A program made the translations under genes and the position numbers. DNA of 64,000 nt from Pseudooceanicola marinus (GTDB lineage: Bacteria; Pseudomonadota; Alphaproteobacteria; Rhodobacterales; Rhodobacteraceae). The notes under the pieces were generated by a model, which saw only the letters and a list, made by a program, of their open reading frames with translations, was not told the origin of the DNA and made no database searches. Every line of letters begins with the position of its first letter. Position 1 is the first letter of the stretch. Location: the NCBI RefSeq assembly GCF_002786295.1, contig NZ_PGTC01000018.1, positions 186,001 through 250,000 on the forward strand, written 5' to 3'. Below, piece after piece: positions 1-64,000 of the stretch.

Positions 1-63
1 GAGTATGAGATCGGTGCGGACGCGAGCGTCATCACCCTCCGCCTGACAATCGCACTGGACTAA
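1..63 (+). CDS. C-terminal end of an unidentified protein (5' partial)
   Basis: An open frame runs from the window edge through 20 codons to a TAA stop; the last residues are LRLTIALD. Only the tail is visible, so no family can be assigned. The alternating hydrophobic pattern would fit a beta-strand ending. It is convergent with the small minus-strand genes that follow. Confidence 0.5.
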   Translation, partial: EYEIGADASVITLRLTIALD

Positions 64-167
64 AGCCACCGGTACGGGCCCAAGCCCGGAGAAAAGTGCC
101 CCGATGCAGTTCAAAGGCGCCCTGGGGCTGCAGCGGTGTTTGCGCACCGCTGCCCCCGATCCGGGCG

Positions 168-344
168 CTAGTCGTCCAACTCGGCCGGATCGGCCGCGCG
201 AACCGAGTGGATCTCCGCGATATGGTCCCAGTCCTGGGCAGCCTCGCGCGCGGCGCGAGCGTCGGGCGCCTCGAAGGGCACCTCGCGCGGCGGGTAGTAG
301 TAGCCGTGAGCCTCGTTGCTCATGGTCACGAAGTAGCGGGGCAT
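168..344 (-). CDS. Small conserved protein, MPRYF-type (DUF6894-like), 58 aa
   Basis: This encodes 58 residues starting MPRYFVTM, with an acidic C-terminal half rich in Ala and Asp. The MPRYF start followed by a mid-protein AxxAAREAA helix resembles the small DUF6894 proteins of alphaproteobacteria, whose function is unknown. The start at 344 is chosen because GGGAGG lies 5 bases upstream; a longer in-frame reading to 458 has no such site. The start overlaps the end of the upstream minus-strand gene by 19 bases, so the two are probably co-transcribed. No signal peptide or membrane segment is seen. Confidence 0.6.
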   Translation of the reverse strand: MPRYFVTMSNEAHGYYYPPREVPFEAPDARAAREAAQDWDHIAEIHSVRAADPAELDD

Positions 345-568
345 TCGGCCTCCCAGGTCGCATTTGTCTTCAGGTCCCGCCGCAGGTTCCAGGGCGCATG
401 GGTGGCCCGCCAGTCGATCTCCGCTTCGCTGAAGATCCGCATCTCCTCCACGTCGCAAAAGGCCGGGCCGGGCGGCGGCGCTGCCGGCACAGGATCACTC
501 CGCAGGTAAGAGCCAGCGGTCAGGCGCAAAAGGGCCGAGATCGGAACCGGGAATGCTGTCCAGCGCAT
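326..568 (-). CDS. Small protein with phage lysis-cassette (Rz1/o-spanin-like) C-terminus, 80 aa
   Basis: An 80-residue protein beginning MRWTAFPVPISALLRLTAGS, a short basic/hydrophobic N-terminus, then a Pro-rich stretch and a conserved-looking tail, CDVEEMRIFSEAEIDW followed by an Asn-Ala-Thr-Trp and a final Cys. Tails of the type C-D-x-x-x-x-x-x-(F/Y/W)-S-x-A-x-x-D ... N-x-x-W ... C are familiar from small proteins in phage lysis regions. AAGGAG sits 8 bases before the ATG, strong support for translation. It starts inside the preceding minus-strand gene (495-740) in another frame, the arrangement typical of overlapping spanin genes. There is no clear lipobox Cys (the SxL position lacks it), so an o-spanin role is inference. 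Function unproven. Confidence 0.5.
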   Translation of the reverse strand: MRWTAFPVPISALLRLTAGSYLRSDPVPAAPPPGPAFCDVEEMRIFSEAEIDWRATHAPWNLRRDLKTNATWEAECPATS

Positions 569-740
569 GGTCGCGCTCCTTGTCCTGGTGAAGGTCCGCC
601 ACCCGGCCGTTGCAGCCGGCCAGCATGGTGTTGAGAGTCCGGGCACGGGCCTGCAGGCGGTCGACTTCGCCCGCGAAGTGCCAGGCGAGCCAGGCCGCGG
701 CGAGGAAAACCATTAGGGCATCGTCGGCGATAAGGAACAT
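495..740 (-). CDS. Small single-pass membrane protein, possible i-spanin-like, 81 aa
   Basis: An 81-residue protein with one N-terminal membrane segment (about residues 8-23, ALMVFLAAAWLAWHF) followed by a charged stretch (EVDRLQARARTLNTML) able to form a coiled coil. That is the plan of phage inner-membrane spanins such as Rz. It overlaps the next minus-strand gene by 74 bases in a different frame, again as spanin pairs do. The start is weak: no good Shine-Dalgarno sequence precedes the ATG at 740. It may instead be a chance open frame upstream of the well-supported 326-568 gene. Confidence 0.35.
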   Translation of the reverse strand: MFLIADDALMVFLAAAWLAWHFAGEVDRLQARARTLNTMLAGCNGRVADLHQDKERDHALDSIPGSDLGPFAPDRWLLPAE

Positions 741-878
741 GCCAGGAAGCAGAAGCGTACGTAGCAGGTTTGCAGCGATCGGCGCCTATTCTCTGTTGCC
801 CCGAGCCACCGGCGACACAAATCCCATCTTAGGAGGAGGCCGCACCGCGGCCCAAGCCTGACGGATTGGAGGATCCCC

Positions 879-2186
879 ATGCTGAATGCCGTGTCGCGCC
901 CACTGGTGCGCCTGGTCGAGCGCTGGTTGCCCGACCCCTATATCTTTGTCGTCATCCTGACCCTGATCGTCATGGTCTCCGCGATGGTCTTCGAGCAACA
1001 GAGCCCCGTCGCCGTGGTCGAGATGTGGGGCGGCGGCTTCTGGGGGTTGCTGGCCTTTGCCATGCAAATGCTGCTGGTCCTGGTCACCGGCTTCATGATG
1101 GCTTCCACGCCCTTGGTGAAAGGCGGTCTGCAGAAACTGGCCGGCCTCGCCAGCTCACCAGGCGCGGCGATCCTGCTGGTGACCTACACCGCCCTGGCGG
1201 CAAGCTGGCTCAACTGGGGCTTCGGCCTGGTCGTCGGCGCGCTCTTTGCCAAGGAGGTCGCGCGCAAGGTGAAGGTCGACTACCGGTTGCTGGTGGCCTC
1301 TGCCTATTCCGGCTTCATCGTCTGGCATGGCGGGCTGGCGGGCTCCGTGCCCTTGGCCATCGCCACAGAGGGACACCCCTTCGAGAGCATGATCGGCGTT
1401 ATCGGAACCGATCAGACGATCTTCTCCTTCTTCAACCTGGCGATCGTCCTGTGCCTCTTCATCGTTGTGCCGCTGCTGAACCGCATGATGCTGCCGAAGC
1501 CGGATGAAAGTGTCTACGTCGATCCCGAGCTGCTGACCGAATCCGAGCCCCCGGTGGCGAAGGGCGACACCCCAGCCGAGCGGCTGGAGGGCAGCCGGAT
1601 CCTGACCTGGCTGATCGGCCTCTCGGGCCTGGCCTTCCTGTTCGACTACTTCGTCAACGGCGGAACGCTGACGCTCAACATCGTCAACTTCCTGTTCCTC
1701 TTTGTGGCGATCATCCTGCACGGCACCCCGCGCAACCTGCTGGCCAGCCTGAACGACGGCATCAAGGGCGGCGCCGGGATCGTCATCCAGTTCCCCTTCT
1801 ATGCCGGCATCATGGCGATCATGGTCGACTCTGGGCTCGCCGAGTCGATCTCCTCGGGCATGGTCTCTCTCGCCTCCGAGGCCACCCTGCCCCTCTGGTC
1901 CTTCCTCAGCGCCGGCGTGGTGAACTTCTTCGTGCCCTCGGGCGGCGGACAGTGGGCCGTGCAGGCCCCGGTGATCCTGCCCGCTGCGGCAGAGCTGGGC
2001 GTCGATCCGGCCCGCGCGGCAATGGCCGTGGCCTGGGGCGATGCCTGGACGAATATGGTGCAGCCCTTCTGGGCCCTGCCGATCCTCGGGATCGCCGGCC
2101 TGAAGGCGAAGGACATCATGGGCTTCTGCACCCTGCACCTGGTCCTGAGCGGGGTCGTGATCTCGCTCGGCCTCACCTTCCTGTAG
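879..2186 (+). CDS. atoE: Short-chain fatty acid transporter, AtoE family
   Basis: A 435-residue, highly hydrophobic protein with about ten to twelve membrane segments, matching the usual length of the AtoE family (about 440). Characteristic features include the N-terminal WLPDPYIFVVILTL stretch, an internal NWGFGLVVGALFAKEVAR loop, and a C-terminal FFVPSGGGQWAVQAPV segment. AtoE proteins take up butyrate, acetoacetate and related short-chain acids across the inner membrane. GGAGG lies 6 bases before the ATG. The gene stands alone: no thiolase or CoA-transferase partners are adjacent, so the exact substrate is inferred from family only. Confidence 0.9.
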   Translation: MLNAVSRPLVRLVERWLPDPYIFVVILTLIVMVSAMVFEQQSPVAVVEMWGGGFWGLLAFAMQMLLVLVTGFMMASTPLVKGGLQKLAGLASSPGAAILLVTYTALAASWLNWGFGLVVGALFAKEVARKVKVDYRLLVASAYSGFIVWHGGLAGSVPLAIATEGHPFESMIGVIGTDQTIFSFFNLAIVLCLFIVVPLLNRMMLPKPDESVYVDPELLTESEPPVAKGDTPAERLEGSRILTWLIGLSGLAFLFDYFVNGGTLTLNIVNFLFLFVAIILHGTPRNLLASLNDGIKGGAGIVIQFPFYAGIMAIMVDSGLAESISSGMVSLASEATLPLWSFLSAGVVNFFVPSGGGQWAVQAPVILPAAAELGVDPARAAMAVAWGDAWTNMVQPFWALPILGIAGLKAKDIMGFCTLHLVLSGVVISLGLTFL

Positions 2187-2192
2187 GCTCAA

Positions 2193-2225
2193 CGGTTGCT
2201 CCGGGCCTCGATCCCGGGGCAACCG
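2193..2225 (+). terminator. Hairpin after atoE, probable terminator
   Basis: Arms CGGTTGCTCCGGG (2193-2205) and CCCGGGGCAACCG (2213-2225) pair over 13 bases with one G-T wobble and a 7-base loop, 7 bases past the atoE stop. There is no T-tract, so it may need Rho or act only as an mRNA 3' stabiliser. Confidence 0.5.
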
Positions 2226-2633
2226 AATGAACCCAGCCACAGCGCCGCGACCGACGCGGCGTGAAGATCAGCGGCGGTCGCCCGAGCCGAAGTCACTCCC
2301 GATGCCCCGGGGGCTGAGGTTGCGAAACAGCCCACCGGATCGACCAACTCACATAGAGCGAAACACCCCCAGCGGGGCCGCACGGAAGTTGTATTTCGCG
2401 CCGGGATAGGCTATTGGTTCTTGAGACGATCACGTCTTGCTGCGAAGGGCAGCAGAACTTCCACGACATCGACACCATGGTGACAAACCGGGCAACGCCG
2501 CGGTCCATTGCGCCGTGTACGGACACCGACCGCGTCTGACGCCGCCGGACCGATTGATGCGCTCTTCGCCTCACGCCGACGACCTTCACCACACATATAG
2601 CGACGCGGCGCTTTCTCCGCGGGAGGACTTCTC
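2226..2633. other. Gene-free stretch
   Basis: About 400 bases between the atoE hairpin and the next gene. Short open frames occur on both strands but none has a ribosome site or a recognisable protein. The stretch presumably carries the promoter of the downstream 125-aa gene; no convincing -35/-10 pair was identified. Confidence 0.4.
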
Positions 2634-3011
2634 ATGACCACTCCCGAATGGCTCAAGCCGGGCATCTACGGTGCCCTCATCGGCGCGGCAGCACTTGGCA
2701 TCATCGGCTTCACCTGGGGCGGTTGGGTCACCGACGGCACCTCGCAGGAGCGCGCCGAGGAACTGGCTGCATCCGAACTGACCACCGCGATGGTCCCCGT
2801 CTGCCTTGAACAGGCGCGCCGGGATCCGCAACTGCGCTCCAAGCTGGAGACCGTCCGCGCCGCGTCGAGCTATCGCCAGCGTGATGCAGTGATGGACGCT
2901 GGTTGGGCTACGATGCCCGGAACTGAAAGCCCGGATCGCGATCTCGCGAAGGCCTGCCTGGCTGAACTCGACCTCAGCGCCCCCACGACGGCTGCCGTCG
3001 ACAACGGCTAA
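2634..3011 (+). CDS. Conserved membrane-anchored protein of unknown function, 125 aa
   Basis: A 125-residue protein with one N-terminal membrane segment (about residues 11-30, IYGALIGAAALGIIGFTWGG) and a periplasmic helical domain with two cysteines and the motif ASSYRQRDAVMDAGWATMPG. The start MTTPEWLKPGIYGA and the GWATMPG block are recurrent in a family of small alphaproteobacterial proteins with no known function; this is recalled similarity. GGGAGGA precedes the ATG by 8 bases. It appears monocistronic, followed by a hairpin. Confidence 0.8.
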   Translation: MTTPEWLKPGIYGALIGAAALGIIGFTWGGWVTDGTSQERAEELAASELTTAMVPVCLEQARRDPQLRSKLETVRAASSYRQRDAVMDAGWATMPGTESPDRDLAKACLAELDLSAPTTAAVDNG

Positions 3012-3038
3012 TGCAACGCCCTGGCCGGCCCCTGACAG

Positions 3039-3059
3039 CCCAACCGCTGTCCGGTTGGG
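3039..3059 (+). terminator. Hairpin after the 125-aa gene
   Basis: CCCAACCG (3039-3046) and CGGTTGGG (3052-3059) form an 8-bp stem with a 5-base loop, 28 bases after the stop codon. It lacks a T-tract, so its role as a terminator is tentative. Confidence 0.35.
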
Positions 3060-3213
3060 GCCGCCGCCCGAAAGTGCTGATCGCTGCCACAGCATGACGA
3101 CATCCGCCCGCCGGGCACGCGGGCGGCAGAGGCTAAAAAGGCGCTCTAAGGCACCGCACACCCGACCTCACCTTCGACGAGTTGAAGGCCGAACCGATGA
3201 TCCGCCTTGCCAT

Positions 3214-3558
3214 TCAAGCGAACGGGGCGTCGTGACGGTCACCCCGGGAGGTCGGCGCCGAGATCACCAGGAAGACGACCTCGGACTCGCTGTCGTTCCG
3301 GGCCTGGTGAGGGGCGTTCGCAGGAATGTTGATGCCGCTTCGCGCGGGCACGGTCTGCGTCACCCCGTCCAGCTCCATCGTCAGGGACCCGGAGAGGACG
3401 TAGAAGAATTGCTGCGCTTTAGCATGATAGTGACGAACTTCCTTCGTGTTCGCCGGCATGCGCTCTTCGATGATGAGCAGGTCGCTTCCCGAGGCCAGGA
3501 TCCAGCCATCGCAATCCTCACCCCATTTGTAGTGCTCTGCTGTTTGTGAGCTGATCAT
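3214..3558 (-). CDS. Cupin-domain protein, 114 aa
   Basis: A single small cupin barrel of 114 residues. The first metal-binding motif is visible as HYHAKAQQFFYVLSGSLTMEL, in which the two His and a downstream Glu would be ligands, and the second as NIPANAPHQARN with one His. Such mono-cupins are often isomerases, dioxygenases or small-molecule binding proteins; the substrate cannot be told. The start at 3558 is preferred to one nine codons upstream because AGGGGGT precedes it. It is a lone minus-strand gene. Confidence 0.8.
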   Translation of the reverse strand: MISSQTAEHYKWGEDCDGWILASGSDLLIIEERMPANTKEVRHYHAKAQQFFYVLSGSLTMELDGVTQTVPARSGINIPANAPHQARNDSESEVVFLVISAPTSRGDRHDAPFA

Positions 3559-3673
3559 CGGCACCCCCTGAAATGACGGGGGCAATCTCTAGGATCAAAG
3601 CGGGCGGTCCACAATGCTTGGCCCGCTCCGATAGACAGACCAGCGTCGCCCCGGAGGGCGGCAGCATCAGGCA

Positions 3674-3710
3674 AATGTGGACCACGCACCCTTTTCGCGT
3701 GGTCCACATT
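3674..3710. repeat. Perfect 14-bp inverted repeat upstream of the cupin gene
   Basis: AATGTGGACCACGC (3674-3687) is repeated in reverse complement at 3697-3710 around a 9-base loop. Each arm itself contains the near-palindrome GTGG(A/T)CCAC. It lies about 115-150 bases upstream of the cupin start, so it could be an operator, or a terminator for the small minus-strand gene at 3920-4090. The rest of 3559-3919 shows no gene. Confidence 0.55.
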
Positions 3711-3919
3711 ACCCCTTAAGCATCTGTTATTTAATCCCTTTACTTGATGCCTGCCATCCCTGCCGGGCCTACCAGACCTCCAACTCTCCGCGCGACGTCG
3801 GCGACCACAAGGCGGCCCCCAGGGCTCAGCCAAGGACCTGCCTCGGTTGGCCTCTCACCGCGATCGCAGACTGTCGGGACGGGGGACCTGGCCCCGCTCC
3901 CGGCCATGGCAGGCTGCCG

Positions 3920-4090
3920 TTAGTGCTTCAACTCGCGGAGCGCGTGGCGGATCAGCTTCCAGTCGCGAGCCTGATCCGTTTCACCGGACGCCTCGCAGGC
4001 GCGGATCTTTTCCGCCACCTTCGCCTCGGCGGCCGGGCCGTGCGCACGGTAGAGCGCGCTCGCCTGCTGGGATGCGTTGATCGGTTGCAT
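3920..4090 (-). CDS. Small conserved protein, 56 aa, unknown function
   Basis: A 56-residue soluble, helical, charged protein starting MQPINASQQASALYRAHG and ending in ALRELKH. Small proteins of this kind, with AALYRAHG/AEAKVAEK helices, recur in Rhodobacterales, but no function is known. AGGAGG lies 5 bases before the ATG at 4090, which makes translation likely. No signal peptide or membrane segment. Confidence 0.6.
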   Translation of the reverse strand: MQPINASQQASALYRAHGPAAEAKVAEKIRACEASGETDQARDWKLIRHALRELKH

Positions 4091-4318
4091 GGGTCCTCCT
4101 CTCTGCGTGCCTCTTCTGGCACGTTGCCTCTGGTCTAGCACATCCGCCCCTGCTTTTCATGACGCAGCGCAGCACGATGGCAGGGCCAGCGGGATATGGC
4201 CTCGCCGCCCATGGCAGGGCCCGTCCCCCGGCACCCCCGCGGTGGGCGACAGGCGGGATCGTCATCCCCGGCGACAATGGCTCTTGAGCCTCCCCGAGAG
4301 GCGCGGCAGAAGGCGCCC

Positions 4319-4528
4319 ATGAGCGAGAATACATGCGAGATCGACCGGGCCGCGGGCACCTTTACCCTGAACCTGGAGACATGGGGCAACACCTACCCGC
4401 TGGACACGCTGGAGCGGTGGCTGGCCTTCTACCGCGAACAGCGTGACCTCTTTCCCAAGTCGCGCAATTCCTACGACAAGACGATCGCCCTGTTGGAACA
4501 GGCCCTGGCCGAACGGGACGGCGGCTGA
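4319..4528 (+). CDS. Small protein of unknown function, 69 aa
   Basis: A 69-residue soluble protein starting MSENTCEIDRAAGTFTL, with aromatic, charged helices and an acidic C-terminus. AAGG lies 6 bases before the ATG at 4319. Coding character is supported by ordinary amino-acid composition compared with the Arg/Pro-rich antisense frames. It is not recognised and has no obvious partner; the divergent 56-aa gene shares its upstream region. Confidence 0.5.
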   Translation: MSENTCEIDRAAGTFTLNLETWGNTYPLDTLERWLAFYREQRDLFPKSRNSYDKTIALLEQALAERDGG

Positions 4529-4672
4529 CACCTCGGGATCACGAGACCGACAGGGTCACAGCAGGCGGCCCCAGCCCCAGCCCCGCCCGGAAGGCCGGCT
4601 GCAGCGATTTCCATCCCGGGCGGCCAAAAGCTCCCTGACGCCAAGGCGCGGCAGAAATGCACCCGAGGTGAT

Positions 4673-4688
4673 AGGAAAAGCCTTTCCT
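4673..4688. promoter_or_regulatory. Short inverted repeat upstream of the LuxR-type gene
   Basis: AGGAAA-AGCC-TTTCCT, a 6-bp inverted repeat in a locally AT-rich patch about 120 bases upstream of the regulator start at 4808. A plausible operator or promoter element; no -35/-10 pair is certain. Confidence 0.3.
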
Positions 4689-4807
4689 GTGAATAGATTA
4701 ACGCGACAGTAATTTCTGGCTAGCGTCGAGGCCAAGCAGAAGAGGTGACTGCCCGCGACTGCACCGGGCTCTCGCACATCACCTCATGCGCCAGGAAAGG
4801 GGATCCG

Positions 4808-5608
4808 ATGAGTGCACCGGGAGGAACGGAGAGCGGCTCTGCGCCACAGAGCCAAGGCAACGGTACGGCCGAGCTCAGTCATTTCACCTTCATCGGCTCC
4901 GGCACGCTGTTTTCGGACGTGGTTCTGCGCACGATCGACACCGAGTTTGCCGGCATTTGCGCGACCAGATACCCGCAGCTCGCCACCTGGGCGCTGACGG
5001 TGCTGGATCACCCGACCGACCCGCCTCCGCCAACCCGTTTGCTGGTAGTGGATGAACGGCAGGTCGACGACCTGTTCCTGCTTCTCCGACGGCGCCCGAC
5101 TGAGATGGAGAACACCCGGCTGGCCCTGGCCGCGCGCACGTCCCTGGGGGCGGCCAAACTGGTGCGCAGCGACGGGCACAACCTGGTGCAGCACCACGTC
5201 AGCATCCTTCCGATGAACCTGCACCTGACGGCCTGGATCCAGCTGCTGCGCCTGCTGGACTGCGGCGAACACTACCTGCCGTCCTGCGCGTTCGACCTGA
5301 CGCCCCCCTATGCAGAGGGCGCGACGCCCCCGGACGCCGGGGGGGAGGGCGACTACACCCCGACCGAGGCCTTGACCGTCCTGACCCCACGAGAGCAGGA
5401 GGTTCTGCGCCTCGTGGCGGCGGGCCGGCCCAACAAGGTCATCGCCCGCGACCTGTCCGTGTCGGCCCATACGGTGAAATTGCACATCCACCGGATCATG
5501 GGCAAGCTGGGGGTCAGCAACCGCACCGAAGCGGCGATACTCTTCCTGCACGAGGGCGCCGGTGACGGCCACGCCTCGGCACAGGCGCCCTCCCCCTCCA
5601 ACAGCTGA
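4808..5608 (+). CDS. LuxR/CsgD-type transcriptional regulator
   Basis: A 266-residue protein with a C-terminal LuxR-type helix-turn-helix (about residues 194-250, LTPREQEVLRLVAAGRPNKV, then TVKLHIHRIMGKLG). The N-terminal 180 residues resemble the degenerate receiver-type domain of CsgD/VpsT proteins more than an acyl-homoserine-lactone-binding domain; no clear phosphoacceptor Asp pocket is visible. Starting at 4808 is supported by AAAGGGG upstream; a longer version from 4745 has none. CsgD-type regulators govern matrix production, suggestive given the secreted low-complexity proteins and polysaccharide operon just downstream, but that link is inference. Confidence 0.8.
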   Translation: MSAPGGTESGSAPQSQGNGTAELSHFTFIGSGTLFSDVVLRTIDTEFAGICATRYPQLATWALTVLDHPTDPPPPTRLLVVDERQVDDLFLLLRRRPTEMENTRLALAARTSLGAAKLVRSDGHNLVQHHVSILPMNLHLTAWIQLLRLLDCGEHYLPSCAFDLTPPYAEGATPPDAGGEGDYTPTEALTVLTPREQEVLRLVAAGRPNKVIARDLSVSAHTVKLHIHRIMGKLGVSNRTEAAILFLHEGAGDGHASAQAPSPSNS

Positions 5609-5819
5609 CGCCCCGCCGCGCGCCCTGCCCCGCAGGCCCTCGATTGCTGCCCCGCGGCGCGAGAAATGCGGCGGCGCGGCTCGGAAGCTGACCGGAATCC
5701 GTTCTGGCGCAAACGTCGAACTTCATGATTAGCTTCAACAATTGCTTGAGATCCGCGGGACACCCGAGGTCGGGAAAAGAAGCGTCCAGCGGGGACCGTA
5801 TCTTTTCCGGAGCTGTGAC

Positions 5820-6962
5820 ATGACAGGCTCGAAACCGATTACCATTCGTCAGTTGGAGGTGCTCGACGGGATCGCCACCGCCGGTTCAATCCGCAAGGCC
5901 GCCAAGCTTCTCGGGCTGACCCAGCCCACCATCTCCGCGCAGCTCGCCAAACTGGAAACCGCGCTCGGCTCCGAACTGGTCAGCCGCGACCAGGGGCATC
6001 CCGGTGTCCTGACCGGGGCCGGCGAGCTTTGGGCGCGCACCGCCAGCAGCGTGTTGACCGAACTGGAGGAAGGCCGGACACGCCACGGCGAGATCTTCGG
6101 CCATGAAGGCTACACGATGAGCTTCGCGACGATCCCCTCCCATGCCGGGCGGTCGCTGGGGATCGCGGCGGCGGTGGCGCGGGCCATCCCAGGCTTCTCC
6201 GAGGTCTCGGTCAGCCTCGCCCCGTCGAGTGCCGACCTGCTCGACTACCTCGCGATCCGCAAGGCCAGGATCGGCCTGCTGGCCATGACCGAGGAGCTGA
6301 GGCAGACGCGCTCGCTCATGTCAGAAGAGATCTACATGGATCAGATCGTCTGGGCGGTGCCACGCTCGATCGACCCAGGGCTGGTGCGCGCGGTGCTGTC
6401 AGGCGATGCCGGGGCGCGGGACCTGCCGCCGGCGTTGCAAAAACGTGTCGTGGTGCGGGCCCCGCACGAATGGTCCGACGTCGGCGCCAACTGGTACAGG
6501 ACCCGGCTACCCGATGCCGCGCCCTCCTATGTCAGCGACCTACACGTCGGCGCGGTCGAGATCGTCGCCGCGGGGCTGGCCACCTGCCATGTCTCGATGA
6601 CCCTGCGGGCCAACCTGCCGGAACGGATCCACGACACCGTCGCCTTCTATGAGACCGGCCTGACCTCCCAGGCGATGGTCGTGGTCATGCCGCGCCACCT
6701 GATGGCCGTCCCCTCCTTCGCGCGCTACTTCCGCAACCTGTCCGCCGCCCTCCGGGATCACTACGCCCGGGCCCTGTCACCTGCGGCCCTGCGGCCCGAT
6801 GCGATCGCGCGTTTCATGCGCCATCGCGCCGGCGAAACCGGCGTGATGACCCTGGAAAAAGTCCTGCCCCGGTCGGGACATCCGGGGCAGGACCGATGCA
6901 GTGATGGGGGGACGATCACTGCATCTTCGAGCGACAGTAGTCAGCCACCTGTTCATCGTTGA
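5820..6962 (+). CDS. LysR-type transcriptional regulator with unusual C-terminal tail
   Basis: A 380-residue protein with an N-terminal winged HTH (about residues 8-68; SIRKAAKLLGLTQPTISAQL) and a substrate-binding-type effector domain to about residue 300. The start at 5820 follows CGGAGC at a 6-base gap. The last 35 or so residues are low-complexity (DGGTITASSSDSSQP) and are encoded across two perfect hairpins and into the 3' end of the convergent gene (47-bp overlap), so they may be a stop-codon loss rather than functional protein. Target genes cannot be told; neither neighbour is divergent. Confidence 0.8.
   Translation: MTGSKPITIRQLEVLDGIATAGSIRKAAKLLGLTQPTISAQLAKLETALGSELVSRDQGHPGVLTGAGELWARTASSVLTELEEGRTRHGEIFGHEGYTMSFATIPSHAGRSLGIAAAVARAIPGFSEVSVSLAPSSADLLDYLAIRKARIGLLAMTEELRQTRSLMSEEIYMDQIVWAVPRSIDPGLVRAVLSGDAGARDLPPALQKRVVVRAPHEWSDVGANWYRTRLPDAAPSYVSDLHVGAVEIVAAGLATCHVSMTLRANLPERIHDTVAFYETGLTSQAMVVVMPRHLMAVPSFARYFRNLSAALRDHYARALSPAALRPDAIARFMRHRAGETGVMTLEKVLPRSGHPGQDRCSDGGTITASSSDSSQPPVHR
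6861..6893. terminator. Perfect 12-bp hairpin between convergent genes
   Basis: GTCCTGCCCCGG (6861-6872) and its exact reverse complement (6882-6893) flank a 9-base loop. It lies beyond the stop of the minus-strand gene (6916) and inside the tail of the LysR reading frame. Probable terminator for the minus strand, perhaps bidirectional. Confidence 0.6.
6895..6925. terminator. Perfect 11-bp hairpin overlapping the stop codon of the secreted protein gene
   Basis: GATGCAGTGAT (6895-6905) and ATCACTGCATC (6915-6925) pair exactly around a 9-base loop. The minus-strand stop codon lies within one arm. It stands one base from the preceding hairpin, giving a tandem pair. Confidence 0.5.
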
Positions 6963-7638
6963 ACGGGGTGCCGCGCTGCTTCCGCGCAAGGATCACCCCG
7001 TCATCACGACGAGAGCACGTCACATAGCTCGACAGCGGGCGCGGCGCCTGAGTGGTGGCGCTTTGCGGCGTTGTGGTGGCCGCGAATGACGCGCGCTGTA
7101 CCTGGGCCGCCTGCCGCCGCTCGTTGGCGGTACAAACACTGCTGGGCGGGAGGGTGCCGACCTGCCGCAGGGCCTGGCAGGCCTCGGAATCACGCCGCGC
7201 GATCATGATGAGCGCCGCCTGGCCCTGGCCCATCTGCGCCAGCAGGCAGGCCTCGTCCACGCGGGAGTTGCCCCCGGCCGCCCCGCCGCCGATCAGCGAG
7301 ATGCCGACGCTGGAGGACAGCGAACAGGGATGCCCCGAGCCCATAGAGGGCGGCTGAACGGCCGGCGCGTTGCGCACGGTGTAGGACCCGCCGTAGCGAT
7401 GATTGGTGGTGATCTCCCCCGGGGTCCGCTGATCGAGGTAGATCTGGGCGTTGGAATGGCCGCCCGCGGCCGAGGACGTCGAGCTGGTCGACACCTGGGC
7501 GGAGCTGGACGAGCTGGAGCTCGAACCGCTGCTGGCGCTCTGGCCGGCGGCGGTCGTGGCCAGCATGGCCGAGACGCAGATGGCGCCGGCAGCGTTGACC
7601 AGCAACTTGGCGGGTGCTTTCTGGATATCATTGAACAT
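6916..7638 (-). CDS. Secreted Ser-rich protein of unknown function, 240 aa
   Basis: A 240-residue exported protein with a signal peptide (about residues 1-32, hydrophobic core AAGAICVSAMLATTAAG). A Ser-rich low-complexity segment follows (residues about 34-57), then a domain with several Cys (HPCSLSSS, DEACLLAQ, SEACQALRQ, SSVCTANE, VTCSRRDD, ADYCRSKM) that could form disulfides in the periplasm. GGAGGA precedes the ATG by 7 bases. It lies immediately downstream of another secreted Gly/Ser-rich gene on the same strand (115-base gap), likely co-transcribed. Function unknown; surface or matrix protein by inference. Confidence 0.75.
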   Translation of the reverse strand: MFNDIQKAPAKLLVNAAGAICVSAMLATTAAGQSASSGSSSSSSSSAQVSTSSTSSAAGGHSNAQIYLDQRTPGEITTNHRYGGSYTVRNAPAVQPPSMGSGHPCSLSSSVGISLIGGGAAGGNSRVDEACLLAQMGQGQAALIMIARRDSEACQALRQVGTLPPSSVCTANERRQAAQVQRASFAATTTPQSATTQAPRPLSSYVTCSRRDDGVILARKQRGTPFNDEQVADYCRSKMQ

Positions 7639-7753
7639 GGGTTTCTCCTCCCCGAACGCAGAGGTCTAGGTTGAGGCCGGAGCAGTACGTTCGGATAGCT
7701 GCTCCGGCCAGCCCGACCCGATGGGACACGGGACCGGGCTTTGGCATCAGGTC

Positions 7754-8146
7754 CTAGAACATGATGCCAAGGCCGCCGAAGGCGCCGCTGCTGCTGCCGT
7801 TGCCGACGGTGTAGCCGCCGGTGGCCCCTGCCGCGCCGAAGCCTAAGACGCCGGCGGTCGAGGTGTTCTCGACCCCGCCGACCGTGGCGGTCGAGGACGA
7901 CGAGCCGGAAATCGCGCCGCCCGGTCCGAGAACCGTGTAGCCTTCCGCGGTGCCGGCGCTGGCCAGTTCCATCGAGGTGCTGTTGGTCGCCCCGGCGAGA
8001 CCACCGAAGGTCCCCGCGCCCGAACCACCCGAGGCGATCACCCCGCTTTCGGAGCCCGACCAGGACCCGGTGCCCAGCACGACCTGTGCCGAGGCGCTAC
8101 CCCCGGCCAGGGCGGCGGCAGATGCCAAAATAACGAAAAGTCTCAT
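7754..8146 (-). CDS. Secreted Gly/Ser-rich low-complexity protein, 130 aa
   Basis: A 130-residue protein with a clear signal peptide (MRLFVILASAAALAGGSASA) and a mature part made almost wholly of Gly, Ser, Ala, Thr and Val, with loose repeats around VLG-G, SGSSSS, GGYTVG and GAFGGLG. The composition recalls extracellular fibre or matrix proteins; there is no recognisable curlin repeat. AGGAGGAATTGAA directly precedes the ATG, an excellent ribosome site. It heads a two-gene unit with the Ser-rich secreted protein downstream. Function unknown. Confidence 0.7.
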   Translation of the reverse strand: MRLFVILASAAALAGGSASAQVVLGTGSWSGSESGVIASGGSGAGTFGGLAGATNSTSMELASAGTAEGYTVLGPGGAISGSSSSTATVGGVENTSTAGVLGFGAAGATGGYTVGNGSSSGAFGGLGIMF

Positions 8147-8671
8147 TTCAATTCCTCCTGCTGGTTTCACTTTCGCCCGACCGGCGTCACCGTCGGCCGA
8201 GCCGTCGAGTTGAGGTCTAAGCCTCCCAATCAACTTACTTTTCCGGACCAATCGCCAGCAATTGACGTGACGGGCATCGCCCGTTTCGGGGAGGCTGGGA
8301 TGGGGCATTGCCCGAAGGGTGTAGCCCGATGGGGTGGCGCCTCACCCGGGCGGTCTACCCGAGGCCGGGGCGCGGCACCTCCTCCCTGCCCGGATGGGTC
8401 AGGACAGCGCCAACGCACCGCTTCGGGGTCCCTCTCGCGACTCAGCGGAAGGCGCCAGGGCGCCACGGCGCGCGGCCAGAACCCTCCTCGCAGCCTCGCG
8501 GCGGACATCGGGTCGGAAAACGACGGCCCCTTGCCATTGAAAGAGCAGAATTAACCGGCGCCCGGGTCCAAAAATCGCCATCTTCTGACACAATAGTGAG
8601 CACCAGTTCAGAGAGTTCGCGGCGGCCCCTTGGTCGCCTGTTTTCGACCCAGAGTGAGGCCAGTGCGCAGA
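8147..8671. other. 525-base divergent intergenic region
   Basis: This separates the minus-strand secreted-protein genes from the nine-gene regulatory/polysaccharide operon on the plus strand and must hold promoters for both. A locally AT-rich patch (about 8515-8610, including TTGCCATTGAAAGAGCAG and CTTCTGACACAATAG) is the likeliest promoter zone for the operon, but no confident -35/-10 pair was found. No gene is supported here. Confidence 0.4.
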
Positions 8672-9895
8672 ATGCCATTGACCATGACCGATCCGATCCT
8701 GGTTCCGCCGCTGAAAGTGGTGGTCGCAGATGATGATGCCCTGCAGCGCGCCCATGCCTCCGCGCTGCTGCGCAAGCTGGGTTATGACCCCTACGAGGCC
8801 GAGGATGGCGCGGCGGCGCTGGATCTGGTGCGCCAGCTGGGCGCGCGAATCCTGCTGTGCGATCTCAACATGCCCGGCCTGGACGGGCACGAGCTGGCCC
8901 GCAGCGTGCGCGAGGACAAGGCCGATCACTACGTGCACATCATCATGGTCACCAGCCAGAGCCAGAGCGCGGAGCGCGAACGAGCGCTGGAGGCCGGGGT
9001 GGACGATTTCATGGCCAAGCCGCTGGACCGCGCCAGCCTGACCGCACGCATCCGCTCGGCCGACCGCCTGCTGCGCCACGAGATGCTGCTGGCCGAACGC
9101 AATCGCGTGCTGGCCGAGGCCAAGGAGCAGATCGAAGCGGACCTGCGGGCCGCCGCGACAGCGCAACGCCGCATGTTGCCCGAGCCCGAAGCGCGCGTCG
9201 GCGACTGCAGCTTCCATTCCGCCTTCATGCCCTCGAACATCCTGTCAGGCGACATGTTCGCCTATTACCAGGTCGCGCCGGGCTACATCGGGTTCTATAC
9301 CATCGACGTGGCCGGCCATGGCGTGCACGCCTCGCTGCTGTCCGTGGCCCTGGGGCACCTGCTGACCGCGGAATACTTCCGCCGCCGGGCCTTCGACGAC
9401 ACCGGCGCGCCGGATCCCGCGGCCCTGGTGGCGACGCTGAACGAACGCTTTTTCCGTCAGGACAGCACCGAGTATTTCACCATGTTCTGTGGTATCCTCG
9501 AACAACAGAGCGGCCGGCTACACTACTGTCAGGCCGGGGCCCCCTCCCCGGTCGCGATCGGCCCGACCGGCGTGACCCGCCAGATCGGCGACGGCGGCTT
9601 CCCTGTCGCGCTGCTGGACATGGTCACCTTCGAGAACCGGTGTGACCAGCTCGACAGCGGAGAAACCCTGGTCGTCTATTCCGACGGCGCCACCGAGGCC
9701 GAAAGCCTGACCGGCGAGGGCTTTGGCGAGGCCCGATTCCGGGCGGTGCTGGAAGAGGCCGCGCCCCGGCCCGACACCATCCCCGGCAAGATGGTCGAGG
9801 CCCTGACCCGCTGGCGCAACGGCCGCACCCTGCAAGACGATCTGACCATCCTCGTGTGCGAAAGGACCCAACAAAATGATCAAGTTTCACGGTGA
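8672..9895 (+). CDS. Response regulator with PP2C-type (RsbU/SpoIIE) phosphatase output
   Basis: A 407-residue protein with an N-terminal receiver domain (residues about 10-130; acidic pair VVADDD, phosphoacceptor D64 in LLCDLNMPGLDG, conserved K in MAKPL). A short coiled linker (about 133-165) and a SpoIIE-family PP2C phosphatase domain (about 175-400; D212 in IDVAGHGVHASL, YSDGATEAE, QDDLTILV) follow. In partner-switching systems such a phosphatase dephosphorylates the STAS antagonist. It is first of nine overlapping genes; its end overlaps the STAS gene by 20 bases. The start at 8672 is chosen after GAGTGAGGCC; an ATG at 8684 is possible. Confidence 0.9.
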   Translation: MPLTMTDPILVPPLKVVVADDDALQRAHASALLRKLGYDPYEAEDGAAALDLVRQLGARILLCDLNMPGLDGHELARSVREDKADHYVHIIMVTSQSQSAERERALEAGVDDFMAKPLDRASLTARIRSADRLLRHEMLLAERNRVLAEAKEQIEADLRAAATAQRRMLPEPEARVGDCSFHSAFMPSNILSGDMFAYYQVAPGYIGFYTIDVAGHGVHASLLSVALGHLLTAEYFRRRAFDDTGAPDPAALVATLNERFFRQDSTEYFTMFCGILEQQSGRLHYCQAGAPSPVAIGPTGVTRQIGDGGFPVALLDMVTFENRCDQLDSGETLVVYSDGATEAESLTGEGFGEARFRAVLEEAAPRPDTIPGKMVEALTRWRNGRTLQDDLTILVCERTQQNDQVSR

Positions 9896-10223
9896 TGCCG
9901 CGGACGGCCTTGGCATCGTCGAGCCCGGCACCGACCGGCTGACCGCCGCCAACGCCACCTCGTTCAAGGACGACGTTCTGGGCCTGATCGACGCGGGCAC
10001 CAGCCGCCTCGTCATCGACCTCAGCAAGGTCGACTTCGTCGATTCCTCCGGCATCGGGGCGCTGGTCGGCCTGCTGAAGCGGATCGGCCACCGCGGCGAA
10101 ATCGTCGTCTCCGGCCTGTCGGACAATGTCAGCCAGATGTTCCGCATCACCCGGATGGACCGTGTCTTTTCCAGCTACGACACCGCCGAGGCGGCGTTGC
10201 GGGCGCTGAGAGAAAACGCCTAG
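9876..10223 (+). CDS. STAS-domain anti-anti-sigma factor (RsbV-like)
   Basis: A 115-residue single STAS domain. The phosphorylatable site is visible as VDFVDSSGIGALVG with S57 after D56, and the C-terminal FRITRMDRVF helix is typical of RsbV/SpoIIAA proteins. When unphosphorylated, such proteins bind the RsbW-type kinase and free its partner. The gene overlaps the phosphatase gene by 20 bases and its stop shares a base with the GTG start of the kinase gene, so the three partners are made in coupled amounts. Confidence 0.92.
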   Translation: MIKFHGDAADGLGIVEPGTDRLTAANATSFKDDVLGLIDAGTSRLVIDLSKVDFVDSSGIGALVGLLKRIGHRGEIVVSGLSDNVSQMFRITRMDRVFSSYDTAEAALRALRENA

Positions 10224-10657
10224 TGCCGCTTCTGTCGCTGGAGATGCGCCCGGAGTTGTCCGAGGTGGACATGGTCGTGACCTCCCTGAAGGAGGCCGCG
10301 GGCAAGGCGCTGTCAGAGATGAAGCTGGCCACCTTCGAGATCGCCCTGTCGGAGGCGTTGACCAATGCGGTGCGTCACGGCCTAGCGTCGTCGGAGGGCA
10401 GCGTGGCGCCCGATCAGCCGATCAAGGTCACACTCTCGGACAGTCCGCGCGGGTTGCTGATCGAAATCATTGACGCGGGCACACAGGGCCCCGAGGATCT
10501 TTACGAGGATTTAGCCAGCCCCGATGCGATCGACCTGATGGCCGAGAGCGGCCGTGGCCTGTCGCTGATCCGGCATTGCGTCGATGACCTGACCTTCGAG
10601 CCCGCCCCCGGTCACAACCGGCTGGAACTTCTCTTTCACCCGGACCTCGAAACATGA
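10223..10657 (+). CDS. Anti-sigma factor serine kinase (RsbW-like, HATPase_c_2)
   Basis: A 144-residue GHKL ATPase of the RsbW/SpoIIAB type: N-box in EIALSEALTNAVRHG (about residues 38-52), a G1-like loop around IEIIDAG, and a G2-like GRGLSLIRHCVD near residue 110. These kinases phosphorylate the STAS antagonist and hold a sigma factor or other target. Translation starts at GTG in TAGTG, sharing a base with the previous stop. No sigma factor gene lies in the operon, so its client is unknown; it could be encoded elsewhere or be a non-sigma target. Confidence 0.88.
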   Translation: MPLLSLEMRPELSEVDMVVTSLKEAAGKALSEMKLATFEIALSEALTNAVRHGLASSEGSVAPDQPIKVTLSDSPRGLLIEIIDAGTQGPEDLYEDLASPDAIDLMAESGRGLSLIRHCVDDLTFEPAPGHNRLELLFHPDLET

Positions 10658-13224
10658 TGAGCCTGCTGATCGAACCCGGATACCCCGTTGCCCTCCTGTC
10701 GGTGGTGCTGGCGATTGTTGCGCTGGTGCTGCAGGGCTATGCCTACCGCGCCCGCGGTCGGCGGTTGGCGCAGGTCGCCCAGGATCTGCAGGAAGCTCAG
10801 CGGATCGCCCGTATCGGGACGGTCCGCTGGGATTTCGTCCGCGACGAGGTGGTATGGAGCGACGAATACGCCCGTCTTCTCGGGCTGGAACCCGGCGGGA
10901 AGATGACCGGCACGCAGTTCGCCGGCATGCTGCTGCCGGAATACGTCGACCGGGTGGTGTCCAGTGAGGAACGCGCGCTGCAGGTCTCAGCCGAAACCGG
11001 AAAGCCCGCGCGGCGGGAAATCGTCTATCGCGTGAAAAGCCACGACGGTCGGATCATGGACGTCTCTGCCCTGTCCGAACTGAAAGCCGATCGCGAGGGA
11101 CGGCCGCTCTACATGATCTCGACCATCCGCGACGTGACCGAAGAGATGGAACGACAGGCCGAGCTGCGCACGAGCGAGAGCAATCTGGCGGGCGCGCTGC
11201 GCGTGGCCGACCTCAGTTGGATGCGCAAGACCCTGAAGGACGGCAAGATCACGTGGTCGGACAGCCTTTATGCGCTGACCGGGCGCGACCCGGCGCAGGG
11301 GCCGGTGTCGCTGTCGACCCTGATCCGTCCCGAGGATCTGCCCGCCTACCGTGCCGCGCTGAACAAGATGCGCGCCGCCGAGACCGCCCAGGATCCCAAT
11401 CACAACCGCCTGTCCCTGCGCCTGACCCGCAGCAACGGCGAAGAAATCCACGCCCGGATCGAGCTGGAGGTCACCCATGATGCCGATGGTCGACCCGACA
11501 CCCTGTCGGGCGTGATCCGCGACGTCACCGAAGACGTGAAACGCGAGGCGGAGTTGCATGACGCGGTGGCCGCCGCCGAACATGCCAATGCCTCCAAGAG
11601 CGAGTTCCTGGCCGTCATCAGCCACGAGCTGCGCACGCCGATGAACGGGGTGCTGGGCATGCTGGGCGCGCTGAACGATACCAAGCTGGACGATGCGCAG
11701 CGTGAACAGGTGCAGATCGCGCGCAACTCCGCCAACTCCCTGCTGGTGATCCTCAACGACATTCTGGACGCCTCGAAGATCGAGGCGGGCCGCCTGCAGA
11801 TCGAAGAGGAGTCATTCGAGCTGAACAGCATGGTGCGCAGCGTGATCCACCTCTACGCGCAGCGCGCGTCGGAGAAGCAGATCGTGCTGGACAGCCGGAT
11901 CGACGCGGACATCCCGCCCTGGATCCGCGCCGACAGCGGACGGATCCGCCAGATCCTGTCGAACCTCGTCAGCAACGCCATCAAGTTCACCGACAGCGGC
12001 CATGTGATGCTTTACGTCTCGGCCCTGCCGCAGACGGACAGCGCACCGCTGCGGCTGCGCTTCCGGGTCGAGGACACGGGCGCCGGCATCCCGCAGGAAT
12101 ACCATTCCCGCGTCTTCGGACGTTTCGAACAGCTGGGCGCCTCGGGCAACAATCGCCGCATGGGCACCGGGCTGGGTCTGTCGATCAGCCAGAGTCTGGC
12201 CGAACTGATGTCCGGCACGATGGGCTTCGACAGCGCCGAGGGCGAAGGCTCATCCTTCTGGCTGGACCTGCCGGTCGAGCCGGCCGAGAATGCCCTGGAA
12301 CGCGGCCCCGAAGAGCCCCCGGCCGAGGGGCTGGACGTGCCGCGCATGCGGATCCTCGTGGCAGAGGACAACAGCACCAACCAGCTGGTCGCCCGCTCCA
12401 TGCTTGAACGCCTCGGGCAGAACGTAGACCTGGTGGTCAACGGCGCCGAAGCCGTCGAGGCGGTGCAGAAATTCGACTACGATCTGGTGCTGATGGACGT
12501 GTCGATGCCGGTGATGGACGGCCCCACCGCCACGCAACGCATCCGCGCCCTGCCCACCGATGTCAGCGCCATCCCGATCCTGGCGCTGACCGCCCACGCC
12601 GGCAACGATCAGGTCAGTTTCTACCTCAAGGCCGGTTTCAACGAGGTGTTGACCAAGCCGATCCTGAAGCATGAGCTGGAGCGCGCCCTGGACCGCTGGA
12701 AGCAGTTCGCACTGCAGAAAAGCGGCGCAGAGGACGGGATCGAGCTGCCTTCGGCGGACGAGGAAGCCGTCACGACGAAATCGTTGGGGCGGGCGCGCAG
12801 CGCGGCGGACGACGCCGGCGGGACGCCAATCGCGGGCCAGGTGTCGGAGTTCTGCGATGCCGAGGCATTGAACGAGAAACTGCTCGAGATGGACCGCGAT
12901 TTCGGCGCCGACACCGTGAAGGGCATCCTGAAGGCCACCGTCTCGGACCTGACGCGCCATATTTCCACGCTGGAGGCGCAGCAGAGCGCCGAGGGCGAGG
13001 CGCGCGACGATGTCCTGCTGTACCGCTCCTTCCATTCGCTGGTCGGGATCGCCTCCACCCTCGGTTGCGGAAAGATGACCAACCACTGCCGCCTTCTGGA
13101 AACGCTGCCCGACGCCCGTGCCGATGCGCCCGATCTGGTGCAGTCCCTGATCGACCAGGTCCGCCTGATGCGCGACGAGGTCGCCGACCTCGCCGAAGAG
13201 AAAAGGAACTCGAAATGCGCCTGA
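10654..13224 (+). CDS. Hybrid sensor histidine kinase (TM-PAS-PAS-HisKA-HATPase-REC-HPt)
   Basis: An 856-residue protein with one N-terminal membrane segment (about 9-28), two PAS domains (about 45-165 and 180-300; WDFVRDEVVWSDEYARLLGL, then WSDSLYALTGRDP), HisKA with H324 in SHELRTPMNGVLG, and a HATPase domain (NLVSNAIKF, DTGAGIP, GTGLGLSIS). A receiver with D615 in LMDVSMPVMDG and a C-terminal HPt domain with H794 in YRSFHSLVGIAS complete it. Phosphate could pass H324-D615-H794 and on to the receiver of the PP2C phosphatase encoded three genes upstream, a natural but unproven link. The start overlaps the RsbW-like stop (ATGATG). Confidence 0.93.
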   Translation: MMSLLIEPGYPVALLSVVLAIVALVLQGYAYRARGRRLAQVAQDLQEAQRIARIGTVRWDFVRDEVVWSDEYARLLGLEPGGKMTGTQFAGMLLPEYVDRVVSSEERALQVSAETGKPARREIVYRVKSHDGRIMDVSALSELKADREGRPLYMISTIRDVTEEMERQAELRTSESNLAGALRVADLSWMRKTLKDGKITWSDSLYALTGRDPAQGPVSLSTLIRPEDLPAYRAALNKMRAAETAQDPNHNRLSLRLTRSNGEEIHARIELEVTHDADGRPDTLSGVIRDVTEDVKREAELHDAVAAAEHANASKSEFLAVISHELRTPMNGVLGMLGALNDTKLDDAQREQVQIARNSANSLLVILNDILDASKIEAGRLQIEEESFELNSMVRSVIHLYAQRASEKQIVLDSRIDADIPPWIRADSGRIRQILSNLVSNAIKFTDSGHVMLYVSALPQTDSAPLRLRFRVEDTGAGIPQEYHSRVFGRFEQLGASGNNRRMGTGLGLSISQSLAELMSGTMGFDSAEGEGSSFWLDLPVEPAENALERGPEEPPAEGLDVPRMRILVAEDNSTNQLVARSMLERLGQNVDLVVNGAEAVEAVQKFDYDLVLMDVSMPVMDGPTATQRIRALPTDVSAIPILALTAHAGNDQVSFYLKAGFNEVLTKPILKHELERALDRWKQFALQKSGAEDGIELPSADEEAVTTKSLGRARSAADDAGGTPIAGQVSEFCDAEALNEKLLEMDRDFGADTVKGILKATVSDLTRHISTLEAQQSAEGEARDDVLLYRSFHSLVGIASTLGCGKMTNHCRLLETLPDARADAPDLVQSLIDQVRLMRDEVADLAEEKRNSKCA

Positions 13225-14870
13225 CGCGTCCCTCCACGCGCCCGATGCGTCCTCTGCTGACCCTGGCCTGCGCCACGCTGGGACTGGGCGCCAGCCCCGC
13301 CCCAGCGCAGGAAAGCGGCACCACCCTGCCCCAGAGCCTGGCCCCGCTGGCCTCTGCCGAGGCTCCTTCGGAGCCGGTCGAGACGCATCCCCGCCCCTTC
13401 GGTCGCCATGGCGAACTGACCGAACGCGAGATGGAGATGGCGCGCACCGCCTGGTCCTATTTCGTCGAACGCTACCAGCCGGAAACCGGGCTGGTGAATG
13501 CCGTCGGCTCCTACCCGTCGACGACGCTGTGGGACACCGCCTCCTACATCAGCGGCCTGGTCGCGGCCTATGAGCTGGGCATCATCGACAAGCGCACCTT
13601 CGACACCCGCGCGACCAAGCTGATCCGCACCCTGCGCAACCTCGACCTGTTCCGTGGCGAGGCGCCCAACAAGGTCTACAACACCCAGACCGGCGAGAAG
13701 GTGAACTATGCCAACCAGCCCGGCGAGATCGGCTATTCCGTGCTCGACATGGGCCGCATGCTGGTCTGGCTGCGGATCCTGAAGGAACGCTATCCCTACC
13801 TGGCCAACGGCGTCGACAACGTGCCGATACGCTGGAACTACTGTAATATCGTCAACGATGACGGGCGGCTCTTCGGCTCTCTCGTGCGGGGAGATGGCGA
13901 GACGCGCTACGTGCAGGAAGGCCGGCTGGGCTACGAGGAATATGCCGCCAAGGGCTTCGCGCTCTGGGGCTTCGACGTCACCGCGGCGCTGGATCCGCAG
14001 CCGCTGAACTACACCCGCATCTACGACATCGACATTCCCTACGACGGTCGCGACCCGCGCGTCTTCCACAACCAGAACTACGTGCTGACCGAAAGCTACC
14101 TGCTGGACGGCCTGGAACTGGGCTGGGATCTGCCGGTGTCCGATCCCGCCGGAGCGGGCAATGCCAGCCACGGCTGGCGTGCCGAGTTCGCGCATCGCAT
14201 CTTCGAGGTGCAGAAGCGCCGGTTCGAGGCGACGGGCGTGATCACCGCACGCTCCGAACACCAGGTCGATGGGCAGCCATACTTCGTCTACGATAGCATC
14301 TTTGCCGACGGCTATGCCTGGAACACTCTGGACCCGTCGGACACCTACCAGCCGGACCGCGCCGCGGTCGCCGCCAAGGCGGCCATCGGCATGTGGGCGC
14401 TCTGGGAAGACGACTATACCGACCTGCTGTTCGAAACCGTGGCCGACCTGTCGGAGGCCGAGGGCGGCTTCTACGAAGGGCTCTACGAGAACGGCAACGG
14501 CTTCATTCCGCTACAGACCGCCAACAACAACGGCATCATCCTGGCCGCTCTCCTTTACAAGGCGCAGGGGCCGGTGTTGCAGTTTACCAATGACAACACC
14601 AGCTACTGGGACACAGCCTGGGCCGGCACCGACATCCGGGCCAACAAGTGCCTGCCGGAAACCCAGGTGGTCGAGCTGACCTGCTGTGCCTGCGAGGACC
14701 TGCCGCAGCCGAAACCCGCCGTCACCGCCGAGGAGTTCCTGTTCTGCCGACCCGTCAACGGCCCCTACGGCCTGGGCGCCACCGACTGCGGCACGACGGA
14801 ACAGAGCTTTGCCAAGCCCGAACCGCGCTACGTCCTGCCGCAGGCGTGTCGCGTGCCCTGGGGGCAATGA
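13215..14870 (+). CDS. Exported DUF3131 protein with Cys-rich tail
   Basis: A 551-residue exported protein: signal peptide (about residues 1-31, RPLLTLACATLGLGASPAPAQ), then a DUF3131 domain (about 75-450; WSYFVERYQPETGLVNAVGS, PNKVYNTQTGEKVNYAN, GYEEYAAKGFALWGFD). DUF3131 is predicted to be an all-helical toroid like glycoside hydrolases of the glycoamylase kind, but its activity is not established. The last roughly 80 residues hold seven Cys (KCLPE, TCCAC and others), unlike its paralogue at 17891-19270. AAAAGGAACTCGAA precedes the ATG, which lies 10 bases inside the kinase gene. Likely periplasmic processing of the polysaccharide made by this operon. Confidence 0.88.
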   Translation: MRLTRPSTRPMRPLLTLACATLGLGASPAPAQESGTTLPQSLAPLASAEAPSEPVETHPRPFGRHGELTEREMEMARTAWSYFVERYQPETGLVNAVGSYPSTTLWDTASYISGLVAAYELGIIDKRTFDTRATKLIRTLRNLDLFRGEAPNKVYNTQTGEKVNYANQPGEIGYSVLDMGRMLVWLRILKERYPYLANGVDNVPIRWNYCNIVNDDGRLFGSLVRGDGETRYVQEGRLGYEEYAAKGFALWGFDVTAALDPQPLNYTRIYDIDIPYDGRDPRVFHNQNYVLTESYLLDGLELGWDLPVSDPAGAGNASHGWRAEFAHRIFEVQKRRFEATGVITARSEHQVDGQPYFVYDSIFADGYAWNTLDPSDTYQPDRAAVAAKAAIGMWALWEDDYTDLLFETVADLSEAEGGFYEGLYENGNGFIPLQTANNNGIILAALLYKAQGPVLQFTNDNTSYWDTAWAGTDIRANKCLPETQVVELTCCACEDLPQPKPAVTAEEFLFCRPVNGPYGLGATDCGTTEQSFAKPEPRYVLPQACRVPWGQ

Positions 14871-16030
14871 TGAGCAGCGCGAGCGGCAAACCGAGACTTC
14901 TGTGGTTCGACGCCAACCGTGTCTGCGCGGCGATCGGCGTGGTGCTGATCCATTCGACCACCGACTTCAGCGGGCAACCCTTCCCCGACGCCTCCGTGGC
15001 GGAACGGGCAGTGCCGGTCTTCCTGCGCTCGCTCGGGGAATTCTCCGGCTCGGAGATGTTCTTCTTCTTCTCGCTGTTCCTGATGGCCATGCGGGTGGAC
15101 CGGCACCGCCCGCCCTACCGGCAGGCGATCATGACCCAGGCCGAACGGCTGCTGGTGCCTTTTGTCTTCTGGACGTTCTTCTATGCCGCCTTCCGGTTGG
15201 TGAAGGCCTATGCCTTCAACTACGAGGACTGGTATCTCGACCAGCTGAGCCAGACGCGGGTCTGGGTCTCCTTCTTCCTGCTGGGCAAGTCGCAGTACCA
15301 CATGCACTTCCTGCCCACGCTCTTCGCCATCTTCCTGTTCTTCCCGGTGATGCGACTGGCCTGGCGCTATCCGCTTATGGGCGTGCTGCTGTTTGCGACC
15401 CTGGGCGCCATGGACCACGTGCAAAGCTGGCTATGGTCGCTCGATCTCACGTCGCTGACCCGCGAATACCTGGTGCGCATCACCAAGGTCTGGGGCTACG
15501 TCGGCTACGGCTTTGCCGCCTTCGCGCTCTATTCTCTATGGAGCGACGGGATCCCGCGCGGCGAGTCAAAACTGATCCGGCGCGGTGCGCTCTACTTCGC
15601 CTCGATGGCCTATATCGCCACCCTGCCCTTCTTCGGCACCGCCCTCTTCGAGGGGCATTGGGGGATCCGCACCGGCTGGGACTACTACGGCCACTTCCTG
15701 ATGCCGATCTTCATGTTCGCGCTGTTCATGGGCGGGCAGTTCGCCGACTGGTCGCCGCGCTGGTCGCATCTGGCGAAATACACCTTCGGCGTCTACCTGG
15801 TGCACCCGGCGGTGATCGACCTGTTCGACATCGCCGTGGCGAAGACCGGGCTGGCCGACCTGCTGACGCCCACGCTGCTGGTGCTGCTGCGCTATGCCGT
15901 GGCCCTGCCCTGCGCCTTCGGTCTGGCCATGGCGCTCGAAAAGACGCGACTGCTGGCCTGGACCATCGGCCTCGGCCCCGCGCCCTGGAAATGGTCGCGC
16001 AAGCGCGGCACCGCGGAAACGAAGGGCTGA
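14867..16030 (+). CDS. Acyltransferase 3 family membrane protein
   Basis: A 387-residue integral membrane protein with about ten segments, typical of the acyltransferase 3 (OafA/NodX-type) family. The N-terminal WFDANRVCAAIGVVLIHSTTDF carries the Arg and His usually needed for catalysis. Such enzymes add O-acetyl or other acyl groups to polysaccharides while still at the membrane. It starts in an ATGA overlap with the DUF3131 gene and lies 4 bases before the GT2 gene, so it probably modifies the glycan made by that synthase. Confidence 0.88.
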   Translation: MMSSASGKPRLLWFDANRVCAAIGVVLIHSTTDFSGQPFPDASVAERAVPVFLRSLGEFSGSEMFFFFSLFLMAMRVDRHRPPYRQAIMTQAERLLVPFVFWTFFYAAFRLVKAYAFNYEDWYLDQLSQTRVWVSFFLLGKSQYHMHFLPTLFAIFLFFPVMRLAWRYPLMGVLLFATLGAMDHVQSWLWSLDLTSLTREYLVRITKVWGYVGYGFAAFALYSLWSDGIPRGESKLIRRGALYFASMAYIATLPFFGTALFEGHWGIRTGWDYYGHFLMPIFMFALFMGGQFADWSPRWSHLAKYTFGVYLVHPAVIDLFDIAVAKTGLADLLTPTLLVLLRYAVALPCAFGLAMALEKTRLLAWTIGLGPAPWKWSRKRGTAETKG

Positions 16031-16034
16031 GCTG

Positions 16035-17894
16035 ATGGACGATTATTTCCGCGCCTTCGAGGACCGGCGCCCGCCAGAGCCGCTGCCCTATTCCCCCGCG
16101 CGGGAAATGCTGTGGCAGTTCCTGGCGACCCTCGCCCTGGTCGTCGGCGGCTGGTACATCTGGTGGCGCTGGACCAGCTCGCTGAACCCCGACGCGATGT
16201 GGTTCGCCATCCCGCTTGTGCTGGCCGAAACCTTCGCCTACGTCGGGCTGATCCTCTTCGTCTACAACCTCTGGCGCGACCAGCCGATCGAGATCCGCGA
16301 TCCCCCCGCCACCCTGGGCGACATCGACCCGACCTCGCCCGAGGGCGACCGGCCCCTGACCATCGACATCCTCTTTGCCACCTACAACGAGGAACCGGAG
16401 CTGGTCCGGCTGGGCATTCTGGACTCCAAGGCCCTGAACTACCCGCACGAGATCGAGGTGAAGATCCACGTCCTCGACGACGGCAAGCGCGCCAACATGC
16501 GTCGCGTGGCCGAGGAAGAGGGCGTCGGCTACATCACCCGCGAGACGAACGAGGGCTTCAAGGCCGGCAACCTGCGCAACGCGATGGAGCAGACCTCGGG
16601 CGACCTGATCGTCATCTGCGACGCCGACACCCGCCCCTTCCCGACGCTGCTGGAACGCACGCTGGGCTATTTCCGCGACCCCAAGATGGCCTGGGTGCAG
16701 ACCCCGCAGTGGTTCTACGATCTGCCGGCGGGTGAGCGGCTGCATGACGTGATGCACCGCCGACTGGGCCTGCTGGGGCGCTGGACGGGGCGCGCGGTCG
16801 AGGGCGTGCTGGGTGAGATCCGCCTGGGCGAGGATCCTTTCGTCAACGACCCCAAGATGTTCTACGACATCATCCAGCGCCGCCGGAACCACGCCAACGC
16901 GTCCTTCTGCTGTGGCGCCGGGTCGATCCACCGCCGCGAAGCGGTGCTGGAAGCCTCGCTGCGCAGCTTCGGCGCCAGTGTCGAACGCCGGGTGATCGCC
17001 GCCGAGGAGGAGATCACCCTGGAAAGCCGCGAAAACCGCGTCTCCCCCGAGTTGTTGGAGGCGCTGCGCACCGCCGCCGTCACCGAGGAAGTGCTGACCC
17101 CCTACAAGTTCCACGTCTCCGAGGACATCTATACCTCCATCGTGCTGCATTCGGACCGTGAGCGGGAATGGAAATCCTACCAGCACCCCTACGTCGAAAG
17201 TAAGATGCTGTCGCCGCAGGACCTGCTGACCTGGACCATCCAGCGCTACAAATACGCCGGCGGCAGCCTGGACATCCTGTTCCATGACAACCCTCTGTTC
17301 CGAAAGGGACTGACCTTCGCCCAGCGGATGATGTACGGGGCGACGTTCTACAGCTACCTGGGCTCGATCTGGAACGTGATCTTCCTCTTTGCGCCCATCG
17401 TCTATCTGTTCACCGGCATCGCGCCGGTGTCAGCCTATTCCAACGATTTCTTCGCCCATGTGATCCCCTTCCTGGTGACGCTGGAACTGGCGATGATGGT
17501 GGGCACCTGGGGCATTGCGGGCTATGCGGCCAAGGCCAGCTACCTGTCCTTCTTCCCCCTGGGGCTGAAAGCGATCTGGACCGTCCTGCGGGGCGAGAAG
17601 ATCTCCTTCACCGTGACGCCCAAGGACCGCAACGCCGACACCTTCCTGCGGCTGGTGAAACCTCAGATCGCCGTGCTGGCGCTCACCGCCCTTGGCGGCC
17701 TCTGGGGCCTCGGCGCGCTGTGGCTGGGCGGCACCCAGCACAGCCTGACCGGCGTCGTGACCAACTGCCTCTGGGGTCTGAACAACTGCGTCGCCATGTG
17801 GGGCATGATCGCCGCTGCCCTCTGGCAGCCGCCCGAAACCCCCGCCGACACCGCCGAGCCCCCCCTGATGAAAGCCGAGGAGACCCCGACGTGA
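16035..17894 (+). CDS. Cellulose synthase-like processive glycosyltransferase, GT2
   Basis: A 619-residue inner-membrane synthase. Two N-terminal membrane segments (about 27-46, 55-78) precede a GT2 domain with the BcsA-type residues: D148/D149 in HVLDDGKRANM, DAD at 196-198, SED at 362-364 in place of TED, and QRYKY at 403-407 in place of QxxRW. Four or more membrane segments follow (about 440-600). No PilZ domain is seen, so direct c-di-GMP control as in BcsA is not expected. About 110 residues (235-350) between DAD and SED are longer than usual. It should polymerise a UDP-sugar and export the glycan; the sugar is unknown. Confidence 0.9.
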   Translation: MDDYFRAFEDRRPPEPLPYSPAREMLWQFLATLALVVGGWYIWWRWTSSLNPDAMWFAIPLVLAETFAYVGLILFVYNLWRDQPIEIRDPPATLGDIDPTSPEGDRPLTIDILFATYNEEPELVRLGILDSKALNYPHEIEVKIHVLDDGKRANMRRVAEEEGVGYITRETNEGFKAGNLRNAMEQTSGDLIVICDADTRPFPTLLERTLGYFRDPKMAWVQTPQWFYDLPAGERLHDVMHRRLGLLGRWTGRAVEGVLGEIRLGEDPFVNDPKMFYDIIQRRRNHANASFCCGAGSIHRREAVLEASLRSFGASVERRVIAAEEEITLESRENRVSPELLEALRTAAVTEEVLTPYKFHVSEDIYTSIVLHSDREREWKSYQHPYVESKMLSPQDLLTWTIQRYKYAGGSLDILFHDNPLFRKGLTFAQRMMYGATFYSYLGSIWNVIFLFAPIVYLFTGIAPVSAYSNDFFAHVIPFLVTLELAMMVGTWGIAGYAAKASYLSFFPLGLKAIWTVLRGEKISFTVTPKDRNADTFLRLVKPQIAVLALTALGGLWGLGALWLGGTQHSLTGVVTNCLWGLNNCVAMWGMIAAALWQPPETPADTAEPPLMKAEETPT

Positions 17895-19270
17895 GCTTCC
17901 GCCAGAATCTGACCCGCGCCCGCGGCCATATCGTTTTTCTCGTCGCCCTCGTCTGCGGCCTCATTCTGGTGCTGCAGCTTGAAAAGCTCGGCGAGCCACC
18001 TGCGACAAATGCCGTTGAGAGCGACGGCGCTGACACCGTCGCCGCCGCGCCCGAGATCGCCGCCCCCCTGCCCGAGGACCCGATGCAGCCCTTCGAAGAC
18101 CTGGAGCCCCTGCCCCTGCGCGACCCCGCGCCCCTGTCGGAGACCGACGAGGAGTATGCCCGCATCGCCTGGAGCTATTTCCGCAACAACACCAACGAGG
18201 AAACCGGGCTGGTCAACTCGGTCGACAACTACCCCTCGACCACCATGTGGGAGACCGGCTCCTATCTCGTCGCGGTGCTATCGGCCGAGCGGCTGGACCT
18301 CATCTCCGCCGAGGAGGCGCACAACCGCATTGCCCGCGTCCTCGACAGCCTGGCATCGCTGCGGCTCTTCGACGACACCCTGCCCAACAAGGCCTACCAC
18401 GCCCGCACGCTGGAACTGGTGAACTACGCGAACGAACCCGTGGAACTGGGCCTGGGCTGGTCCGCGCTGGACATCGCGCGGGTCGTCGCGACCTTGGGCC
18501 TGGTGGAACGCAATCACCCAGAGCTGTCGGGGGCGGTCGAGGCGCTGATCGACACCTGGGCGCTGGAGCGGATGGTCGAGGATGGCGAACTGATCGGCAT
18601 GAACGTGGTCGAGGGCACGCCGCGCCCCAACCAGGAAGGCCGCGTCGGCTATGAACAATATGCCGCCAAGGGCATGATGCTCTTCGGGTTCGACACGTAC
18701 CGCGCCTATGACGTGCGTCCGCAGTTGATGGTGCAGGAGGTGCTGGGCCAGCCCATTCCGGTGGACACCCGGCTGCACCGCGCCACCACGCCCGCCTTCG
18801 TGGTCAGCGAACCCTACCTTTTCGACGGGCTGGAGTTCGGCTTTGACGCGCGCTCGCACCGTTTCGCCTCGGCGATCTACCGGGCGCAGGAAGCGCGCCA
18901 TGCCGAAACCGGCCAGTTCACTGCCGTCACCGAAAGCCACCTGAACGAGGCCCCCTATTTCGCCTATTCCACCGTCTGGGGCGGGGGCGCACCCTGGGCC
19001 GTGCTGACCTTCCAGGGGGAGCGGATCGACAGCAAGCGCACCGTGGCGACCAAGGCCGCCTTCGGCTGGGATGCCCTTTTCGGGACCGAATACACCGCCG
19101 CGCTGGTGGCCGAGATCGCCGAGACCGCCCAGGCCGGCAAGGGCTGGCCCGAGGGGATCTATGAACAGACCGGCGAGGTGAACACCTCCACCACCACCAA
19201 CACCAACGCGGTGGTTCTGGCCGCGCTGTCGTTCAAGGCCACCGGCCCCCTGATGCGGGACCCTGAATGA
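17891..19270 (+). CDS. Membrane-anchored DUF3131 protein (paralogue)
   Basis: A 459-residue protein with one N-terminal membrane anchor (about residues 13-32, HIVFLVALVCGLILVLQL), a Pro/Glu-rich linker, and a DUF3131 domain (about 85-450; WSYFRNNTNEETGLVNSVDN, PNKAYHARTLELVNYANEP, GYEQYAAKGMMLFGFD). It parallels the 13215-14870 product but lacks the Cys-rich tail. The GTG start lies in a GTGA overlap with the synthase stop. Two diverged copies flanking the acyltransferase and synthase suggest two steps on the same glycan, perhaps cleavage or transfer in the periplasm; this is inference. Confidence 0.88.
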   Translation: MSFRQNLTRARGHIVFLVALVCGLILVLQLEKLGEPPATNAVESDGADTVAAAPEIAAPLPEDPMQPFEDLEPLPLRDPAPLSETDEEYARIAWSYFRNNTNEETGLVNSVDNYPSTTMWETGSYLVAVLSAERLDLISAEEAHNRIARVLDSLASLRLFDDTLPNKAYHARTLELVNYANEPVELGLGWSALDIARVVATLGLVERNHPELSGAVEALIDTWALERMVEDGELIGMNVVEGTPRPNQEGRVGYEQYAAKGMMLFGFDTYRAYDVRPQLMVQEVLGQPIPVDTRLHRATTPAFVVSEPYLFDGLEFGFDARSHRFASAIYRAQEARHAETGQFTAVTESHLNEAPYFAYSTVWGGGAPWAVLTFQGERIDSKRTVATKAAFGWDALFGTEYTAALVAEIAETAQAGKGWPEGIYEQTGEVNTSTTTNTNAVVLAALSFKATGPLMRDPE

Positions 19271-20169
19271 CCCTGTGCCGCTTCGTCTCCGCCCGTTTCT
19301 CCACGCTTGTCGCCCTGTCGCTTCTGCCCACCACCGGGATGGCCCAGCCATGTGTCGGCCCGGCCTTCGACCAGCCCCTGCCCGGGGCCGAGAACGTGCA
19401 GCGCCGCTACGCCGACGTGCCCTCGGCGCGCTATCCCGGGATCTGGCAGGAGGGCCGCGTCGCCGGGTTCACCTACCGGCTGTTCATGGACCTCACGGCC
19501 GAGGTGAACGACGGCTCTACCAACCCTGCCTGGCAGGTCTACCTGACCTGTGATCCCGCCTCCGGCCTCTGCGACGAGAGCTTCGACGGGCTGGCGCCGA
19601 TCGCCGCCTCGCGCACCGCGCAGGTGCTGGGCCGCTGCCTGCTGGGCGGGCTGGTCACGGCGGAGGATTTCGCCCCATCCGAAAATGCGCGCCCCGCCAC
19701 CGGCCTGCCGCCCGGCGCCGGCGTCTCCTCCGACGCGGATCGGCCGGAGAACCCGGCCGCCGGCCTGGCCGCCGCAGCCGCGCTGGAGGGGCTGCGCAAC
19801 CCCGACAACACGGCCGCGCCGGTGATCCCCGAGGTCCCGGAGGATGACCGACCCCTAGCCTTCGGCGAAACCGAGGCCCCCGCACGACCGCAACAGGACA
19901 CGGTCCGGCTGGGACCGAACCTGCTGCCTTCGGGACAGTGCGGGCTGTCGGCGATCGACGAGGGCAGTTCACCGGTCATGACGCTGCAACGACTCTTGCA
20001 GGAGGGCGACTTCGCCCCCGGCGCGGCAGACGGGATGATGGGGCCGAGAACCCGGCAGGCCCTGCAGCGCGCCCTGGGAGACAGCGCCACCGGGCTGACG
20101 GTCACCGAGGCGATTGCCGCGCTCGACCGTGCGCTTTGCGCCGAGATCGAGAACGCGGCGACGGAGTGA
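19267..20169 (+). CDS. Exported protein with peptidoglycan-binding-like domain
   Basis: A 300-residue exported protein: signal peptide (about residues 1-26, FSTLVALSLLPTTGMAQ), a domain with paired Cys (LTCDPASGLCDES), a Pro/Ala-rich linker, and a C-terminal domain resembling PG_binding_1 (about 225-290; VMTLQRLLQEGDFAPGAADG then MMGPRTRQALQRAL). It may anchor the complex or its product to the wall. It starts in an ATGA overlap with the previous gene and is last of the nine-gene operon, followed by a strong terminator. Confidence 0.8.
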   Translation: MTLCRFVSARFSTLVALSLLPTTGMAQPCVGPAFDQPLPGAENVQRRYADVPSARYPGIWQEGRVAGFTYRLFMDLTAEVNDGSTNPAWQVYLTCDPASGLCDESFDGLAPIAASRTAQVLGRCLLGGLVTAEDFAPSENARPATGLPPGAGVSSDADRPENPAAGLAAAAALEGLRNPDNTAAPVIPEVPEDDRPLAFGETEAPARPQQDTVRLGPNLLPSGQCGLSAIDEGSSPVMTLQRLLQEGDFAPGAADGMMGPRTRQALQRALGDSATGLTVTEAIAALDRALCAEIENAATE

Positions 20170-20196
20170 CGCCCGACCCGGTCGACGGACATGAAA

Positions 20197-20224
20197 AAGG
20201 CGGGGTCCGACACGGCCCCGCCTT
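20197..20224. terminator. Bidirectional intrinsic terminator
   Basis: AAGGCGGGG (20197-20205) pairs with CCCCGCCTT (20216-20224) around a 10-base loop. The plus strand continues CTTCTTTG and the minus strand TTTTTCAT, so it serves both the nine-gene operon and the convergent TRAP operon. Confidence 0.85.
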
Positions 20225-20250
20225 CTTCTTTGCCATCATGCAGGCTTGCC

Positions 20251-21597
20251 TCAGCGCCCGGCGACGCTTGGCAGCCACAGCGCCAGCTGCGGGAACAGCG
20301 CCACGGTGATCAGCGCCGCCACCTGCATCAGCACGAAGGGCAAGGCGCCCTTGTAGACCTCGGTGATCGAGGCCCCGGGCACCGAAGAGCGCAGGTAGAA
20401 CAGCGCCATGCCCACGGGCGGCGTCAGGAAGGACGTCTGCAGGCAGATCGCCAGCAGGATCGCCACCCAGACCGGGTCGAAGCCGAAGCTGGTCAGGATC
20501 GGCATCACCAGCGGCGCGACGATCAGCACGATCTCCATCCAGTCCAGGAAGAAGCCCAGCAGGAAGACGATGAAGATAATGAAGGCCAGCACGCCGTGCG
20601 GTCCCAGTGGCAGGGCGCGCAGCGCCGCCTCAATCGTCTCGTCCCCGCCATAGCCGCGCAGCACGACCGAGAAGCAGGACGCGCCGAAGATCAGCATGTA
20701 GAGAAACGCGCTGGTACGGCCCGTGTCATAGCAGACCTGCTTGAAAGCGTCGCGGTTCAGCTTGCCGTTCAGCGCCGCCAGCAGGGTCGCGCCCGCCGCG
20801 CCGATGCCCGCCGCCTCGGTCGGAGAGGCGATGCCCGCCACGATCGAGCCCAGCACCGCCAGCACCAGAGCCAGGGGCGCGAACAGCGCGCCGGTGAACT
20901 CGGCCAGGGCCTTCATCGGCGGCAGACGCCCCCCCTCGCGCTGATAACGCGGCATGGCGTGCGGCGCGATGACGGCGGTGGCGACGATGAAGAGGATGAA
21001 CAGCAGCGCCAGCCCCGCGCCCGGCACGATGGCCCCCATGAACAGATCGCCCACCGGGATGCGCAGCTGGTCGCCCATGACCACCAGCATGATCGAGGGC
21101 GGGATCAGGATGCCGAGGCAACCGGTTGCGCCGACGATGCCGAGGCTGACGGAACGGTTGTAACCCGCCTGGAACATGGTTGGTACGGCAATGGTCGCCA
21201 GCAGCACCACAGAGGCGCCGATGATGCCGGTCGAGGCCGCCAGCACGACACCGATGGCCACGACCGAGATGGCCAGCCCCCCGGGCGCCGGGCCCAGCAG
21301 ACCGCGCATTGACTTCAGCAGCCGTTCGGCAACGCCGGAGCGGTCCAGCATGAAGCCCATGAAGATGAACATCGACATGGGGATCAGCGAATAGCTGGAG
21401 ATCGTGTCGAAGACGCGGTTGGCGACGAACCCGATCATCCGCAGCTCGGCCACGTCGGCGATCTGAAGCGGCTCGATCAGCGTGCCGAGGGCCGCGAAAA
21501 GGACGCCGACGCCGCCCAGCACGAAGGCCACCGGGTAGCCGGAGAAGAGGATCGCCATGAAACTGGCGAAGAACAGGAAGATGAAGAGCGCGTCCAT
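20251..21597 (-). CDS. dctM: TRAP transporter large permease (DctM family)
   Basis: A 448-residue protein with about 12-13 membrane segments, the usual size of TRAP DctM subunits. Typical motifs are GYPVAFVLGGVGVLFA near the start, GCLGILIPPSIMLVVMG (about residues 160-176) and FLTPPVGMALFYLRS near the C-terminus. With the small permease it forms the Na+-driven channel part of a solute importer. One base separates it from the dctQ stop. Substrate is inferred from the TakP-like receptor gene upstream. Confidence 0.95.
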   Translation of the reverse strand: MDALFIFLFFASFMAILFSGYPVAFVLGGVGVLFAALGTLIEPLQIADVAELRMIGFVANRVFDTISSYSLIPMSMFIFMGFMLDRSGVAERLLKSMRGLLGPAPGGLAISVVAIGVVLAASTGIIGASVVLLATIAVPTMFQAGYNRSVSLGIVGATGCLGILIPPSIMLVVMGDQLRIPVGDLFMGAIVPGAGLALLFILFIVATAVIAPHAMPRYQREGGRLPPMKALAEFTGALFAPLALVLAVLGSIVAGIASPTEAAGIGAAGATLLAALNGKLNRDAFKQVCYDTGRTSAFLYMLIFGASCFSVVLRGYGGDETIEAALRALPLGPHGVLAFIIFIVFLLGFFLDWMEIVLIVAPLVMPILTSFGFDPVWVAILLAICLQTSFLTPPVGMALFYLRSSVPGASITEVYKGALPFVLMQVAALITVALFPQLALWLPSVAGR

Positions 21598-21598
21598 G

Positions 21599-22114
21599 TC
21601 AGCGGGCCTCCGACCAGGCGGTGCCGAGGCGTTGCAGGCTGCGGATCAGGATCGACACGCCCTGAAGGGCCAGCAGGCTCATGCCTGCGGCCATGACGCC
21701 CTTGATGATGTAGCGCGCGGGCAGGCCCGAGGGCATGGGCGAGCCTTCCTTCAGCGCCCAGGAGAAGGAGAAGATCTTCCAGGCGTGCCAGGACACAAGG
21801 CCGGCGAAGGGCAGCAGCAGGAAGATCACCCCCAGCACCTCGACCAGGGCCTGGGTGCGCGGGCGCATGCGCGCATGCAGCACGTCGACGCGCACATGGG
21901 TGTCGGTCTGGTAGGCCCAGGCCAGGCAGGACATGACCACCAGGGCGTTGAGATGCCATTGCAGCTCTTCCAGCTCGATCATGCCGATGTTGAAGACGTA
22001 GCGCAGGATGACGTTGAGAAGGATGGTGACGACCAGCAGCGGCAGAACAAAGGAACCGGCCTTGCCGGTCAGTTCCGCCACCCGGTCGATGAAGCGGGTC
22101 AGCGAGGAAAACAT
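21599..22114 (-). CDS. dctQ: TRAP transporter small permease (DctQ family)
   Basis: A 171-residue protein with four membrane segments, standard for DctQ. The segment LLNVILRYVFN and the ELEELQWHLNALVV helix are characteristic of the family. It lies between the receptor gene and dctM; a hairpin separates it from the receptor, which probably lowers its expression relative to the periplasmic protein. Confidence 0.92.
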   Translation of the reverse strand: MFSSLTRFIDRVAELTGKAGSFVLPLLVVTILLNVILRYVFNIGMIELEELQWHLNALVVMSCLAWAYQTDTHVRVDVLHARMRPRTQALVEVLGVIFLLLPFAGLVSWHAWKIFSFSWALKEGSPMPSGLPARYIIKGVMAAGMSLLALQGVSILIRSLQRLGTAWSEAR

Positions 22115-22137
22115 GCGGAGGGTCCTGAAAAGTCACT

Positions 22138-22159
22138 GGGCGGGCCCGAAGGCCCGCCC
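22138..22159 (-). terminator. Attenuator-type hairpin between dctP and dctQ
   Basis: GGGCGGGCC (22138-22146), a CGAA tetraloop and GGCCCGCCC (22151-22159) form a very stable 9-bp hairpin 20 bases after the receptor stop and before dctQ. There is no long T-tract, so partial termination or mRNA stabilisation of the receptor message is more likely than full termination. Confidence 0.6.
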
Positions 22160-22179
22160 GTTGTCCGTGGCACGCAGGA

Positions 22180-23232
22180 TTATTCCTTGTGCGCCGACCA
22201 GGTTTCGACCGAGGCGCGGTAGCTGTTGAGGCTCTCCAGCACGCGGGCGAAGGTCTCATCCGCCTCGGCCTGCTCGGCCATCACTTCGTCATTGGCTTCC
22301 TCGAAGGCGGCGAGGACTTCGGGCGGGAAGGTCTTGATCTCGGTGCCGGCTTCCTCGAACTGGGCGATCGCGGCGGCGTTGCCCGGCGCGGTCGAGGTCA
22401 GCGACCAGATGTTGGTGGCCTTGCAGACCTCTTCGATCTGGCCCTGCTGGGCCTCGGTCATGCTGTCCCACTTGCGCTTGTTGATGATCAGCTCGTTAAA
22501 GGCCGCGGGCTGGTGCCAGCCGGGCAGGTAGTAGTAGTCGGCGACCTTCTCAAAGCCCATGGCCACGTCGATGGCGGGCATCGAGAACTCGGTGCCGTCG
22601 ATCACGCCGCGTTCCAGGTTCGGGTAGATGTCGCCCCCGGCCAGCAGCACGATGGAGGCGCCCATCTTCTTCATCACCTCACCGGCGAGACCGGCAAAGC
22701 GGATCTTCTTGCCTTCCATCGCCTCGGGGCTGTCGATCTCGAAGGTGTACCAGCCACCGGCCTCGGCATCCATCACGCCACAGGGAACGGTGACGACGCC
22801 CTGGGCCTCGTAGATCTCACGCCAGATTTCCAGGCCGCCGCCGTTGTAGATCCAGCCGATGTAGTCGATGGCATCGGGGCCGAAGGGCACGCCACCGAAA
22901 AGCTGCACGGCGGGGAAACGACCGGCGACATAGAGCGGCGAGGTATAGCCCGCATCCAGGGTGCCCTGCTGCACGGCGTCGAAGATCTGCAGCGGCGGAA
23001 CCAGCTTGCCGGCGCCGTACAGATCGACCTCCAGCGCGCCGCCGGAGATCTCGTTGATCGTGTCGGCGAAATGCTGGGCGTTCTGGCCGGAGGCCGGCAG
23101 GGTCAGCGGCCAGGCCGATTGCACGTCGATGGACATGTCGGCGGCGGCCGCAGCGGAAGACAGAAGCGCGGCGCCCGCCAGGGCCCCTGCGACGTTACGG
23201 GCGGTACGGGAAAGGAAGTTGGATCTGGTCAT
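22180..23232 (-). CDS. dctP: TRAP transporter periplasmic receptor, TakP-like
   Basis: A 350-residue exported binding protein: signal peptide (about residues 1-30, ending SSAAAAADM) and a DctP fold with SAWPLTLPASGQNAQHFAD, FGGVPFGP, GGGLEIWREIYE and FAGLAGEVMKKMGAS. The order GGVPFG ... WIYNGGGLE resembles the mannitol/chloroaromatic or 2-oxoacid-binding branch that includes TakP. AAGGACCC precedes the ATG at 23232. It is divergent from the indole-acetate operon across a 662-base region, so an aromatic or keto acid from that pathway is a reasonable guess for its ligand. Confidence 0.93.
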   Translation of the reverse strand: MTRSNFLSRTARNVAGALAGAALLSSAAAAADMSIDVQSAWPLTLPASGQNAQHFADTINEISGGALEVDLYGAGKLVPPLQIFDAVQQGTLDAGYTSPLYVAGRFPAVQLFGGVPFGPDAIDYIGWIYNGGGLEIWREIYEAQGVVTVPCGVMDAEAGGWYTFEIDSPEAMEGKKIRFAGLAGEVMKKMGASIVLLAGGDIYPNLERGVIDGTEFSMPAIDVAMGFEKVADYYYLPGWHQPAAFNELIINKRKWDSMTEAQQGQIEEVCKATNIWSLTSTAPGNAAAIAQFEEAGTEIKTFPPEVLAAFEEANDEVMAEQAEADETFARVLESLNSYRASVETWSAHKE

Positions 23233-23894
23233 GGGTCCTTCGTTTCTGGCTATGTGCGGGGAAGACCGCCCGGGAGCGGTTGAAGTAGATGAGTCTGAGG
23301 GCGCACTCCGGGCAAATGGCGGGCAAGGCTGCTTCCGGCGGAAACCGATCTTGCCCATTTAGATTGCGTGAATTTTCATGGTTTGCCGAAGATTGCGGCA
23401 AAATTGTGATAAAATTCACTCTTTTGTTCACGCGCCGTGAGTACCTGCGCGAATCGAAATCTGATGACTTCTCTAAGGAATTTGCGCGACACCAAGACCC
23501 CAACTGAGACAGTGCCATGTCAGGCAGCCCTCCGAATCGAAGCAAAGCAGAAACTAGTACAGTCCAAATATTTATCGTTTAGTTTCAGGTATTTAAATAG
23601 CGACCAGCAGAATACAGGCACGACGGATATACCTCTAGATCGAGGTATTTTCGGCCGAATCCAGGCCCTATTCCGCGCCGTATGGCCGCCGCTCTCCGGC
23701 AATGTTAGCGCTCAAGAAGAGCCAAAACCGATCCCGCACATATTTTGTGCAAATTGATCTAAATCATTGTTTCACAGGGTTCATATTGGCGTCACACACC
23801 CCCTTAAACGGCTCCCTGGACTGCCTCCGATCACGAAGTGGGTTCCCCGAAAACGAATTTACGGTAATTTTCACTTAACTACTCTGAGTGAGCG
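23233..23894. promoter_or_regulatory. AT-rich divergent regulatory region, TRAP operon / iac operon
   Basis: This 662-base stretch is strikingly AT-rich from about 23360 to 23890 against GC-rich flanks and has no supported gene. It must hold the promoters of the leftward TRAP and the rightward iac operons. Notable pieces are TTGTGATAAAATTCAC around 23403, an inverted repeat at 23629-23648, and ATCTAAATCATTGTTTCAC near 23757. No single promoter is certain. Confidence 0.6.
23629..23648. promoter_or_regulatory. Inverted repeat, candidate operator
   Basis: ATACCTC-TAGATC-GAGGTAT: exact 7-bp arms around a 6-base spacer, about 247 bases upstream of the iacH start. The size suits a dimeric MarR-type regulator such as the iacR-like protein at 37268-37732; this is untested. 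Confidence 0.4.
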
Positions 23895-25058
23895 ATGATG
23901 ACCGACACAGCCAACTCCATCGTGACCCGTTACCTGGACCTCGGCCCTGAAAGCGGCCCGCGCGTCCTGGTGAAGGAATGCCTCGGGATCGAGGGGATCA
24001 CCACGCGCTGCGGCTCAGCCGCCTTCGCCGAGGCCCCTGCCGAAACTGCCCATTCCCACGTGGTCGAGACACTGCTGGGCGCCGGCGCCCATGTCATCGG
24101 CACCGTCACCATGCATGAGCTGGCCTTCGGGGTCACCGGGGTCAACGCCTTCGCGGGCACCGCCGTGAACCCCGGCTGGCCCGACCGTATCCCGGGCGGC
24201 TCCTCCTCCGGCTCCGCCGCGGCTGTTGCCGCCGGCCTGTGCGATTTCGCAATCGGCACCGACACCGGCGGCTCGGTCCGTCAACCCGCCTGCTGCTGCG
24301 GCGTCTTCGGGTTGAAGCCGACCTTCGGTGCCATCGACCGGCGCGGCGCGATCCCGCGCGGCTCCTCGCTGGACGTGATCGGCCCCTTCGCCGCCTCCGC
24401 GCCAATGCTGACCAAGGCCGCGTCGATGATGCTGGCGGGCTTCGCGTCTGAGACCATCGACACCCCGCGCCTAGGCCGCGTCGCCCTGCCCGCCGAGGTC
24501 GAGGTCGCCCCCGAGATCACAGCCGCCACCGATGCGGCCCTGGCCGGGCTGGAGATGGCGCAGGCCTCTCTGCCCTCCTTCGCCGATGCCTACCGCGCCG
24601 GTCTGACCGTCATCAACTACGAACTGGCGGGCGAGTTCGGCCAGCTGGCCCGGTCCAACGCCACGCTGGGCGCCGACATCCAGGGCCGCGTCCGCGCCGC
24701 CCTGGCAGTGACGCCCGAAGACATGGCCGAGGCCGAAGAGATCCGCGCCCGTTTCACCGCCGAGGTGGACGCCGCGCTGGAGGGGCTGGACGCACTGGTG
24801 CTGCCCACCATGCCGACCGTGCCCCCCACCCTGGACAAGGCGACGGATCCCCGCGCGCTGATCCCGCTCACCCTTCTGGTGCGCCCGTTCAACCTGTCGG
24901 GCCACCCCGCCGTCACCCTGCCGATCCGCACCGCAGACGGGCTTCCCGCCGGTCTGCAACTGGTGGCCCGCAAGGGCGCCGAGGCGCGCCTGTGCGCGCT
25001 GGCCGAATGCCTTGCCGATCGCTGCACCCCCGCCGACACCTCGAAGGAAACGCCATGA
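23895..25058 (+). CDS. iacH: Amidase signature enzyme, IacH-like
   Basis: A 387-residue amidase-signature protein. The Ser-cisSer-Lys triad is visible: K27 in RVLVKECLGIEG, the Ser cluster near residues 103-105 in GGSSSGSAAAVAAG, and S127 in GTDTGGSVRQPA. In Pseudomonas iac clusters the amidase IacH is present but its exact role in indole-3-acetate breakdown is not settled; hydrolysis of indole-3-acetamide or an amino-acid conjugate is a plausible entry reaction. It is first of 14 co-directional genes here, while in other clusters it lies late. It overlaps iacA by ATGA. Confidence 0.85.
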   Translation: MMTDTANSIVTRYLDLGPESGPRVLVKECLGIEGITTRCGSAAFAEAPAETAHSHVVETLLGAGAHVIGTVTMHELAFGVTGVNAFAGTAVNPGWPDRIPGGSSSGSAAAVAAGLCDFAIGTDTGGSVRQPACCCGVFGLKPTFGAIDRRGAIPRGSSLDVIGPFAASAPMLTKAASMMLAGFASETIDTPRLGRVALPAEVEVAPEITAATDAALAGLEMAQASLPSFADAYRAGLTVINYELAGEFGQLARSNATLGADIQGRVRAALAVTPEDMAEAEEIRARFTAEVDAALEGLDALVLPTMPTVPPTLDKATDPRALIPLTLLVRPFNLSGHPAVTLPIRTADGLPAGLQLVARKGAEARLCALAECLADRCTPADTSKETP

Positions 25059-26197
25059 ACAAACCCGACCCCACCCTGGGCAAGGCAGCCGAGCTGTCTG
25101 CGCTCTGCGAGGAGATCCGCGGCCGCCGGGCCGAGTTCGACACGCTGCGTCACATCCCCGACGACATCGTCGCGGGCTTCAAGAAGATCGGCGTCTACCG
25201 CGCCTTCGTTCCCACCCGCTTGGGCGGCGACAACATCGACCCGATGCAGTTCCTGGAGCTGATCGAGACGCTGTCCGCCGCCGACCCGTCCGCCGGTTGG
25301 GTTGCTTCCTTCGGCGTGTCCTCGACCTATCTCGCGGCCCTGCCGCCGGAGACCTTCGACAAGATCTATGGCGAGAACCCCGATACCGTCTTTGCCGGCG
25401 GTCTCTTCCCGCCGCAGCCCGCCTACCGCGTCGACGGCGGCCTTGAAGTGTCGGGCCGCTGGTCCTGGTGCTCTGGCTCTATGGGCGCCGACCTGCTGGG
25501 CGGTGGCATCAAGATCGAGGGTGATGAGACGCCCCTGCCCCGCACCGCCGTCATGCCCAAGTCCAAGGTCACTATCGACGAGACCTGGCACACCATCGGC
25601 CTGAAGGGCACCGGCAGCCATGACCTGGTCGCCGACAAGGTGATCGTGCCCGAGGAATGGACCTTCATCCGCGGCTCCAAGTCCGAGATGACCGACCCCA
25701 TCTTCCGCTATCCCGCCATGGCGCTGGCCGCCCAGGTGCTGGCCGTTGTGGCGCTCGGTGCGGCGCGCGAGGCGCTCGACTTCATCAAGTCCGACGCCGC
25801 GCAGCGCGCTTCGATCACCGGCGCGCCGAACCCCGGCGCCCGCCCCTATGTGCAGGCCCACCTGGCCCGCGCAGAGGGCACCCTGGCCGGCGCCCGCGCC
25901 CAGTTCTACGACGCCACCGCCAAGGCCTGGGAAGAGCTGCAACACGACGACGAGGTCTCGCCCGAGACCAAGGTGCAGTTGCGCCTGGCCTCCACCGTGG
26001 CCGCCCATGACGGCGCCGAGGTGGCGCGCGAAGCCTTCCTGATGGGCGGCGCGGGCACGATGATGCAGGGCCACCCGCTAGGCCGGATGATGATCGACGC
26101 GGCCTGTGTCGCCCAGCACGCCTTCATGGGTGAAGGCACCTGGACCGCCGCCGGCGCCGCCATGTTCGGCGAGAAGACCCCCCCGGGCTTCCCCTGA
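25055..26197 (+). CDS. iacA: Flavin-dependent indole-3-acetate monooxygenase, IacA-like
   Basis: A 380-residue protein of the acyl-CoA-dehydrogenase-fold, FMNH2/FADH2-dependent hydroxylase group. Visible blocks include FKKIGVYRAFVPTRLGGDNI, LSAADPSAGWVASFG, SGRWSWCSGSMGADLL, WHTIGLKGTGSHDLVADKV and a C-terminal LMGGAGTMMQGHPLGRMMID. IacA hydroxylates indole-3-acetic acid as the first step of the iac pathway, using reduced flavin from IacG, which is also encoded here. The ATG at 25055 follows AAGGAAACGCC and overlaps the amidase stop. Confidence 0.92.
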   Translation: MNKPDPTLGKAAELSALCEEIRGRRAEFDTLRHIPDDIVAGFKKIGVYRAFVPTRLGGDNIDPMQFLELIETLSAADPSAGWVASFGVSSTYLAALPPETFDKIYGENPDTVFAGGLFPPQPAYRVDGGLEVSGRWSWCSGSMGADLLGGGIKIEGDETPLPRTAVMPKSKVTIDETWHTIGLKGTGSHDLVADKVIVPEEWTFIRGSKSEMTDPIFRYPAMALAAQVLAVVALGAAREALDFIKSDAAQRASITGAPNPGARPYVQAHLARAEGTLAGARAQFYDATAKAWEELQHDDEVSPETKVQLRLASTVAAHDGAEVAREAFLMGGAGTMMQGHPLGRMMIDAACVAQHAFMGEGTWTAAGAAMFGEKTPPGFP

Positions 26198-26269
26198 TCC
26201 CGAAACCCCGCCGGGCCGCCCCAGGCCCGGCACCAGAAAACCGGAACACCTACCGACAGGAGCCATCCC

Positions 26270-26629
26270 ATGAGCGAGCCCAAACTGCGCACTCTTCTGT
26301 GCTTCAACAACCACGGCACCTTCTTCTCGCTGCCCTTCGACCAGATCGGCCCGGTCTGGAAGGCCACTCAGGAGCTGATGTCCGGCATCAACAAGCTGGA
26401 CGGCGTGGAAATCGTCGGCACCTTCGATGATGACCAGACCTTCGTCGGCGCCTCCCAGGGCTTCCCCTACACCTGGTACATCCTGGCCGACTTCCCCAAC
26501 CGCGAAGCCGTGCAGGCCGCCTGCAACCTGCTGCGCACCATCGTCGTGGGCGAAGGCAACGACCGCCTGTGGAAGTACATGACCGTCGAGGCCCGCATGG
26601 GCCGTGCCCTGGAGATCCCCGACCTGTGA
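26270..26629 (+). CDS. iacB: Small conserved iac-cluster protein, IacB-like
   Basis: A 119-residue soluble protein with no signal or membrane segment, starting MSEPKLRTLLCFNNHGTFFS and carrying a GTFDDDQTFVGASQG block. Its place directly after iacA and before the dioxygenase genes, and its size, match IacB of known indole-3-acetate clusters, whose chemistry is uncertain. CAGGAGCCATCCC precedes the ATG. The assignment rests largely on context. Confidence 0.75.
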   Translation: MSEPKLRTLLCFNNHGTFFSLPFDQIGPVWKATQELMSGINKLDGVEIVGTFDDDQTFVGASQGFPYTWYILADFPNREAVQAACNLLRTIVVGEGNDRLWKYMTVEARMGRALEIPDL

Positions 26630-27159
26630 GCGATCTGTCCGAAATCCAAGGCGAGATCCTGGCGCGGCTCGACCGGCTGGAGGCCGAAAACGCCTGCCGC
26701 CGCTGCCTGTCCGACTACATGGACATCTGCGACCGGCTGGACGCGGAGACGGATCTCGACGCCCTGGGCGCCCTCTTCACCGAAGAGGCCGTCTGGGGAG
26801 GCGCGGGCGACCGCTATGCCAAGGATTTCGGCGCCCACCACGGGCGCGCGGCGATCATCGGCTGGCTGGGGCAGTTCTGCACCACCCCGCCGCATTTCGC
26901 GATGAACGCGCATTTCCTGTCGTCCGAGGCGATCACCCACAGTGACGACGGTACCGTCACCGGCCGCTGGCTGATGCTGCAGACGCCGACCTTCCACGAC
27001 GGGCAGAGCTTCCTGATGGCCGCCCGGCTGGAGATCGACTTTGCCCATGAGGCGGGCGCCTGGCGCATGCACCGCTTCTCCACCCGCAATCTTTACGCGC
27101 GTCCGGTCGGTGACTGGAACGCTCCCGCCCAAATCCCGGCGCCTGCCGCCGGCCATTGA
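26626..27159 (+). CDS. iacI: SnoaL/NTF2-like protein, IacI-like
   Basis: A 177-residue protein with an NTF2-like fold pattern: an N-terminal helix pair (RLDRLEAENACRRCLSDYMD), an LDALGALFTEEAVWGG strand/turn, a histidine-rich HHGRAAIIGWL helix, and a beta-rich C-terminal half. IacI in iac clusters is of this kind and may aid conversion of the hydroxylated indole. Translation starts at GTG in a GTGA overlap with iacB. It precedes iacC by 12 bases. Confidence 0.75.
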   Translation: MSDLSEIQGEILARLDRLEAENACRRCLSDYMDICDRLDAETDLDALGALFTEEAVWGGAGDRYAKDFGAHHGRAAIIGWLGQFCTTPPHFAMNAHFLSSEAITHSDDGTVTGRWLMLQTPTFHDGQSFLMAARLEIDFAHEAGAWRMHRFSTRNLYARPVGDWNAPAQIPAPAAGH

Positions 27160-27171
27160 AAGGAATTCGAC

Positions 27172-28446
27172 ATGTCTCTGGATGAATTTCCCAGCGGTCC
27201 GCAGACCGACGAGCTGATGAAGGGCGACCGCGTCGCGACGCCCATGTACGAGGATCCCGCGCTCTTCGACGTGGAGATGGAACGGATCTTCGGCAAATCC
27301 TGGGTCTGGGTGGCCCATGAATCCGAAGTGCCCGGCAAGGGCAACTTCGTGCTGTCCTGGGTCGGCACCCAGCCGGTGATCGTCTCGCGCGACCGCAAGG
27401 GCGAGATCCACGTCCTGGTGAACCGCTGCCGCCACCGCGCCGCCTCGGTCTGCGAGATCAAGAAGGGCAAGACCAGTTCCTTCCAGTGTCCCTACCACGG
27501 CTGGGGCTACGCCCTGAACGGCGACCTGCGCGCGATCCCCTACTCCGAGGGCTACAGCGACGACTTCAAGAAGGAGAACTTCGGCCTGAAGAAGCTCCGC
27601 GTGGAGACCTTCGAAGGCATGGTCTTCGCCAACTTCGACCATGACGCCGAGCCGCTGGAAGATTTCCTGGGCAACGCCAAGCCCTGGATCCGCCTGTTCA
27701 TGAAGCAGGGCGGCGGTTTCCCGGTGAAGACCCTGGGCGAGCACCAGTTCAAGGTGCCGATGAACTGGAAGGTGCAGCTGGAAAACACCACTGACGCCTA
27801 CCACTTCCCCATCGTGCACAAGTCCTTCCTGCAATCGCTGGACGGCGAGGCGAACGAGACCTTCTCCTTCATGGATGATGACGACGGCTACGTCGAAGAT
27901 CTCGGCAACGGCCACTCCGTCATGGTGATGATGCCGGAACTGATCGACCTGGACGAGAACCTGGACGCGCCCATCCCCGAGCGGTTCAAGGAACTGGCGG
28001 CCGAGCTGGCCGAACAGGGCTACGAGGACGAGAAGGTCCGTCGCATCGTGCGCGCCGTGGGCGGCTGCGGGTTCAACCTGAACCTCTTCCCGAACGCCGG
28101 CTGCTCGCTGTCCTTCTTCCGCATCCTGCGCCCCGTCTCGGTGAACGAGACCGAGATCCGTCATATCGCGCTCGGCATGGACGGTGGCCCCGAAGTCGCC
28201 AACCAGATGCGCATGCGCCTGCATGAGCACTTCCAGGGCCCGATGGGCTTCGGCTCGCCGGATGACGCCGAGGTCTGGGAACGGGTGCAGCGCGGCTCCG
28301 CCGGCGCGGGCGACGTGGACGTGATGGTCAACCGTGGCCTGGGCCTGGAGAAGGAAAGCAAGAACGGCCTGCCCGTCGGCGACATCTCCGCCGAGACCGG
28401 CATGCGCGCCGCCTACAAACAGTGGAAGAAGGTGATGGACCAATGA
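27172..28446 (+). CDS. iacC: Rieske ring-hydroxylating dioxygenase alpha subunit, IacC
   Basis: A 424-residue oxygenase large subunit. The Rieske cluster ligands are C86/H88 (NRCRHRAAS) and C106/H109 (FQCPYHGWGY). The mononuclear-iron site is marked by NTTDAYHFPIVH. In the iac pathway IacC with IacD and electrons from IacF opens dioxindole-3-acetate toward catechol. AAAGGAATTCGAC precedes the ATG. It overlaps iacD by ATGA. Confidence 0.93.
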   Translation: MSLDEFPSGPQTDELMKGDRVATPMYEDPALFDVEMERIFGKSWVWVAHESEVPGKGNFVLSWVGTQPVIVSRDRKGEIHVLVNRCRHRAASVCEIKKGKTSSFQCPYHGWGYALNGDLRAIPYSEGYSDDFKKENFGLKKLRVETFEGMVFANFDHDAEPLEDFLGNAKPWIRLFMKQGGGFPVKTLGEHQFKVPMNWKVQLENTTDAYHFPIVHKSFLQSLDGEANETFSFMDDDDGYVEDLGNGHSVMVMMPELIDLDENLDAPIPERFKELAAELAEQGYEDEKVRRIVRAVGGCGFNLNLFPNAGCSLSFFRILRPVSVNETEIRHIALGMDGGPEVANQMRMRLHEHFQGPMGFGSPDDAEVWERVQRGSAGAGDVDVMVNRGLGLEKESKNGLPVGDISAETGMRAAYKQWKKVMDQ

Positions 28447-28934
28447 AAGACATGGCCGCAACCGACGTGAAACTGCAGGACATCGCCGAATTCCTGTGGA
28501 TGGAAGCCGATCTTCTGGACCGGCGCGACTACGACACCTGGCTGGACCTGTGGACCGAGGAAGGCTTCTACGTCATCCCCGTCGACAAGGAAGGCGATGA
28601 TTTCGCCAACCGCCTGAACATCGCCTATGATGACGCCAAGATGCGCAAGATGCGCGTCGAGCGGTTCCAGGCCGGGTTCTCGATCTCCTCCGCCCCGCCG
28701 GCGGATAGCGTGCGCACCCTGTCGCGCTTCGTCATCGAGGGCGCCGAGGGCGATACCGTCACCGTCCGTGCCGCCCAGCACGTGATCGAGGACAAGTTCG
28801 GCCGCCAGCGCATGTTCGCCGCCAATGTCACCTGGAAACTGAAGGTGACCGAGGACGGCTTCATGATCCGCGACAAGGTCATCCGCCTGCTGAATTCCGA
28901 TGGGGTGCTGACGTCGATCAGCTATCTGTTCTGA
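28443..28934 (+). CDS. iacD: Ring-hydroxylating dioxygenase beta subunit, IacD
   Basis: A 163-residue small subunit with the NTF2-like fold of dioxygenase beta chains; EFLWMEADLLDRRDYDTWLDLW is the family's typical first helix, and LNSDGVLTSISYLF its C-terminal strand. It has no cofactor of its own and packs with IacC. It starts inside the iacC stop (ATGA) and its stop shares a base with the iacE start (TGATG), so expression is tightly coupled. Confidence 0.92.
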   Translation: MKDMAATDVKLQDIAEFLWMEADLLDRRDYDTWLDLWTEEGFYVIPVDKEGDDFANRLNIAYDDAKMRKMRVERFQAGFSISSAPPADSVRTLSRFVIEGAEGDTVTVRAAQHVIEDKFGRQRMFAANVTWKLKVTEDGFMIRDKVIRLLNSDGVLTSISYLF

Positions 28935-29692
28935 TGTCGAAACCGCTTCCCCTTGAGACACAGACAGCCGTCATCACCGGCGCCGGAAACGGCGTCGGGG
29001 CGGAAATCACGCGTGCCCTCCACGCGGCCGGATACCGGGTCATCATCACCGATGTGGATGGTGACGCGACCTACAAGCTTGCCGAGGAGCTGGACCTCGC
29101 CTCCGAGATGGCCCTGACCGCCACCCTGGACGTGTCCAAGCCCGAAGATTTCCAGACCGTCCTCGACAAGGTTGTGGATCGCTGGGGCTCGGTCGAGGTG
29201 TTGGTGAACAACGCCGCCGTGACCCGCGCGCAACCGCTGATGGAGATCGACCCAGCCACCTTCAACGAGGTGATGGGGATCAACGCCGGCGGCGTCTTCG
29301 CCGGCTCCCAGATCTTCGGGCGGCATTTTATCGAGCGCGGCTATGGCCGGATCATCAACATGGCGAGCTTGGCGGGCCAGAACGGAGGCACGACCACGGG
29401 GGCACATTACGCCGCTTCCAAGGGCGCGATCATGACCTTGACCAAGGTCTTCGCCCGCGACCTGGCCCAGTACGGCATCACCTGCAACTGCATCTCGCCC
29501 GGTCCGATGGACAGCCCGATGGTGCACGAACTGGTGGGCGAGAACATGCCCCAGATGCTGAAGAACATCCCCGTCGGCCAACTGGGCGATCCCGCCTTCG
29601 TTGGTCAGCTTGTCACCATGCTCGCCGGTCCCGAGGCTGCCTTCGTCAATGGCGCCTGCTGGGATTACAACGGCGGCCTTTACATGCGCTGA
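28934..29692 (+). CDS. iacE: Short-chain dehydrogenase/reductase, IacE
   Basis: A 252-residue classical SDR. The cofactor motif is TGAGNGVGAEITRAL near residue 16, followed by NNAAVTRA, the active-site Ser in INMASLAGQNG, and YAASK (Tyr and Lys of the catalytic set). IacE acts on the 2-hydroxy-indole-acetate intermediate in characterised clusters. It follows iacD with a one-base overlap and precedes iacF by 7 bases. Confidence 0.9.
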   Translation: MSKPLPLETQTAVITGAGNGVGAEITRALHAAGYRVIITDVDGDATYKLAEELDLASEMALTATLDVSKPEDFQTVLDKVVDRWGSVEVLVNNAAVTRAQPLMEIDPATFNEVMGINAGGVFAGSQIFGRHFIERGYGRIINMASLAGQNGGTTTGAHYAASKGAIMTLTKVFARDLAQYGITCNCISPGPMDSPMVHELVGENMPQMLKNIPVGQLGDPAFVGQLVTMLAGPEAAFVNGACWDYNGGLYMR

Positions 29693-29699
29693 GGGAGAC

Positions 29700-30671
29700 A
29701 TGAAGGACATGAGCGATACCAAAACCATGATCCTGACCGTGGCCGAGCGTTTCGACGACCGCGGGGACATCATGCAATTGACCCTGAAGGGCGACGGGCC
29801 ACTGCCGCTCTTCACCGCCGGCGCCCATATCGACCTGCTGGTCGAGACGCCCGAAGGCCCTCTGTGGCGGCAGTATTCGCTGGCCGGCAATCCCGCCGAC
29901 CGCGACTGCTACCGCCTCGGCATCCTGAAGGATCCCGAAAGCCGGGGCGGCTCCACCGCCCTGCACCGGCTGGTGAAAACCGGCGAGAAGGTGCACGTGG
30001 AAGGCCCGCGCAACCATTTCCCCCTGGCGACGGATGCCACCAACACCGTACTCTTTGGTGGCGGCATCGGCGTGACCCCGATGCTGGCCATGGCCTGGGA
30101 GCTGCACGACCGCGATGCGCCCTTCACCCTGCATTACGCCACCCGCTCGGCCGAGCGGACGGCCTTCCTCGACCAGATCGAAGGCCTGCCCTTCCGCGCC
30201 AATATCGTGCTGCATCACGATGACGGCCAGGGCGCCGAACCGCTGGACCTGGCGCGCGATCTGCCCAAGGCGGAGGCAGGCACGCACGTCTATGTCTGCG
30301 GTCCGCAGGGCTTCATGGACTGGGTGATTGGAGAGGCCGAAAAGGCAGGCTATCCCGGGAAGCAGATCCACCGCGAATACTTCTCGGCGGATGTCGATGC
30401 CACCGGGGACAGCTTCGAAGTGTACTGCGAGCAATCCGACCTGACGGTCACCGTCGGACCGGATGAAACCATCGCCAAGGTCCTGGCCCGCGAGGGTCTG
30501 AAGATCGAGGTGAAATGCGAGGAAGGCATCTGCGGCACCTGTGTGACCGACGTTCTGGAGGGTGAGATCGACCACCGCGACCAGTTCCTGACCGAAGAGG
30601 AACGCGAGGACGGCGACCAGATCTGTTGCTGCTGCTCGCGCGCCAAGGGCCGCCTGGTCCTGGACATTTGA
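29700..30671 (+). CDS. iacF: Phthalate-dioxygenase-type reductase, IacF
   Basis: A 323-residue one-component reductase: FMN-binding barrel (RQYSLAGNP), NAD-binding domain (FGGGIGVTPMLAMAWEL; VYVCGPQGFMDWV), and a C-terminal plant-type 2Fe-2S ferredoxin domain (CEEGICGTC and a later Cys within CCCCSRAKG). This is the electron supply for IacCD. The start at 29700 follows GAGGGAGAC; a second ATG nine bases on is possible. Four consecutive Cys near the end are unusual; only one is needed for the cluster. Confidence 0.92.
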   Translation: MKDMSDTKTMILTVAERFDDRGDIMQLTLKGDGPLPLFTAGAHIDLLVETPEGPLWRQYSLAGNPADRDCYRLGILKDPESRGGSTALHRLVKTGEKVHVEGPRNHFPLATDATNTVLFGGGIGVTPMLAMAWELHDRDAPFTLHYATRSAERTAFLDQIEGLPFRANIVLHHDDGQGAEPLDLARDLPKAEAGTHVYVCGPQGFMDWVIGEAEKAGYPGKQIHREYFSADVDATGDSFEVYCEQSDLTVTVGPDETIAKVLAREGLKIEVKCEEGICGTCVTDVLEGEIDHRDQFLTEEEREDGDQICCCCSRAKGRLVLDI

Positions 30672-30685
30672 CGGAGGACGAGCGC

Positions 30686-31171
30686 ATGGAAATGAAGGAC
30701 CTCTTTCGTGAAGGCATGTGCCGCCTGGGCGCCGCCGTCACGGTTCTGACGACCGACGGGTCGGCCGGCCGCCACGGCATGACCGCCTCGGCGGTCTGCT
30801 CGGTCACCGACACGCCGCCCACCCTTCTGGTCTGCGTGAACCGGAACAACCGCAGCCACGACATGTTCCTGGAAAACGGGACGCTCTGCGTCAACGTCCT
30901 GGGGCCGCAGCACCAGGACCTGTCGGGCATCTTCGCCCGCGCCGGAACCGAGGAACGCTTCGCCGACACCGGCTGGACCACCCATGCCACCGGGGCCCCG
31001 GTGCTTGGCGACGCGCTGGCGGCCTTCGACTGCCGGATCACCGGCCGGTCCGAGGTCGGCACCCATTCCGTCTTCTTCTGCGAAGTCGAAGAGATCGCGC
31101 TGAACGAGGGGGACCGGTCCGGTCTCATCTGGTTCGGCCGCGATTTTCACCACCTGCGCGCGGCGAGCTGA
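30686..31171 (+). CDS. iacG: Flavin reductase, IacG
   Basis: A 161-residue flavin reductase-like (HpaC family) protein: AAVTVLTTDGSAGRHGMTAS, SVTDTPPTLLVCVNRNNRSHD and a C-terminal HSVFFCEVEEI strand are the usual blocks. It would supply reduced flavin to the monooxygenase IacA. GGAGGACGAGCGC precedes the ATG at 30686. It closes the catabolic part of the operon; the TRAP genes begin 73 bases later. Confidence 0.9.
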   Translation: MEMKDLFREGMCRLGAAVTVLTTDGSAGRHGMTASAVCSVTDTPPTLLVCVNRNNRSHDMFLENGTLCVNVLGPQHQDLSGIFARAGTEERFADTGWTTHATGAPVLGDALAAFDCRITGRSEVGTHSVFFCEVEEIALNEGDRSGLIWFGRDFHHLRAAS

Positions 31172-31244
31172 TCGCCGCGGGCCACACGACCAACCGGGAC
31201 AACCCGGGACCATGACCCGTAAAACCAACAGGGAAACGCCAACA

Positions 31245-32258
31245 ATGAAACATCTTCTTGCCGCTACCGCCCTCGGTCTGTCGATGGCAAGTGCCGCCGC
31301 CGCGGACACCGTGCTGACCGTCGCCAACTGGCTGCCGCCGTCGCACCCGCTGGTCTCCCAAGTCGTCGTGCCGATGACCGAGCAGATCGCCGAAGCCACC
31401 GACGGTTCGGTCACCGCCAACATCCTGCCCGCCCCCCTGGGCCCGCCGCCCGCCCACTTCGACTTCGCCGTCAACGGCGTGGCCGACATCACCTTCGGCG
31501 TGCAGGGCTACAGCGCCGGCCGGTTCAAGACCACCAACCTGGGCGAGTTGCCCTTCCTTGGCGACAGCGCCGAGGCCACCTCGGTCGCCTACTGGCGCAC
31601 CTGGGAACAGTACCTGAAACCCGCCGGCGAATATGACGGCGTGAAGGTCCTGGCCGTCTTCACCCACGGCCCCGGCGAGATCTTCGTGAAAGAGGGCGAC
31701 GCCAGCAACCCCGACTTCCTGGAAGGAAAGAAACTCCGTGTCGGCGGCGGTTTCGTGCATGAGATCGCCACCGGCCTCGGCGCCGTGCCGGTCGAAGGTC
31801 CCTCCTCCAAGGCCTATGAACTGCTGAGCCAGGGCGTCGCCGACGGCATCCTCTTCCCCTACGAGTCTGTCGACTTCTTCGGCCTGATCCCGCAGCTGAA
31901 CGTCGGTGTCTCCGTGCCCGGCGGCCTTTACAACACCTCGTTCTTCATCGTGATGAACCAGGCCAAGTGGGACAGCCTGACGCCCGAACAGCAGGAGCAG
32001 ATCGACAGCGTCACCGGCGAGGCCTTGGCCCGCATGGCCGGCCAGATGTGGGATCGCGTCGATGCCAAGGGCCTGGAGAACATGGAAGGCAAGATCGAGG
32101 TCACCCCGGCCACCGAGGAACAGATGACGGCCTGGACCGCCATGCTGGAGCCGCTGGTCGCCGAGAAGATGGAAGAAGTGGCCTCCACCGGCGTCGACGC
32201 CGAAGCCGCCTATGACTTCTTCAAGGCCGAGATCGCCAAGGAAATGGCGGCCGAATGA
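31245..32258 (+). CDS. dctP: TRAP transporter periplasmic receptor in the iac operon
   Basis: A 337-residue exported DctP-type binding protein with a signal peptide (about residues 1-20, MKHLLAATALGLSMASAAAA). Mature blocks include NWLPPSHPLVSQVVVPMTEQ, GLGAVPVEG and NTSFFIVMNQAKWDSLTPEQ. Its sequence differs markedly from the receptor at 22180-23232, so the two TRAP systems probably bind different solutes. Its place inside the operon makes indole-3-acetate or a related aromatic acid the best guess. It overlaps dctQ by ATGA. Confidence 0.93.
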   Translation: MKHLLAATALGLSMASAAAADTVLTVANWLPPSHPLVSQVVVPMTEQIAEATDGSVTANILPAPLGPPPAHFDFAVNGVADITFGVQGYSAGRFKTTNLGELPFLGDSAEATSVAYWRTWEQYLKPAGEYDGVKVLAVFTHGPGEIFVKEGDASNPDFLEGKKLRVGGGFVHEIATGLGAVPVEGPSSKAYELLSQGVADGILFPYESVDFFGLIPQLNVGVSVPGGLYNTSFFIVMNQAKWDSLTPEQQEQIDSVTGEALARMAGQMWDRVDAKGLENMEGKIEVTPATEEQMTAWTAMLEPLVAEKMEEVASTGVDAEAAYDFFKAEIAKEMAAE

Positions 32259-32797
32259 AGCCCGCCACGTCTACCCACGTGTCCGAGGAGCCGGCAGAAG
32301 ATCTGCTGCCGGCGTCCCGGAACCCCTTCGATCTGCGCATGATCCTGGCCGTGCTGGGCGGGGTGCTTCTGATGGTGCTCATGGGGCTGACGGTCGTCGA
32401 CGTGATCGGCCGCTACCTCTTCAACTCGCCGCTGCAGGGCGCCACGGAACTGACCGAGCTGTTGCTGGCCGCCACCATCTTCCTCGGCCTGCCGGCCGTG
32501 TCACTGGCCAACGACCATGTCACGGTCGACCTGCTGACCGACCGCCTGCCCTTCCGCCTGCAACCCTGGCGGCTGGCGCTGACCGGGATCTTCTCGGCCG
32601 TCATACTGGCCATCGTCGCCTGGCGGATCTGGATCTATGCCGGACAGATCGGCGGCTATGGCGGCGTGACCACCTCGCTGCGTATCCCCATTGCCCCGCT
32701 CGGCTACTTCTGCGCGGTCTGCACGGCCGCCGGTGCCCTCCTCTCCGTCGCCGTGCCCCTGCTGGACCTCGTGCGACGGCTCAAGAACAGGACCTGA
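32255..32797 (+). CDS. dctQ: TRAP transporter small permease in the iac operon
   Basis: A 180-residue DctQ-family subunit with four membrane segments (about residues 27-50, 65-85, 105-125, 145-168). TVVDVIGRYLFNSPLQGATE, the motif linking the first two segments, is characteristic. A soluble N-terminal stretch of about 25 residues precedes the first segment. It lies 4 bases before dctM. Confidence 0.92.
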   Translation: MKPATSTHVSEEPAEDLLPASRNPFDLRMILAVLGGVLLMVLMGLTVVDVIGRYLFNSPLQGATELTELLLAATIFLGLPAVSLANDHVTVDLLTDRLPFRLQPWRLALTGIFSAVILAIVAWRIWIYAGQIGGYGGVTTSLRIPIAPLGYFCAVCTAAGALLSVAVPLLDLVRRLKNRT

Positions 32798-32801
32798 CCC
32801 C

Positions 32802-34082
32802 ATGGAATACTGGCCCGTCGGCATGGCCGTCGTCAGCCTGCTGCTGCTGATCGGCGTCCCGATCTCCTTCGCCCTTGCGGGCGTCGGGCTCGTGGGCGTC
32901 GCCTCGATCATCGGTTGGACCCCCGCCTTCTCTCTCCTGGGGTCCACCTTCTTCGACAACGGGCGCGACTACTCGCTGTCCGTGCTTCCCCTCTTCCTGA
33001 TGATGGGCAACTTCGTGGTGCAATCGGGCATCGCCGAAGAGCTCTACAAGTCCGCCTATGCCTGGCTGCGCCACCGCAAGGGCGGGCTGGCCACGGCCAC
33101 CGTCGTGGCCTGCGGCGCCTTTTCGTCGGTCTGCGGCTCGTCCATGGCGACGGCCGCGACAATGACCCGGATCGCCCTGCCCTCGATGCGCCGCTACGGC
33201 TATCCCGACCAGCTGTCGACCGCCTCGATCGCCGCCGGCGGCACCCTGGGCATCCTGATCCCGCCCTCGGTCATCCTGGTCTTCTACGGCATCATGACCC
33301 AGCAGGACATCGGGCGCCTTTTCATGGCGGGGCTGATCCCCGGCGTCATCGGCGTCATCGGCTATGCCATCGCCGTGCGCATCTCGATGAAGCTGCAGAA
33401 CCTCGAACTGCCGACCGAAGAGAAGCTGCCCCTGATCGACCGCATCAAAGCGCTGAAGGGCACGGCCGGGGCGCTGGTTCTCTTCGTCTTCGTGATGGGC
33501 GGGATCTACCTGGGCGTCTTCACCCCCACCGAAAGCGCCGGCATGGGTGCCGGGGGCGCGCTGCTTCTGGTGATCCTGTCGGGCAAGTTCAGCATCGACA
33601 GCATGATCTCCGTCCTCTTCGACACGATGAAGACCACGGCGATGATGTTCTTCATCCTCTTCGGGGCGCTGACCTTCACCAACTACGTGAACATGTCGGG
33701 CATGACCGGCGACATCCAGGCGTTCCTGACCCTCTTCGGGGATACGCCGCTGGTGACGATCCTGGTGATCCTGTGCATCTACCTTGTGCTGGGCTGCGTG
33801 CTGGAAAGCCTGTCGATGATCATGCTGACCGTGCCGGTCTTCTATCCCATCGCCGCGGCACAGGGGATCGACCTGATCTGGTTTGGCATCTTCGTCGTCA
33901 TGGTGACCGAGATTTCCTACATCACCCCGCCCGTGGGCATGAACGCCTTCGTCCTGCGCTCGGTCGTGCCGGATGTGAAGCTGGGCACGATCTTCCGCGG
34001 GCTCTTCCCCTTCGTTGCCATGGACGTGGTTCGCGTGGCGCTGCTGACGGCGGTGCCGGGCCTTGTCCTGCTGCTGACCTGA
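32802..34082 (+). CDS. dctM: TRAP transporter large permease in the iac operon
   Basis: A 426-residue DctM-family protein with about 12 membrane segments. GVPISFALAGVGLVGVASII, CGSSMATAATMTRIALPSM, GGTLGILIPPSVILVFYGI and YITPPVGMNAFVLRSVVP are family motifs. It forms the transport channel with the DctQ subunit. The gene is followed after 13 bases by the ketopantoate-reductase-like gene in the same transcription unit. Confidence 0.95.
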   Translation: MEYWPVGMAVVSLLLLIGVPISFALAGVGLVGVASIIGWTPAFSLLGSTFFDNGRDYSLSVLPLFLMMGNFVVQSGIAEELYKSAYAWLRHRKGGLATATVVACGAFSSVCGSSMATAATMTRIALPSMRRYGYPDQLSTASIAAGGTLGILIPPSVILVFYGIMTQQDIGRLFMAGLIPGVIGVIGYAIAVRISMKLQNLELPTEEKLPLIDRIKALKGTAGALVLFVFVMGGIYLGVFTPTESAGMGAGGALLLVILSGKFSIDSMISVLFDTMKTTAMMFFILFGALTFTNYVNMSGMTGDIQAFLTLFGDTPLVTILVILCIYLVLGCVLESLSMIMLTVPVFYPIAAAQGIDLIWFGIFVVMVTEISYITPPVGMNAFVLRSVVPDVKLGTIFRGLFPFVAMDVVRVALLTAVPGLVLLLT

Positions 34083-34095
34083 CGGAGGCAAGACT

Positions 34096-35115
34096 ATGAA
34101 GATAGCCATCATAGGCGCTGGCAATATCGGCACCGCCATGGCCGCCCTGATCTGCAACTCGGGCGCCGAGGTCACCGTCGTGGCCCGGGGCGCCCGGTTA
34201 CAGGCGATTGCCGAGGGCGGGCTTGCGCTGGACGACCGGGGCACGCGGCATGACGCGCGCCCCAAGGCCACCGAGGCGCTGAGCGAGGTGCAGGACGCGG
34301 TCTTCCTCTGCGTGAAGTCGCAACAGCTTGGCGCGGCGCTGGACACCAACCGCGCGGGCATCGGCCCCGAGACCCTGGTCATACCCATGGTCAACGGCCT
34401 GCCCTTCTGGTTCTTCCTGCCCGATGCGCGGCCCGTGCCCCATACCGACCCCGAGGGGATCCTGGCCCGCCTGCTGCGCCCCGAACAGGTGCTGGGCGCG
34501 GTGCTGCTGATGACCGTCTCGATGGACGAGACGGGCGTGGCGCTGTCGACCAACACCCCCACCCTGTCGTTGGCCCCCGTGGCCCCCGGAGCGGACGGGG
34601 CCAAGGTGGACGCACTGATCGAGTCGCTGAACGCAGGCGGCGTGGTCACCGACCTGTCTGATGACATCCGCGCCAAGGTGCTGGTGAAGCTGATGGCCAA
34701 TGTCACCACCAACCCCCTGTCGGCCCTGGTCGGGTGCACCCTGGAAGAGATCGGCCAGCGCGACGACCTTTGCGCCCTGGCCTTTGCGGTGGCGGATGAA
34801 TTCCGCGCCTGGGCCAAGGCCGACCTGGGCCGAGACCTGCCGCCCAACCCGTGGCTGCGCGAGTTGCTGCTGGACGCCGGGCCCTTCGCCACCTCCATGT
34901 TGCAGGACGCCCGCGCGGGCCGCACCTTGGAACTGGACGCGATCGCCCGCGCCGCCATGACCCTGGCCGAAGACCAAGGGCAGCCGATGCGCTGCCTCGC
35001 GGCCATCGTCCACGCCCTGGACATCGCCACGACGCTGCCGCTGGACGGCACCGCATGCGCCGCCGCCCTGTCCGACCTCACTTCCCTCACCTCCCTGGAA
35101 AGGACCCCGTCATGA
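34096..35115 (+). CDS. 2-dehydropantoate 2-reductase (ApbA/PanE)-family oxidoreductase
   Basis: A 339-residue NAD(P)-dependent reductase: N-terminal Rossmann motif IAIIGAGNIGTAMAALICNSG, then DAVFLCVKSQQ, PMVNGLPFW, and the C-terminal domain with KVLVKLMANVTTNPLSALVG containing the Lys/Asn expected in this family. True PanE makes pantoate, but in catabolic operons such proteins reduce other 2-oxo or 3-oxo acids. Its place between the TRAP genes and an aldolase suggests a step on an intermediate related to the iac pathway; the substrate is unknown. GGAGGCAAGACT precedes the ATG. Confidence 0.85.
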   Translation: MKIAIIGAGNIGTAMAALICNSGAEVTVVARGARLQAIAEGGLALDDRGTRHDARPKATEALSEVQDAVFLCVKSQQLGAALDTNRAGIGPETLVIPMVNGLPFWFFLPDARPVPHTDPEGILARLLRPEQVLGAVLLMTVSMDETGVALSTNTPTLSLAPVAPGADGAKVDALIESLNAGGVVTDLSDDIRAKVLVKLMANVTTNPLSALVGCTLEEIGQRDDLCALAFAVADEFRAWAKADLGRDLPPNPWLRELLLDAGPFATSMLQDARAGRTLELDAIARAAMTLAEDQGQPMRCLAAIVHALDIATTLPLDGTACAAALSDLTSLTSLERTPS

Positions 35116-35867
35116 ACGAGATGTCGCCCCCGATGGACGGAATGACAGAGGCAGAGCTGCGCGTGCAGCTGTCGGATTTCTACCACCTCGTCAGCTACCT
35201 CGGCTGGACCGAGCTGATCTTCAACCACATCTCCGTCCGCCTGCCGGGCGCCGAGCATGCCTACCTGGTCAACCCCATGGGCCTGCACTACGACGAGGTC
35301 ACGCCGGAAAACCTGCTGGTCGTCGGTGTCGACGGCAAGCTGAAGCGCGACAGCGAGTACAAGCCGAACCCCGCCGGTTTCGCCCTGCACGGCGTGATCC
35401 ACGAACACCGCCCCGACGTGGGCTGCGTGGTGCATACCCACACCACCCCCGTCTCGGCGATCACCATGAAGGGCTACGGCATCGACCATAACTCCTTCTA
35501 CGGCGCGCAGCTCTATGGCCGGGTTGCCTACCACGCCTTCGAGGGCATCACGATCTACGACGAAGAGCGCGAGCGGATGCTGAACTCGCTTGGCGACAAG
35601 CACGTGCTGGTCCTGAAGAACCACGGCGTGGCTTGCATGGAGGCGGACATTCCGCTGACCTTCTTCCTGCTCTGGACCTTCCAGCGCGCGGCGGAGATCC
35701 AATGCGCCGCCGCCGCCATCCCCGGCCCCGACAGCCAGCTGCCGGAAGAGATCAAGCAGAAGTGCGCCGCCGATGCGCAGCGCCTGAAGGACAGCGCCTC
35801 CTTCGCCACGCTGCTCTTCGACGCCATGGTCCGCAAGATGAAGCGCGAGCGCCCCGAGTTCGCCTGA
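35112..35867 (+). CDS. Class II aldolase/adducin-family protein
   Basis: A 251-residue protein of the class II aldolase/adducin family. Zinc-ligand blocks are visible as VVHTHTTPVSAIT (two His) and LKNHGVACMEA (third His), and an early NHISVRLPG typical of the family. Members include fuculose-phosphate aldolase and decarboxylating enzymes; many in aromatic operons lack an assigned reaction. It starts in an ATGA overlap with the reductase gene and ends the 14-gene operon at a strong terminator. Confidence 0.88.
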   Translation: MNEMSPPMDGMTEAELRVQLSDFYHLVSYLGWTELIFNHISVRLPGAEHAYLVNPMGLHYDEVTPENLLVVGVDGKLKRDSEYKPNPAGFALHGVIHEHRPDVGCVVHTHTTPVSAITMKGYGIDHNSFYGAQLYGRVAYHAFEGITIYDEERERMLNSLGDKHVLVLKNHGVACMEADIPLTFFLLWTFQRAAEIQCAAAAIPGPDSQLPEEIKQKCAADAQRLKDSASFATLLFDAMVRKMKRERPEFA

Positions 35868-35894
35868 ACCGACCCGCCCCCTGATGACCCACCA

Positions 35895-35919
35895 ACCGCC
35901 CGGCCCCGCGCCGGGCGGT
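35895..35919 (+). terminator. Intrinsic terminator of the iac operon
   Basis: ACCGCCCGGC (35895-35904) and GCCGGGCGGT (35910-35919) form an exact 10-bp stem with loop CCCGC, followed by TTTGCTTTG. A textbook terminator 28 bases after the aldolase stop. Confidence 0.9.
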
Positions 35920-36037
35920 TTTGCTTTGCCCGGCTCCGCCCCACGGCAGGAAGCGTCCGACCCGACCGCCCCTCTGGACACGGAAGCGTGAGCATGGTCT
36001 CATTTCGGAACGGATAGCCAAAAGAGGAGCCAATCCC

Positions 36038-36835
36038 GTGAAGTTAATTATGAATCTGTTGATCAGTAGCACGGTATTGACGTTCGCAGCCCCCGTGATC
36101 GTGGCCGACATCACCGGCACCGGCGCCGTTGAGGCGCAAGGCAACAGCGGTGGCAACGGCAATGGTGGCGGCAATGGCGGCGGCAACGGTGCTGGCAATG
36201 CCTCCGAGCGCGGCAACTCCGGCATGAGCGGCAACGCCGCAGCAGCCAACGGACGTGGCAACAGCGCCGTGGCGCCGGAAGATCGTCGCCCCCTCGCCGC
36301 ATCCCTGAAGTCGCTCAACTCCCTGAAGCGGAACATGAACGGCATCGTCAATTCGGCCGATCCGAAGATGGAGCCGGCGCGCGAGTACCTTGCAGCCGTG
36401 GCGGCGCACGACGAGGCCGTCGAGGCCCTCGAAGACGCACAGGAAGTCTACGCCGAGAGCTACGACGTTCTGGCCACCGCCGTCGAGGACCTGGGCATCA
36501 CCGGCGCGCCCGAAACCTGGGCGGAGGAGATCGAGGATCTGCGCACCGAACTGGAGGCCGGTCCCGTCGCCGAAGGCGAAGCGGGCTACGAGGACTACCA
36601 GGAAACCCTGGCCGATCTCGAAACCGCCGAGGCTGCGCTGGATCAGGCATTGGCCGACAAGGCCGTTCTCGATGCCGCCGAGGCGACCGAGTTGGAAACC
36701 GCTGCCGCCTCCGGCGACGAGGCGCTGCGCGAGGCCCTTGCCGCCGCCTACAACAGCACCGGTAATGGCACCATGACCCCCGATGAGGTCACCGACGAGA
36801 TGCTCGACTTCGCCAAGCGCGAACTGGGCGTCTGA
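36038..36835 (+). CDS. Exported Asn/Gly-rich, Ala/Glu-rich helical protein, 265 aa
   Basis: A 265-residue exported protein starting with GTG after AAGAGGAGCCAATCCC. The N-terminus KLIMNLLISSTVLTFAAPVI is a signal peptide, followed by an Asn/Gly low-complexity stretch (about residues 35-60, GNSGGNGNGGGNGGG) and a long Ala/Glu-rich helical region (about 100-250) suggesting coiled coil. Not recognised; Asn/Gly-rich exported proteins of this build are common in Rhodobacterales. It is a single gene between two terminators. Confidence 0.7.
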   Translation: MKLIMNLLISSTVLTFAAPVIVADITGTGAVEAQGNSGGNGNGGGNGGGNGAGNASERGNSGMSGNAAAANGRGNSAVAPEDRRPLAASLKSLNSLKRNMNGIVNSADPKMEPAREYLAAVAAHDEAVEALEDAQEVYAESYDVLATAVEDLGITGAPETWAEEIEDLRTELEAGPVAEGEAGYEDYQETLADLETAEAALDQALADKAVLDAAEATELETAAASGDEALREALAAAYNSTGNGTMTPDEVTDEMLDFAKRELGV

Positions 36836-36853
36836 TCACGCTCCCCCTGATGC

Positions 36854-36884
36854 CCCGCCTCGCCGGATCACCCGGCGGGGCGGG
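36854..36884 (+). terminator. Terminator after the 265-aa exported protein
   Basis: CCCGCCTCGCCGG (36854-36866) and CCGGCGGGGCGGG (36872-36884) pair over 13 bases with one wobble and loop ATCAC, followed by TTCCCTT, 19 bases past the stop. Confidence 0.75.
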
Positions 36885-36983
36885 TTCCCTTAGCGTATGG
36901 GACTCACGCTCCGCCCCCTCGTTGATCGCGGACGCGACACCGCGCCCTGACCTCATCGATGGAGACCGTGCCGAGGGCCGACG

Positions 36984-37260
36984 TTGACCTCGTCCTCCGG
37001 CACGCCCTATTCCGCCAAGACCGCCGTCGAGCACGACCGGATCCTGATGGAGGATCACGACCTTCTGAAAGAGCCAGCCCACCAAACCGCGAACGCATCC
37101 CCGAGCGCGTGGTGCATCCCAAGGGCTGGGGCCTTAAGGGCAAGGTCACCGTCCCCCAGGACATCACAGACTACACCTGCGCCATGGTATTTTCAGAGGC
37201 GGGCAAGACCACCGATGTGCTGTCGCGCTGGTCGACCGTAGCCGGTGACAGCGGAGCGGC
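36984..37260 (+). pseudogene. Truncated, frameshifted catalase relic
   Basis: The first part, in one frame, reads SSSGTPYSAKTAVEHDRILM then EDHDLLKEPAHQ, matching the N-terminus of monofunctional haem catalases. Near 37075-37080 the frame shifts and continues NRERIPERVVHPKGWGLKG, YTCAMVFSEAGKTTDVLSRW and STVAGDSGAA, the conserved catalase block that holds the distal His (VVH). Homology stops at about 37258, where the convergent MarR gene ends; the remaining 400 or so residues are missing. About one base is lost at the frameshift (AHxxNRERIPERVVH). It is a non-functional remnant. Confidence 0.8.
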
Positions 37261-37267
37261 GCCCGGA

Positions 37268-37732
37268 TCACTCCAGCTTGCGGTAGACCTTTTCCAGCAG
37301 AAGGTTAAGTACCATCTGCTCTTCGCGCGACAGATCCTGGAAGGCGGTCACGAAAACCTCGTCAGCGATGGACCGGGCATTGCGCCGCATCTCATGGCCG
37401 GCTGGCGTCAGGCAGACCTCGGTCACCCGCCCGTCACTGGGCCGCGGCCCGGTCGTCACCAACCCCTGCGCCGTCATCCTCTGGATGATCTTGGTCGCCG
37501 TGTTGGGCTTGATGATGCAATAGCTGGAGATCTCGGAGATCGACAGCGCTTGATCCTCGTAGAGAGACATCAGCACACGCCAGTAGGCGACATCCATGCC
37601 GATGGTCTTCAGCCGCCGTTCCATCACCTGCATGTAACGGTTGGACGTCTGGGTGATCCAGTAAAAGGGCCAGTTGGCCTTGTGAAAGCCCGCCTCCTGG
37701 GGCGGGGGCACCGAACGGCTGTCGTCTGTCAT
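37268..37732 (-). CDS. iacR: MarR-family regulator, IacR-like
   Basis: A 154-residue MarR protein: dimerising N-terminal helices (FYWITQTSNRYMQVMERRLK), winged HTH (about residues 60-110; SISEISSYCIIKPNTATKII, then GLVTTGPRPSDGRVTEVCLT) and C-terminal helices. MarR-type IacR represses iac genes until indole-3-acetate or its products bind. It lies at the right-hand end of the iac region on the opposite strand, separated from the operon by the exported-protein gene and catalase relic, so its assignment to the iac operon is by family and neighbourhood. Confidence 0.75.
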   Translation of the reverse strand: MTDDSRSVPPPQEAGFHKANWPFYWITQTSNRYMQVMERRLKTIGMDVAYWRVLMSLYEDQALSISEISSYCIIKPNTATKIIQRMTAQGLVTTGPRPSDGRVTEVCLTPAGHEMRRNARSIADEVFVTAFQDLSREEQMVLNLLLEKVYRKLE

Positions 37733-37929
37733 CCTGTGTCTCTGTCTGGCCCGTGATCGGGACGGTATCCCTGTCTAACGTACGGAACAGTCGGCAGAAA
37801 GCCGCATCGCCCCCAGACTATGGTAGAGCGGCAATGTCACAAGACAAACGCCTAAGGCAGCAGCGCATGAAGCGCCGGGGACACGCCCCATCCCCTTAGC
37901 GTGCGGGCCGACGCCGCGACAGGCGGCGA

Positions 37930-39234
37930 TCAGCGGGCGATGACGATATCCGCCTGCAGCCCGCCCATCCCATTGCTTTCGCCCAGGCGCAGCGCCCCGC
38001 CATGGGCCCGCGCCGTATCCACCGCGATCGACAGGCCCAGGCCGACGCCCGACCCCCGGTTCTGGTTGCGCGCGGTATCAAGCCGGCTGAAGGGCTTCAC
38101 CGCCTCGTCCCGTTTCTCCGCCGGGATGCCCGGCCCATCGTCCTCCACGCGAATACGCAGGGCCTTGGGCGTCAGGTCCACGCTGACCTCGGCGCGGGAG
38201 CCATAGCGCACGGCGTTGCCGATCAGGTTCTCGACCGCACGCCGGATCGCCATGGGCCGCAGGGGCATCTCGCCCTCCCCGACCGCCTCGACCAGGGTCA
38301 CGTCCTGGCCAGCCCGGCCCGCATCATGAACGATCTCGCGCACCAGCTGGATCGGATCGACGCGGGTCTCGACCTCCTCGGCGGTGCCCCGGGCGAAGGA
38401 CAGGAATTCGTCCAGCATGCGCTGCATGTCGTCGATATCCCGCTCCAGCTCCTTGCGGTCCGCCTCCTCCAGCATCGAGACCGCCAGGCGCATCCGCGTC
38501 AGAGGGCTGCGCAGGTCATGACTGACCCCAGACAGCAGCAGCGTGCGCTGCTCGATCTGCCGCTCGATCCGCGCCCGCATGTCAAGGAAGGCATGCCCCG
38601 CCGCCCGCACCTCCACCGCGCCTGCCGGCTTGTAGGGCACGTGGCGCCCCCGTCCGAAGGCCTCGGCGGCCTGGGCCATGCGGGTGATCGGGCGCAGCTG
38701 ATTGCGCAGGTAGATGAAGGAGATGACCGTCATCAGCACCCCGAAGAACACCATATTCACCAACAGCTGATGCGGGTTCGAGGCCGACAACCGCGTGCGG
38801 TCAAAATCCAACCGGAGCAGTTCCCCCTCCAGCCCGGGCTGGACCAGGTAGAGGCTGACATCGTTGTCATCGGGCAGGTCGACGATGCGCAGTGCCGGCA
38901 CCTCCTCGCGCAGGACCCGGCTGATGACCCGGCCCGACAGGTCGAACCAGCGCAGGCGGCCCGCATCCGGCACAGAGGCGGTTGGCACCTGCGAAACCTG
39001 CATCTCCAGTACCGCGGCCGCCTCCCGCCCCTCCCCCTCGATCGTTTCCTGCAACACCATCTGCACGTCGCGCCCGGCGGAACGGGACATCTGTACCGTG
39101 ACCCCCTCGAAATGGCGCTGGATGAAGACGACCGAGACCACCAGCTGCAGCGTGACCACCGGCAGCACCAGGATCAGCGCCGCCCGCCCGTAGATCCCCC
39201 GGGGCACATATCGTTTGAGCCAATCGAAAAACAT
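37930..39234 (-). CDS. EnvZ-like sensor histidine kinase
   Basis: A 434-residue membrane sensor: segment 1 (about 17-38), periplasmic domain (about 40-157), segment 2 (about 158-176), HAMP (about 178-230), HisKA with H239 in LLSGVSHDLRSPLTRMRLAV, and HATPase (NLIGNAVRYGSRAE, EDDGPGIP, GSGVGLGLSIAVDTA). The domain plan and SHDLRSPLTRM motif match EnvZ/osmosensor kinases. No response regulator gene adjoins it in this window, so it is an orphan here; its partner may be elsewhere. It is divergent from the metallo-beta-lactamase gene with only 39 bases between starts. Confidence 0.9.
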   Translation of the reverse strand: MFFDWLKRYVPRGIYGRAALILVLPVVTLQLVVSVVFIQRHFEGVTVQMSRSAGRDVQMVLQETIEGEGREAAAVLEMQVSQVPTASVPDAGRLRWFDLSGRVISRVLREEVPALRIVDLPDDNDVSLYLVQPGLEGELLRLDFDRTRLSASNPHQLLVNMVFFGVLMTVISFIYLRNQLRPITRMAQAAEAFGRGRHVPYKPAGAVEVRAAGHAFLDMRARIERQIEQRTLLLSGVSHDLRSPLTRMRLAVSMLEEADRKELERDIDDMQRMLDEFLSFARGTAEEVETRVDPIQLVREIVHDAGRAGQDVTLVEAVGEGEMPLRPMAIRRAVENLIGNAVRYGSRAEVSVDLTPKALRIRVEDDGPGIPAEKRDEAVKPFSRLDTARNQNRGSGVGLGLSIAVDTARAHGGALRLGESNGMGGLQADIVIAR

Positions 39235-39273
39235 GCGCTACCCTAGCCCCGGGCCGCGCGGAGGAAAAGCGAG

Positions 39274-40188
39274 ATGCAGGCAGAGGCAAGCGATGATCTG
39301 ATCCCGGAGCGGGTGGTGACCCTGGCGCCGGGCATCCGCCGTGTGCTGGCGCCGAACCCCTCCCCCCTCACCGGGCCGGGCACCAACAGCTACCTGCTGG
39401 GCGACGGCCCCGACATCGCCATCATCGACCCCGGGCCAGAGGATGCGCGGCACCTCGACGCGCTGCTATCAGCCCTCGGCCCCGGCCAGCACCTGACGCA
39501 TATCCTGGTGACCCATGCACATCTGGACCATTCGCCGCTGGCCCGCCGGTTGTCCGCCGAAACCGGCGCCCCGGTGCTGGCCCACGGCCCGGCCCTGGCC
39601 GGGCGGTCCGAAGTGATGGCACGCCTCGCCGCCGCGGGTGACCTGGGCGGAGGCGAAGGCACCGATCATGCCTTCCTGCCCGACGTGGCGCTGGAGGATG
39701 GCGCCCGCATCGCCGGGTCCGACTGGGAGGTCGAGGCGATCTGGACGCCGGGGCATTTCGGCAACCACCTGTGTTTCGCCATGGGAGATCTGGTCTTCAC
39801 CGGCGACCTGGTGATGGGCTGGGCCAGCACCCTCGTCTCGCCGCCCGACGGGGATCTGACCGATTTCATGGCCTCCTGCCGGCGACTGCGCCATCGACCG
39901 GCCCGGCTCTTCCTGCCCGGCCATGGGGCGCCGGTCACCGCCCCGCAGGACCGCCTTGACTGGCTGATCGGCCACCGCGAAATGCGCGAGGCGCAGCTGC
40001 TGCAAGCCCTAGCCCTGAGCCCCGGGTCCGCCGCGGATCTCGCCGCTCGTGTCTACACCGACATCTCCCCCGCCATGCTGCCGGCCGCCGCCCGCAACGT
40101 CCTGGCGCATCTCATTGACCTGACGGGAAAATCCCGGGTGACCCACGATGGCGAGCTAGGCACGGAGACGGTTTTCTCCCTAGCCTGA
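39274..40188 (+). CDS. Metallo-beta-lactamase-fold hydrolase, LACTB2-like
   Basis: A 304-residue protein with the MBL fold. The metal-binding motif THAHLDHSPLARR (HxHxDH), a later TPGHFGNHLCF His, and FTGDLVMGWAS Asp are all present, as is a C-terminal winged-helix-like domain (about 220-300) found in LACTB2-type proteins. Members act as thioesterases, glyoxalase II-like enzymes or RNases; which applies here is unknown. GAGGAAAAGCGAG precedes the ATG. Confidence 0.88.
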   Translation: MQAEASDDLIPERVVTLAPGIRRVLAPNPSPLTGPGTNSYLLGDGPDIAIIDPGPEDARHLDALLSALGPGQHLTHILVTHAHLDHSPLARRLSAETGAPVLAHGPALAGRSEVMARLAAAGDLGGGEGTDHAFLPDVALEDGARIAGSDWEVEAIWTPGHFGNHLCFAMGDLVFTGDLVMGWASTLVSPPDGDLTDFMASCRRLRHRPARLFLPGHGAPVTAPQDRLDWLIGHREMREAQLLQALALSPGSAADLAARVYTDISPAMLPAAARNVLAHLIDLTGKSRVTHDGELGTETVFSLA

Positions 40189-40344
40189 CAGCCGGTAGCA
40201 GGCCCACGCGCAGCGCCTCCAAAGGCCCCGGCAAAAAATCCCGATTTTCTGTCCGAATGCCTCTTGCCGACCCGGAATCTCATTGCTATACCCCGCCCAC
40301 ACCGCAGGACGGCAGCGCACAGCGCCCCGCCCGACGCCAAATGC

Positions 40345-40419
40345 TCCGGCGTAGCTCAGCGGTAGAGCAGTTGACTGTTAATCAATTGGTCGTAGGTTCG
40401 ATCCCTACCGCCGGAGCCA
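40345..40419 (+). tRNA. tRNA-Asn (anticodon GTT)
   Basis: A 75-base cloverleaf: acceptor TCCGGCG/CGCCGGA, D-arm GCTC-AGCGGTA-GAGC, anticodon stem around CTGTTAA with GTT at 40377-40379, T-arm GTAGG-TTCGATC-CCTAC, discriminator G and encoded CCA at 40417-40419. Confidence 0.97.
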
Positions 40420-40749
40420 AAATCCTTATAAGCATTTGATTTCGCTGCGTTAGCCCCGACCGGGGTCGGAGCCAAGCGCGCACATGCACAAATAGGTGCA
40501 CAAACGCGTGCCCGCACCGGTGCACTAATCCAGACTCCCGGATGCCCTGGAACCCGTTTCGGAGGCGGCCCACATGGCCGGAGTCGCCCCCCCTCATCTC
40601 GAAAACACCCCCAGGCTACTTCTTCAGCCGCCGGCTGCCGAAGGCCTGGGTCGAGATATCGAACCCTGGTCAAAGTTCGGCCACCTGCCTTTCCCTGCGG
40701 ACCGACGTCCTCTCCGAAGCGACATGCCGCGTCCGCACCCTCAGGGCAC
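40420..40749. other. Gene-free stretch downstream of tRNA-Asn
   Basis: About 330 bases with no supported gene. It contains several GTGCAC/GCAC-rich short repeats (GGTGCACAAACGCGTGC, CACCGGTGCAC) around 40480-40530. Frames crossing the tRNA on the minus strand are artefacts of the tRNA sequence. Confidence 0.4.
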
Positions 40750-41091
40750 TCACGGACCTGGCCTTCGCGCTGATAACGAAGAGACCGGTGTACCAAAGGC
40801 GGCAAGCAGTTCCGTGGCCAACTGGTCGTTGGTACCTTTTTCGCCGAAGTCGTGCTCTTCCGGAGATATGCTGTCGAGGAGCAGTGCAAACAGCGAGGTT
40901 CCACCGTAGTGCCCGAGCCACCGCGTTAGCGAAGGCAGCAATCCCGCCAATGCAAATGCAGCCTGTTCTTTTACTTGCTCGCGCGCAGCCGTCATACTGC
41001 TGTCAACTAGGTCGGCTTTGGGCACAGTGAACCTGAACGAACCCCTTTCGAAGTTGTCAGGATAGACAACATCTGTGACTTTGATCTGCAT
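40750..41091 (-). CDS. Orphan protein of unknown function, 113 aa
   Basis: A 113-residue protein starting MQIKVTDVVYPDNFERGSFR with ordinary composition for a soluble protein, and AAGAAGAG a few bases before the ATG. It has no signal peptide; a mildly hydrophobic centre (FALAGLLPSLTRWL) is too short to call a membrane segment. Base composition is less GC-rich than its neighbours, and it sits downstream of tRNA-Asn, a common place for acquired DNA. Not recognised; could be a remnant. Confidence 0.5.
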   Translation of the reverse strand: MQIKVTDVVYPDNFERGSFRFTVPKADLVDSSMTAAREQVKEQAAFALAGLLPSLTRWLGHYGGTSLFALLLDSISPEEHDFGEKGTNDQLATELLAAFGTPVSSLSARRPGP

Positions 41092-41221
41092 ATTTCTCTT
41101 CTTGGTTGAACGATCTGTTCGTTCCCTTGGCCACCCCTCTTCTTGTCATCAAAGGTTCACTTGTGGCGCCCGTTCAGCCGCGACAGGGAAAGACCGACCA
41201 ACGACCACTGGAAAGCCTGCA

Positions 41222-42076
41222 ATGCCCCTTCCCCAGATGACCGATCTTGCCACCCTTCTGCCCCGGGAGGCCTCCGACAGCCTGCGTGCCATGGCGCGTG
41301 CCGCCCTGGCCGGGGGCGAAACCGCCCGCAACAGCCTGGCGCGTCGCCGCGCGGCAGACATGGTCCTGAAGGGCCGCCACGATTACCAGACCGATGGCGA
41401 CATTGCCGCCGAGGCGGCGATCCTGACCGTGTTGAAGGAGGCTTTCCCCGGCTGCGGCATCCGCGGCGAGGAAGAAGTGGGCGACCGGATCGCAAAGGAG
41501 GATCACCCCACCTTCGTCATCGACCCGATCGACGGCACCACCAACTATGCCTGGGGCATCCCGCATTTCGGCGTCGTGGTGACCCGCATGGATCGGGGCG
41601 AGGTCACGGCGGGCATCACCCATGACCCGATGATGGGAGAGCTGTTCGCCGCCGAAAAGGGCAAGGGCGCCTGGCTGAACGGTGCGCCACTGGATGCGCG
41701 CGGCGTGTCGGACGTGGAAAACACCGTGATCGGCGCCGGCCTGCCCGTGCGTGGCCAGGTGCGCAGCGTACCGGAACAGGTCTATCACGCGGCACTGCGG
41801 CGCGCGATGGACCAGACCTCGGGCGTGCGGCGACTGGGCAGCTCTGCGCTGTCGATCGCCTATGTGGCGGCGGGGCGCCTCGACGGGTTCTTCGAAGACA
41901 GCCTGTCGCTGGTGGATTACGGCGCCTCGGTGCTGATCCTGCGCGAGGCGGGCGGGATCGTCACCGGGTTTGACGGCGGCGACATCCGCAATCCCGGCGC
42001 CATCCTCGCGGGAAGCGCCGGGATGCACCCCTGGCTTCTGCAGGGCTTCGCCGATCAGCCCGTCAGCGCGGCGTAA
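41222..42076 (+). CDS. Inositol monophosphatase-family phosphatase
   Basis: A 284-residue protein of the IMPase/FBPase/CysQ superfamily. Metal-binding motifs are IRGEEEVGD (Glu), VIDPIDGTTNYAWG (the DPxDGT motif) and LSLVDYGASVLILREAGG (C-terminal Asp). Substrates range from inositol phosphates to histidinol phosphate or PAP. GGAAAG precedes the ATG at 41222; upstream in-frame codons lack a ribosome site. Its 3' end overlaps the convergent GDPD gene by 22 bases. Confidence 0.9.
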   Translation: MPLPQMTDLATLLPREASDSLRAMARAALAGGETARNSLARRRAADMVLKGRHDYQTDGDIAAEAAILTVLKEAFPGCGIRGEEEVGDRIAKEDHPTFVIDPIDGTTNYAWGIPHFGVVVTRMDRGEVTAGITHDPMMGELFAAEKGKGAWLNGAPLDARGVSDVENTVIGAGLPVRGQVRSVPEQVYHAALRRAMDQTSGVRRLGSSALSIAYVAAGRLDGFFEDSLSLVDYGASVLILREAGGIVTGFDGGDIRNPGAILAGSAGMHPWLLQGFADQPVSAA

Positions 42077-42921
42077 AGCCCTTCGGGGTCGTCCGTGGTG
42101 ATCTGGTCGACCCCCAGCCCCATCAGCCTTTTGCAAAGCGCGACGGCCTGCGGCGTGGGCCGTTGCACCGTGTAGCCATCGATCCGGCAGCCTTTTGCAT
42201 GAAAGGCCCCGATCATGTCGAAGTCGCGCGACAAGGCATCCAGGATCAGCCGGATATCCAGGTAGATCATGCGCGCAGGGCCCGCCCCGGCTAAGGCGCG
42301 CGCAAGGAACCCGGCGTCGTCTCCCGATACCGCCAGCGTCTCACGCGTGCCGTTGTGACAGGGATCATAGCCCAGTTGCATCCCGGGCAGGGCCGCAGCC
42401 AGCCGCTGAACCGCGGTCGCATCGCCGCCCGACAGGATCACGTGCCGCTGCACCGGGCCAACATCGCGAGCAAAAGCCGCGACATCGGCGTCGGTCAGGG
42501 TGGCAGAGGTTTCCTTCAGGTCCAGCTGTAACAGCGCTCCATCGCCAATCTGACCCTGGGCCAGGTCGCGGCAAAGATCGCCCAGAAGGGCGACCGGCAC
42601 GCCGGTATCCCGGCCCGCGTTGTCGCGCAGGGTCAGCGCGCGCAGTGCCTCGGTCGATGCGTCGGCCACCTGCCCTGCACCGGTCGTCGCCCGTTCCAGC
42701 CCTTCGTCATGCAGCACCGCAAAGCCGTCGCCCGCATGTGCGCGCAGGTCCACCTCCACCGATGCACCCAGGCGCATGCCCTCCAGAATGCGGCGCGGAT
42801 CGAATTCGAAATCCCCGCCGGCCCTGCGGCCCCTATGCCACTTCAGCCAGGTTTCCCCGGCGGCGTGAGCGATGCGCACCGGGGGGCGGCCCGCGCCATC
42901 AGACCGCGCGCCTTCAGACAT
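42055..42921 (-). CDS. Glycerophosphodiester phosphodiesterase family protein
   Basis: A 288-residue protein with the UgpQ/GDPD TIM-barrel pattern: RIAHAAGETWLKWHRG near the start, ASVEVDLRAHAGDGFAVLHDEGLERATTG (Glu and Asp metal ligands and the catalytic His) and VDQITTDDPEGLY at the end. The first catalytic His motif is atypical (the usual HRG occurs, but within WHRGRRAGG). It is last in a five-gene ABC transporter operon, overlapping the ATPase gene by 8 bases, so the operon likely imports and hydrolyses glycerophosphodiesters. Confidence 0.8.
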   Translation of the reverse strand: MSEGARSDGAGRPPVRIAHAAGETWLKWHRGRRAGGDFEFDPRRILEGMRLGASVEVDLRAHAGDGFAVLHDEGLERATTGAGQVADASTEALRALTLRDNAGRDTGVPVALLGDLCRDLAQGQIGDGALLQLDLKETSATLTDADVAAFARDVGPVQRHVILSGGDATAVQRLAAALPGMQLGYDPCHNGTRETLAVSGDDAGFLARALAGAGPARMIYLDIRLILDALSRDFDMIGAFHAKGCRIDGYTVQRPTPQAVALCKRLMGLGVDQITTDDPEGLYAALTG

Positions 42922-43981
42922 GGGCCACCTCGCGCGCCTCCGTCCGCACCTCCGCCAGTTTCACCTCGTCCCGGAAGAGCGCCACTTGGGAGGCCGTGAG
43001 GCGCACCTCCTGCCCCGCCTCAAACGCCCCCGAGGGCGGGCACATCGCCTTCACCCGCGCGCCATCCTCCAGTACGATGTCCAGCAGCAGGTGCGTGCCG
43101 TAGTCGGTCTTCCGATGGACACGCGCCGACATGCCGGCGCTGCGTCCCGGCGAAACGGTCAGCGCCTCGGGACGGATCGCCAGTTCCACCGGGCCGTCGG
43201 GCACCACTGCCGCGACGGGGAACAGCGGATGATCCGCCCGACCGCCGCGCATGTCGCAGGCCAGGAAGTTCATCGACCCGATGAACCCCGCGACGAAACG
43301 GGTCTCCGGGGCGCGGTACATGCGGTCGGGGCTGGCCGCCTGTTCGATCTCGCCCCCGCGCAGTACGACGATACGGTCGGCCAGCGCCAGCGCCTCGTCC
43401 TGGCCGTGGGTGACGAAAAGCGTGGTGATCCCGAGGCGCCGCTGGATATCGCGCAGTTCCTCGCGCAGGCGTTCGCGCAGGTGCTGATCGAGGCTGGCAA
43501 AGGGTTCGTCCAGCAGCAGGATCTTCGGCTCCAGCACCAGGGCCCGGGCGATGGCGACCCGTTGTTGCTGGCCACCGGACAGCTGCCAGACCCGGCGGTT
43601 GCCGAAATCGCCCAGGCCCACCAAATCCAGCGCCTCGGTCACCTTGCGCCGAATCTCGGCCTTGGGCAGGCGGCGCAGCTTCAGGCCGAAAGCCACATTG
43701 TCGGCCACGGTCATGTGAGACCAGAGCGCGTGGCTCTGGAAGACCATGCCGGTGGGACGCTTTTCGGGCGGGACCTCGGTGACATCCTCGCCGTCGATCA
43801 GGATGGCGCCGCGTTCCGGCGTCTCGAAGCCGCCGACCATGCGCAACACGGTGGACTTGCCCGACCCGGACGGGCCCAGCAGGCAAACCAGTTCGCCGTC
43901 GGCCACGTCCAGCGACAGGTCGGCGATCACATCGGTGCCGTCGAAGGACTTGCCCAGGTTCTTGAGTGTCAGTTGTGCCAT
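42914..43981 (-). CDS. ABC transporter ATP-binding protein (PotA/UgpC-type)
   Basis: A 355-residue ATPase: Walker A LLGPSGSGKSTVLR (about residue 37), Q-loop VFQSHALW, signature QLSGGQQQRVAIARAL, Walker B KILLLDEPFASLD, H-loop LFVTHGQDEALAL, and a C-terminal TOBE-type regulatory domain (about 240-345). GAGGAAACTGAA precedes the ATG at 43981. It energises the importer formed by the two permeases and the binding protein upstream. Confidence 0.93.
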   Translation of the reverse strand: MAQLTLKNLGKSFDGTDVIADLSLDVADGELVCLLGPSGSGKSTVLRMVGGFETPERGAILIDGEDVTEVPPEKRPTGMVFQSHALWSHMTVADNVAFGLKLRRLPKAEIRRKVTEALDLVGLGDFGNRRVWQLSGGQQQRVAIARALVLEPKILLLDEPFASLDQHLRERLREELRDIQRRLGITTLFVTHGQDEALALADRIVVLRGGEIEQAASPDRMYRAPETRFVAGFIGSMNFLACDMRGGRADHPLFPVAAVVPDGPVELAIRPEALTVSPGRSAGMSARVHRKTDYGTHLLLDIVLEDGARVKAMCPPSGAFEAGQEVRLTASQVALFRDEVKLAEVRTEAREVAHV

Positions 43982-43991
43982 TTCAGTTTCC

Positions 43992-44849
43992 TCACACGCC
44001 GAAGCCCTTGGCAAAGGATGACGACCCGACAAGGCGGCGGGTGAACATCAGCGCGACGAAGCTGGGGATCCACAGCAGGACCGACAGCACCGCGCCATAT
44101 TGCACGACGATCTGGTTGTTGATGTAGGTGATCATGAGCACCGGCATGGTGCGGATCTCGGGCGCGCCGATCAGCCAGGCGCCCTCGGTTTCATAGAAGG
44201 TGCCGACGAAGCTGAGCAGGACGGCGGCAAAGATGGTGGGGGCGGCCTGCGGCAGGCTGACGGACCAAAAGACGCGGATGGGTCCGGCGCCCGCATCCCG
44301 CGCCGCCTCTTCCATCGCGCGGTCGACGTTCTGGAAGGCCGCGACGGGGATCCAGATCATCATCATCAGGGTGCCGACCAGCTGGATCAGCACCACGCCC
44401 CAGAAGGTCGAGATCAGCCCGAGGTTCAGGAAGATCCCGGCGATGGCGACCAGCAGGCCGAATTTCGGGAAGGCGTGGGAGGCGAGGAAGGACAGGAACA
44501 GCACGTTCTTGGCCGGGAAATCCATGCGCGCAAAGGCATAGGCTGCGGGCAGGCAGATCAGCGCGGAGAGCGCGGTGACGACCAGCGATAGCCGGATCGA
44601 CAACGACATGGCAGTCCAAACATCGGGCCGCGACAGCGTCGCCGTCCAGAAGCGCAGGCCCCATTCCTGCGGCAGCAGGCTGGGATAGCGCCAGACCTCG
44701 GCGAAGGCCCAGATCGCCACCACGATCAGCGGCACCACCACCACGATGCCCAGCAGGACGGCCAGCAGCCCCCCGATCCAGTCGGGGCGGCGCGTCTTGC
44801 GGCTGGCCACGGGATTGGCCGTGGCAAGGGAAGTCTCTGCGATGGTCAT
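43992..44849 (-). CDS. ABC transporter permease (PotC-like)
   Basis: A 285-residue permease with six membrane segments and the EAA loop visible as MEEAARDAGAGPIRVFWSVS, followed by LPQAAPTIFAAVLLSF. It pairs with the other permease, whose stop codon overlaps its start (ATGA at 44846-44849). It is encoded 10 bases before the ATPase gene. Confidence 0.92.
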   Translation of the reverse strand: MTIAETSLATANPVASRKTRRPDWIGGLLAVLLGIVVVVPLIVVAIWAFAEVWRYPSLLPQEWGLRFWTATLSRPDVWTAMSLSIRLSLVVTALSALICLPAAYAFARMDFPAKNVLFLSFLASHAFPKFGLLVAIAGIFLNLGLISTFWGVVLIQLVGTLMMMIWIPVAAFQNVDRAMEEAARDAGAGPIRVFWSVSLPQAAPTIFAAVLLSFVGTFYETEGAWLIGAPEIRTMPVLMITYINNQIVVQYGAVLSVLLWIPSFVALMFTRRLVGSSSFAKGFGV

Positions 44850-45739
44850 CGGCCGTTCTTTCGGTTGCGCGCGATGGACCGGACGTAGAAGGCGCCAAAG
44901 ACCGCGCAGATGGCGAAGGTAATCACCGCCTGGGTGACGGCCATGCGCGTATCCATGACCTGTCCGAAGGTCCGTTGCATGAAGGGGCCCATCATCTCGG
45001 GCGAGGCAGGACCGAGGACGTAAGGCAGCGTGAAGGCGGAGAAGATCGACAGCACCGTGAAGGACAGCACGACCAGCACCGCGTTGCCGATCTGCGGCAG
45101 GATGATGTGGCGCAGCACGGCCCAAGGGCGGGCGCCGGCGTCGCGGGCGGCCTCGACGGCATTGTCGGACACCGCCCCGAGCCCGGCCACCAGCATCAGG
45201 GTGGTCAGCGGAATGTTGTCCCACACCAAGCCGATGATCGGCCCCCAGGGGGTCAGGTAGGGGCTATTGATCTTGGGCAGGCCAAGGGCGTTCAACACCA
45301 GGTCGACACCGCCGTTCGGGCCGATGGTGCGGATCAGAGCATAGGCCAGGATGACCGAGGGCACGAACATCGGGAAGAGCGACAGGCCCTGCACGACGGC
45401 GGCCACTCGGCTTTTCGCGAAACGCAGGTACAGCGACAGCGGCAGGCAGATCGCCAGCAGAAGTGCCGCACAGACCGCCGTGACCCATAGCGTCAGCCAG
45501 AGGTTTGCCAGCGAGTAGCCATCGCTGAAGAACCGCACGTAGGTATCCAGGCTGAAGCCGGGGCCGGTCCCATCCGTGCGCAGGATTGTGCGGCCGATGG
45601 CATTGAAGATCGGGTAGATGATGAGCCAGCCAAGAAGGGCGACCGGCACAGAAACGAGAAGGAGGCCCGTGAGCCCCCTTCCGTTGCGTCTTGCCGTGCC
45701 GCCCGTCCGGACAGGGCCGGTGGACGAAAGATCGGTCAT
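44846..45739 (-). CDS. ABC transporter permease (PotB-like)
   Basis: A 297-residue permease with six membrane segments and the EAA loop AVEAARDAGARPWAVLRHII followed by LPQIGNAVLVVLSF. The N-terminal 20 residues are cytoplasmic. It belongs to the spermidine/putrescine/iron type of importers by layout. It lies 5 bases after the binding-protein gene. Confidence 0.92.
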   Translation of the reverse strand: MTDLSSTGPVRTGGTARRNGRGLTGLLLVSVPVALLGWLIIYPIFNAIGRTILRTDGTGPGFSLDTYVRFFSDGYSLANLWLTLWVTAVCAALLLAICLPLSLYLRFAKSRVAAVVQGLSLFPMFVPSVILAYALIRTIGPNGGVDLVLNALGLPKINSPYLTPWGPIIGLVWDNIPLTTLMLVAGLGAVSDNAVEAARDAGARPWAVLRHIILPQIGNAVLVVLSFTVLSIFSAFTLPYVLGPASPEMMGPFMQRTFGQVMDTRMAVTQAVITFAICAVFGAFYVRSIARNRKNGR

Positions 45740-45744
45740 CGCGA

Positions 45745-46902
45745 TCAGCCCCGCGCGATGCCGGGGGCGACGTTGCGATACCAGCGGTCGTTGATCGCCG
45801 CGTCCCAGTCGCCGCCCGGGAAGGTCGGGATGGAGGCGGGAATGACGTCGGCATATTTCTCGCGCAGGGCGGCATCGACGCTGTCCCAGGTCACACCCGG
45901 GAAGCCGCCCAGTTCGGTGATGATCTTGGACTGGACCTCTTCCGACAGGACATAGGCCGCCAGCTGCTTGGCCACCTCCAGGTTGGCCGCGTTGGTCGGG
46001 ATGGTGATACGGGAGAAACCGCCGCAGAGCGCGAGGTCCTGCAGCTGCACCAGGCCGGTGTTTTCCGGCAGAACGCCCATGGTGATCGACTGCAGCACCT
46101 GGTCGGACCAGACGGGGGTCATGGTGACGACGCCCTGGGCCAGCAGCTGGATCGACTGGGTATTGCCCGAGGAGTAGGAGCCGCCTTCGTAGAGGCTGGG
46201 TGCCAGGCCGTTCAGGATGTCCCAGGCACCCGGCAGCGTCTCTTCCGCGTAGGCGTCGGAGTAGTTGTCCAGGGTGAACTTCTGCGGGTCACGACCGTTG
46301 GCCTCGTGGATGGCGCGACGCACGAAGTTGCCGCCCGACCCGCCCTTGTCGGGACGGTTGTAGATGAACTGGCCAGGGTTGGCGTGGATCCAGGCGGTCA
46401 TCTCGTCCCAGGTCTTGGGCGCATCTTCGGCTGACACCTTGGAGGCGTCATAGGCCAGCAGGACCTGGCTGCCGCGATAGGGCAGATCGAAATCGGTCTG
46501 CTTGGCGGCCGGGTTGACCTTTTCCATGTTGTCGATGCCGGCAGTGGCGAAGTTGACCCACAGGCCCGCGTCGATCGACCCTTCGGTCTGATCGGGGGTG
46601 TAGGCTTCGAACAGGTCGACCTGGGGGTCGCTGTCGGTGCCCAGTGCCGCCATGGCGCGGTCGGCCATCGCCCGCAGGCCGGCGCCGTCGCCCGCATCGA
46701 CAACACGCACGCGCGCATCAGCGTTCACGGACTTGAAGCCGGGCAGGATCACGTTGGTCCAGAAGTCGGAAATGTTGCTGTCGGAACCGGTATAGACGTT
46801 GACGAAGCCGTCGGCCGCCAGCGTGATGCGGGGCAATGCCAGGGCGGCGGTCGAAGCAGCGGCGGTGCCGAGGAAGGCGCGGCGCGAAAGAGGGGAGGAC
46901 AT
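45745..46902 (-). CDS. ABC transporter periplasmic binding protein with Tat signal
   Basis: A 385-residue binding protein with a twin-arginine signal (SRRAFLGTAAASTAALALP). The mature protein begins ADGFVNVYTGSDSNIS and has the two-lobed pattern of the PotD/AfuA/Ugp-like group (LLAYDASKVSAEDAPKTWDE, NLEVAKQLAAYVLSEEVQ). GGAGCTCCC precedes the ATG. With the GDPD gene at the operon's end, a glycerophosphodiester or related phospholipid head-group compound is the likely solute; iron or polyamine cannot be excluded. Confidence 0.9.
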   Translation of the reverse strand: MSSPLSRRAFLGTAAASTAALALPRITLAADGFVNVYTGSDSNISDFWTNVILPGFKSVNADARVRVVDAGDGAGLRAMADRAMAALGTDSDPQVDLFEAYTPDQTEGSIDAGLWVNFATAGIDNMEKVNPAAKQTDFDLPYRGSQVLLAYDASKVSAEDAPKTWDEMTAWIHANPGQFIYNRPDKGGSGGNFVRRAIHEANGRDPQKFTLDNYSDAYAEETLPGAWDILNGLAPSLYEGGSYSSGNTQSIQLLAQGVVTMTPVWSDQVLQSITMGVLPENTGLVQLQDLALCGGFSRITIPTNAANLEVAKQLAAYVLSEEVQSKIITELGGFPGVTWDSVDAALREKYADVIPASIPTFPGGDWDAAINDRWYRNVAPGIARG

Positions 46903-47092
46903 GGGAGCTCCTGCATGGTCATTTGTCCCGCCGGGGAGTTCGGCAGGCTACGAGCCGGGCTGATAGGAGCGAAATGTTACGCTTTTGTAAGGGCTTGATG
47001 ACGGCTTGATGATTTTGCGGCTCGACATGGCAATGGATTTTGACAGCGGCCCGGAAAACTGGTCAGGCGGGCCGTGCCTCAAGGAAGACCCC

Positions 47093-48286
47093 ATGATCCC
47101 CCAGCTGTCCCGCCCCCTGACCCGGCCCCTCTCCCTGCCTCTTTTCGCCCTGCCCGCCAGCATCTTCTTCGCCAATGCGCTGCTGTACGTCACGCTGTTC
47201 TCGCGCCTGCCGGAGGTCACGGCGGCGCAGGGCATCGGTCCTTCGACGCTTGGGCTGGCGCTGCTGGCGCAGATGGCAGGCACTCTTCTGGGCTTTCCGC
47301 TGGCGGCGCGCCTGATCGACCGGCTGGGCGCGCGCCGGGTGGCGGGGGCAACGCTGCTCGCGGCGATGGCGCTGCTGCCTCTCGCGGCTTCGGGCGTCAT
47401 GGCTCCGGGGCTGTTGGGACTGGCCCTGCCCCTTTTCGGCTACGGCGTCGCCATGGCGATCATGGAGGTCGCCAAGAACCTGATTGCCGCCCGGATCGAG
47501 GAAGACAGCGGCCGCAACGTGATCTCCCGCAGTCACGGATTCTGGTCCGCGGGGCTGTTCGTCGGCGCGCTTCTGGGCGGGCGCGCTGCCGATGCCGGGC
47601 TGTCGCCCAGCCGTGAACTTCTGCTGCTCGGCGTTGCCTGCCTGCCGCTGATCGCGCTGTTGCTGCGCCACCGCGATCCCGCCGCCCCGCCGGTGCCCGA
47701 TGACGGCCCGCGCTTTGCCCGGCCCGATGCCTTCGTCCTCTGCCTGCTGGTGCTTGTCGCGGGCTTCAGCGTGACCGAGGGCGTCGTCTATGACTGGTCG
47801 ATGTTCTACCTGCGCAATACGCTGGAGATGGACGCCGTCAGAGCCGCCCGCATCTATGCCGCCTTCACCCTGGGCATGTTCGCCGCGCGGATGATCGGGG
47901 ACGGGCTGCGCGCTCGGATGTCCGTGCCGCTGCTGCTGCGCAGCATGGCCATCCTCTGCCTGACGGGACTGCTGCTGAGCCTGGTTGCGCCCGGTCTCGG
48001 GCTTGGGGCGTTCGGGCTAGGCGCAGGCTTTGCCATGATCGGCGGCGGTGTCGCGCTTGCGGCGCCGGTTGCCACGTCGCTGGCCATGCGCCACCCGACC
48101 CGGTCGCCCACGCGGACCATGGCGGCCTATTCCCTGGTCTCGCTGCTGGCGCTTTTCGCAGTGCCGCCGATGCTGGGATCGCTGGTCGAAGCCCAGGGCG
48201 CCGCCAGCGCCTTCACCGTGGCCATGCCCGTGCTTGCGGTGGTTGTCCTTTTTGCCGGTCCCATCACCGCCCGCATGATGCGATAG
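47093..48286 (+). CDS. MFS transporter
   Basis: A 397-residue protein with about 12 membrane segments in two halves. ARLIDRLGARRVAGATLLAA, the loop between segments 2 and 3, is the MFS signature; SHGFWSAGLFVGALLGGRAA and ARMIGDGLRARM follow. It resembles the FucP/NarK-distant YbjJ-type group of sugar or drug exporters; substrate unknown. AAGGAAGACCCC precedes the ATG at 47093; upstream ATGs lack a site. It is divergent from the ABC operon. Confidence 0.85.
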   Translation: MIPQLSRPLTRPLSLPLFALPASIFFANALLYVTLFSRLPEVTAAQGIGPSTLGLALLAQMAGTLLGFPLAARLIDRLGARRVAGATLLAAMALLPLAASGVMAPGLLGLALPLFGYGVAMAIMEVAKNLIAARIEEDSGRNVISRSHGFWSAGLFVGALLGGRAADAGLSPSRELLLLGVACLPLIALLLRHRDPAAPPVPDDGPRFARPDAFVLCLLVLVAGFSVTEGVVYDWSMFYLRNTLEMDAVRAARIYAAFTLGMFAARMIGDGLRARMSVPLLLRSMAILCLTGLLLSLVAPGLGLGAFGLGAGFAMIGGGVALAAPVATSLAMRHPTRSPTRTMAAYSLVSLLALFAVPPMLGSLVEAQGAASAFTVAMPVLAVVVLFAGPITARMMR

Positions 48287-48646
48287 GCTCAGGCCCCATG
48301 GACCGGCCTGCCTGCATACGTTGGATTTACTCTCCAACCAGCCGCGCAGGAAAGGGAAGACACTCGGGTGCGCCGCGGCGCGACCGGTTCGCAGCGCACG
48401 CTTTGACTACTCGCGACGAATGAATGTCCCCAACTTTCTCAAGACATGCCTACAGAATGCCGGGCGACGCCAGGCGCTGACATAGAGAGCGCATACGCCT
48501 AGAGGCAGAGGTGCGCGAAGGCTTCACCGGGACAGGGTGAGAAAGACACCGAGATCCGGCGCCGACAGCACAAAATTACTACGCCTGACCATAAAGCCGG
48601 CAGCGCCCAACCACAGGAAATACGCTCTGACGGTCACACTTCGCAG
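48287..48646. other. Gene-free stretch between convergent genes
   Basis: About 360 bases with no supported gene. The composition is less GC-rich than the neighbours around 48400-48620. It ends in the terminator of the outer-membrane protein gene. Confidence 0.4.
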
Positions 48647-48671
48647 AATGCCCCGGAAACTCCGGGGCATT
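48647..48671 (-). terminator. Hairpin terminator after the outer-membrane protein gene
   Basis: AATGCCCCGGA (48647-48657) and TCCGGGGCATT (48661-48671) form an exact 11-bp stem with a 3-base loop, 35 bases past the stop of the minus-strand gene at 48707. No long T-run follows. Confidence 0.65.
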
Positions 48672-48706
48672 GCTGTCAACTGCTGCGGTGAGCGCCTACC
48701 GCCAGA

Positions 48707-49837
48707 TCAAAAGGTAATGTCGAGCCCGACCACCAGCGTTTCTTTCGTGCGATGTCCGTTGAACCCATCATAGCGTCCGTACACCGCATGGAGCATCGCG
48801 GAACGAGACAGAGTGGCCGTCGCGCCGATGAAGCTGTTCAGATAGGCCGCCTCATCGACGAGGTTCTCGTAGGAATTTGCGAATTCCAGATCGACGCCCA
48901 GGCCGACATAGGGGTGGATGTTCCCTGGACCGACATGATGAAGGGAAGCCTTGGCATAGACCGACCCATAGGTCTCGGTGCTGTCGCCACCAGGACCGGT
49001 CACCGTCCCGCCGAAGGAATCCGTGGTTTCATCGAACCAGACCTTCTGCCAAGCGGCGCCGATATTCGGGCGCAGTATCCAGTCCGCGGGCAGCGCCGGG
49101 ATATCCGCCTTGGTATAGGTGCCGACCGCATCGAACTGCAGATAAAGGCGCTGCAGATCCTGCTCCGACGTCAGGGTTGCCATGGGCAGCGGAATGCTGG
49201 TGTCCGAGGTTTCATCGAACCACTGGGCACGCATTGCCAGGCCCCAGTGGTCATTGACCACTTTCAGCACATCCGCGCGCAACGACAGAGTGTCATTCTC
49301 GATGCTGCCGCCGTTGTGGCGCAAATCGATCTCGTTCCGGCTCACCTCGACACCGAGTCCCATCAGAAGGTCGCGGCTAGGCGCATAGAGGTACTGCACG
49401 GAGACCCCGTGCTCCTCGCTATCGGTTTCCAGTTCGGTGCCACCGTTGCGGGTCCGCGCCGCATCCGTCCAGCGGTTGTCAGTGCTGAAGCGCAGATAGG
49501 AGGCTGTTTCGCTGGGTCCGGCGTTCAGGCGCACCGTAGCTCCGAGCGGCATGATCAGATCACCAAGATCATCCGAGTAGCCGGATGTCGGGGAACCGGG
49601 CAGATCCGCCAGCGCCGACATCGCCCGACCAACGCCGACGCGGGACTGCACGGTTCCGTAGCGTTCGTTCGAGGCCATGAGCCCGAGCAGCCCGCTCTTG
49701 CCCATGTTGGCAAGAACCTGGATCGAAAGGGGCGGCGGGCCGCCAGCTCCCATGGGTGGCGCCCCGTCCGCCTGGGCTGCCGTTGCCGGGCACAGGGTTA
49801 CCGCGCCCAAAGCGCAGGTCGCAATGAGTTTGAGCAT
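48707..49837 (-). CDS. Outer-membrane beta-barrel (autotransporter-barrel-like) protein
   Basis: A 376-residue exported protein: signal peptide (MLKLIATCALGAVTLCPATAAQA), then roughly 320 residues of alternating amphipathic strands (VSVQYLYAPSRDLLMGLGVE, DTLSLRADVLKVVNDHWGLA, MLHAVYGRYDGFNGHRT) ending in Phe (LDITF), the usual C-terminal signal for barrel insertion. It lacks a passenger domain of any size, so it is a stand-alone barrel. GGAGGAGCGAG precedes the ATG at 49837. It may serve as a porin; a perfect 24-bp palindrome lies about 340 bases upstream. Confidence 0.8.
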   Translation of the reverse strand: MLKLIATCALGAVTLCPATAAQADGAPPMGAGGPPPLSIQVLANMGKSGLLGLMASNERYGTVQSRVGVGRAMSALADLPGSPTSGYSDDLGDLIMPLGATVRLNAGPSETASYLRFSTDNRWTDAARTRNGGTELETDSEEHGVSVQYLYAPSRDLLMGLGVEVSRNEIDLRHNGGSIENDTLSLRADVLKVVNDHWGLAMRAQWFDETSDTSIPLPMATLTSEQDLQRLYLQFDAVGTYTKADIPALPADWILRPNIGAAWQKVWFDETTDSFGGTVTGPGGDSTETYGSVYAKASLHHVGPGNIHPYVGLGVDLEFANSYENLVDEAAYLNSFIGATATLSRSAMLHAVYGRYDGFNGHRTKETLVVGLDITF

Positions 49838-50174
49838 CTCGCTCCTCCACTGATCTATGATGATGCGAGGGCCCTCCTGCCCCCGCGGGTCAGATGGCAC
49901 GCAAAGCTGCGCGGCCAGTCTACGGGCAAGATCCGACCGGTCGCGCCCCGCTGGTCAAAGCTGGGACCCGCCTGCCGCAGACCTGCCGCGGATTTGCAGA
50001 CCCGGTGGCCCGGCACCGAGAGGCCCCGAGACAGCGGACTGCCTACAAAGTTGTCCTTTCCTCCTCCGCGCGGTCGCAACGTCCCCCGTCGACCGCGCTT
50101 CTCCTCACGACTCGGACCGTAACGAGAGGCCGGGGCAAACTAAAAATTGATTGTACTGCATGCATGTATTTACA

Positions 50175-50198
50175 GCGTGAATGCCATGGCATTCACGC
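50175..50198. promoter_or_regulatory. Perfect 24-bp palindrome, candidate LysR operator (site A)
   Basis: Each half reads GCGTGAATGCCA toward the centre at 50186/50187. It has no loop, so it suits protein binding better than termination. It shares TGAATG/CATTCA halves with the elements at 51146-51164 and 54999-55025, and lies just past the 3' end of the LysR gene, upstream of the outer-membrane protein gene. The rest of 49838-50202 holds no gene. Confidence 0.6.
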
Positions 50199-50202
50199 CG
50201 TT

Positions 50203-51117
50203 TCACATCCCGGCCTCGGAGGCCGTCACGCAGGCCTTCACGATACCGCGCAGCCAGATCAGCCCCGGGTCTCGGGTCCGGTGCTTGTGCCAGCGCATGC
50301 TCTGCTTCAGCGGCGCAATCGCAAAGGGCGCCGGGTGGGTGCGCAGTCCCCCGCGCGCAACCGCGATCCGCGCCAGGCGCTGCTGGATCAGCGCAACGCG
50401 GTCCGTCCCCCGGATCAGATCGGGGATCGCGGAAAAGAGATAGGACCACATCACTGTCCGCGGCACGATGCCCGCATTCCGCATCGCGACCTCGGAATAG
50501 CTCTTCTGTCCGCTCAGCGGCTCCATCAGCACCTGGGGCGCGGCGGCAAACCGCTCTGCCGTCATCTCACCCTCTGCGTAGGGGCCCTCGCCATCAACGA
50601 GGACGACAAGACCATCGTCGAAAATGATCTCGTGATCCTGGTCATTTGGCCCGAGATAGTCAGGCACGATCAGCATGTCCGCCTCACCCCGGTCCAGAAG
50701 CTTGCTCGGATCGGCGTGCTGCGGACGCAGGTTCAGCCGAATGTTCGGCGCCTGTTCAGCCACGGCACGGGCCAGATGCACCCCCAGCACCGCCAGCGAA
50801 TAGTCCGAAAGGACGATGTTGAAAGTGCGCGCGTCCGTAAGGGGATCGAAGAGCGGCCGGATCCGCGTCGCGCTTTCCACCCGCATCATGATCTCGCGCA
50901 CCGGCTCGCGCAGGGTTTCAGCCAGCGGCGACAGCTCCATCCCACGGCCCACCTGCACAAGCAGCGGATCGTCGAAGAAGATCCTCAAACGGCCAAGCGC
51001 ATTCGACATCGCCGACTGGGTGATGAACATCTCCTCCGACGCCCGCGTGACGCTTCGCGTCTTCAGCAAAACATCCAGCGCCGCCAGCAGGTTCATGTCG
51101 AGTTTGTTGAAACGCAT
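50203..51117 (-). CDS. LysR-type regulator of the ring-cleavage cluster (NodD/NahR-like)
   Basis: A 304-residue LysR protein: winged HTH (about residues 6-65; LDMNLLAALDVLLKTRSVTR, then ASEEMFITQSAMSNALGRLR) and an effector domain (about 95-300; FNIVLSDYSLAVLGVHLARA). The LDMNLL...MSNALGRLR N-terminus is that of the NodD/NahR/LinR group, which often answers to aromatic compounds. It is divergent from the extradiol dioxygenase gene, whose promoter region it shares, and almost certainly controls that cluster. Confidence 0.9.
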   Translation of the reverse strand: MRFNKLDMNLLAALDVLLKTRSVTRASEEMFITQSAMSNALGRLRIFFDDPLLVQVGRGMELSPLAETLREPVREIMMRVESATRIRPLFDPLTDARTFNIVLSDYSLAVLGVHLARAVAEQAPNIRLNLRPQHADPSKLLDRGEADMLIVPDYLGPNDQDHEIIFDDGLVVLVDGEGPYAEGEMTAERFAAAPQVLMEPLSGQKSYSEVAMRNAGIVPRTVMWSYLFSAIPDLIRGTDRVALIQQRLARIAVARGGLRTHPAPFAIAPLKQSMRWHKHRTRDPGLIWLRGIVKACVTASEAGM

Positions 51118-51145
51118 GTGCCTCTCCCCCCTTCGAATTTACCAC

Positions 51146-51164
51146 GTGAATGCCAGACATTCAT
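51146..51164. promoter_or_regulatory. Inverted repeat in the divergent promoter region (site B)
   Basis: GTGAATGCCAGACATTCAT: TGAATG and CATTCA halves with a 5-base gap, 29 bases upstream of the LysR start and about 100 bases upstream of the dioxygenase start. Candidate LysR binding site shared by both directions; its left half GTGAATGCCA is identical to that of site A. Confidence 0.6.
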
Positions 51165-51263
51165 CGGAGCAATTTCTTAAATACCTCTACCAGAGCTACA
51201 CGATTGGCAAGCAGGATTCGCATCCGGTCCGATCCGGGTGCAGGCAGACGGAGGAGCTCAGCC

Positions 51264-52211
51264 ATGCGTATCATCGGACCCGACTACCTGGTGTTCGGCG
51301 TTGACGATCTGGAGGGATCGAAGACCTACCTCGAAGATTTCGGCCTGAAGCCGGTGCAGCTGGACGACACCGGCTGGCTCTACGAGGCGCTGGACGGCAC
51401 CGGGGTCATCATCCGTCCCAAGGCCGACCCCAAGCTGCCCGCGCCGCTTGAGACAAAGAACATGCTGCGCCAGCAGATCTACGGCGTCGAGGATGCCAGC
51501 GTTCTGAACGAGATCGAGGCCGAGATGTCGAAAGACCGCCGTGTCACCCGGCTGTCGGACGGTGGGATCGAGTTCAAGGATGACCTGGGCTTTGAGCTGC
51601 GCTTCCAGGTGACGATCCGGCGCGAGCTGTCGATGCCCGCTGAAAAGATCAACGCCCCCGGCGCCCCGGCGCAACGCGCGCCGAACGAACTGGGCGTGAC
51701 CGACGACATGGCGGCCCTGCCCCGCTCGCTCAGCCACGTCGTGCTGTTCGTGCCCGACATGGACAAGGTGGTCAGTTTCTTCTGCGACCGTCTGGGTTTC
51801 GTGGTCACCGATGTGCTGACCGGCGCCGGTCCCTTCCTGCGCCCCCAGGCCAACGACGACCACCACACCCATTTCTTCATCCGCACCCCCGCCTACATGC
51901 AGGGCTGTGAACACCTGGCCTTCCATATGGGCGGCCCGACCGAGCTGATGGTCGCGGGCGATCGTTTCGTCCGCAAGGGCTACCAGAGCTTCTGGGGACC
52001 GGGTCGGCACAAGTTCGGGTCGAACTGGTTCTGGTACTTCAACAGCCCCCTCGGCGTGCACTTCGAATACGACGCCGACATGGACAAGCACGATGACAGC
52101 TGGGTCGCACGCGAAGCGCCGAACGGCCCCGAGGCCAGCCAGATCTTCCTGCTGCAATGGCGCGAGAAATGGGCGCCCAGCGGAGGTCCCGAAGGCGGTT
52201 CCGGCGCATGA
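51264..52211 (+). CDS. Type I extradiol dioxygenase (two-domain VOC protein)
   Basis: A 315-residue protein of two vicinal-oxygen-chelate domains. In the C-terminal domain H158 (SLSHVVLFV), H217 (GCEHLAFHM) and E268 (GVHFEYDADMD) stand at spacings close to those of the iron ligands of BphC-type extradiol dioxygenases. The N-terminal domain lacks these and is structural. It should open a catechol-type ring next to the hydroxyls. GGAGGAGCTCAGCC precedes the ATG. Its stop overlaps the Rieske ferredoxin start (ATGA), first of seven clustered genes. Confidence 0.85.
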   Translation: MRIIGPDYLVFGVDDLEGSKTYLEDFGLKPVQLDDTGWLYEALDGTGVIIRPKADPKLPAPLETKNMLRQQIYGVEDASVLNEIEAEMSKDRRVTRLSDGGIEFKDDLGFELRFQVTIRRELSMPAEKINAPGAPAQRAPNELGVTDDMAALPRSLSHVVLFVPDMDKVVSFFCDRLGFVVTDVLTGAGPFLRPQANDDHHTHFFIRTPAYMQGCEHLAFHMGGPTELMVAGDRFVRKGYQSFWGPGRHKFGSNWFWYFNSPLGVHFEYDADMDKHDDSWVAREAPNGPEASQIFLLQWREKWAPSGGPEGGSGA

Positions 52212-52585
52212 GCGCAAACCAGCTGAGACTTTGTCACCGCGATGACATTCCCGAAGGCGCCGCCCGCGGCTTCCTGCCGCTGCCCGACGCGCCGCGCAAT
52301 GTCATCGTCGTGAACCGCGGCGGGCAGCTCCATGCCTACATGGATTCCTGCCCGCACTACCGCGGCGGCACACCCATGGCCTGGCGCAAGGATGCCTACC
52401 TCGACAGCGAGGGCGCGCATCTCGCCTGTCATGCCCATGGCGCCCTCTTCGACATTGAAACGGGGGCCTGCGTGTCAGGCCCCTGCCTGGGAAGAAAACT
52501 GACCCGCGTGCCCCTTAGCGAGGCGCCGGACGGGTCCATCAGCGTACCGGCCCAGGTCGCCGGACGCGCAGCACGGGAGAGCTGA
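52208..52585 (+). CDS. Rieske-type ferredoxin
   Basis: A 125-residue protein with a single Rieske 2Fe-2S domain. The cluster ligands are CPH (in MDSCPHYRGGTP) and CHAH (in LACHAHGALFD), followed by a C-terminal strand region. There is no signal peptide, so it is a cytoplasmic ferredoxin like those feeding ring oxygenases. No Rieske oxygenase alpha subunit lies in this cluster, so it may serve the neighbouring extradiol enzyme (keeping its iron reduced) or an oxygenase elsewhere. Confidence 0.88.
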   Translation: MSANQLRLCHRDDIPEGAARGFLPLPDAPRNVIVVNRGGQLHAYMDSCPHYRGGTPMAWRKDAYLDSEGAHLACHAHGALFDIETGACVSGPCLGRKLTRVPLSEAPDGSISVPAQVAGRAARES

Positions 52586-52608
52586 CAGTGAAAACGGGAG
52601 GAGAGATC

Positions 52609-53739
52609 ATGGCAAGTGCCCGCAAGGTCCTGATCATCGGCGGCGGCTTCTCGGGCATGTCCGCGGCCATCATGCTGGCCCGCGGCGGCATCGAGACCGA
52701 CCTGGTGGAGATCGACGCCGGCTGGCGCAGCTATGGGGCCGGCATCAGCCTGCACGGCGCGACGCTGCGCATCTTCCAGCAACTCGGCATCCTCGACGCC
52801 TTCAAGCGGGAAGGAGCGGCGACCGATGGCCTGATCGTGCGGATGCCGCACAACGACCAGGAAATCGTCACCCTGCCAACCCCGCCGATGCCCGGCACCG
52901 GCCTGCCCGGCAATGCCGCGATCATGCGCCCCGCGCTGGCCGCAATCCTTTCGGCGGCTACCCGCGCCGCCGGGGTCTCGGTCAAGCTGGGCCACAGCTT
53001 CGAGACCATCGAACAGGATGCCGAGGGCGTGACCATCACATTCACCGACGGCACCTCGGGTCGCTACGACGCGGTGATCGGTGCCGACGGCCTCTATTCC
53101 AAGACCCGCACCACGCTGATGCCCGACGCACCGAAGCCTGACTATGTGGGCCAGGCCGTCTGGCGTGCCGAGTTGCCAACGCCCGAGGGCCTCAATTCCC
53201 TCAACATGTGGCTGGGCGAAGGTCTGAAGGTGGGGATCAACCCGGTCTCCGAAGGCCGCAGTTACATGTTCATCACCGAGGACCGGCCCGAGAACGACTG
53301 GATCGAGCAGAACGACCTGCTGCCCGCCATGAAGGCCATGCTGGACCGCTTCCCCTCGCCGATCCTGACCGCGGTCAAGGAGGGTCTGAGCGAGGACAGC
53401 AAGCTGATCTATCGCCCGCTTGAAAAGCTGCTGCTGCCCCAGCCCTGGCACGTCGGGCGCGTCATGCTGATCGGAGATGCCGTCCACGCGACTACCCCGC
53501 ATCTGGGCGCCGGGGCCTGTATTGGCATGGAGGACGGCGTCGTCCTGGCGGAGGAACTGCTGCGCGCCGGAACCGTGGCGGAGGCTTTCACCGCGCACGA
53601 GGCCCGCCGCTGGGACCGCTGCAACATGGTGGTCAACAATTCCGCGCGGCTCTCCGAAATCGAGGTGCAGCGCGGCGATCAGGCCGAGCACAACACGATC
53701 ATGGGACAGTCCATGATGGCCCTGACCGAGCCGGTCTGA
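52609..53739 (+). CDS. FAD-dependent aromatic hydroxylase (PHBH fold)
   Basis: A 376-residue flavoprotein monooxygenase: N-terminal GxGxxG motif VLIIGGGFSGMSAAIMLARG, the DG motif VIGADGLYSKTRT, and the GD motif MLIGDAVHATTPHLGAGACI. Such single-component enzymes hydroxylate phenolic or N-heteroaromatic acids using NAD(P)H. It should make the dihydroxy substrate for the extradiol dioxygenase. GGAGGAGAGATC precedes the ATG at 52609; a GTG 21 bases upstream is less likely. Confidence 0.9.
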   Translation: MASARKVLIIGGGFSGMSAAIMLARGGIETDLVEIDAGWRSYGAGISLHGATLRIFQQLGILDAFKREGAATDGLIVRMPHNDQEIVTLPTPPMPGTGLPGNAAIMRPALAAILSAATRAAGVSVKLGHSFETIEQDAEGVTITFTDGTSGRYDAVIGADGLYSKTRTTLMPDAPKPDYVGQAVWRAELPTPEGLNSLNMWLGEGLKVGINPVSEGRSYMFITEDRPENDWIEQNDLLPAMKAMLDRFPSPILTAVKEGLSEDSKLIYRPLEKLLLPQPWHVGRVMLIGDAVHATTPHLGAGACIGMEDGVVLAEELLRAGTVAEAFTAHEARRWDRCNMVVNNSARLSEIEVQRGDQAEHNTIMGQSMMALTEPV

Positions 53740-53828
53740 CCCGTCAACGCGCCATCCCGTCCCCTCCCCGGGGGCGGACCAATGAAAAGGTCGGTTGAGG
53801 AGCCGACCGACAGGGAGGAGGACCCTAA

Positions 53829-54992
53829 ATGACTGATATTGGAACGCCTGCGGCCGCGATGCCCCCCGCGCGCGGCATGAAACGCAGCGGCGCTGCCGCG
53901 CTCGTGGTCGGGCACTGCGCAGGTCTGGTCGACCTCGTTGCACTGCCCGTCTGGGTCGGCGCGCTGATCTCGCGCTTCGGCTTCGGCCCGCGAGAGGCTG
54001 GAGCCCTTGTCACGCTGTTTCTGATCGGTGCCGTGGTGGCGAGCGTCCTGACCGCGCGCAACTTCACCCGGCTGCCGCGCAAGGCACTGGCCGTGATGGG
54101 ATTCGCCCTGGCCGCGCTGGCCTTCCTTCTGGCCTCGCAACAAAGCGCCTTCCTGCCGCTGGCCCTGCTGCATGTGCTGGGCGGCCTGGCCAACGGCATG
54201 GCTCTGAGCCTGGTGCACGGATCAATGGGCCGCGCTGCCAACCCGCACCGGCTGTTTGCCTACGCGGGCATCGGCCTTGGCCTCTTCGGCGTGATCTACA
54301 TGGGACTCGTCCCGCAGCTGATGCTTCAGCATGGCGGGACGGTGCTGTTCTTCAGCTTTGGCGCGATCATGGCGCTGGCGTCTCTGGCCGCCCTGCTGGC
54401 CTTTCCCGATGTCGGCGGACGTAGCGTTGATGTCGCCCCCCGCAGCCCCCTTGCGCCCGGAGTTCTCGCCGTGGTTGTTGGCGTCAGCCTGATGACCTTC
54501 AACCAGGCGATGGTCTTCTCCTTCGTCGAGGTGATCGGCTCGACCCGTGGCTTTGCACCGCAAGCCATCGTCGGCACGCTGATCGCGCTCGGCCTGGTGA
54601 ACTTCGTCGGCCCCGCCCCGTTGGCCGCCCTGCTGGAAAAGCGCATCGCGGCGGGCAGCGTGGTGATCGCGGGGCCGATGGTCCAGGCGGTGCTGGCTCT
54701 TGTCATCACCTTCGCCACGGTCTTCACGATCTGGGCACCCGTCGCGGCGGTTTTCGTTGCGGTACAGGTCTTCACGCACACCTTCGCGTTCGGCCTGCTG
54801 TCGAAAATGGATACCTCCGGCCGCACGGCCGCAGCCACCCCGGCGATGCTGATGATCGGCTCAGCCCTTGGCCCGATCATCGGCGGCGCGCTGATCGAAG
54901 GCTTCTCCATCGAAGCGCTTGGCCTGATGGCAGTCGTCGTCGCAGCCCTCTCCGTCGCCAGCTTCGCACGCGGGATCCGCGCCAACCGCTGA
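53829..54992 (+). CDS. MFS transporter of the ring-cleavage cluster
   Basis: A 387-residue protein with about 12 membrane segments. The first segment starts near residue 22 (AALVVGHCAGLVDLVALPVW); the usual loop 2-3 motif is poorly kept. Likely imports the aromatic substrate of the surrounding cluster or exports an inhibitory product; this is by context. GGAGGAGGACCCTAA precedes the ATG. A hairpin with TGAATG/CATTCA arms follows it. Confidence 0.82.
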   Translation: MTDIGTPAAAMPPARGMKRSGAAALVVGHCAGLVDLVALPVWVGALISRFGFGPREAGALVTLFLIGAVVASVLTARNFTRLPRKALAVMGFALAALAFLLASQQSAFLPLALLHVLGGLANGMALSLVHGSMGRAANPHRLFAYAGIGLGLFGVIYMGLVPQLMLQHGGTVLFFSFGAIMALASLAALLAFPDVGGRSVDVAPRSPLAPGVLAVVVGVSLMTFNQAMVFSFVEVIGSTRGFAPQAIVGTLIALGLVNFVGPAPLAALLEKRIAAGSVVIAGPMVQAVLALVITFATVFTIWAPVAAVFVAVQVFTHTFAFGLLSKMDTSGRTAAATPAMLMIGSALGPIIGGALIEGFSIEALGLMAVVVAALSVASFARGIRANR

Positions 54993-54998
54993 ACAAGA

Positions 54999-55025
54999 CG
55001 GGGCATTCATCAAGTGAATGCCCCG
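54999..55025. promoter_or_regulatory. Inverted repeat between the MFS and hydrolase genes (site C)
   Basis: CGGGGCATTCA (54999-55009) and TGAATGCCCCG (55015-55025) are exact 11-bp arms around a 5-base loop. It contains the same hexamers as sites A and B but in the opposite order (CATTCA then TGAATG). It could terminate the first half of the operon, or be an internal operator for the last three genes. Confidence 0.55.
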
Positions 55026-55127
55026 CATCATAACTTTCCATTTCCCGAATGGAACGAGGCCACATAGCTCACTCTGACCGGGGCCTCGTCCCCCGGGACA
55101 ATTCCCGAAGATCAAAGGACCCTCCCC

Positions 55128-56297
55128 ATGGCGATGTTCAACTATTTCCCCAACTACGTCTGGAACCTGACCGTCTCCATCGCGCTCGGCTCCGGCGGCC
55201 AGATCGGCGAGATCATGGACATGTGCCAGCCGCTGCTTGAAAAGGCGAAGAACGGCGAAGACGCAGGCACGCGCGAGTTCATGCACGCTTGGGTTCGCGT
55301 CGCCGATAAGTTGATCGGGCTGGCGGAAGAGGAAGAAGCCGAGGGCCGTTTCTTCTCGGCTGGAGAGATGCGCAAGCGCGCGGCGCTCTACTACATCGTC
55401 GCCGAACGCATGCAGGGCCAGGGCGATCCGGAACGCATGGTCACCTACAAGAAGGGCCTCGCGAACTTCGCGCAGGGCACCCGGCAGGCCGGCGACAAGG
55501 TCCAGCGCTTCGAGGTTCCCTACGGCGACAAGGTCATCCCCGTGCTTTACACCCCCGCCGAGGGAGTCGAGGGCCCGGCCCCTGCGGTGGTCTACCTGAA
55601 CGGCCTGGATAGCTGCAAGGAGCTGCTCTACTGGTCCTGGCTGCCCCATGAACTGGCCAAGCGCGGCATCGCCACGCTCTGCGTCGACCAGCCCGGCACC
55701 GGCGAAAGCCTGCGCCTGCTGGACCTGCCTGCGCATTACGACAGCGAGAAGTGGGGCACCCCGATCTACGAATGGCTGGCGGCTCGCGACGACGTGGACG
55801 CCGCGCGCATCGGCATCACCGGCATCTCGCTGGGTGGCTACTACGCGCCCCGCGTCTGCGCCAACGAGCCGCGCTTTGCCTCCGGTGCCGTCTGGGGCGC
55901 CAACCACAACTGGGCCGAAGTGCAGCAGAAGCGCCTGAAGCGCGAGGGCGAGAACCCCGTGCCGCACTACTGGGACCACGTGAAGTGGGTCTTCGGTGCC
56001 AAGGATATGGACACCTTCTTCGAGAAGGCAGCGGGCTTCTGCCTCGACGGCCAGATGGAGAAGATCAAGGTGCCCTTCCTGGTCACCCATGGGTCCAAGG
56101 ACCGCCAGATCGCGCTCGACTACGCGCATCAGTCCTACGACCAGCTGGTCAACTCACCGCTCCGCAAGCTGAAGATCTTCACCGAGCGTGAAGGCGGCGT
56201 GGAGCACGTGGGCGCCGACAACATGAGCTTCGGCCGCAACTACATCGCCGACTGGTTCGCCGAGACCCTCGGCGGTCGCACCGGCGTGGAGGGCTGA
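55128..56297 (+). CDS. Alpha/beta hydrolase, 2,6-dihydroxypseudooxynicotine-hydrolase-like
   Basis: A 389-residue alpha/beta hydrolase with an extra N-terminal helical region (about residues 1-115) before the fold. The nucleophile is S234 in GITGISLGGYYAP and the catalytic His is H360 in GGVEHVGADN. The layout, with a large N-terminal helical part and the GISLGGYYA elbow, resembles DUF1100-type C-C hydrolases such as 2,6-dihydroxypseudooxynicotine hydrolase. It probably cleaves the ring-fission product of the extradiol enzyme. It is followed immediately by the FAH-family gene. Confidence 0.82.
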   Translation: MAMFNYFPNYVWNLTVSIALGSGGQIGEIMDMCQPLLEKAKNGEDAGTREFMHAWVRVADKLIGLAEEEEAEGRFFSAGEMRKRAALYYIVAERMQGQGDPERMVTYKKGLANFAQGTRQAGDKVQRFEVPYGDKVIPVLYTPAEGVEGPAPAVVYLNGLDSCKELLYWSWLPHELAKRGIATLCVDQPGTGESLRLLDLPAHYDSEKWGTPIYEWLAARDDVDAARIGITGISLGGYYAPRVCANEPRFASGAVWGANHNWAEVQQKRLKREGENPVPHYWDHVKWVFGAKDMDTFFEKAAGFCLDGQMEKIKVPFLVTHGSKDRQIALDYAHQSYDQLVNSPLRKLKIFTEREGGVEHVGADNMSFGRNYIADWFAETLGGRTGVEG

Positions 56298-56298
56298 G

Positions 56299-57270
56299 AT
56301 GCGCTTTACCACTCTCGCAGACGGCAGCTCCGACGGGCGGCTGCACCTGGTCAGCCGTGACAACAGTCGCTGCATTCCTGCGGCGGCGGTCTCCAGCCTG
56401 AGGCTGCTGATGGAGGACTGGGACAGCTTCGCCCCGGCGCTCGAGGCGGAATATGCCGCCCTGAACGACGGCGGCGGCGCCCCCTTCCAGCCCGCCGAAG
56501 CGCTGGCCCCCCTGCCCCGCGCGTGGCAATGGCTGGACGGGTCGGCCTATGACAGCCACGGCGCGCTGATGCAGAAGGTCTTCGGCGCCGATCCGAACCC
56601 GGAAGGCCGCCCGCTGATGTACCAGGGCATGTCGCATTGCTTCCTTGGCGGGGCGCAGGACGTGCCGCTGCCCTCGGAAGACGACGGCATCGACTTCGAG
56701 GGCGAATTCGGCGTGATCTGTGACAGCGTCCCGATGGGCAGCACGCCCGCCGAGGCCGCCGCGCGCATCCGCCTGCTGGTGCAGATCAACGACTGGTCGC
56801 TGCGCGCCATCGCCCCCGTCGAGATGAAGACCGGATTCGGCTGGGTGCAGGCCAAGCCCGCCTGCGCCGTGGCCCCCGTCGCGCTCACCCCCGACGAGCT
56901 GGGCGAGGCCTGGCGCGACAGCCGCATCGACCTGCCGCTTCAGGTAGACCTCAACGGTAACCGCTTCGGCCTCGCCGAAGGCTACCCGATGAGCTACGGC
57001 TTCGACCAGCTCATCGCCCATGCCGCGCAGTCGCGCGACCTGGTGGCGGGTACGGTGCTGGGCTCCGGCACGGTCTCGAACGAGACCTACCGCGAGGTGG
57101 GGTCGACCTGCATCGCCGAGCGCCGGGCCATCGAACTGCTGGACGAGGGCAAGCAGAGCACCCCCTACATGCACTTCGGCGACCGCGTCTTCATGGAGTG
57201 CCGCAGCCGCGACCAGTCACCGCTCTTCGGGGCCATCGACCAGCAGGTCGTCAAGGGAGGCCGCGCATGA
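56299..57270 (+). CDS. Fumarylacetoacetate hydrolase (FAH)-family protein
   Basis: A 323-residue protein of the FAH superfamily. The metal-binding Glu pair is E134 and E136 in FEGEFGVI, followed by IQINDWSLR-type block (LLVQINDWSLRAI), KPACAVAPVA and GSGTVSNE. The family includes fumarylacetoacetase, 2-oxo-pentenoate hydratase-type and oxaloacetate decarboxylase enzymes. In this cluster it likely acts late, on the keto acid released by the hydrolase. Its start lies one base after the hydrolase stop. Confidence 0.9.
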   Translation: MRFTTLADGSSDGRLHLVSRDNSRCIPAAAVSSLRLLMEDWDSFAPALEAEYAALNDGGGAPFQPAEALAPLPRAWQWLDGSAYDSHGALMQKVFGADPNPEGRPLMYQGMSHCFLGGAQDVPLPSEDDGIDFEGEFGVICDSVPMGSTPAEAAARIRLLVQINDWSLRAIAPVEMKTGFGWVQAKPACAVAPVALTPDELGEAWRDSRIDLPLQVDLNGNRFGLAEGYPMSYGFDQLIAHAAQSRDLVAGTVLGSGTVSNETYREVGSTCIAERRAIELLDEGKQSTPYMHFGDRVFMECRSRDQSPLFGAIDQQVVKGGRA

Positions 57271-58034
57271 GCCGCCGTATCATCGATCTCTCGGTCACGC
57301 TGACCGACGCCTTCCCCACCGATCCGCCGGGCATGGGCCCCTCGATCGAGTACAAGGCCCATGACACCGGCGCCGAGGACTATGCCCGCATGTTCGGCAT
57401 CCCCGTCGAGCACCAGCTGGACGGGGCCGGCGCGGCCGCAGAAAAGCTCTCGCTGACCACCCACAACGGCACCCACCTGGATGCGCCCTGGCATTATCAC
57501 CCGACGATGAACAAAGGCGAGCGCGCCATCACCATCGACGAGGTGCCGTTGGAATGGTGCATGGGGCCGGGCGTGAAGCTCGACTTCCGCGACATGCCCG
57601 ACGGCCACGTGGTCACCGCCGCCGAGATGGCAGCGGAGTTCGACCGCATCGGCCATGAGCTGAAGCCGGGCGACATCGTGCTGGTCAACACCCGCGCAGG
57701 CGCCCTCTACGGAGAGCCGGGCTACCTGGCGGCGGGCTGCGGCATCGGACGCGAGGCGACGCTCTGGCTGACCGAACGCGGCATGAAGGTCTGCGGCACC
57801 GACGCCTGGAGCTGGGACGCGCCGCTGAAGGGCGTGGCAGACAAGGCCAAGGCCACCGGCCAGTGGGATCTCTTCTGGGAAGGCCACAAGGCCGGCGCCG
57901 AGACCGTCTATTGCCACATGGAGAAGATGGCCAATCTCGACCAACTGCCCGACAACGGCTTCGAGGTCATCTGCTTCCCGGTGAAAGTGGCCCGCGGCTC
58001 CGCCGGCTGGTGCCGCCCGGTGGCCTTGCTTTAG
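57267..58034 (+). CDS. Cyclase-family metal-dependent hydrolase (kynurenine formamidase/isatin hydrolase-like)
   Basis: A 255-residue protein of the PF04199 cyclase family. The metal motif HxGTHxDxPxH is present as HNGTHLDAPWHYH with H66, H70, D72 and H76. Relatives with this motif include bacterial kynurenine formamidase and isatin hydrolase, which open amide bonds. Presence in a ring-cleavage cluster hints at a nitrogen-bearing or lactone intermediate. GGGAGGCCGCGC precedes the ATG, which overlaps the FAH stop. It ends the cluster. Confidence 0.88.
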   Translation: MSRRIIDLSVTLTDAFPTDPPGMGPSIEYKAHDTGAEDYARMFGIPVEHQLDGAGAAAEKLSLTTHNGTHLDAPWHYHPTMNKGERAITIDEVPLEWCMGPGVKLDFRDMPDGHVVTAAEMAAEFDRIGHELKPGDIVLVNTRAGALYGEPGYLAAGCGIGREATLWLTERGMKVCGTDAWSWDAPLKGVADKAKATGQWDLFWEGHKAGAETVYCHMEKMANLDQLPDNGFEVICFPVKVARGSAGWCRPVALL

Positions 58035-58189
58035 TCCTGTCGGCATCGGGGCAAGCATAGCGCACTCAAAGGCGCAGACTGGGCAACGTCACAGGTTCGA
58101 CGACGCTACCTTGTCGTGAGAGGTATCGACCTGCCAGAGTTCCGGCTCCGCAAAGGTGCCCGAGCCACCGCGAACCGGCGCGCCGACGA

Positions 58190-58440
58190 CTGCAGCGCGG
58201 TCTTCGGCTGTGGCCGCCTGAGGGGCTTCTGCCCAAGCTGGCAGACGGCTGCATCACCGCCGACGTCTGGTACGATGTCCAGGGGAAGACCAGACCGCCA
58301 CCTATAGCCTCGCCCTGCTCTCTGAGTTCGCCCGGATCGCGCCCGCCTTCACCCTCTCCAGCGCCGCGCGCGGAGAGCCCGCCCGCATCGTCACCGAGGA
58401 TCCCGACGCGCTCTGGGTTCTCATGCCGACGCGCGACTGA
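58190..58440 (+). pseudogene. Broken small gene beside the integrase relic
   Basis: One frame reads LLPKLADGCITADVWYDVQG up to about 58285, then the coherent sequence moves to another frame as TATYSLALLSEFARIAPAF and ends EDPDALWVLMPTRD at a TGA (58438-58440). The split across frames suggests one lost gene with a frameshift near 58285-58295. Not recognised. The 150 bases before it, after the cyclase stop, show nothing. Confidence 0.4.
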
Positions 58441-58452
58441 GGGGGTGGGGCG

Positions 58453-58845
58453 ATGAAGGACATGGGGTTCCCAAAGGCATCAAAGGACGATGCCGGGTTG
58501 AAAGAGACCGACGCGGACCGCGAGGTGCGAGACGGCGCTTTCCGCGTGGCGGCAGGCGAGCTTCGCAGCTTCATCGAGCGCCTCGAGCACCTGGCGGCGG
58601 AGAAGAAGGACATCGCCGAACAACAGAAGGAGGTCATGGCCGAGGCCAAGGGGCGCGGCTACGACGTGAAGGTCCTGCGGCGGCTGCTCGAACTCACCTG
58701 GGATCGCATCGACTTCGAGCGCGGAGTGATCAATTTGCGGCTCGCGGATGCCGCCACCCGGAAAGGGCGCGCCATCGTTCCGATGAAGTGCAGCACGAGA
58801 GCAGCACTACAGGTGGCCCACGGCGCAGCGCTGTCGACTTCGTGA
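58453..58845 (+). CDS. Chimera: GapR/DUF2312 N-terminal part fused to an integrase fragment
   Basis: A 130-residue open frame. Residues about 25-78 (AAGELRSFIERLEHLAAEKK, then AEAKGRGYDVKVLRRLLEL) match DUF2312, the family of the chromosome-structuring DNA-binding protein GapR. From about residue 80 it turns in frame into tyrosine-recombinase sequence (LTWDRIDFERGVINLRLADA, then TRKGRAIVPM), after which it is off-frame and stops. A ribosome site (GAGGGGGTGGGG) precedes the ATG. The C-terminal half of DUF2312 is missing. It may be a decayed gene rather than a working protein. Confidence 0.6.
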   Translation: MKDMGFPKASKDDAGLKETDADREVRDGAFRVAAGELRSFIERLEHLAAEKKDIAEQQKEVMAEAKGRGYDVKVLRRLLELTWDRIDFERGVINLRLADAATRKGRAIVPMKCSTRAALQVAHGAALSTS

Positions 58846-59116
58846 TCGAGTACGGCGGACGGCAGGTCAAATCCATCAAGAAGGGCGTCTCAAACGCTGT
58901 CGAGCGCTCAGGAATCGGGCACGTTCGGATCCATGATTTGCGTCATACTGCGGCGGTCACGATGCTTTCCGCGGAATCCCCATCGAGAAGGTGGCGCAGG
59001 TTCTCGGACACTCTAACATATCCGTCACCTACTCGACCTATGGCAGATATCTACCCGAACACATGCAGGATGCGGCGAATGTTCTGGACTTCGCGTCCAT
59101 CTCCAAGCTGAACTAG
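58691..59116 (+). pseudogene. Tyrosine recombinase (integrase) C-terminal relic with two frameshifts
   Basis: The catalytic domain runs across three frames: LTWDRIDFERGVINLR (58691-58795), then VDFVIEYGGRQVKSIKKG and IHDLRHTAAVTMLSA (to about 58970) with the HxxR motif, then IPIEKVAQVLGHSNISVTYS and TYGRYLPEHMQ with the LGH and Tyr motifs, ending at TAG 59114-59116. The N-terminal DNA-binding part is absent. It lies 75 bases from the 3' end of tRNA-Val, the typical integration site. Confidence 0.8.
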
Positions 59117-59190
59117 GTTCAAAGACCCAGAGCGCGCTTCGTCAAGGAGCAGCAAGGCAGTAACAAGTGACTGATAATATTAGTGAAAAG

Positions 59191-59266
<76 letters not shown>

Positions 59267-59314
59267 GACGGACGCCCGATTACCCCAAAGCGGCAGAGGG
59301 GTGCAAGTGGTGAC

Positions 59315-60091
59315 ATGACAAAACCTCCGTTCATGGTCTTCACCGATCTCGATGGCACCCTGCTGGACCACGAGACCTACTCCTACGCGGCCGCCCTGCC
59401 CGCCCTGTCGCAGCTGCGTGCGCGCAACGTGCCTGTGGTCCTGGCCTCCTCCAAGACCGCGCCGGAGCTGCATGCCCTGCGCGAGGAGTTGCGGCTGACC
59501 GCCTCGCCCGCCATCGTGGAAAACGGCGCCGGGCTGCTGATGCCGCACGAGGCCCCGCCAGAGGCGCCCGAGACCTACCAGCGGCTGCGCGCCGCGTTGG
59601 ACGAGATCGCCCCCGCGCTGCGCCGCCATTTCCGCGGCTTCGGAGACATGGGACCCGAAGGTGTGATGGCCGATGCGGGGCTGCCCGCCGACAAGGCGCG
59701 CCTGGCCTGCCAGCGCGCTTATTCCGAACCGGGTCTTTGGGACGGCAGCGCCGAAGAGCGTCGCGCCTTCCTGGAGGCGCTGAAAGAAAAAGGCCTGCAC
59801 GCCCGACGTGGCGGCCGCTACCTGACGCTCTCGTTCGGCGGCACCAAGGCCGATCGCATGGACGAGGCTGGCGCCCTCTTCGATCGCCCCCATACCATCG
59901 CACTCGGCGACGCGCCCAATGACCGCGAGATGCTGGACCATGCCGACATCGGCGTCATCATCGCCAATCCCCATGGTGCGCCGATGCCCGAACTTTGCGG
60001 CGAACGTAGCGGCAGCATCCTGCGCAGTAGCAAAATCGGCCCTGCGGGATGGAACGAGATGATGCTGAAGTTAATATCAAGACTGACCTGA
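59315..60091 (+). CDS. HAD phosphatase, mannosyl-/glucosyl-3-phosphoglycerate phosphatase family
   Basis: A 258-residue HAD-IIB hydrolase of the MpgP group: motif I VFTDLDGTLLDHETYSY (nucleophile Asp in DLDGT), a motif II Ser in LASSKT, a cap domain, and motif IV IALGDAPNDREMLDHAD. With the adjacent GpgS-like synthase it should remove the phosphate from glucosyl-3-phosphoglycerate to give the compatible solute glucosylglycerate. It precedes gpgS by 19 bases. Confidence 0.85.
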   Translation: MTKPPFMVFTDLDGTLLDHETYSYAAALPALSQLRARNVPVVLASSKTAPELHALREELRLTASPAIVENGAGLLMPHEAPPEAPETYQRLRAALDEIAPALRRHFRGFGDMGPEGVMADAGLPADKARLACQRAYSEPGLWDGSAEERRAFLEALKEKGLHARRGGRYLTLSFGGTKADRMDEAGALFDRPHTIALGDAPNDREMLDHADIGVIIANPHGAPMPELCGERSGSILRSSKIGPAGWNEMMLKLISRLT

Positions 60092-60110
60092 ACGACGAGG
60101 GGGACACCCG

Positions 60111-61331
60111 GTGGCAGACTTTCACCAGAACGGCAACATTGCCACCATCCACAACCTGCGCACGCGCTCGTCCGAGGATATCACCCGCGAACTGAACAGC
60201 TTCGGCGCCAGTCGCAAGATCTCCCTGGTGCTGCCCTCGCTCTATTCCGAACTGGAAGGCGACGCGCTGCCCAACATCCTCAACGAACTGGCGCAGGTGC
60301 CCTATCTGCACCGGATCGTCATCGGCCTCGACCAGGCGACCGAAGACCAGTACCGCCACGCGCGGGAGTTCTTCTCGGTGCTGCCGCAGAACCACGTGGT
60401 GATCTGGAATTCCTCGCCCCGCATGCAGGCGATCCAGGACCGGCTGGCGGGACTGGGCCTGGGGCCGATCGAGGACGGCAAGGGCAAGAACGTCTGGTCC
60501 TGCCTGGGCTTTCTGATCGCCTGCGCCGACAGTTCGGTGGTGGCGATCCATGATTGCGACATCGTCACCTATGAAAAGGACCTGCTCAACCGGCTGGTCT
60601 ACCCGGTGGCCAACCCCTCCTTCCCCTACCAGATTTCCAAGGGGTTCTACGCGCGGGTCGGCAGCAACAAGATGAACGGCCGGGTCAGCCGCACCCTGGT
60701 CTCGCCCATCCTGATCGCGCTGAAACGCACCATCGGGGATCGCGACTACCTCGACTACCTGCGTGCCTTCCGCTACCCGCTGTCCGGCGAGATGGCGATG
60801 CGCACCGGCATCCTGCCCGACCTGCGCATCCCCTCGGACTGGGGGCTGGAGATCGGGGTGCTGTCAGAGGCCTGGCGCAACCTGGCACCAAAATCCGTCT
60901 GCCAGGTGGAGATCGCGGACAACTACGACCACAAGCACCAGGATCTTTCGCCGGAGGACAAGACCAAGGGCCTGTCGCGCATGTCCATCGACATCTGCAA
61001 GGCCATGTTCCGCAAACTGGCCGCCGACGGCACCGTCTTCAACGAGGAGGTTTTCCGCACGCTGAAGGCCACCTACTACCGCTCCGCCCTGGACCTTCTG
61101 GACAGCTACTACAACGACGCCAAGGCCAATGGCCTCTACGTCGACCGCCATGCCGAGGAAACGGCGGTGGAGCTGTTTGCCGAGAACATCATCGCCGCCG
61201 GGCACATGTTCCTCGCCAACCCGCACGAAACCCCCTTCATCCCGACCTGGAACCGCGTCCATTCTGCCGACCCGGACCTGATGTCGGACATGCTGAAGGG
61301 CGTGGCCGCGGATCTCGAAGAATACAAGTAA
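60111..61331 (+). CDS. gpgS: Glucosyl-3-phosphoglycerate synthase-like glycosyltransferase
   Basis: A 406-residue GT-A glycosyltransferase with the nucleotide-sugar motif D148-C-D150 in VVAIHDCDIVTYEKD and the conserved block KGKNVWSCLGFLIA ahead of it. GLEIGVLSEAWRNLAP and NYDHKHQDLSPEDKTKGLSR are typical of bacterial GpgS enzymes, which join glucose from a nucleotide sugar to 3-phosphoglycerate. It starts with GTG after GAGGGGG. It follows the phosphatase gene and faces the phosphorylase gene. Confidence 0.88.
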   Translation: MADFHQNGNIATIHNLRTRSSEDITRELNSFGASRKISLVLPSLYSELEGDALPNILNELAQVPYLHRIVIGLDQATEDQYRHAREFFSVLPQNHVVIWNSSPRMQAIQDRLAGLGLGPIEDGKGKNVWSCLGFLIACADSSVVAIHDCDIVTYEKDLLNRLVYPVANPSFPYQISKGFYARVGSNKMNGRVSRTLVSPILIALKRTIGDRDYLDYLRAFRYPLSGEMAMRTGILPDLRIPSDWGLEIGVLSEAWRNLAPKSVCQVEIADNYDHKHQDLSPEDKTKGLSRMSIDICKAMFRKLAADGTVFNEEVFRTLKATYYRSALDLLDSYYNDAKANGLYVDRHAEETAVELFAENIIAAGHMFLANPHETPFIPTWNRVHSADPDLMSDMLKGVAADLEEYK

Positions 61332-61344
61332 CGCGCCCCGAGGC

Positions 61345-61400
61345 AGGGGGCGCTGCCCCCGTCTCCGTGCCGGAGACTCCCCCGGAGTATTTCTGACGAC
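61345..61400. repeat. Double-hairpin repeat ending in GGAGTATTT
   Basis: GGGGGC-GCT-GCCCCC (61346-61360) and GTCTCCG-TGC-CGGAGAC (61361-61377) stand in tandem, followed by CCCCCGGAGTATTT. Elements of this look recur in Rhodobacterales genomes by recollection. An inverted partial copy (AAATACTC within a CTCGGAAAAAATACTCTCG stretch, about 61509-61530) lies 110 bases on. It sits between convergent genes and may terminate both. Confidence 0.55.
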
Positions 61401-61581
61401 GTGAAGAGGCGGGACGGTGGCCCCCGTAGCGGCCGACTTTCGCAAGGGGCGCGTGCCACGCCCGACGTCCGGGAGGCTGTCACCTCTCCGGGCCCCGCCC
61501 CCTCGTTCACCTCGGAAAAAATACTCTCGCCGAAGGCAGGTGCCAGTCAGATCCACGCCCTGAAACGATCACGCGCCCGGC

Positions 61582-63330
61582 CTAGCCGCGGTTGGTGATC
61601 CAGCGGCACTGGTAGGGCGCGAAGGGAATCGGACCGCCATCGGGGCGGATCGCCTCGCCCGAGAGCAGGTCCACCCAGTCCTCGCCGTCGATCAGGTTGA
61701 TCGCCATCGCGTCGATCTCCAGCGCATCGTCGGAGACGTTGTGCAGGGCAAAGATCGACTGATCGCGATCCAGGCTCTGCCGCCAGAGGCCGAAGATGCG
61801 GTGATCCAGTTGCAGGGTGAACTGCGTGGCATTGGGGTGGAAGGCGCGCTGACGGCGGCGGATGCCGATCCGGCGGCGCATTTCCTCCAGCACCTGGTGC
61901 TGGGTGGTCGAGGGATCCTCCAACAGCCCGTGCAGCTCCTCGTAATCCCAGCGGTGACGGTTGATCGCGCGGTTGTGGCCCGACTTCTCCACCCCGTCCT
62001 GGTCGTTGGGGGTGGCCAGCAGTGAGTGGATGTAGAAGGCCGGGATGCCCTCCAGCGCCATGACCAGCGACTGCGACGCCAGAAAGCGTTCGATCTGGTG
62101 CGCGTCCTCGCCCGCGAAGGTGCCCTTCATCGCTTCAAACCAGGTGATGTTCAGCTCATAGGGCGCCTCGCCCCCGCCCGGCAGCGCGCGCATCGACACG
62201 CGGCCGCCGAAGTCCTTCATCTTCTGCACCACCTCGCCGGTGTCCTCCGGCGTCAGTATGCCCTCGGCGGGGCGCATGCCGATCCCGTCATGGGAGGCGG
62301 TGAAGTTCAGGTAGGCGCAGCCCAGTTGCGCCGGCGGCATGGAGCCCTGCCAGCGGATCAGGTTCTTCGCCGTGCCCGACAGCATGGCATGCAGGACCAG
62401 CGGCGGCAGGGAGAAGTTGTAGACCGCATGGGCCTCGTTCCGGTTGCCGAAATAGCTGAGGTTCTCCGCGTTCGGCACATTCGTTTCGGTCAGCAAGATA
62501 ATGGATTCACTGGAAAAATCCGCGAACAACCGCATCAGGCGCACAATGGCGTGGGTCTGCGGCATGTGGATCGACTTGGTGCCGATCTGCTTCCAGATAA
62601 AGGCCACCGCGTCCAGCCGGATGATCCGCACGCCGTTGTCGACATGCAGGCGCATCACCCGCAGGAATTCCTTCAGCACCTCGGGGTTGCGGAAGTCCAG
62701 GTCGACCTGGTCATGGCTGAAGGTGCACCAGACATGGCGGATCCCGCGCGAGGTGTTCACCTCCCGCAGAAGCGGGTGGGTCCGTGGGCGCACCACGTCG
62801 CTGAGGTCGTCGTCGGGCGAGGCCTCGAAGAAGAATTTGTCATAAGGATCATGGCCTTGACGGTAGGCGTTAAACCAGGCAGAGCTGCTGGAGACGTGGT
62901 TCAGCACCAGGTCCGACATCAGCAGGAACTCGGACCCGATCCGCTGGATGTCCGACCAGTCGCCCAGCACCGGGTTCACCGCGCGGTAGTCCGTCACCGC
63001 GAAGCCGTCGTCGGAGGTCCAGGGGAAGAAGGGCAGGATATGCACCCCGTTGACCACCCCCGACAGATGCGTGTGCAGGAAGTGGCGCAGCAGATCCAGC
63101 GGCTTGTGCTGGCCGTCGACGATCGAGTTGCCATAGGTGATGACCAGCGCATCCCGTTCCGACCATTGCCGATTGCCCGGCACCCGGCCCCGGCGGCGGC
63201 GGGTCGTACCCTCGGGCCAGAAGGCCTCGGCCAGCTCCTCTGCCAGGGTCTCGACCTCGTGATCGGGATAGATCTGGCGCACCAGCGTTTCCAGCTTGTG
63301 GTGGAAGGTCGACGAGGACTCTGCGGTCAT
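61582..63330 (-). CDS. GH13 (subfamily 18-like) glucosylglycerate/sucrose phosphorylase
   Basis: A 582-residue GH13 enzyme. Catalytic residues are in GVRIIRLDAVAFIWK (nucleophile Asp), IILLTETNVPNAENLSYFG (acid/base Glu) and NFTASHDGIGMRP (transition-state Asp). LPFFPWTSDDGFAVTDY, in the beta-2 region, is the signature of sucrose-phosphorylase-type GH13_18 enzymes. Beside a GpgS synthase and phosphatase, glucosylglycerate phosphorylase is the best reading: reversible release of glucose 1-phosphate. The ATG at 63330 has GGGAG upstream; longer starts have no support. Confidence 0.87.
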   Translation of the reverse strand: MTAESSSTFHHKLETLVRQIYPDHEVETLAEELAEAFWPEGTTRRRRGRVPGNRQWSERDALVITYGNSIVDGQHKPLDLLRHFLHTHLSGVVNGVHILPFFPWTSDDGFAVTDYRAVNPVLGDWSDIQRIGSEFLLMSDLVLNHVSSSSAWFNAYRQGHDPYDKFFFEASPDDDLSDVVRPRTHPLLREVNTSRGIRHVWCTFSHDQVDLDFRNPEVLKEFLRVMRLHVDNGVRIIRLDAVAFIWKQIGTKSIHMPQTHAIVRLMRLFADFSSESIILLTETNVPNAENLSYFGNRNEAHAVYNFSLPPLVLHAMLSGTAKNLIRWQGSMPPAQLGCAYLNFTASHDGIGMRPAEGILTPEDTGEVVQKMKDFGGRVSMRALPGGGEAPYELNITWFEAMKGTFAGEDAHQIERFLASQSLVMALEGIPAFYIHSLLATPNDQDGVEKSGHNRAINRHRWDYEELHGLLEDPSTTQHQVLEEMRRRIGIRRRQRAFHPNATQFTLQLDHRIFGLWRQSLDRDQSIFALHNVSDDALEIDAMAINLIDGEDWVDLLSGEAIRPDGGPIPFAPYQCRWITNRG

Positions 63331-63889
63331 GTGAGCGTGGCTCCCTTGTGACGTCCTCTTGATGTCCCAGATCGCGCAAGGGGTTTCAAGCGCGCAGCGC
63401 CGCCGTGCCCCGGTCGGGCCTCTCGCAAGGCCCGCCGGCGCTGCAAATGGCCGTAACCTGTGCACAGCCACCGGCGGCGCGCGCCGGGCCGCACGATTCG
63501 CCGTGGTCACCATGCGGCCCGCCGCGACCCGTTCGGCACTACATCCCGTGGCAACGCCGCACGTCTGAGTTGAGGCAGACGGGAAAGCATATCCGCTTTA
63601 CACGCCCCGATGCCCGAAACCCGTGTCTGCCGGGTGACGTTCCGGGCCAGCAAGGCCGAAACCGGACCCAAACAGGGTTGACAGATGCCGGGGCGCTCCG
63701 CCCAATGTCGGGAATTATCGGTTGTTTATCCGGCATTTGTCCGCCCCGGCTGCACCACCCGACAGGCCCTGTGGCCGGATCGCACGCAGGTACGGGCCGA
63801 TGCGACGGAGCCATTAGCCTCCCTGCCCGCCTTCGGGATAGACGGAACGGAACCAACGGCCGGATCTGGAATGACGTAAGAGGTTCTTA
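63331..63889. other. 559-base gene-free region
   Basis: This lies between the divergent phosphorylase gene and the exported-protein gene at the window end, so it carries both promoters. Base composition drops in GC near 63700-63740 (GGAATTATCGGTTGTTTATC). No gene, repeat or clear promoter pair is supported. Confidence 0.4.
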
Positions 63890-64000
63890 ATGCGGTTTGG
63901 CCCCGGCATGCTTTTCCCGAAGCCGCGCTTGTCCCGTCTCAGCACGCAGACCCTTCTCGGCGCGGGTCTGCTGGCAGGTCTGTCGGGTCTTCCCGCAGCC
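63890..64000 (+). CDS. N-terminus of an exported protein (3' partial)
   Basis: An ATG at 63890, preceded by AGAGG, opens a frame to the window end with MRFGPGMLFPKPRLSRLSTQ then TLLGAGLLAGLSGLPAA, a basic start and hydrophobic core ending in an Ala-rich cleavage region: a signal peptide. The rest of the protein is beyond the window. Confidence 0.6.
   Translation, partial: MRFGPGMLFPKPRLSRLSTQTLLGAGLLAGLSGLPAA

Follow-up and report, generated by a model that had tools for sequence, protein, structure and literature searches.

A partner-switching module linked to a BcsA-like polysaccharide synthase operon in Pseudooceanicola marinus and distant bacteria, with a proposed STAS output

Several described partner switches resemble the locus examined in the present study. 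In Vibrio fischeri the SypA/SypE switch genes sit, as here, in a polysaccharide locus (syp), and in the available text of the reports unphosphorylated SypA, a STAS protein, is the downstream output (PMC10120452, PMC8256260), acting below transcription (PMC10120452). The cyanobacterium Nostoc punctiforme has, at a locus for hormogonium motility and polysaccharide, the partner switch HmpU/V/W, whose STAS protein is proposed to be active when dephosphorylated (PMC8256260). Within the Rhodobacterales, Rhodobacter capsulatus RbaV/W/Y comprises STAS, HATPase and REC-PP2C proteins like those described below; the STAS protein is the determinant regulator and, as far as the available text goes, no sigma factor was found (PMC3999984). 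In the Pseudomonas SiaABC(D) and HsbR/HsbA systems, switch phosphorylation of a STAS-like protein steers biofilm formation (PMC7647112, PMC6482189).

A 64,000-nucleotide stretch of Pseudooceanicola marinus DNA, referred to as the window, contains nine genes within positions 8672-20169, all on the + strand and in uninterrupted reading frames:

8672..9895, + strand: REC-PP2C (SpoIIE-type) phosphatase (Pfam SpoIIE 115.9 bits, Response_reg 86 bits)
9876..10223, + strand: STAS protein, RsbV-like, candidate phosphosite Ser57 (Pfam STAS 65.2 bits; TIGR00377 above cut-off)
10223..10657, + strand: RsbW-type HATPase_c_2 serine kinase (Pfam 59.1 bits; N-box Glu44, Asn48)
10654..13224, + strand: hybrid histidine kinase (Pfam PAS-PAS-HisKA-HATPase-REC-HPt; one TM-like segment)
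13215..14870, + strand: DUF3131 protein 1 (PF11329, 406 bits)
14867..16030, + strand: membrane acyltransferase 3, AT3 (PF01757 Acyl_transf_3, 84 bits)
16035..17894, + strand: BcsA-like processive GT2 without PilZ (Pfam; PDB BcsA sequences at 5.5e-39)
17891..19270, + strand: DUF3131 protein 2 (PF11329, 420 bits; N-terminal TM-like segment 12-30)
19267..20169, + strand: gene 9 (PG_binding_3, 21 bits, below the 24.6 cut-off)
20197-20224, + strand: terminator-like hairpin 3' of gene 9 (11 pairs, 8 GC, T-rich tail)

Every junction among the nine genes is an overlap, except for a 4-nt gap between AT3 and GT2 (GT2 ATG at 16035). The overlaps measure 20 nt (PP2C/STAS), 1 nt (STAS/RsbW), 4 nt (RsbW/hybrid kinase), 10 nt (hybrid kinase/DUF3131 protein 1, with the DUF3131 ATG at 13215) and 4 nt at each of DUF3131 protein 1/AT3, GT2/DUF3131 protein 2 and DUF3131 protein 2/gene 9, figures that depend on start codons picked by us among candidates. 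A sequence-only reading of this DNA had reported nine same-strand genes joined by overlaps or a gap of at most 4 bases, and the frames and junctions agree, as do the Pfam domain identities, weakly so for gene 9 and HPt. The spacing suggests that the nine genes are transcribed as one unit. No sigma-70-like promoter was found in the region, where the number of terminator-like hairpins is at chance level (6 vs 5.2 in shuffles).

The phosphatase has REC Asp64 and the metal-site residues Asp194, Asp212, Asp338 and Asp389. Across its family, the GD, D..GHG and SDG Asp are present in 72/72 alignment rows and DD in 70 (2 gaps), the rows taking in three copies and one unlinked paralogue, while the REC domain of the phosphatase keeps Asp in 59/62 rows and Lys in 61/62. 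Among RsbW-type kinases, the N-box E and N occur in all 76 rows, and the first and second G of the G2 box in 72 and 76, respectively. The copies (L078, L079 and L088, of L045, L047 and L048) were kept in residue counts for PP2C, STAS, RsbW and REC, and excluded from linkage and gene-order counts. The hybrid kinase contains HisKA His324, REC Asp615 and HPt His794, with the HPt domain scoring 23.3 bits, below the 24.6 cut-off. Two further claims of the sequence-only reading were upheld: both HPt His794 and the phosphatase Asp64 lie where it placed them, and the RsbU/V/W set is complete, with PP2C metal residues, the STAS Ser, and the HATPase N-box and glycine box all present. These features are those of an RsbU/V/W-type partner switch, in which phosphorylation and partner exchange are predicted.

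The GT2 has D148, DxD at 196/198, D364 of SED, QRYKY from Q403 and FTVTPK from F525, which we take to be the BcsA motifs of those names (D, DxD, ED, FxVTPK); Q, K and Y of the QRYKY stretch are found in 91/91 rows. GalU-type genes occur in seven loci, and the DUF3131 profile matched cyclic beta-1,2-glucan synthase chains (8wy1, 3.3e-8; 8rf9, 1.7e-4; 8rf0, 1.8e-4), distant and partial matches whose best stretches lie inside profile positions 6-125 of 376. Together, the GalU neighbours, the BcsA-like GT2 and the distant DUF3131 match suggest a polymer of glucose; an acylated beta-glucan is the probable product, as predicted from gene content. Corresponding loci of Serratia and Pantoea carry OpgC-type proteins (L119; L190 by annotation), and gene 9 relatives were found in many Rhodobacterales loci of the set. 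Among glycoside hydrolases, a GH9 gene is assigned by Pfam in L098, and GH16 labels, the weak ones of which come from single-sequence searches, exceeded 60 bits only in L096, L181, L191 and L193.

A total of 89 synthase loci were assembled, of which 72 extend at least 4.5 kb either side of the synthase and 17 have less on a side; none of the 72 was selected by switch genes. A PP2C, STAS or RsbW gene of the window's switch family is present in 70 of these 72 loci and all three in 57. Switch genes were found in 0/12 other DUF3131 stretches and 0/20 cellulose (BcsB) stretches. The DUF3131 controls come from an order sample of 61 genomes with a match, 32 of which were taken besides the window: 20 with full-length stand-alone forms and the 12 controls, namely 11 long forms and G289, which has a short DUF3131 in a stretch without GT2 or switch gene. 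The remaining 28 genomes, with weak, partial or long forms, fell outside the comparison. The BcsB controls represent 20 of 30 genomes with BcsB, a few of the stretches being short at one side. In the phylum sample, the contigs of G370, G482 and G532 were too short to judge. No switch genes were detected at the two Serratia synthase loci, and a Sphingobium locus has GT2 and switch without DUF3131. The co-occurrence of switch and DUF3131-AT3-GT2 genes, which the sequence-only reading put forward as a check, reaches well past the Rhodobacterales, into distant bacteria, and the case that would have counted against it, halves that are rarely neighbours elsewhere, is not what the loci show.

Gene order argues in the same direction. 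The core genes fall into 25 orders across the 72 loci, 28 of which have the window's order; this count was used in place of the 43 gene strings, which accessory labels and stretch length inflate. In three related genomes the parts are split over two loci with both halves mixed in each, PP2C accompanying GT2-DUF3131-HPt in one (L053/L054/L059) and AT3-STAS-RsbW-DUF3131 forming the other (L056/L058/L060). The linkage could in principle be one of neighbourhood only, a mobile polysaccharide island having gained an unrelated regulator and then spread, and the GT2 is indeed present on 17 plasmid records (5 of them examined); given the mixed loci of these three genomes and a link that persists through 25 core arrangements, we regard this as very improbable. 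Chance neighbourhood was rejected on the strength of these orders and of the 70/72 loci versus 0/12 and 0/20 in controls. The recurrence of switch and synthase together in distant bacteria, often beside a gas-sensing protein, points to direct control of polymer production by the switch.

One Rhodobacterales branch of eight genomes has a locus without PP2C and RsbW, and there STAS is joined to a sugar-1-phosphate nucleotidyltransferase (NTP_transferase; six clear cases, one marginal, one not detectable). The STAS phospho-Ser position is altered in 8/8 rows of the fused branch; outside it, Ser is kept in 77/78 aligned rows, copies included, with one further row a gap. The following residue is still Ser in 5/8 fused-branch rows, so nearby phosphorylation is possible, and the fused STAS proteins form long branches in the tree. 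Six of the eight genomes encode both a PP2C (190-209 bits) and an RsbW-like protein (78-97 bits) away from the locus. Since profile scores do not cleanly split locus-type from unlinked PP2Cs (the G272 locus copy scores 194), absence of any switch is established for G005 and G056 only. Seven other loci have a separate nucleotidyltransferase gene beside STAS, in six of them between STAS and RsbW. The window's nine genes include no nucleotidyltransferase. Where such an enzyme does occur, it may be there simply to serve the pathway. Retention and fusion of STAS at loci that lack PP2C and RsbW point, indirectly, to STAS itself as the component acting on polymer synthesis.

The same observation bears on a classical anti-sigma switch, in which RsbW would hold an unlinked sigma factor, STAS would free it and the sigma factor would transcribe the operon, the linkage reflecting autoregulation. 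In favour of such a switch, the proteins belong to the RsbV/RsbW families, and the window's genome has ten sigma70 region-2 matches, nine above cut-off and all outside the locus. A sigma factor inside the locus was rejected, as comparison with own-genome sigma proteins found a sigma-like ORF in none of the 118 stretches, a result compatible with an unlinked or very divergent sigma. Retention of a fused STAS without the other two genes in the locus speaks against such a switch, and for R. capsulatus RbaVW the available text identifies no cognate sigma factor (PMC3999984). We therefore consider an anti-sigma switch unlikely.

The inputs vary among loci. H-NOX heme sensors are found in 25/89 loci, and in the open-licence PMC literature (without preprints and with few subscription journals) no paper was found that treats H-NOX, STAS and SpoIIE together. 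The HPt relay proposed as an input from the window alone finds a parallel in four Paracoccus-type loci (L045, L051, L076, L106), where a small HPt gene takes the place of the window's hybrid kinase. BcsA relatives are usually under c-di-GMP control, and the switch might control a diguanylate cyclase, as SiaC does with SiaD, with c-di-GMP then reaching the synthase by a separate receptor. A separate PilZ gene adjoins the GT2 in the Sphingobium locus, which makes c-di-GMP control possible within the synthase family, and in Pseudomonas the SiaABC partner switch and the cyclase SiaD together control biofilms, according to the available text (PMC7647112). In the window, Pfam found no PilZ match in the GT2, in agreement with the sequence-only reading, and no diguanylate cyclase domain occurs among the nine genes; a route through c-di-GMP appears quite improbable here.

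We propose, with a probability of roughly 0.6, that a BcsA-like synthase making a glucose polymer has its own partner switch, which sets how much it produces, with STAS as an output acting after transcription rather than via a sigma factor. A sensor (the PAS hybrid kinase here; H-NOX with a kinase, or HPt, in relatives) would pass phosphate through HPt to the PP2C, at its REC domain. STAS would be held off by the RsbW-type kinase, which would phosphorylate Ser57, and the PP2C would strip this phosphate. Unphosphorylated STAS would then be the output, most likely binding the synthesis machinery (sugar-nucleotide enzyme or GT2) post-transcriptionally; each phosphotransfer direction and the STAS target are predictions. 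SypA and RbaV offer precedents for STAS as output, in the available text of the reports (PMC10120452, PMC8256260, PMC3999984). A more specific version, which we advance tentatively and would not yet bet on, makes STAS a regulatory subunit of sugar-nucleotide or polymer synthesis. Once dephosphorylated, it would bind either a sugar-1-phosphate nucleotidyltransferase or the GT2 and switch it on; Ser phosphorylation, replacing c-di-GMP and PilZ, would then let a gas or PAS sensor gate a glucan synthase, and the fused branch would be the same device locked on. If the proposal is true, a BcsA-like synthase without its own PilZ domain is gated by Ser phosphorylation, and H-NOX heme proteins are a recurring candidate input. 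The system is widespread and compact, and its natural STAS-enzyme fusion offers a candidate STAS target; SypA and HmpV are output-type STAS proteins with unknown targets in the available text of the cited papers (PMC10120452, PMC8256260).

Compared with BcsA cellulose synthase, the window GT2 has the GT2 core, the D, DxD and ED motifs and an FxVTPK-like loop in common, whereas PilZ is lacking, QxxKY replaces QxxRW and BcsB (PF03170) has no match in the window's genome (G000). Together with an NCBIfam CelA score of 233 bits against a cut-off of 699, these failed features led us to reject its identification as a BcsA cellulose synthase. The view that the operon matches no described system needs amending as to gene content: Klebsiella pneumoniae block 3b (PMC12974863, 2026) comprises a cellulose synthase, three DUF3131 proteins, OpgC, a hybrid kinase, an anti-sigma factor and an antagonist. 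Matched by gene list rather than by DNA, block 3b is very probably the same system, so the combination is not wholly unrecorded; in the available text of that population study the gene list is given in passing, without mechanism (PMC12974863).

Among partner switches, RbaV/W/Y differs in governing gene transfer agent production and in having rbaVW as a two-gene operon, in the available text (PMC3999984); the window's genome seems to hold a second, Rba-like set elsewhere. The Pseudomonas systems act, in the available text, on a diguanylate cyclase (SiaD) or on sigma/anti-sigma factors rather than on a linked synthase as proposed here (PMC7647112, PMC6482189). The Hmp description mentions no GT2/DUF3131 operon in the text available (PMC8256260). 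SypE is a single protein that unites kinase, REC and PP2C, whereas the window has separate proteins and a kinase with HPt, and unlike syp its synthase is a BcsA-like GT2 with DUF3131.

The operon at 8672-20169 on the plus strand is one tight unit of nine genes, closely joined on one strand as the sequence-only reading had it; the domain content ascribed by that reading was borne out by Pfam and NCBIfam, with the HPt of the 856-residue hybrid kinase and the peptidoglycan-binding match of gene 9 each scoring slightly under the Pfam cut-off. The window GT2 shares 98% identity with its nearest named relative in the 84,980-species collection, Pseudooceanicola marinus.

Features of the operon and its surroundings
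4745-5608, LuxR-family regulator, upstream of the operon
5742-6962, LysR-type gene, upstream of the operon
6916-8308, minus strand, two Ser/Gly-rich, secreted-looking proteins adjoining the operon, no Pfam match
8672-20169, plus strand, REC-PP2C, STAS, HATPase_c_2 (RsbW), PAS-PAS-HisKA-HATPase-REC-HPt, DUF3131, acyltransferase 3 (AT3), BcsA-like GT2, DUF3131, gene 9 (weak peptidoglycan-binding match)

Elsewhere in the window genome (G000), a second PP2C (C13:171035-171643) has a layout resembling Rhodobacter RbaY, and a second STAS-RsbW pair, apart from that PP2C (C15:78224-78583), resembles RbaVW.

Loci were collected by DUF3131 from an order sample (292 genomes) and a phylum sample (398 genomes), and by GT2 from the 84,980-species collection and plasmids; the switch genes (PP2C, STAS and RsbW) were never used to pick loci, which were mapped with profiles built in this analysis. 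Removal of copies left 89 GT2 loci (order sample 21, species collection 55, phylum sample eight, plasmids five), of which 88 have DUF3131 and 55 have an acyltransferase of the AT3 or OpgC type. Linkage counts are based on the 72 loci with at least 4.5 kb on either side. The sequence-only reading had proposed a survey of this co-occurrence across Rhodobacterales; the link is conserved, with at least one switch gene in 70/72 loci and all three in 57, counts that include phylogenetically dependent genomes and some almost identical rows, versus 0/12 other DUF3131 stretches and 0/20 BcsB stretches from the same taxonomic order searched with the same profiles and threshold. The order sample alone gave 21/21, and the named loci come from the alpha-, beta- and gammaproteobacteria. 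In the two exceptions, from Serratia (L119, L120), no PP2C, STAS or RsbW was detected within ~10 kb of GT2; these loci hold OpgC, GT2, three DUF3131 genes, a globin, a hybrid kinase and GH2. One locus (L091) lies on a contig labelled Mycobacterium, a label that may be wrong, its GT2 grouping with an uncultured proteobacterium. A ~300-residue protein without Pfam match recurs near PP2C, STAS or OpgC in beta- and gammaproteobacterial loci (L190:9592-10491, L096:7897-8994 and others).

Gene order is loose and the switch-synthase link tight. Across the 72 loci the six core families show 25 different orders (18 in the 57 with a complete switch), and 28 loci share the window order PP2C-STAS-RsbW-DUF3131-AT3-GT2-DUF3131. 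Other arrangements include PP2C-STAS-nucleotidyltransferase-RsbW-GT2-DUF3131x3 in Vibrio (L189), DUF3131x2-GH3-PP2C-STAS-RsbW-AT3-GT2 in Azotobacter (L101) and, in Pantoea, RsbW-STAS-PP2C-OpgC divergent from GT2-DUF3131x3-globin-kinase-GH2. Three related Rhodobacterales genomes have the system split over two places (PP2C with GT2-DUF3131-HPt, and AT3-STAS-RsbW-DUF3131), switch and synthesis genes being mixed at either. Two PP2C frames in tandem lie upstream of STAS-RsbW at L090:320-2627.

Judged by its residues, the switch looks intact in the family: the PP2C motifs GD and D..GHG and the Asp of SDG are unchanged in all 72 aligned rows, and the RsbW N-box Glu and Asn are kept in 76/76. REC was detected in 62 of 72 PP2C frames, with Asp at the phospho-acceptor position in 59, Asn in two and a gap in one. 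The ten REC-less frames include one with a CHASE3 sensor part (L098:2474-3997) and one with a HAMP part (L193:9118-11076), both by Pfam; two that look similar to these (L099, L046); one truncated at the stretch end (L182); and two with no accounting feature noted (L112, L125). In the remainder (L116-L118) H-NOX adjoins the PP2C with no adjacent kinase, and gas control of the phosphatase is possibly direct.

Kinase or HPt genes are present in many loci, and four Paracoccus-type loci carry an HPt gene (open frame 169 to 293 codons) in place of the window's hybrid kinase. H-NOX occurs in 25/89 GT2 loci; three copies (L116, L117, L192) were confirmed as HNOB by Pfam, and those of L047 and L048 were recovered by genome-wide HNOB search, which in the window genome gave one match, elsewhere than the operon. 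The YxSxR heme motif is kept with a His 29 residues upstream in 24 of 27 copies (two being duplicates). In 19 of the 25 loci H-NOX lies within 1.2 kb of PP2C, with an adjacent kinase in 16, and from gene position we infer that it feeds the switch. A globin gene is found in the Pantoea locus and in both Serratia loci.

As to output, phmmer with ten sigma hits from the window genome as queries found no sigma-like ORF in a set of 118 stretches that takes in the controls and the copies. In a fused branch of eight Rhodobacterales genomes (L034-L038, L040, L042, L049), one frame, 489 to 613 codons long, lies upstream of GT2; its N-terminal part is a STAS domain (46-84 bits), after which a nucleotidyltransferase is clear in six (193-228 bits), marginal in L049 and undetectable in L042. 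The Ser equivalent to SypA Ser56 is replaced in all eight, the next residue still being Ser in five, and PP2C and RsbW are absent from all eight loci. Genome-wide, two of these genomes (G005, G056) gave zero PP2C matches and, for RsbW, only weak ones of no more than 25.4 bits within frames of at least 435 codons; the other six encode an unlinked PP2C and RsbW-like protein with scores resembling those of the second, Rba-like set in the window genome. Since the branch groups with the three split-system genomes, which have a complete switch (quick GT2 tree, SH-aLRT 96), loss of the partners at the locus is the simpler reading, long branches advising caution. In the f38 group, where STAS is the sole switch gene kept near GT2, one genome (G343) matched neither the PP2C nor the RsbW profile anywhere, and one member (L185) has Ala at the STAS phosphosite; f38 is basal on the GT2 tree, and its lack of the partners may therefore be ancestral. 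A separate nucleotidyltransferase gene adjoins STAS in seven further loci (L098, L099, L112, L175, L177, L179, L189), lying between STAS and RsbW in six. Because STAS is retained, and fused, without its kinase, it makes best sense as itself the acting part of the switch. A 259-codon frame without Pfam match lies between fusion and GT2 at L034:12732-13508.

The GT2 retains D, DxD, ED and an FxVTPK-like loop, and the first third of a DUF3131 profile matches cyclic beta-1,2-glucan synthase chains. GalU-type genes occur in seven loci; of five scanned, three scored over the NCBIfam cut-off and two under. By Pfam, GH2 is present in L095, L098 and L119, GH9 in L098 and GH3 in L101; GH2-like frames total 12 loci, and GH16 is annotated in Sphingobium and Paracoccus loci. 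We infer that the product is a glucose polymer, probably a beta-glucan bearing acyl groups.

The proposal that the operon matches no described system needs qualifying: the same gene set has been named in Klebsiella, in a mention that gives no mechanism (PMC12974863). The window system is not classed as a Syp or BcsA member, since features that define each of them were not found in it; BcsA has R-W in the motif where the window-type GT2 has K-Y. Precedents are SypA of Vibrio fischeri, HmpV of Nostoc punctiforme and RbaV, which resemble the window system in the reading of STAS as output, their target not being known in those accounts (PMC10120452, PMC8256260, PMC3999984). We file the window system as partner switching in a new form.
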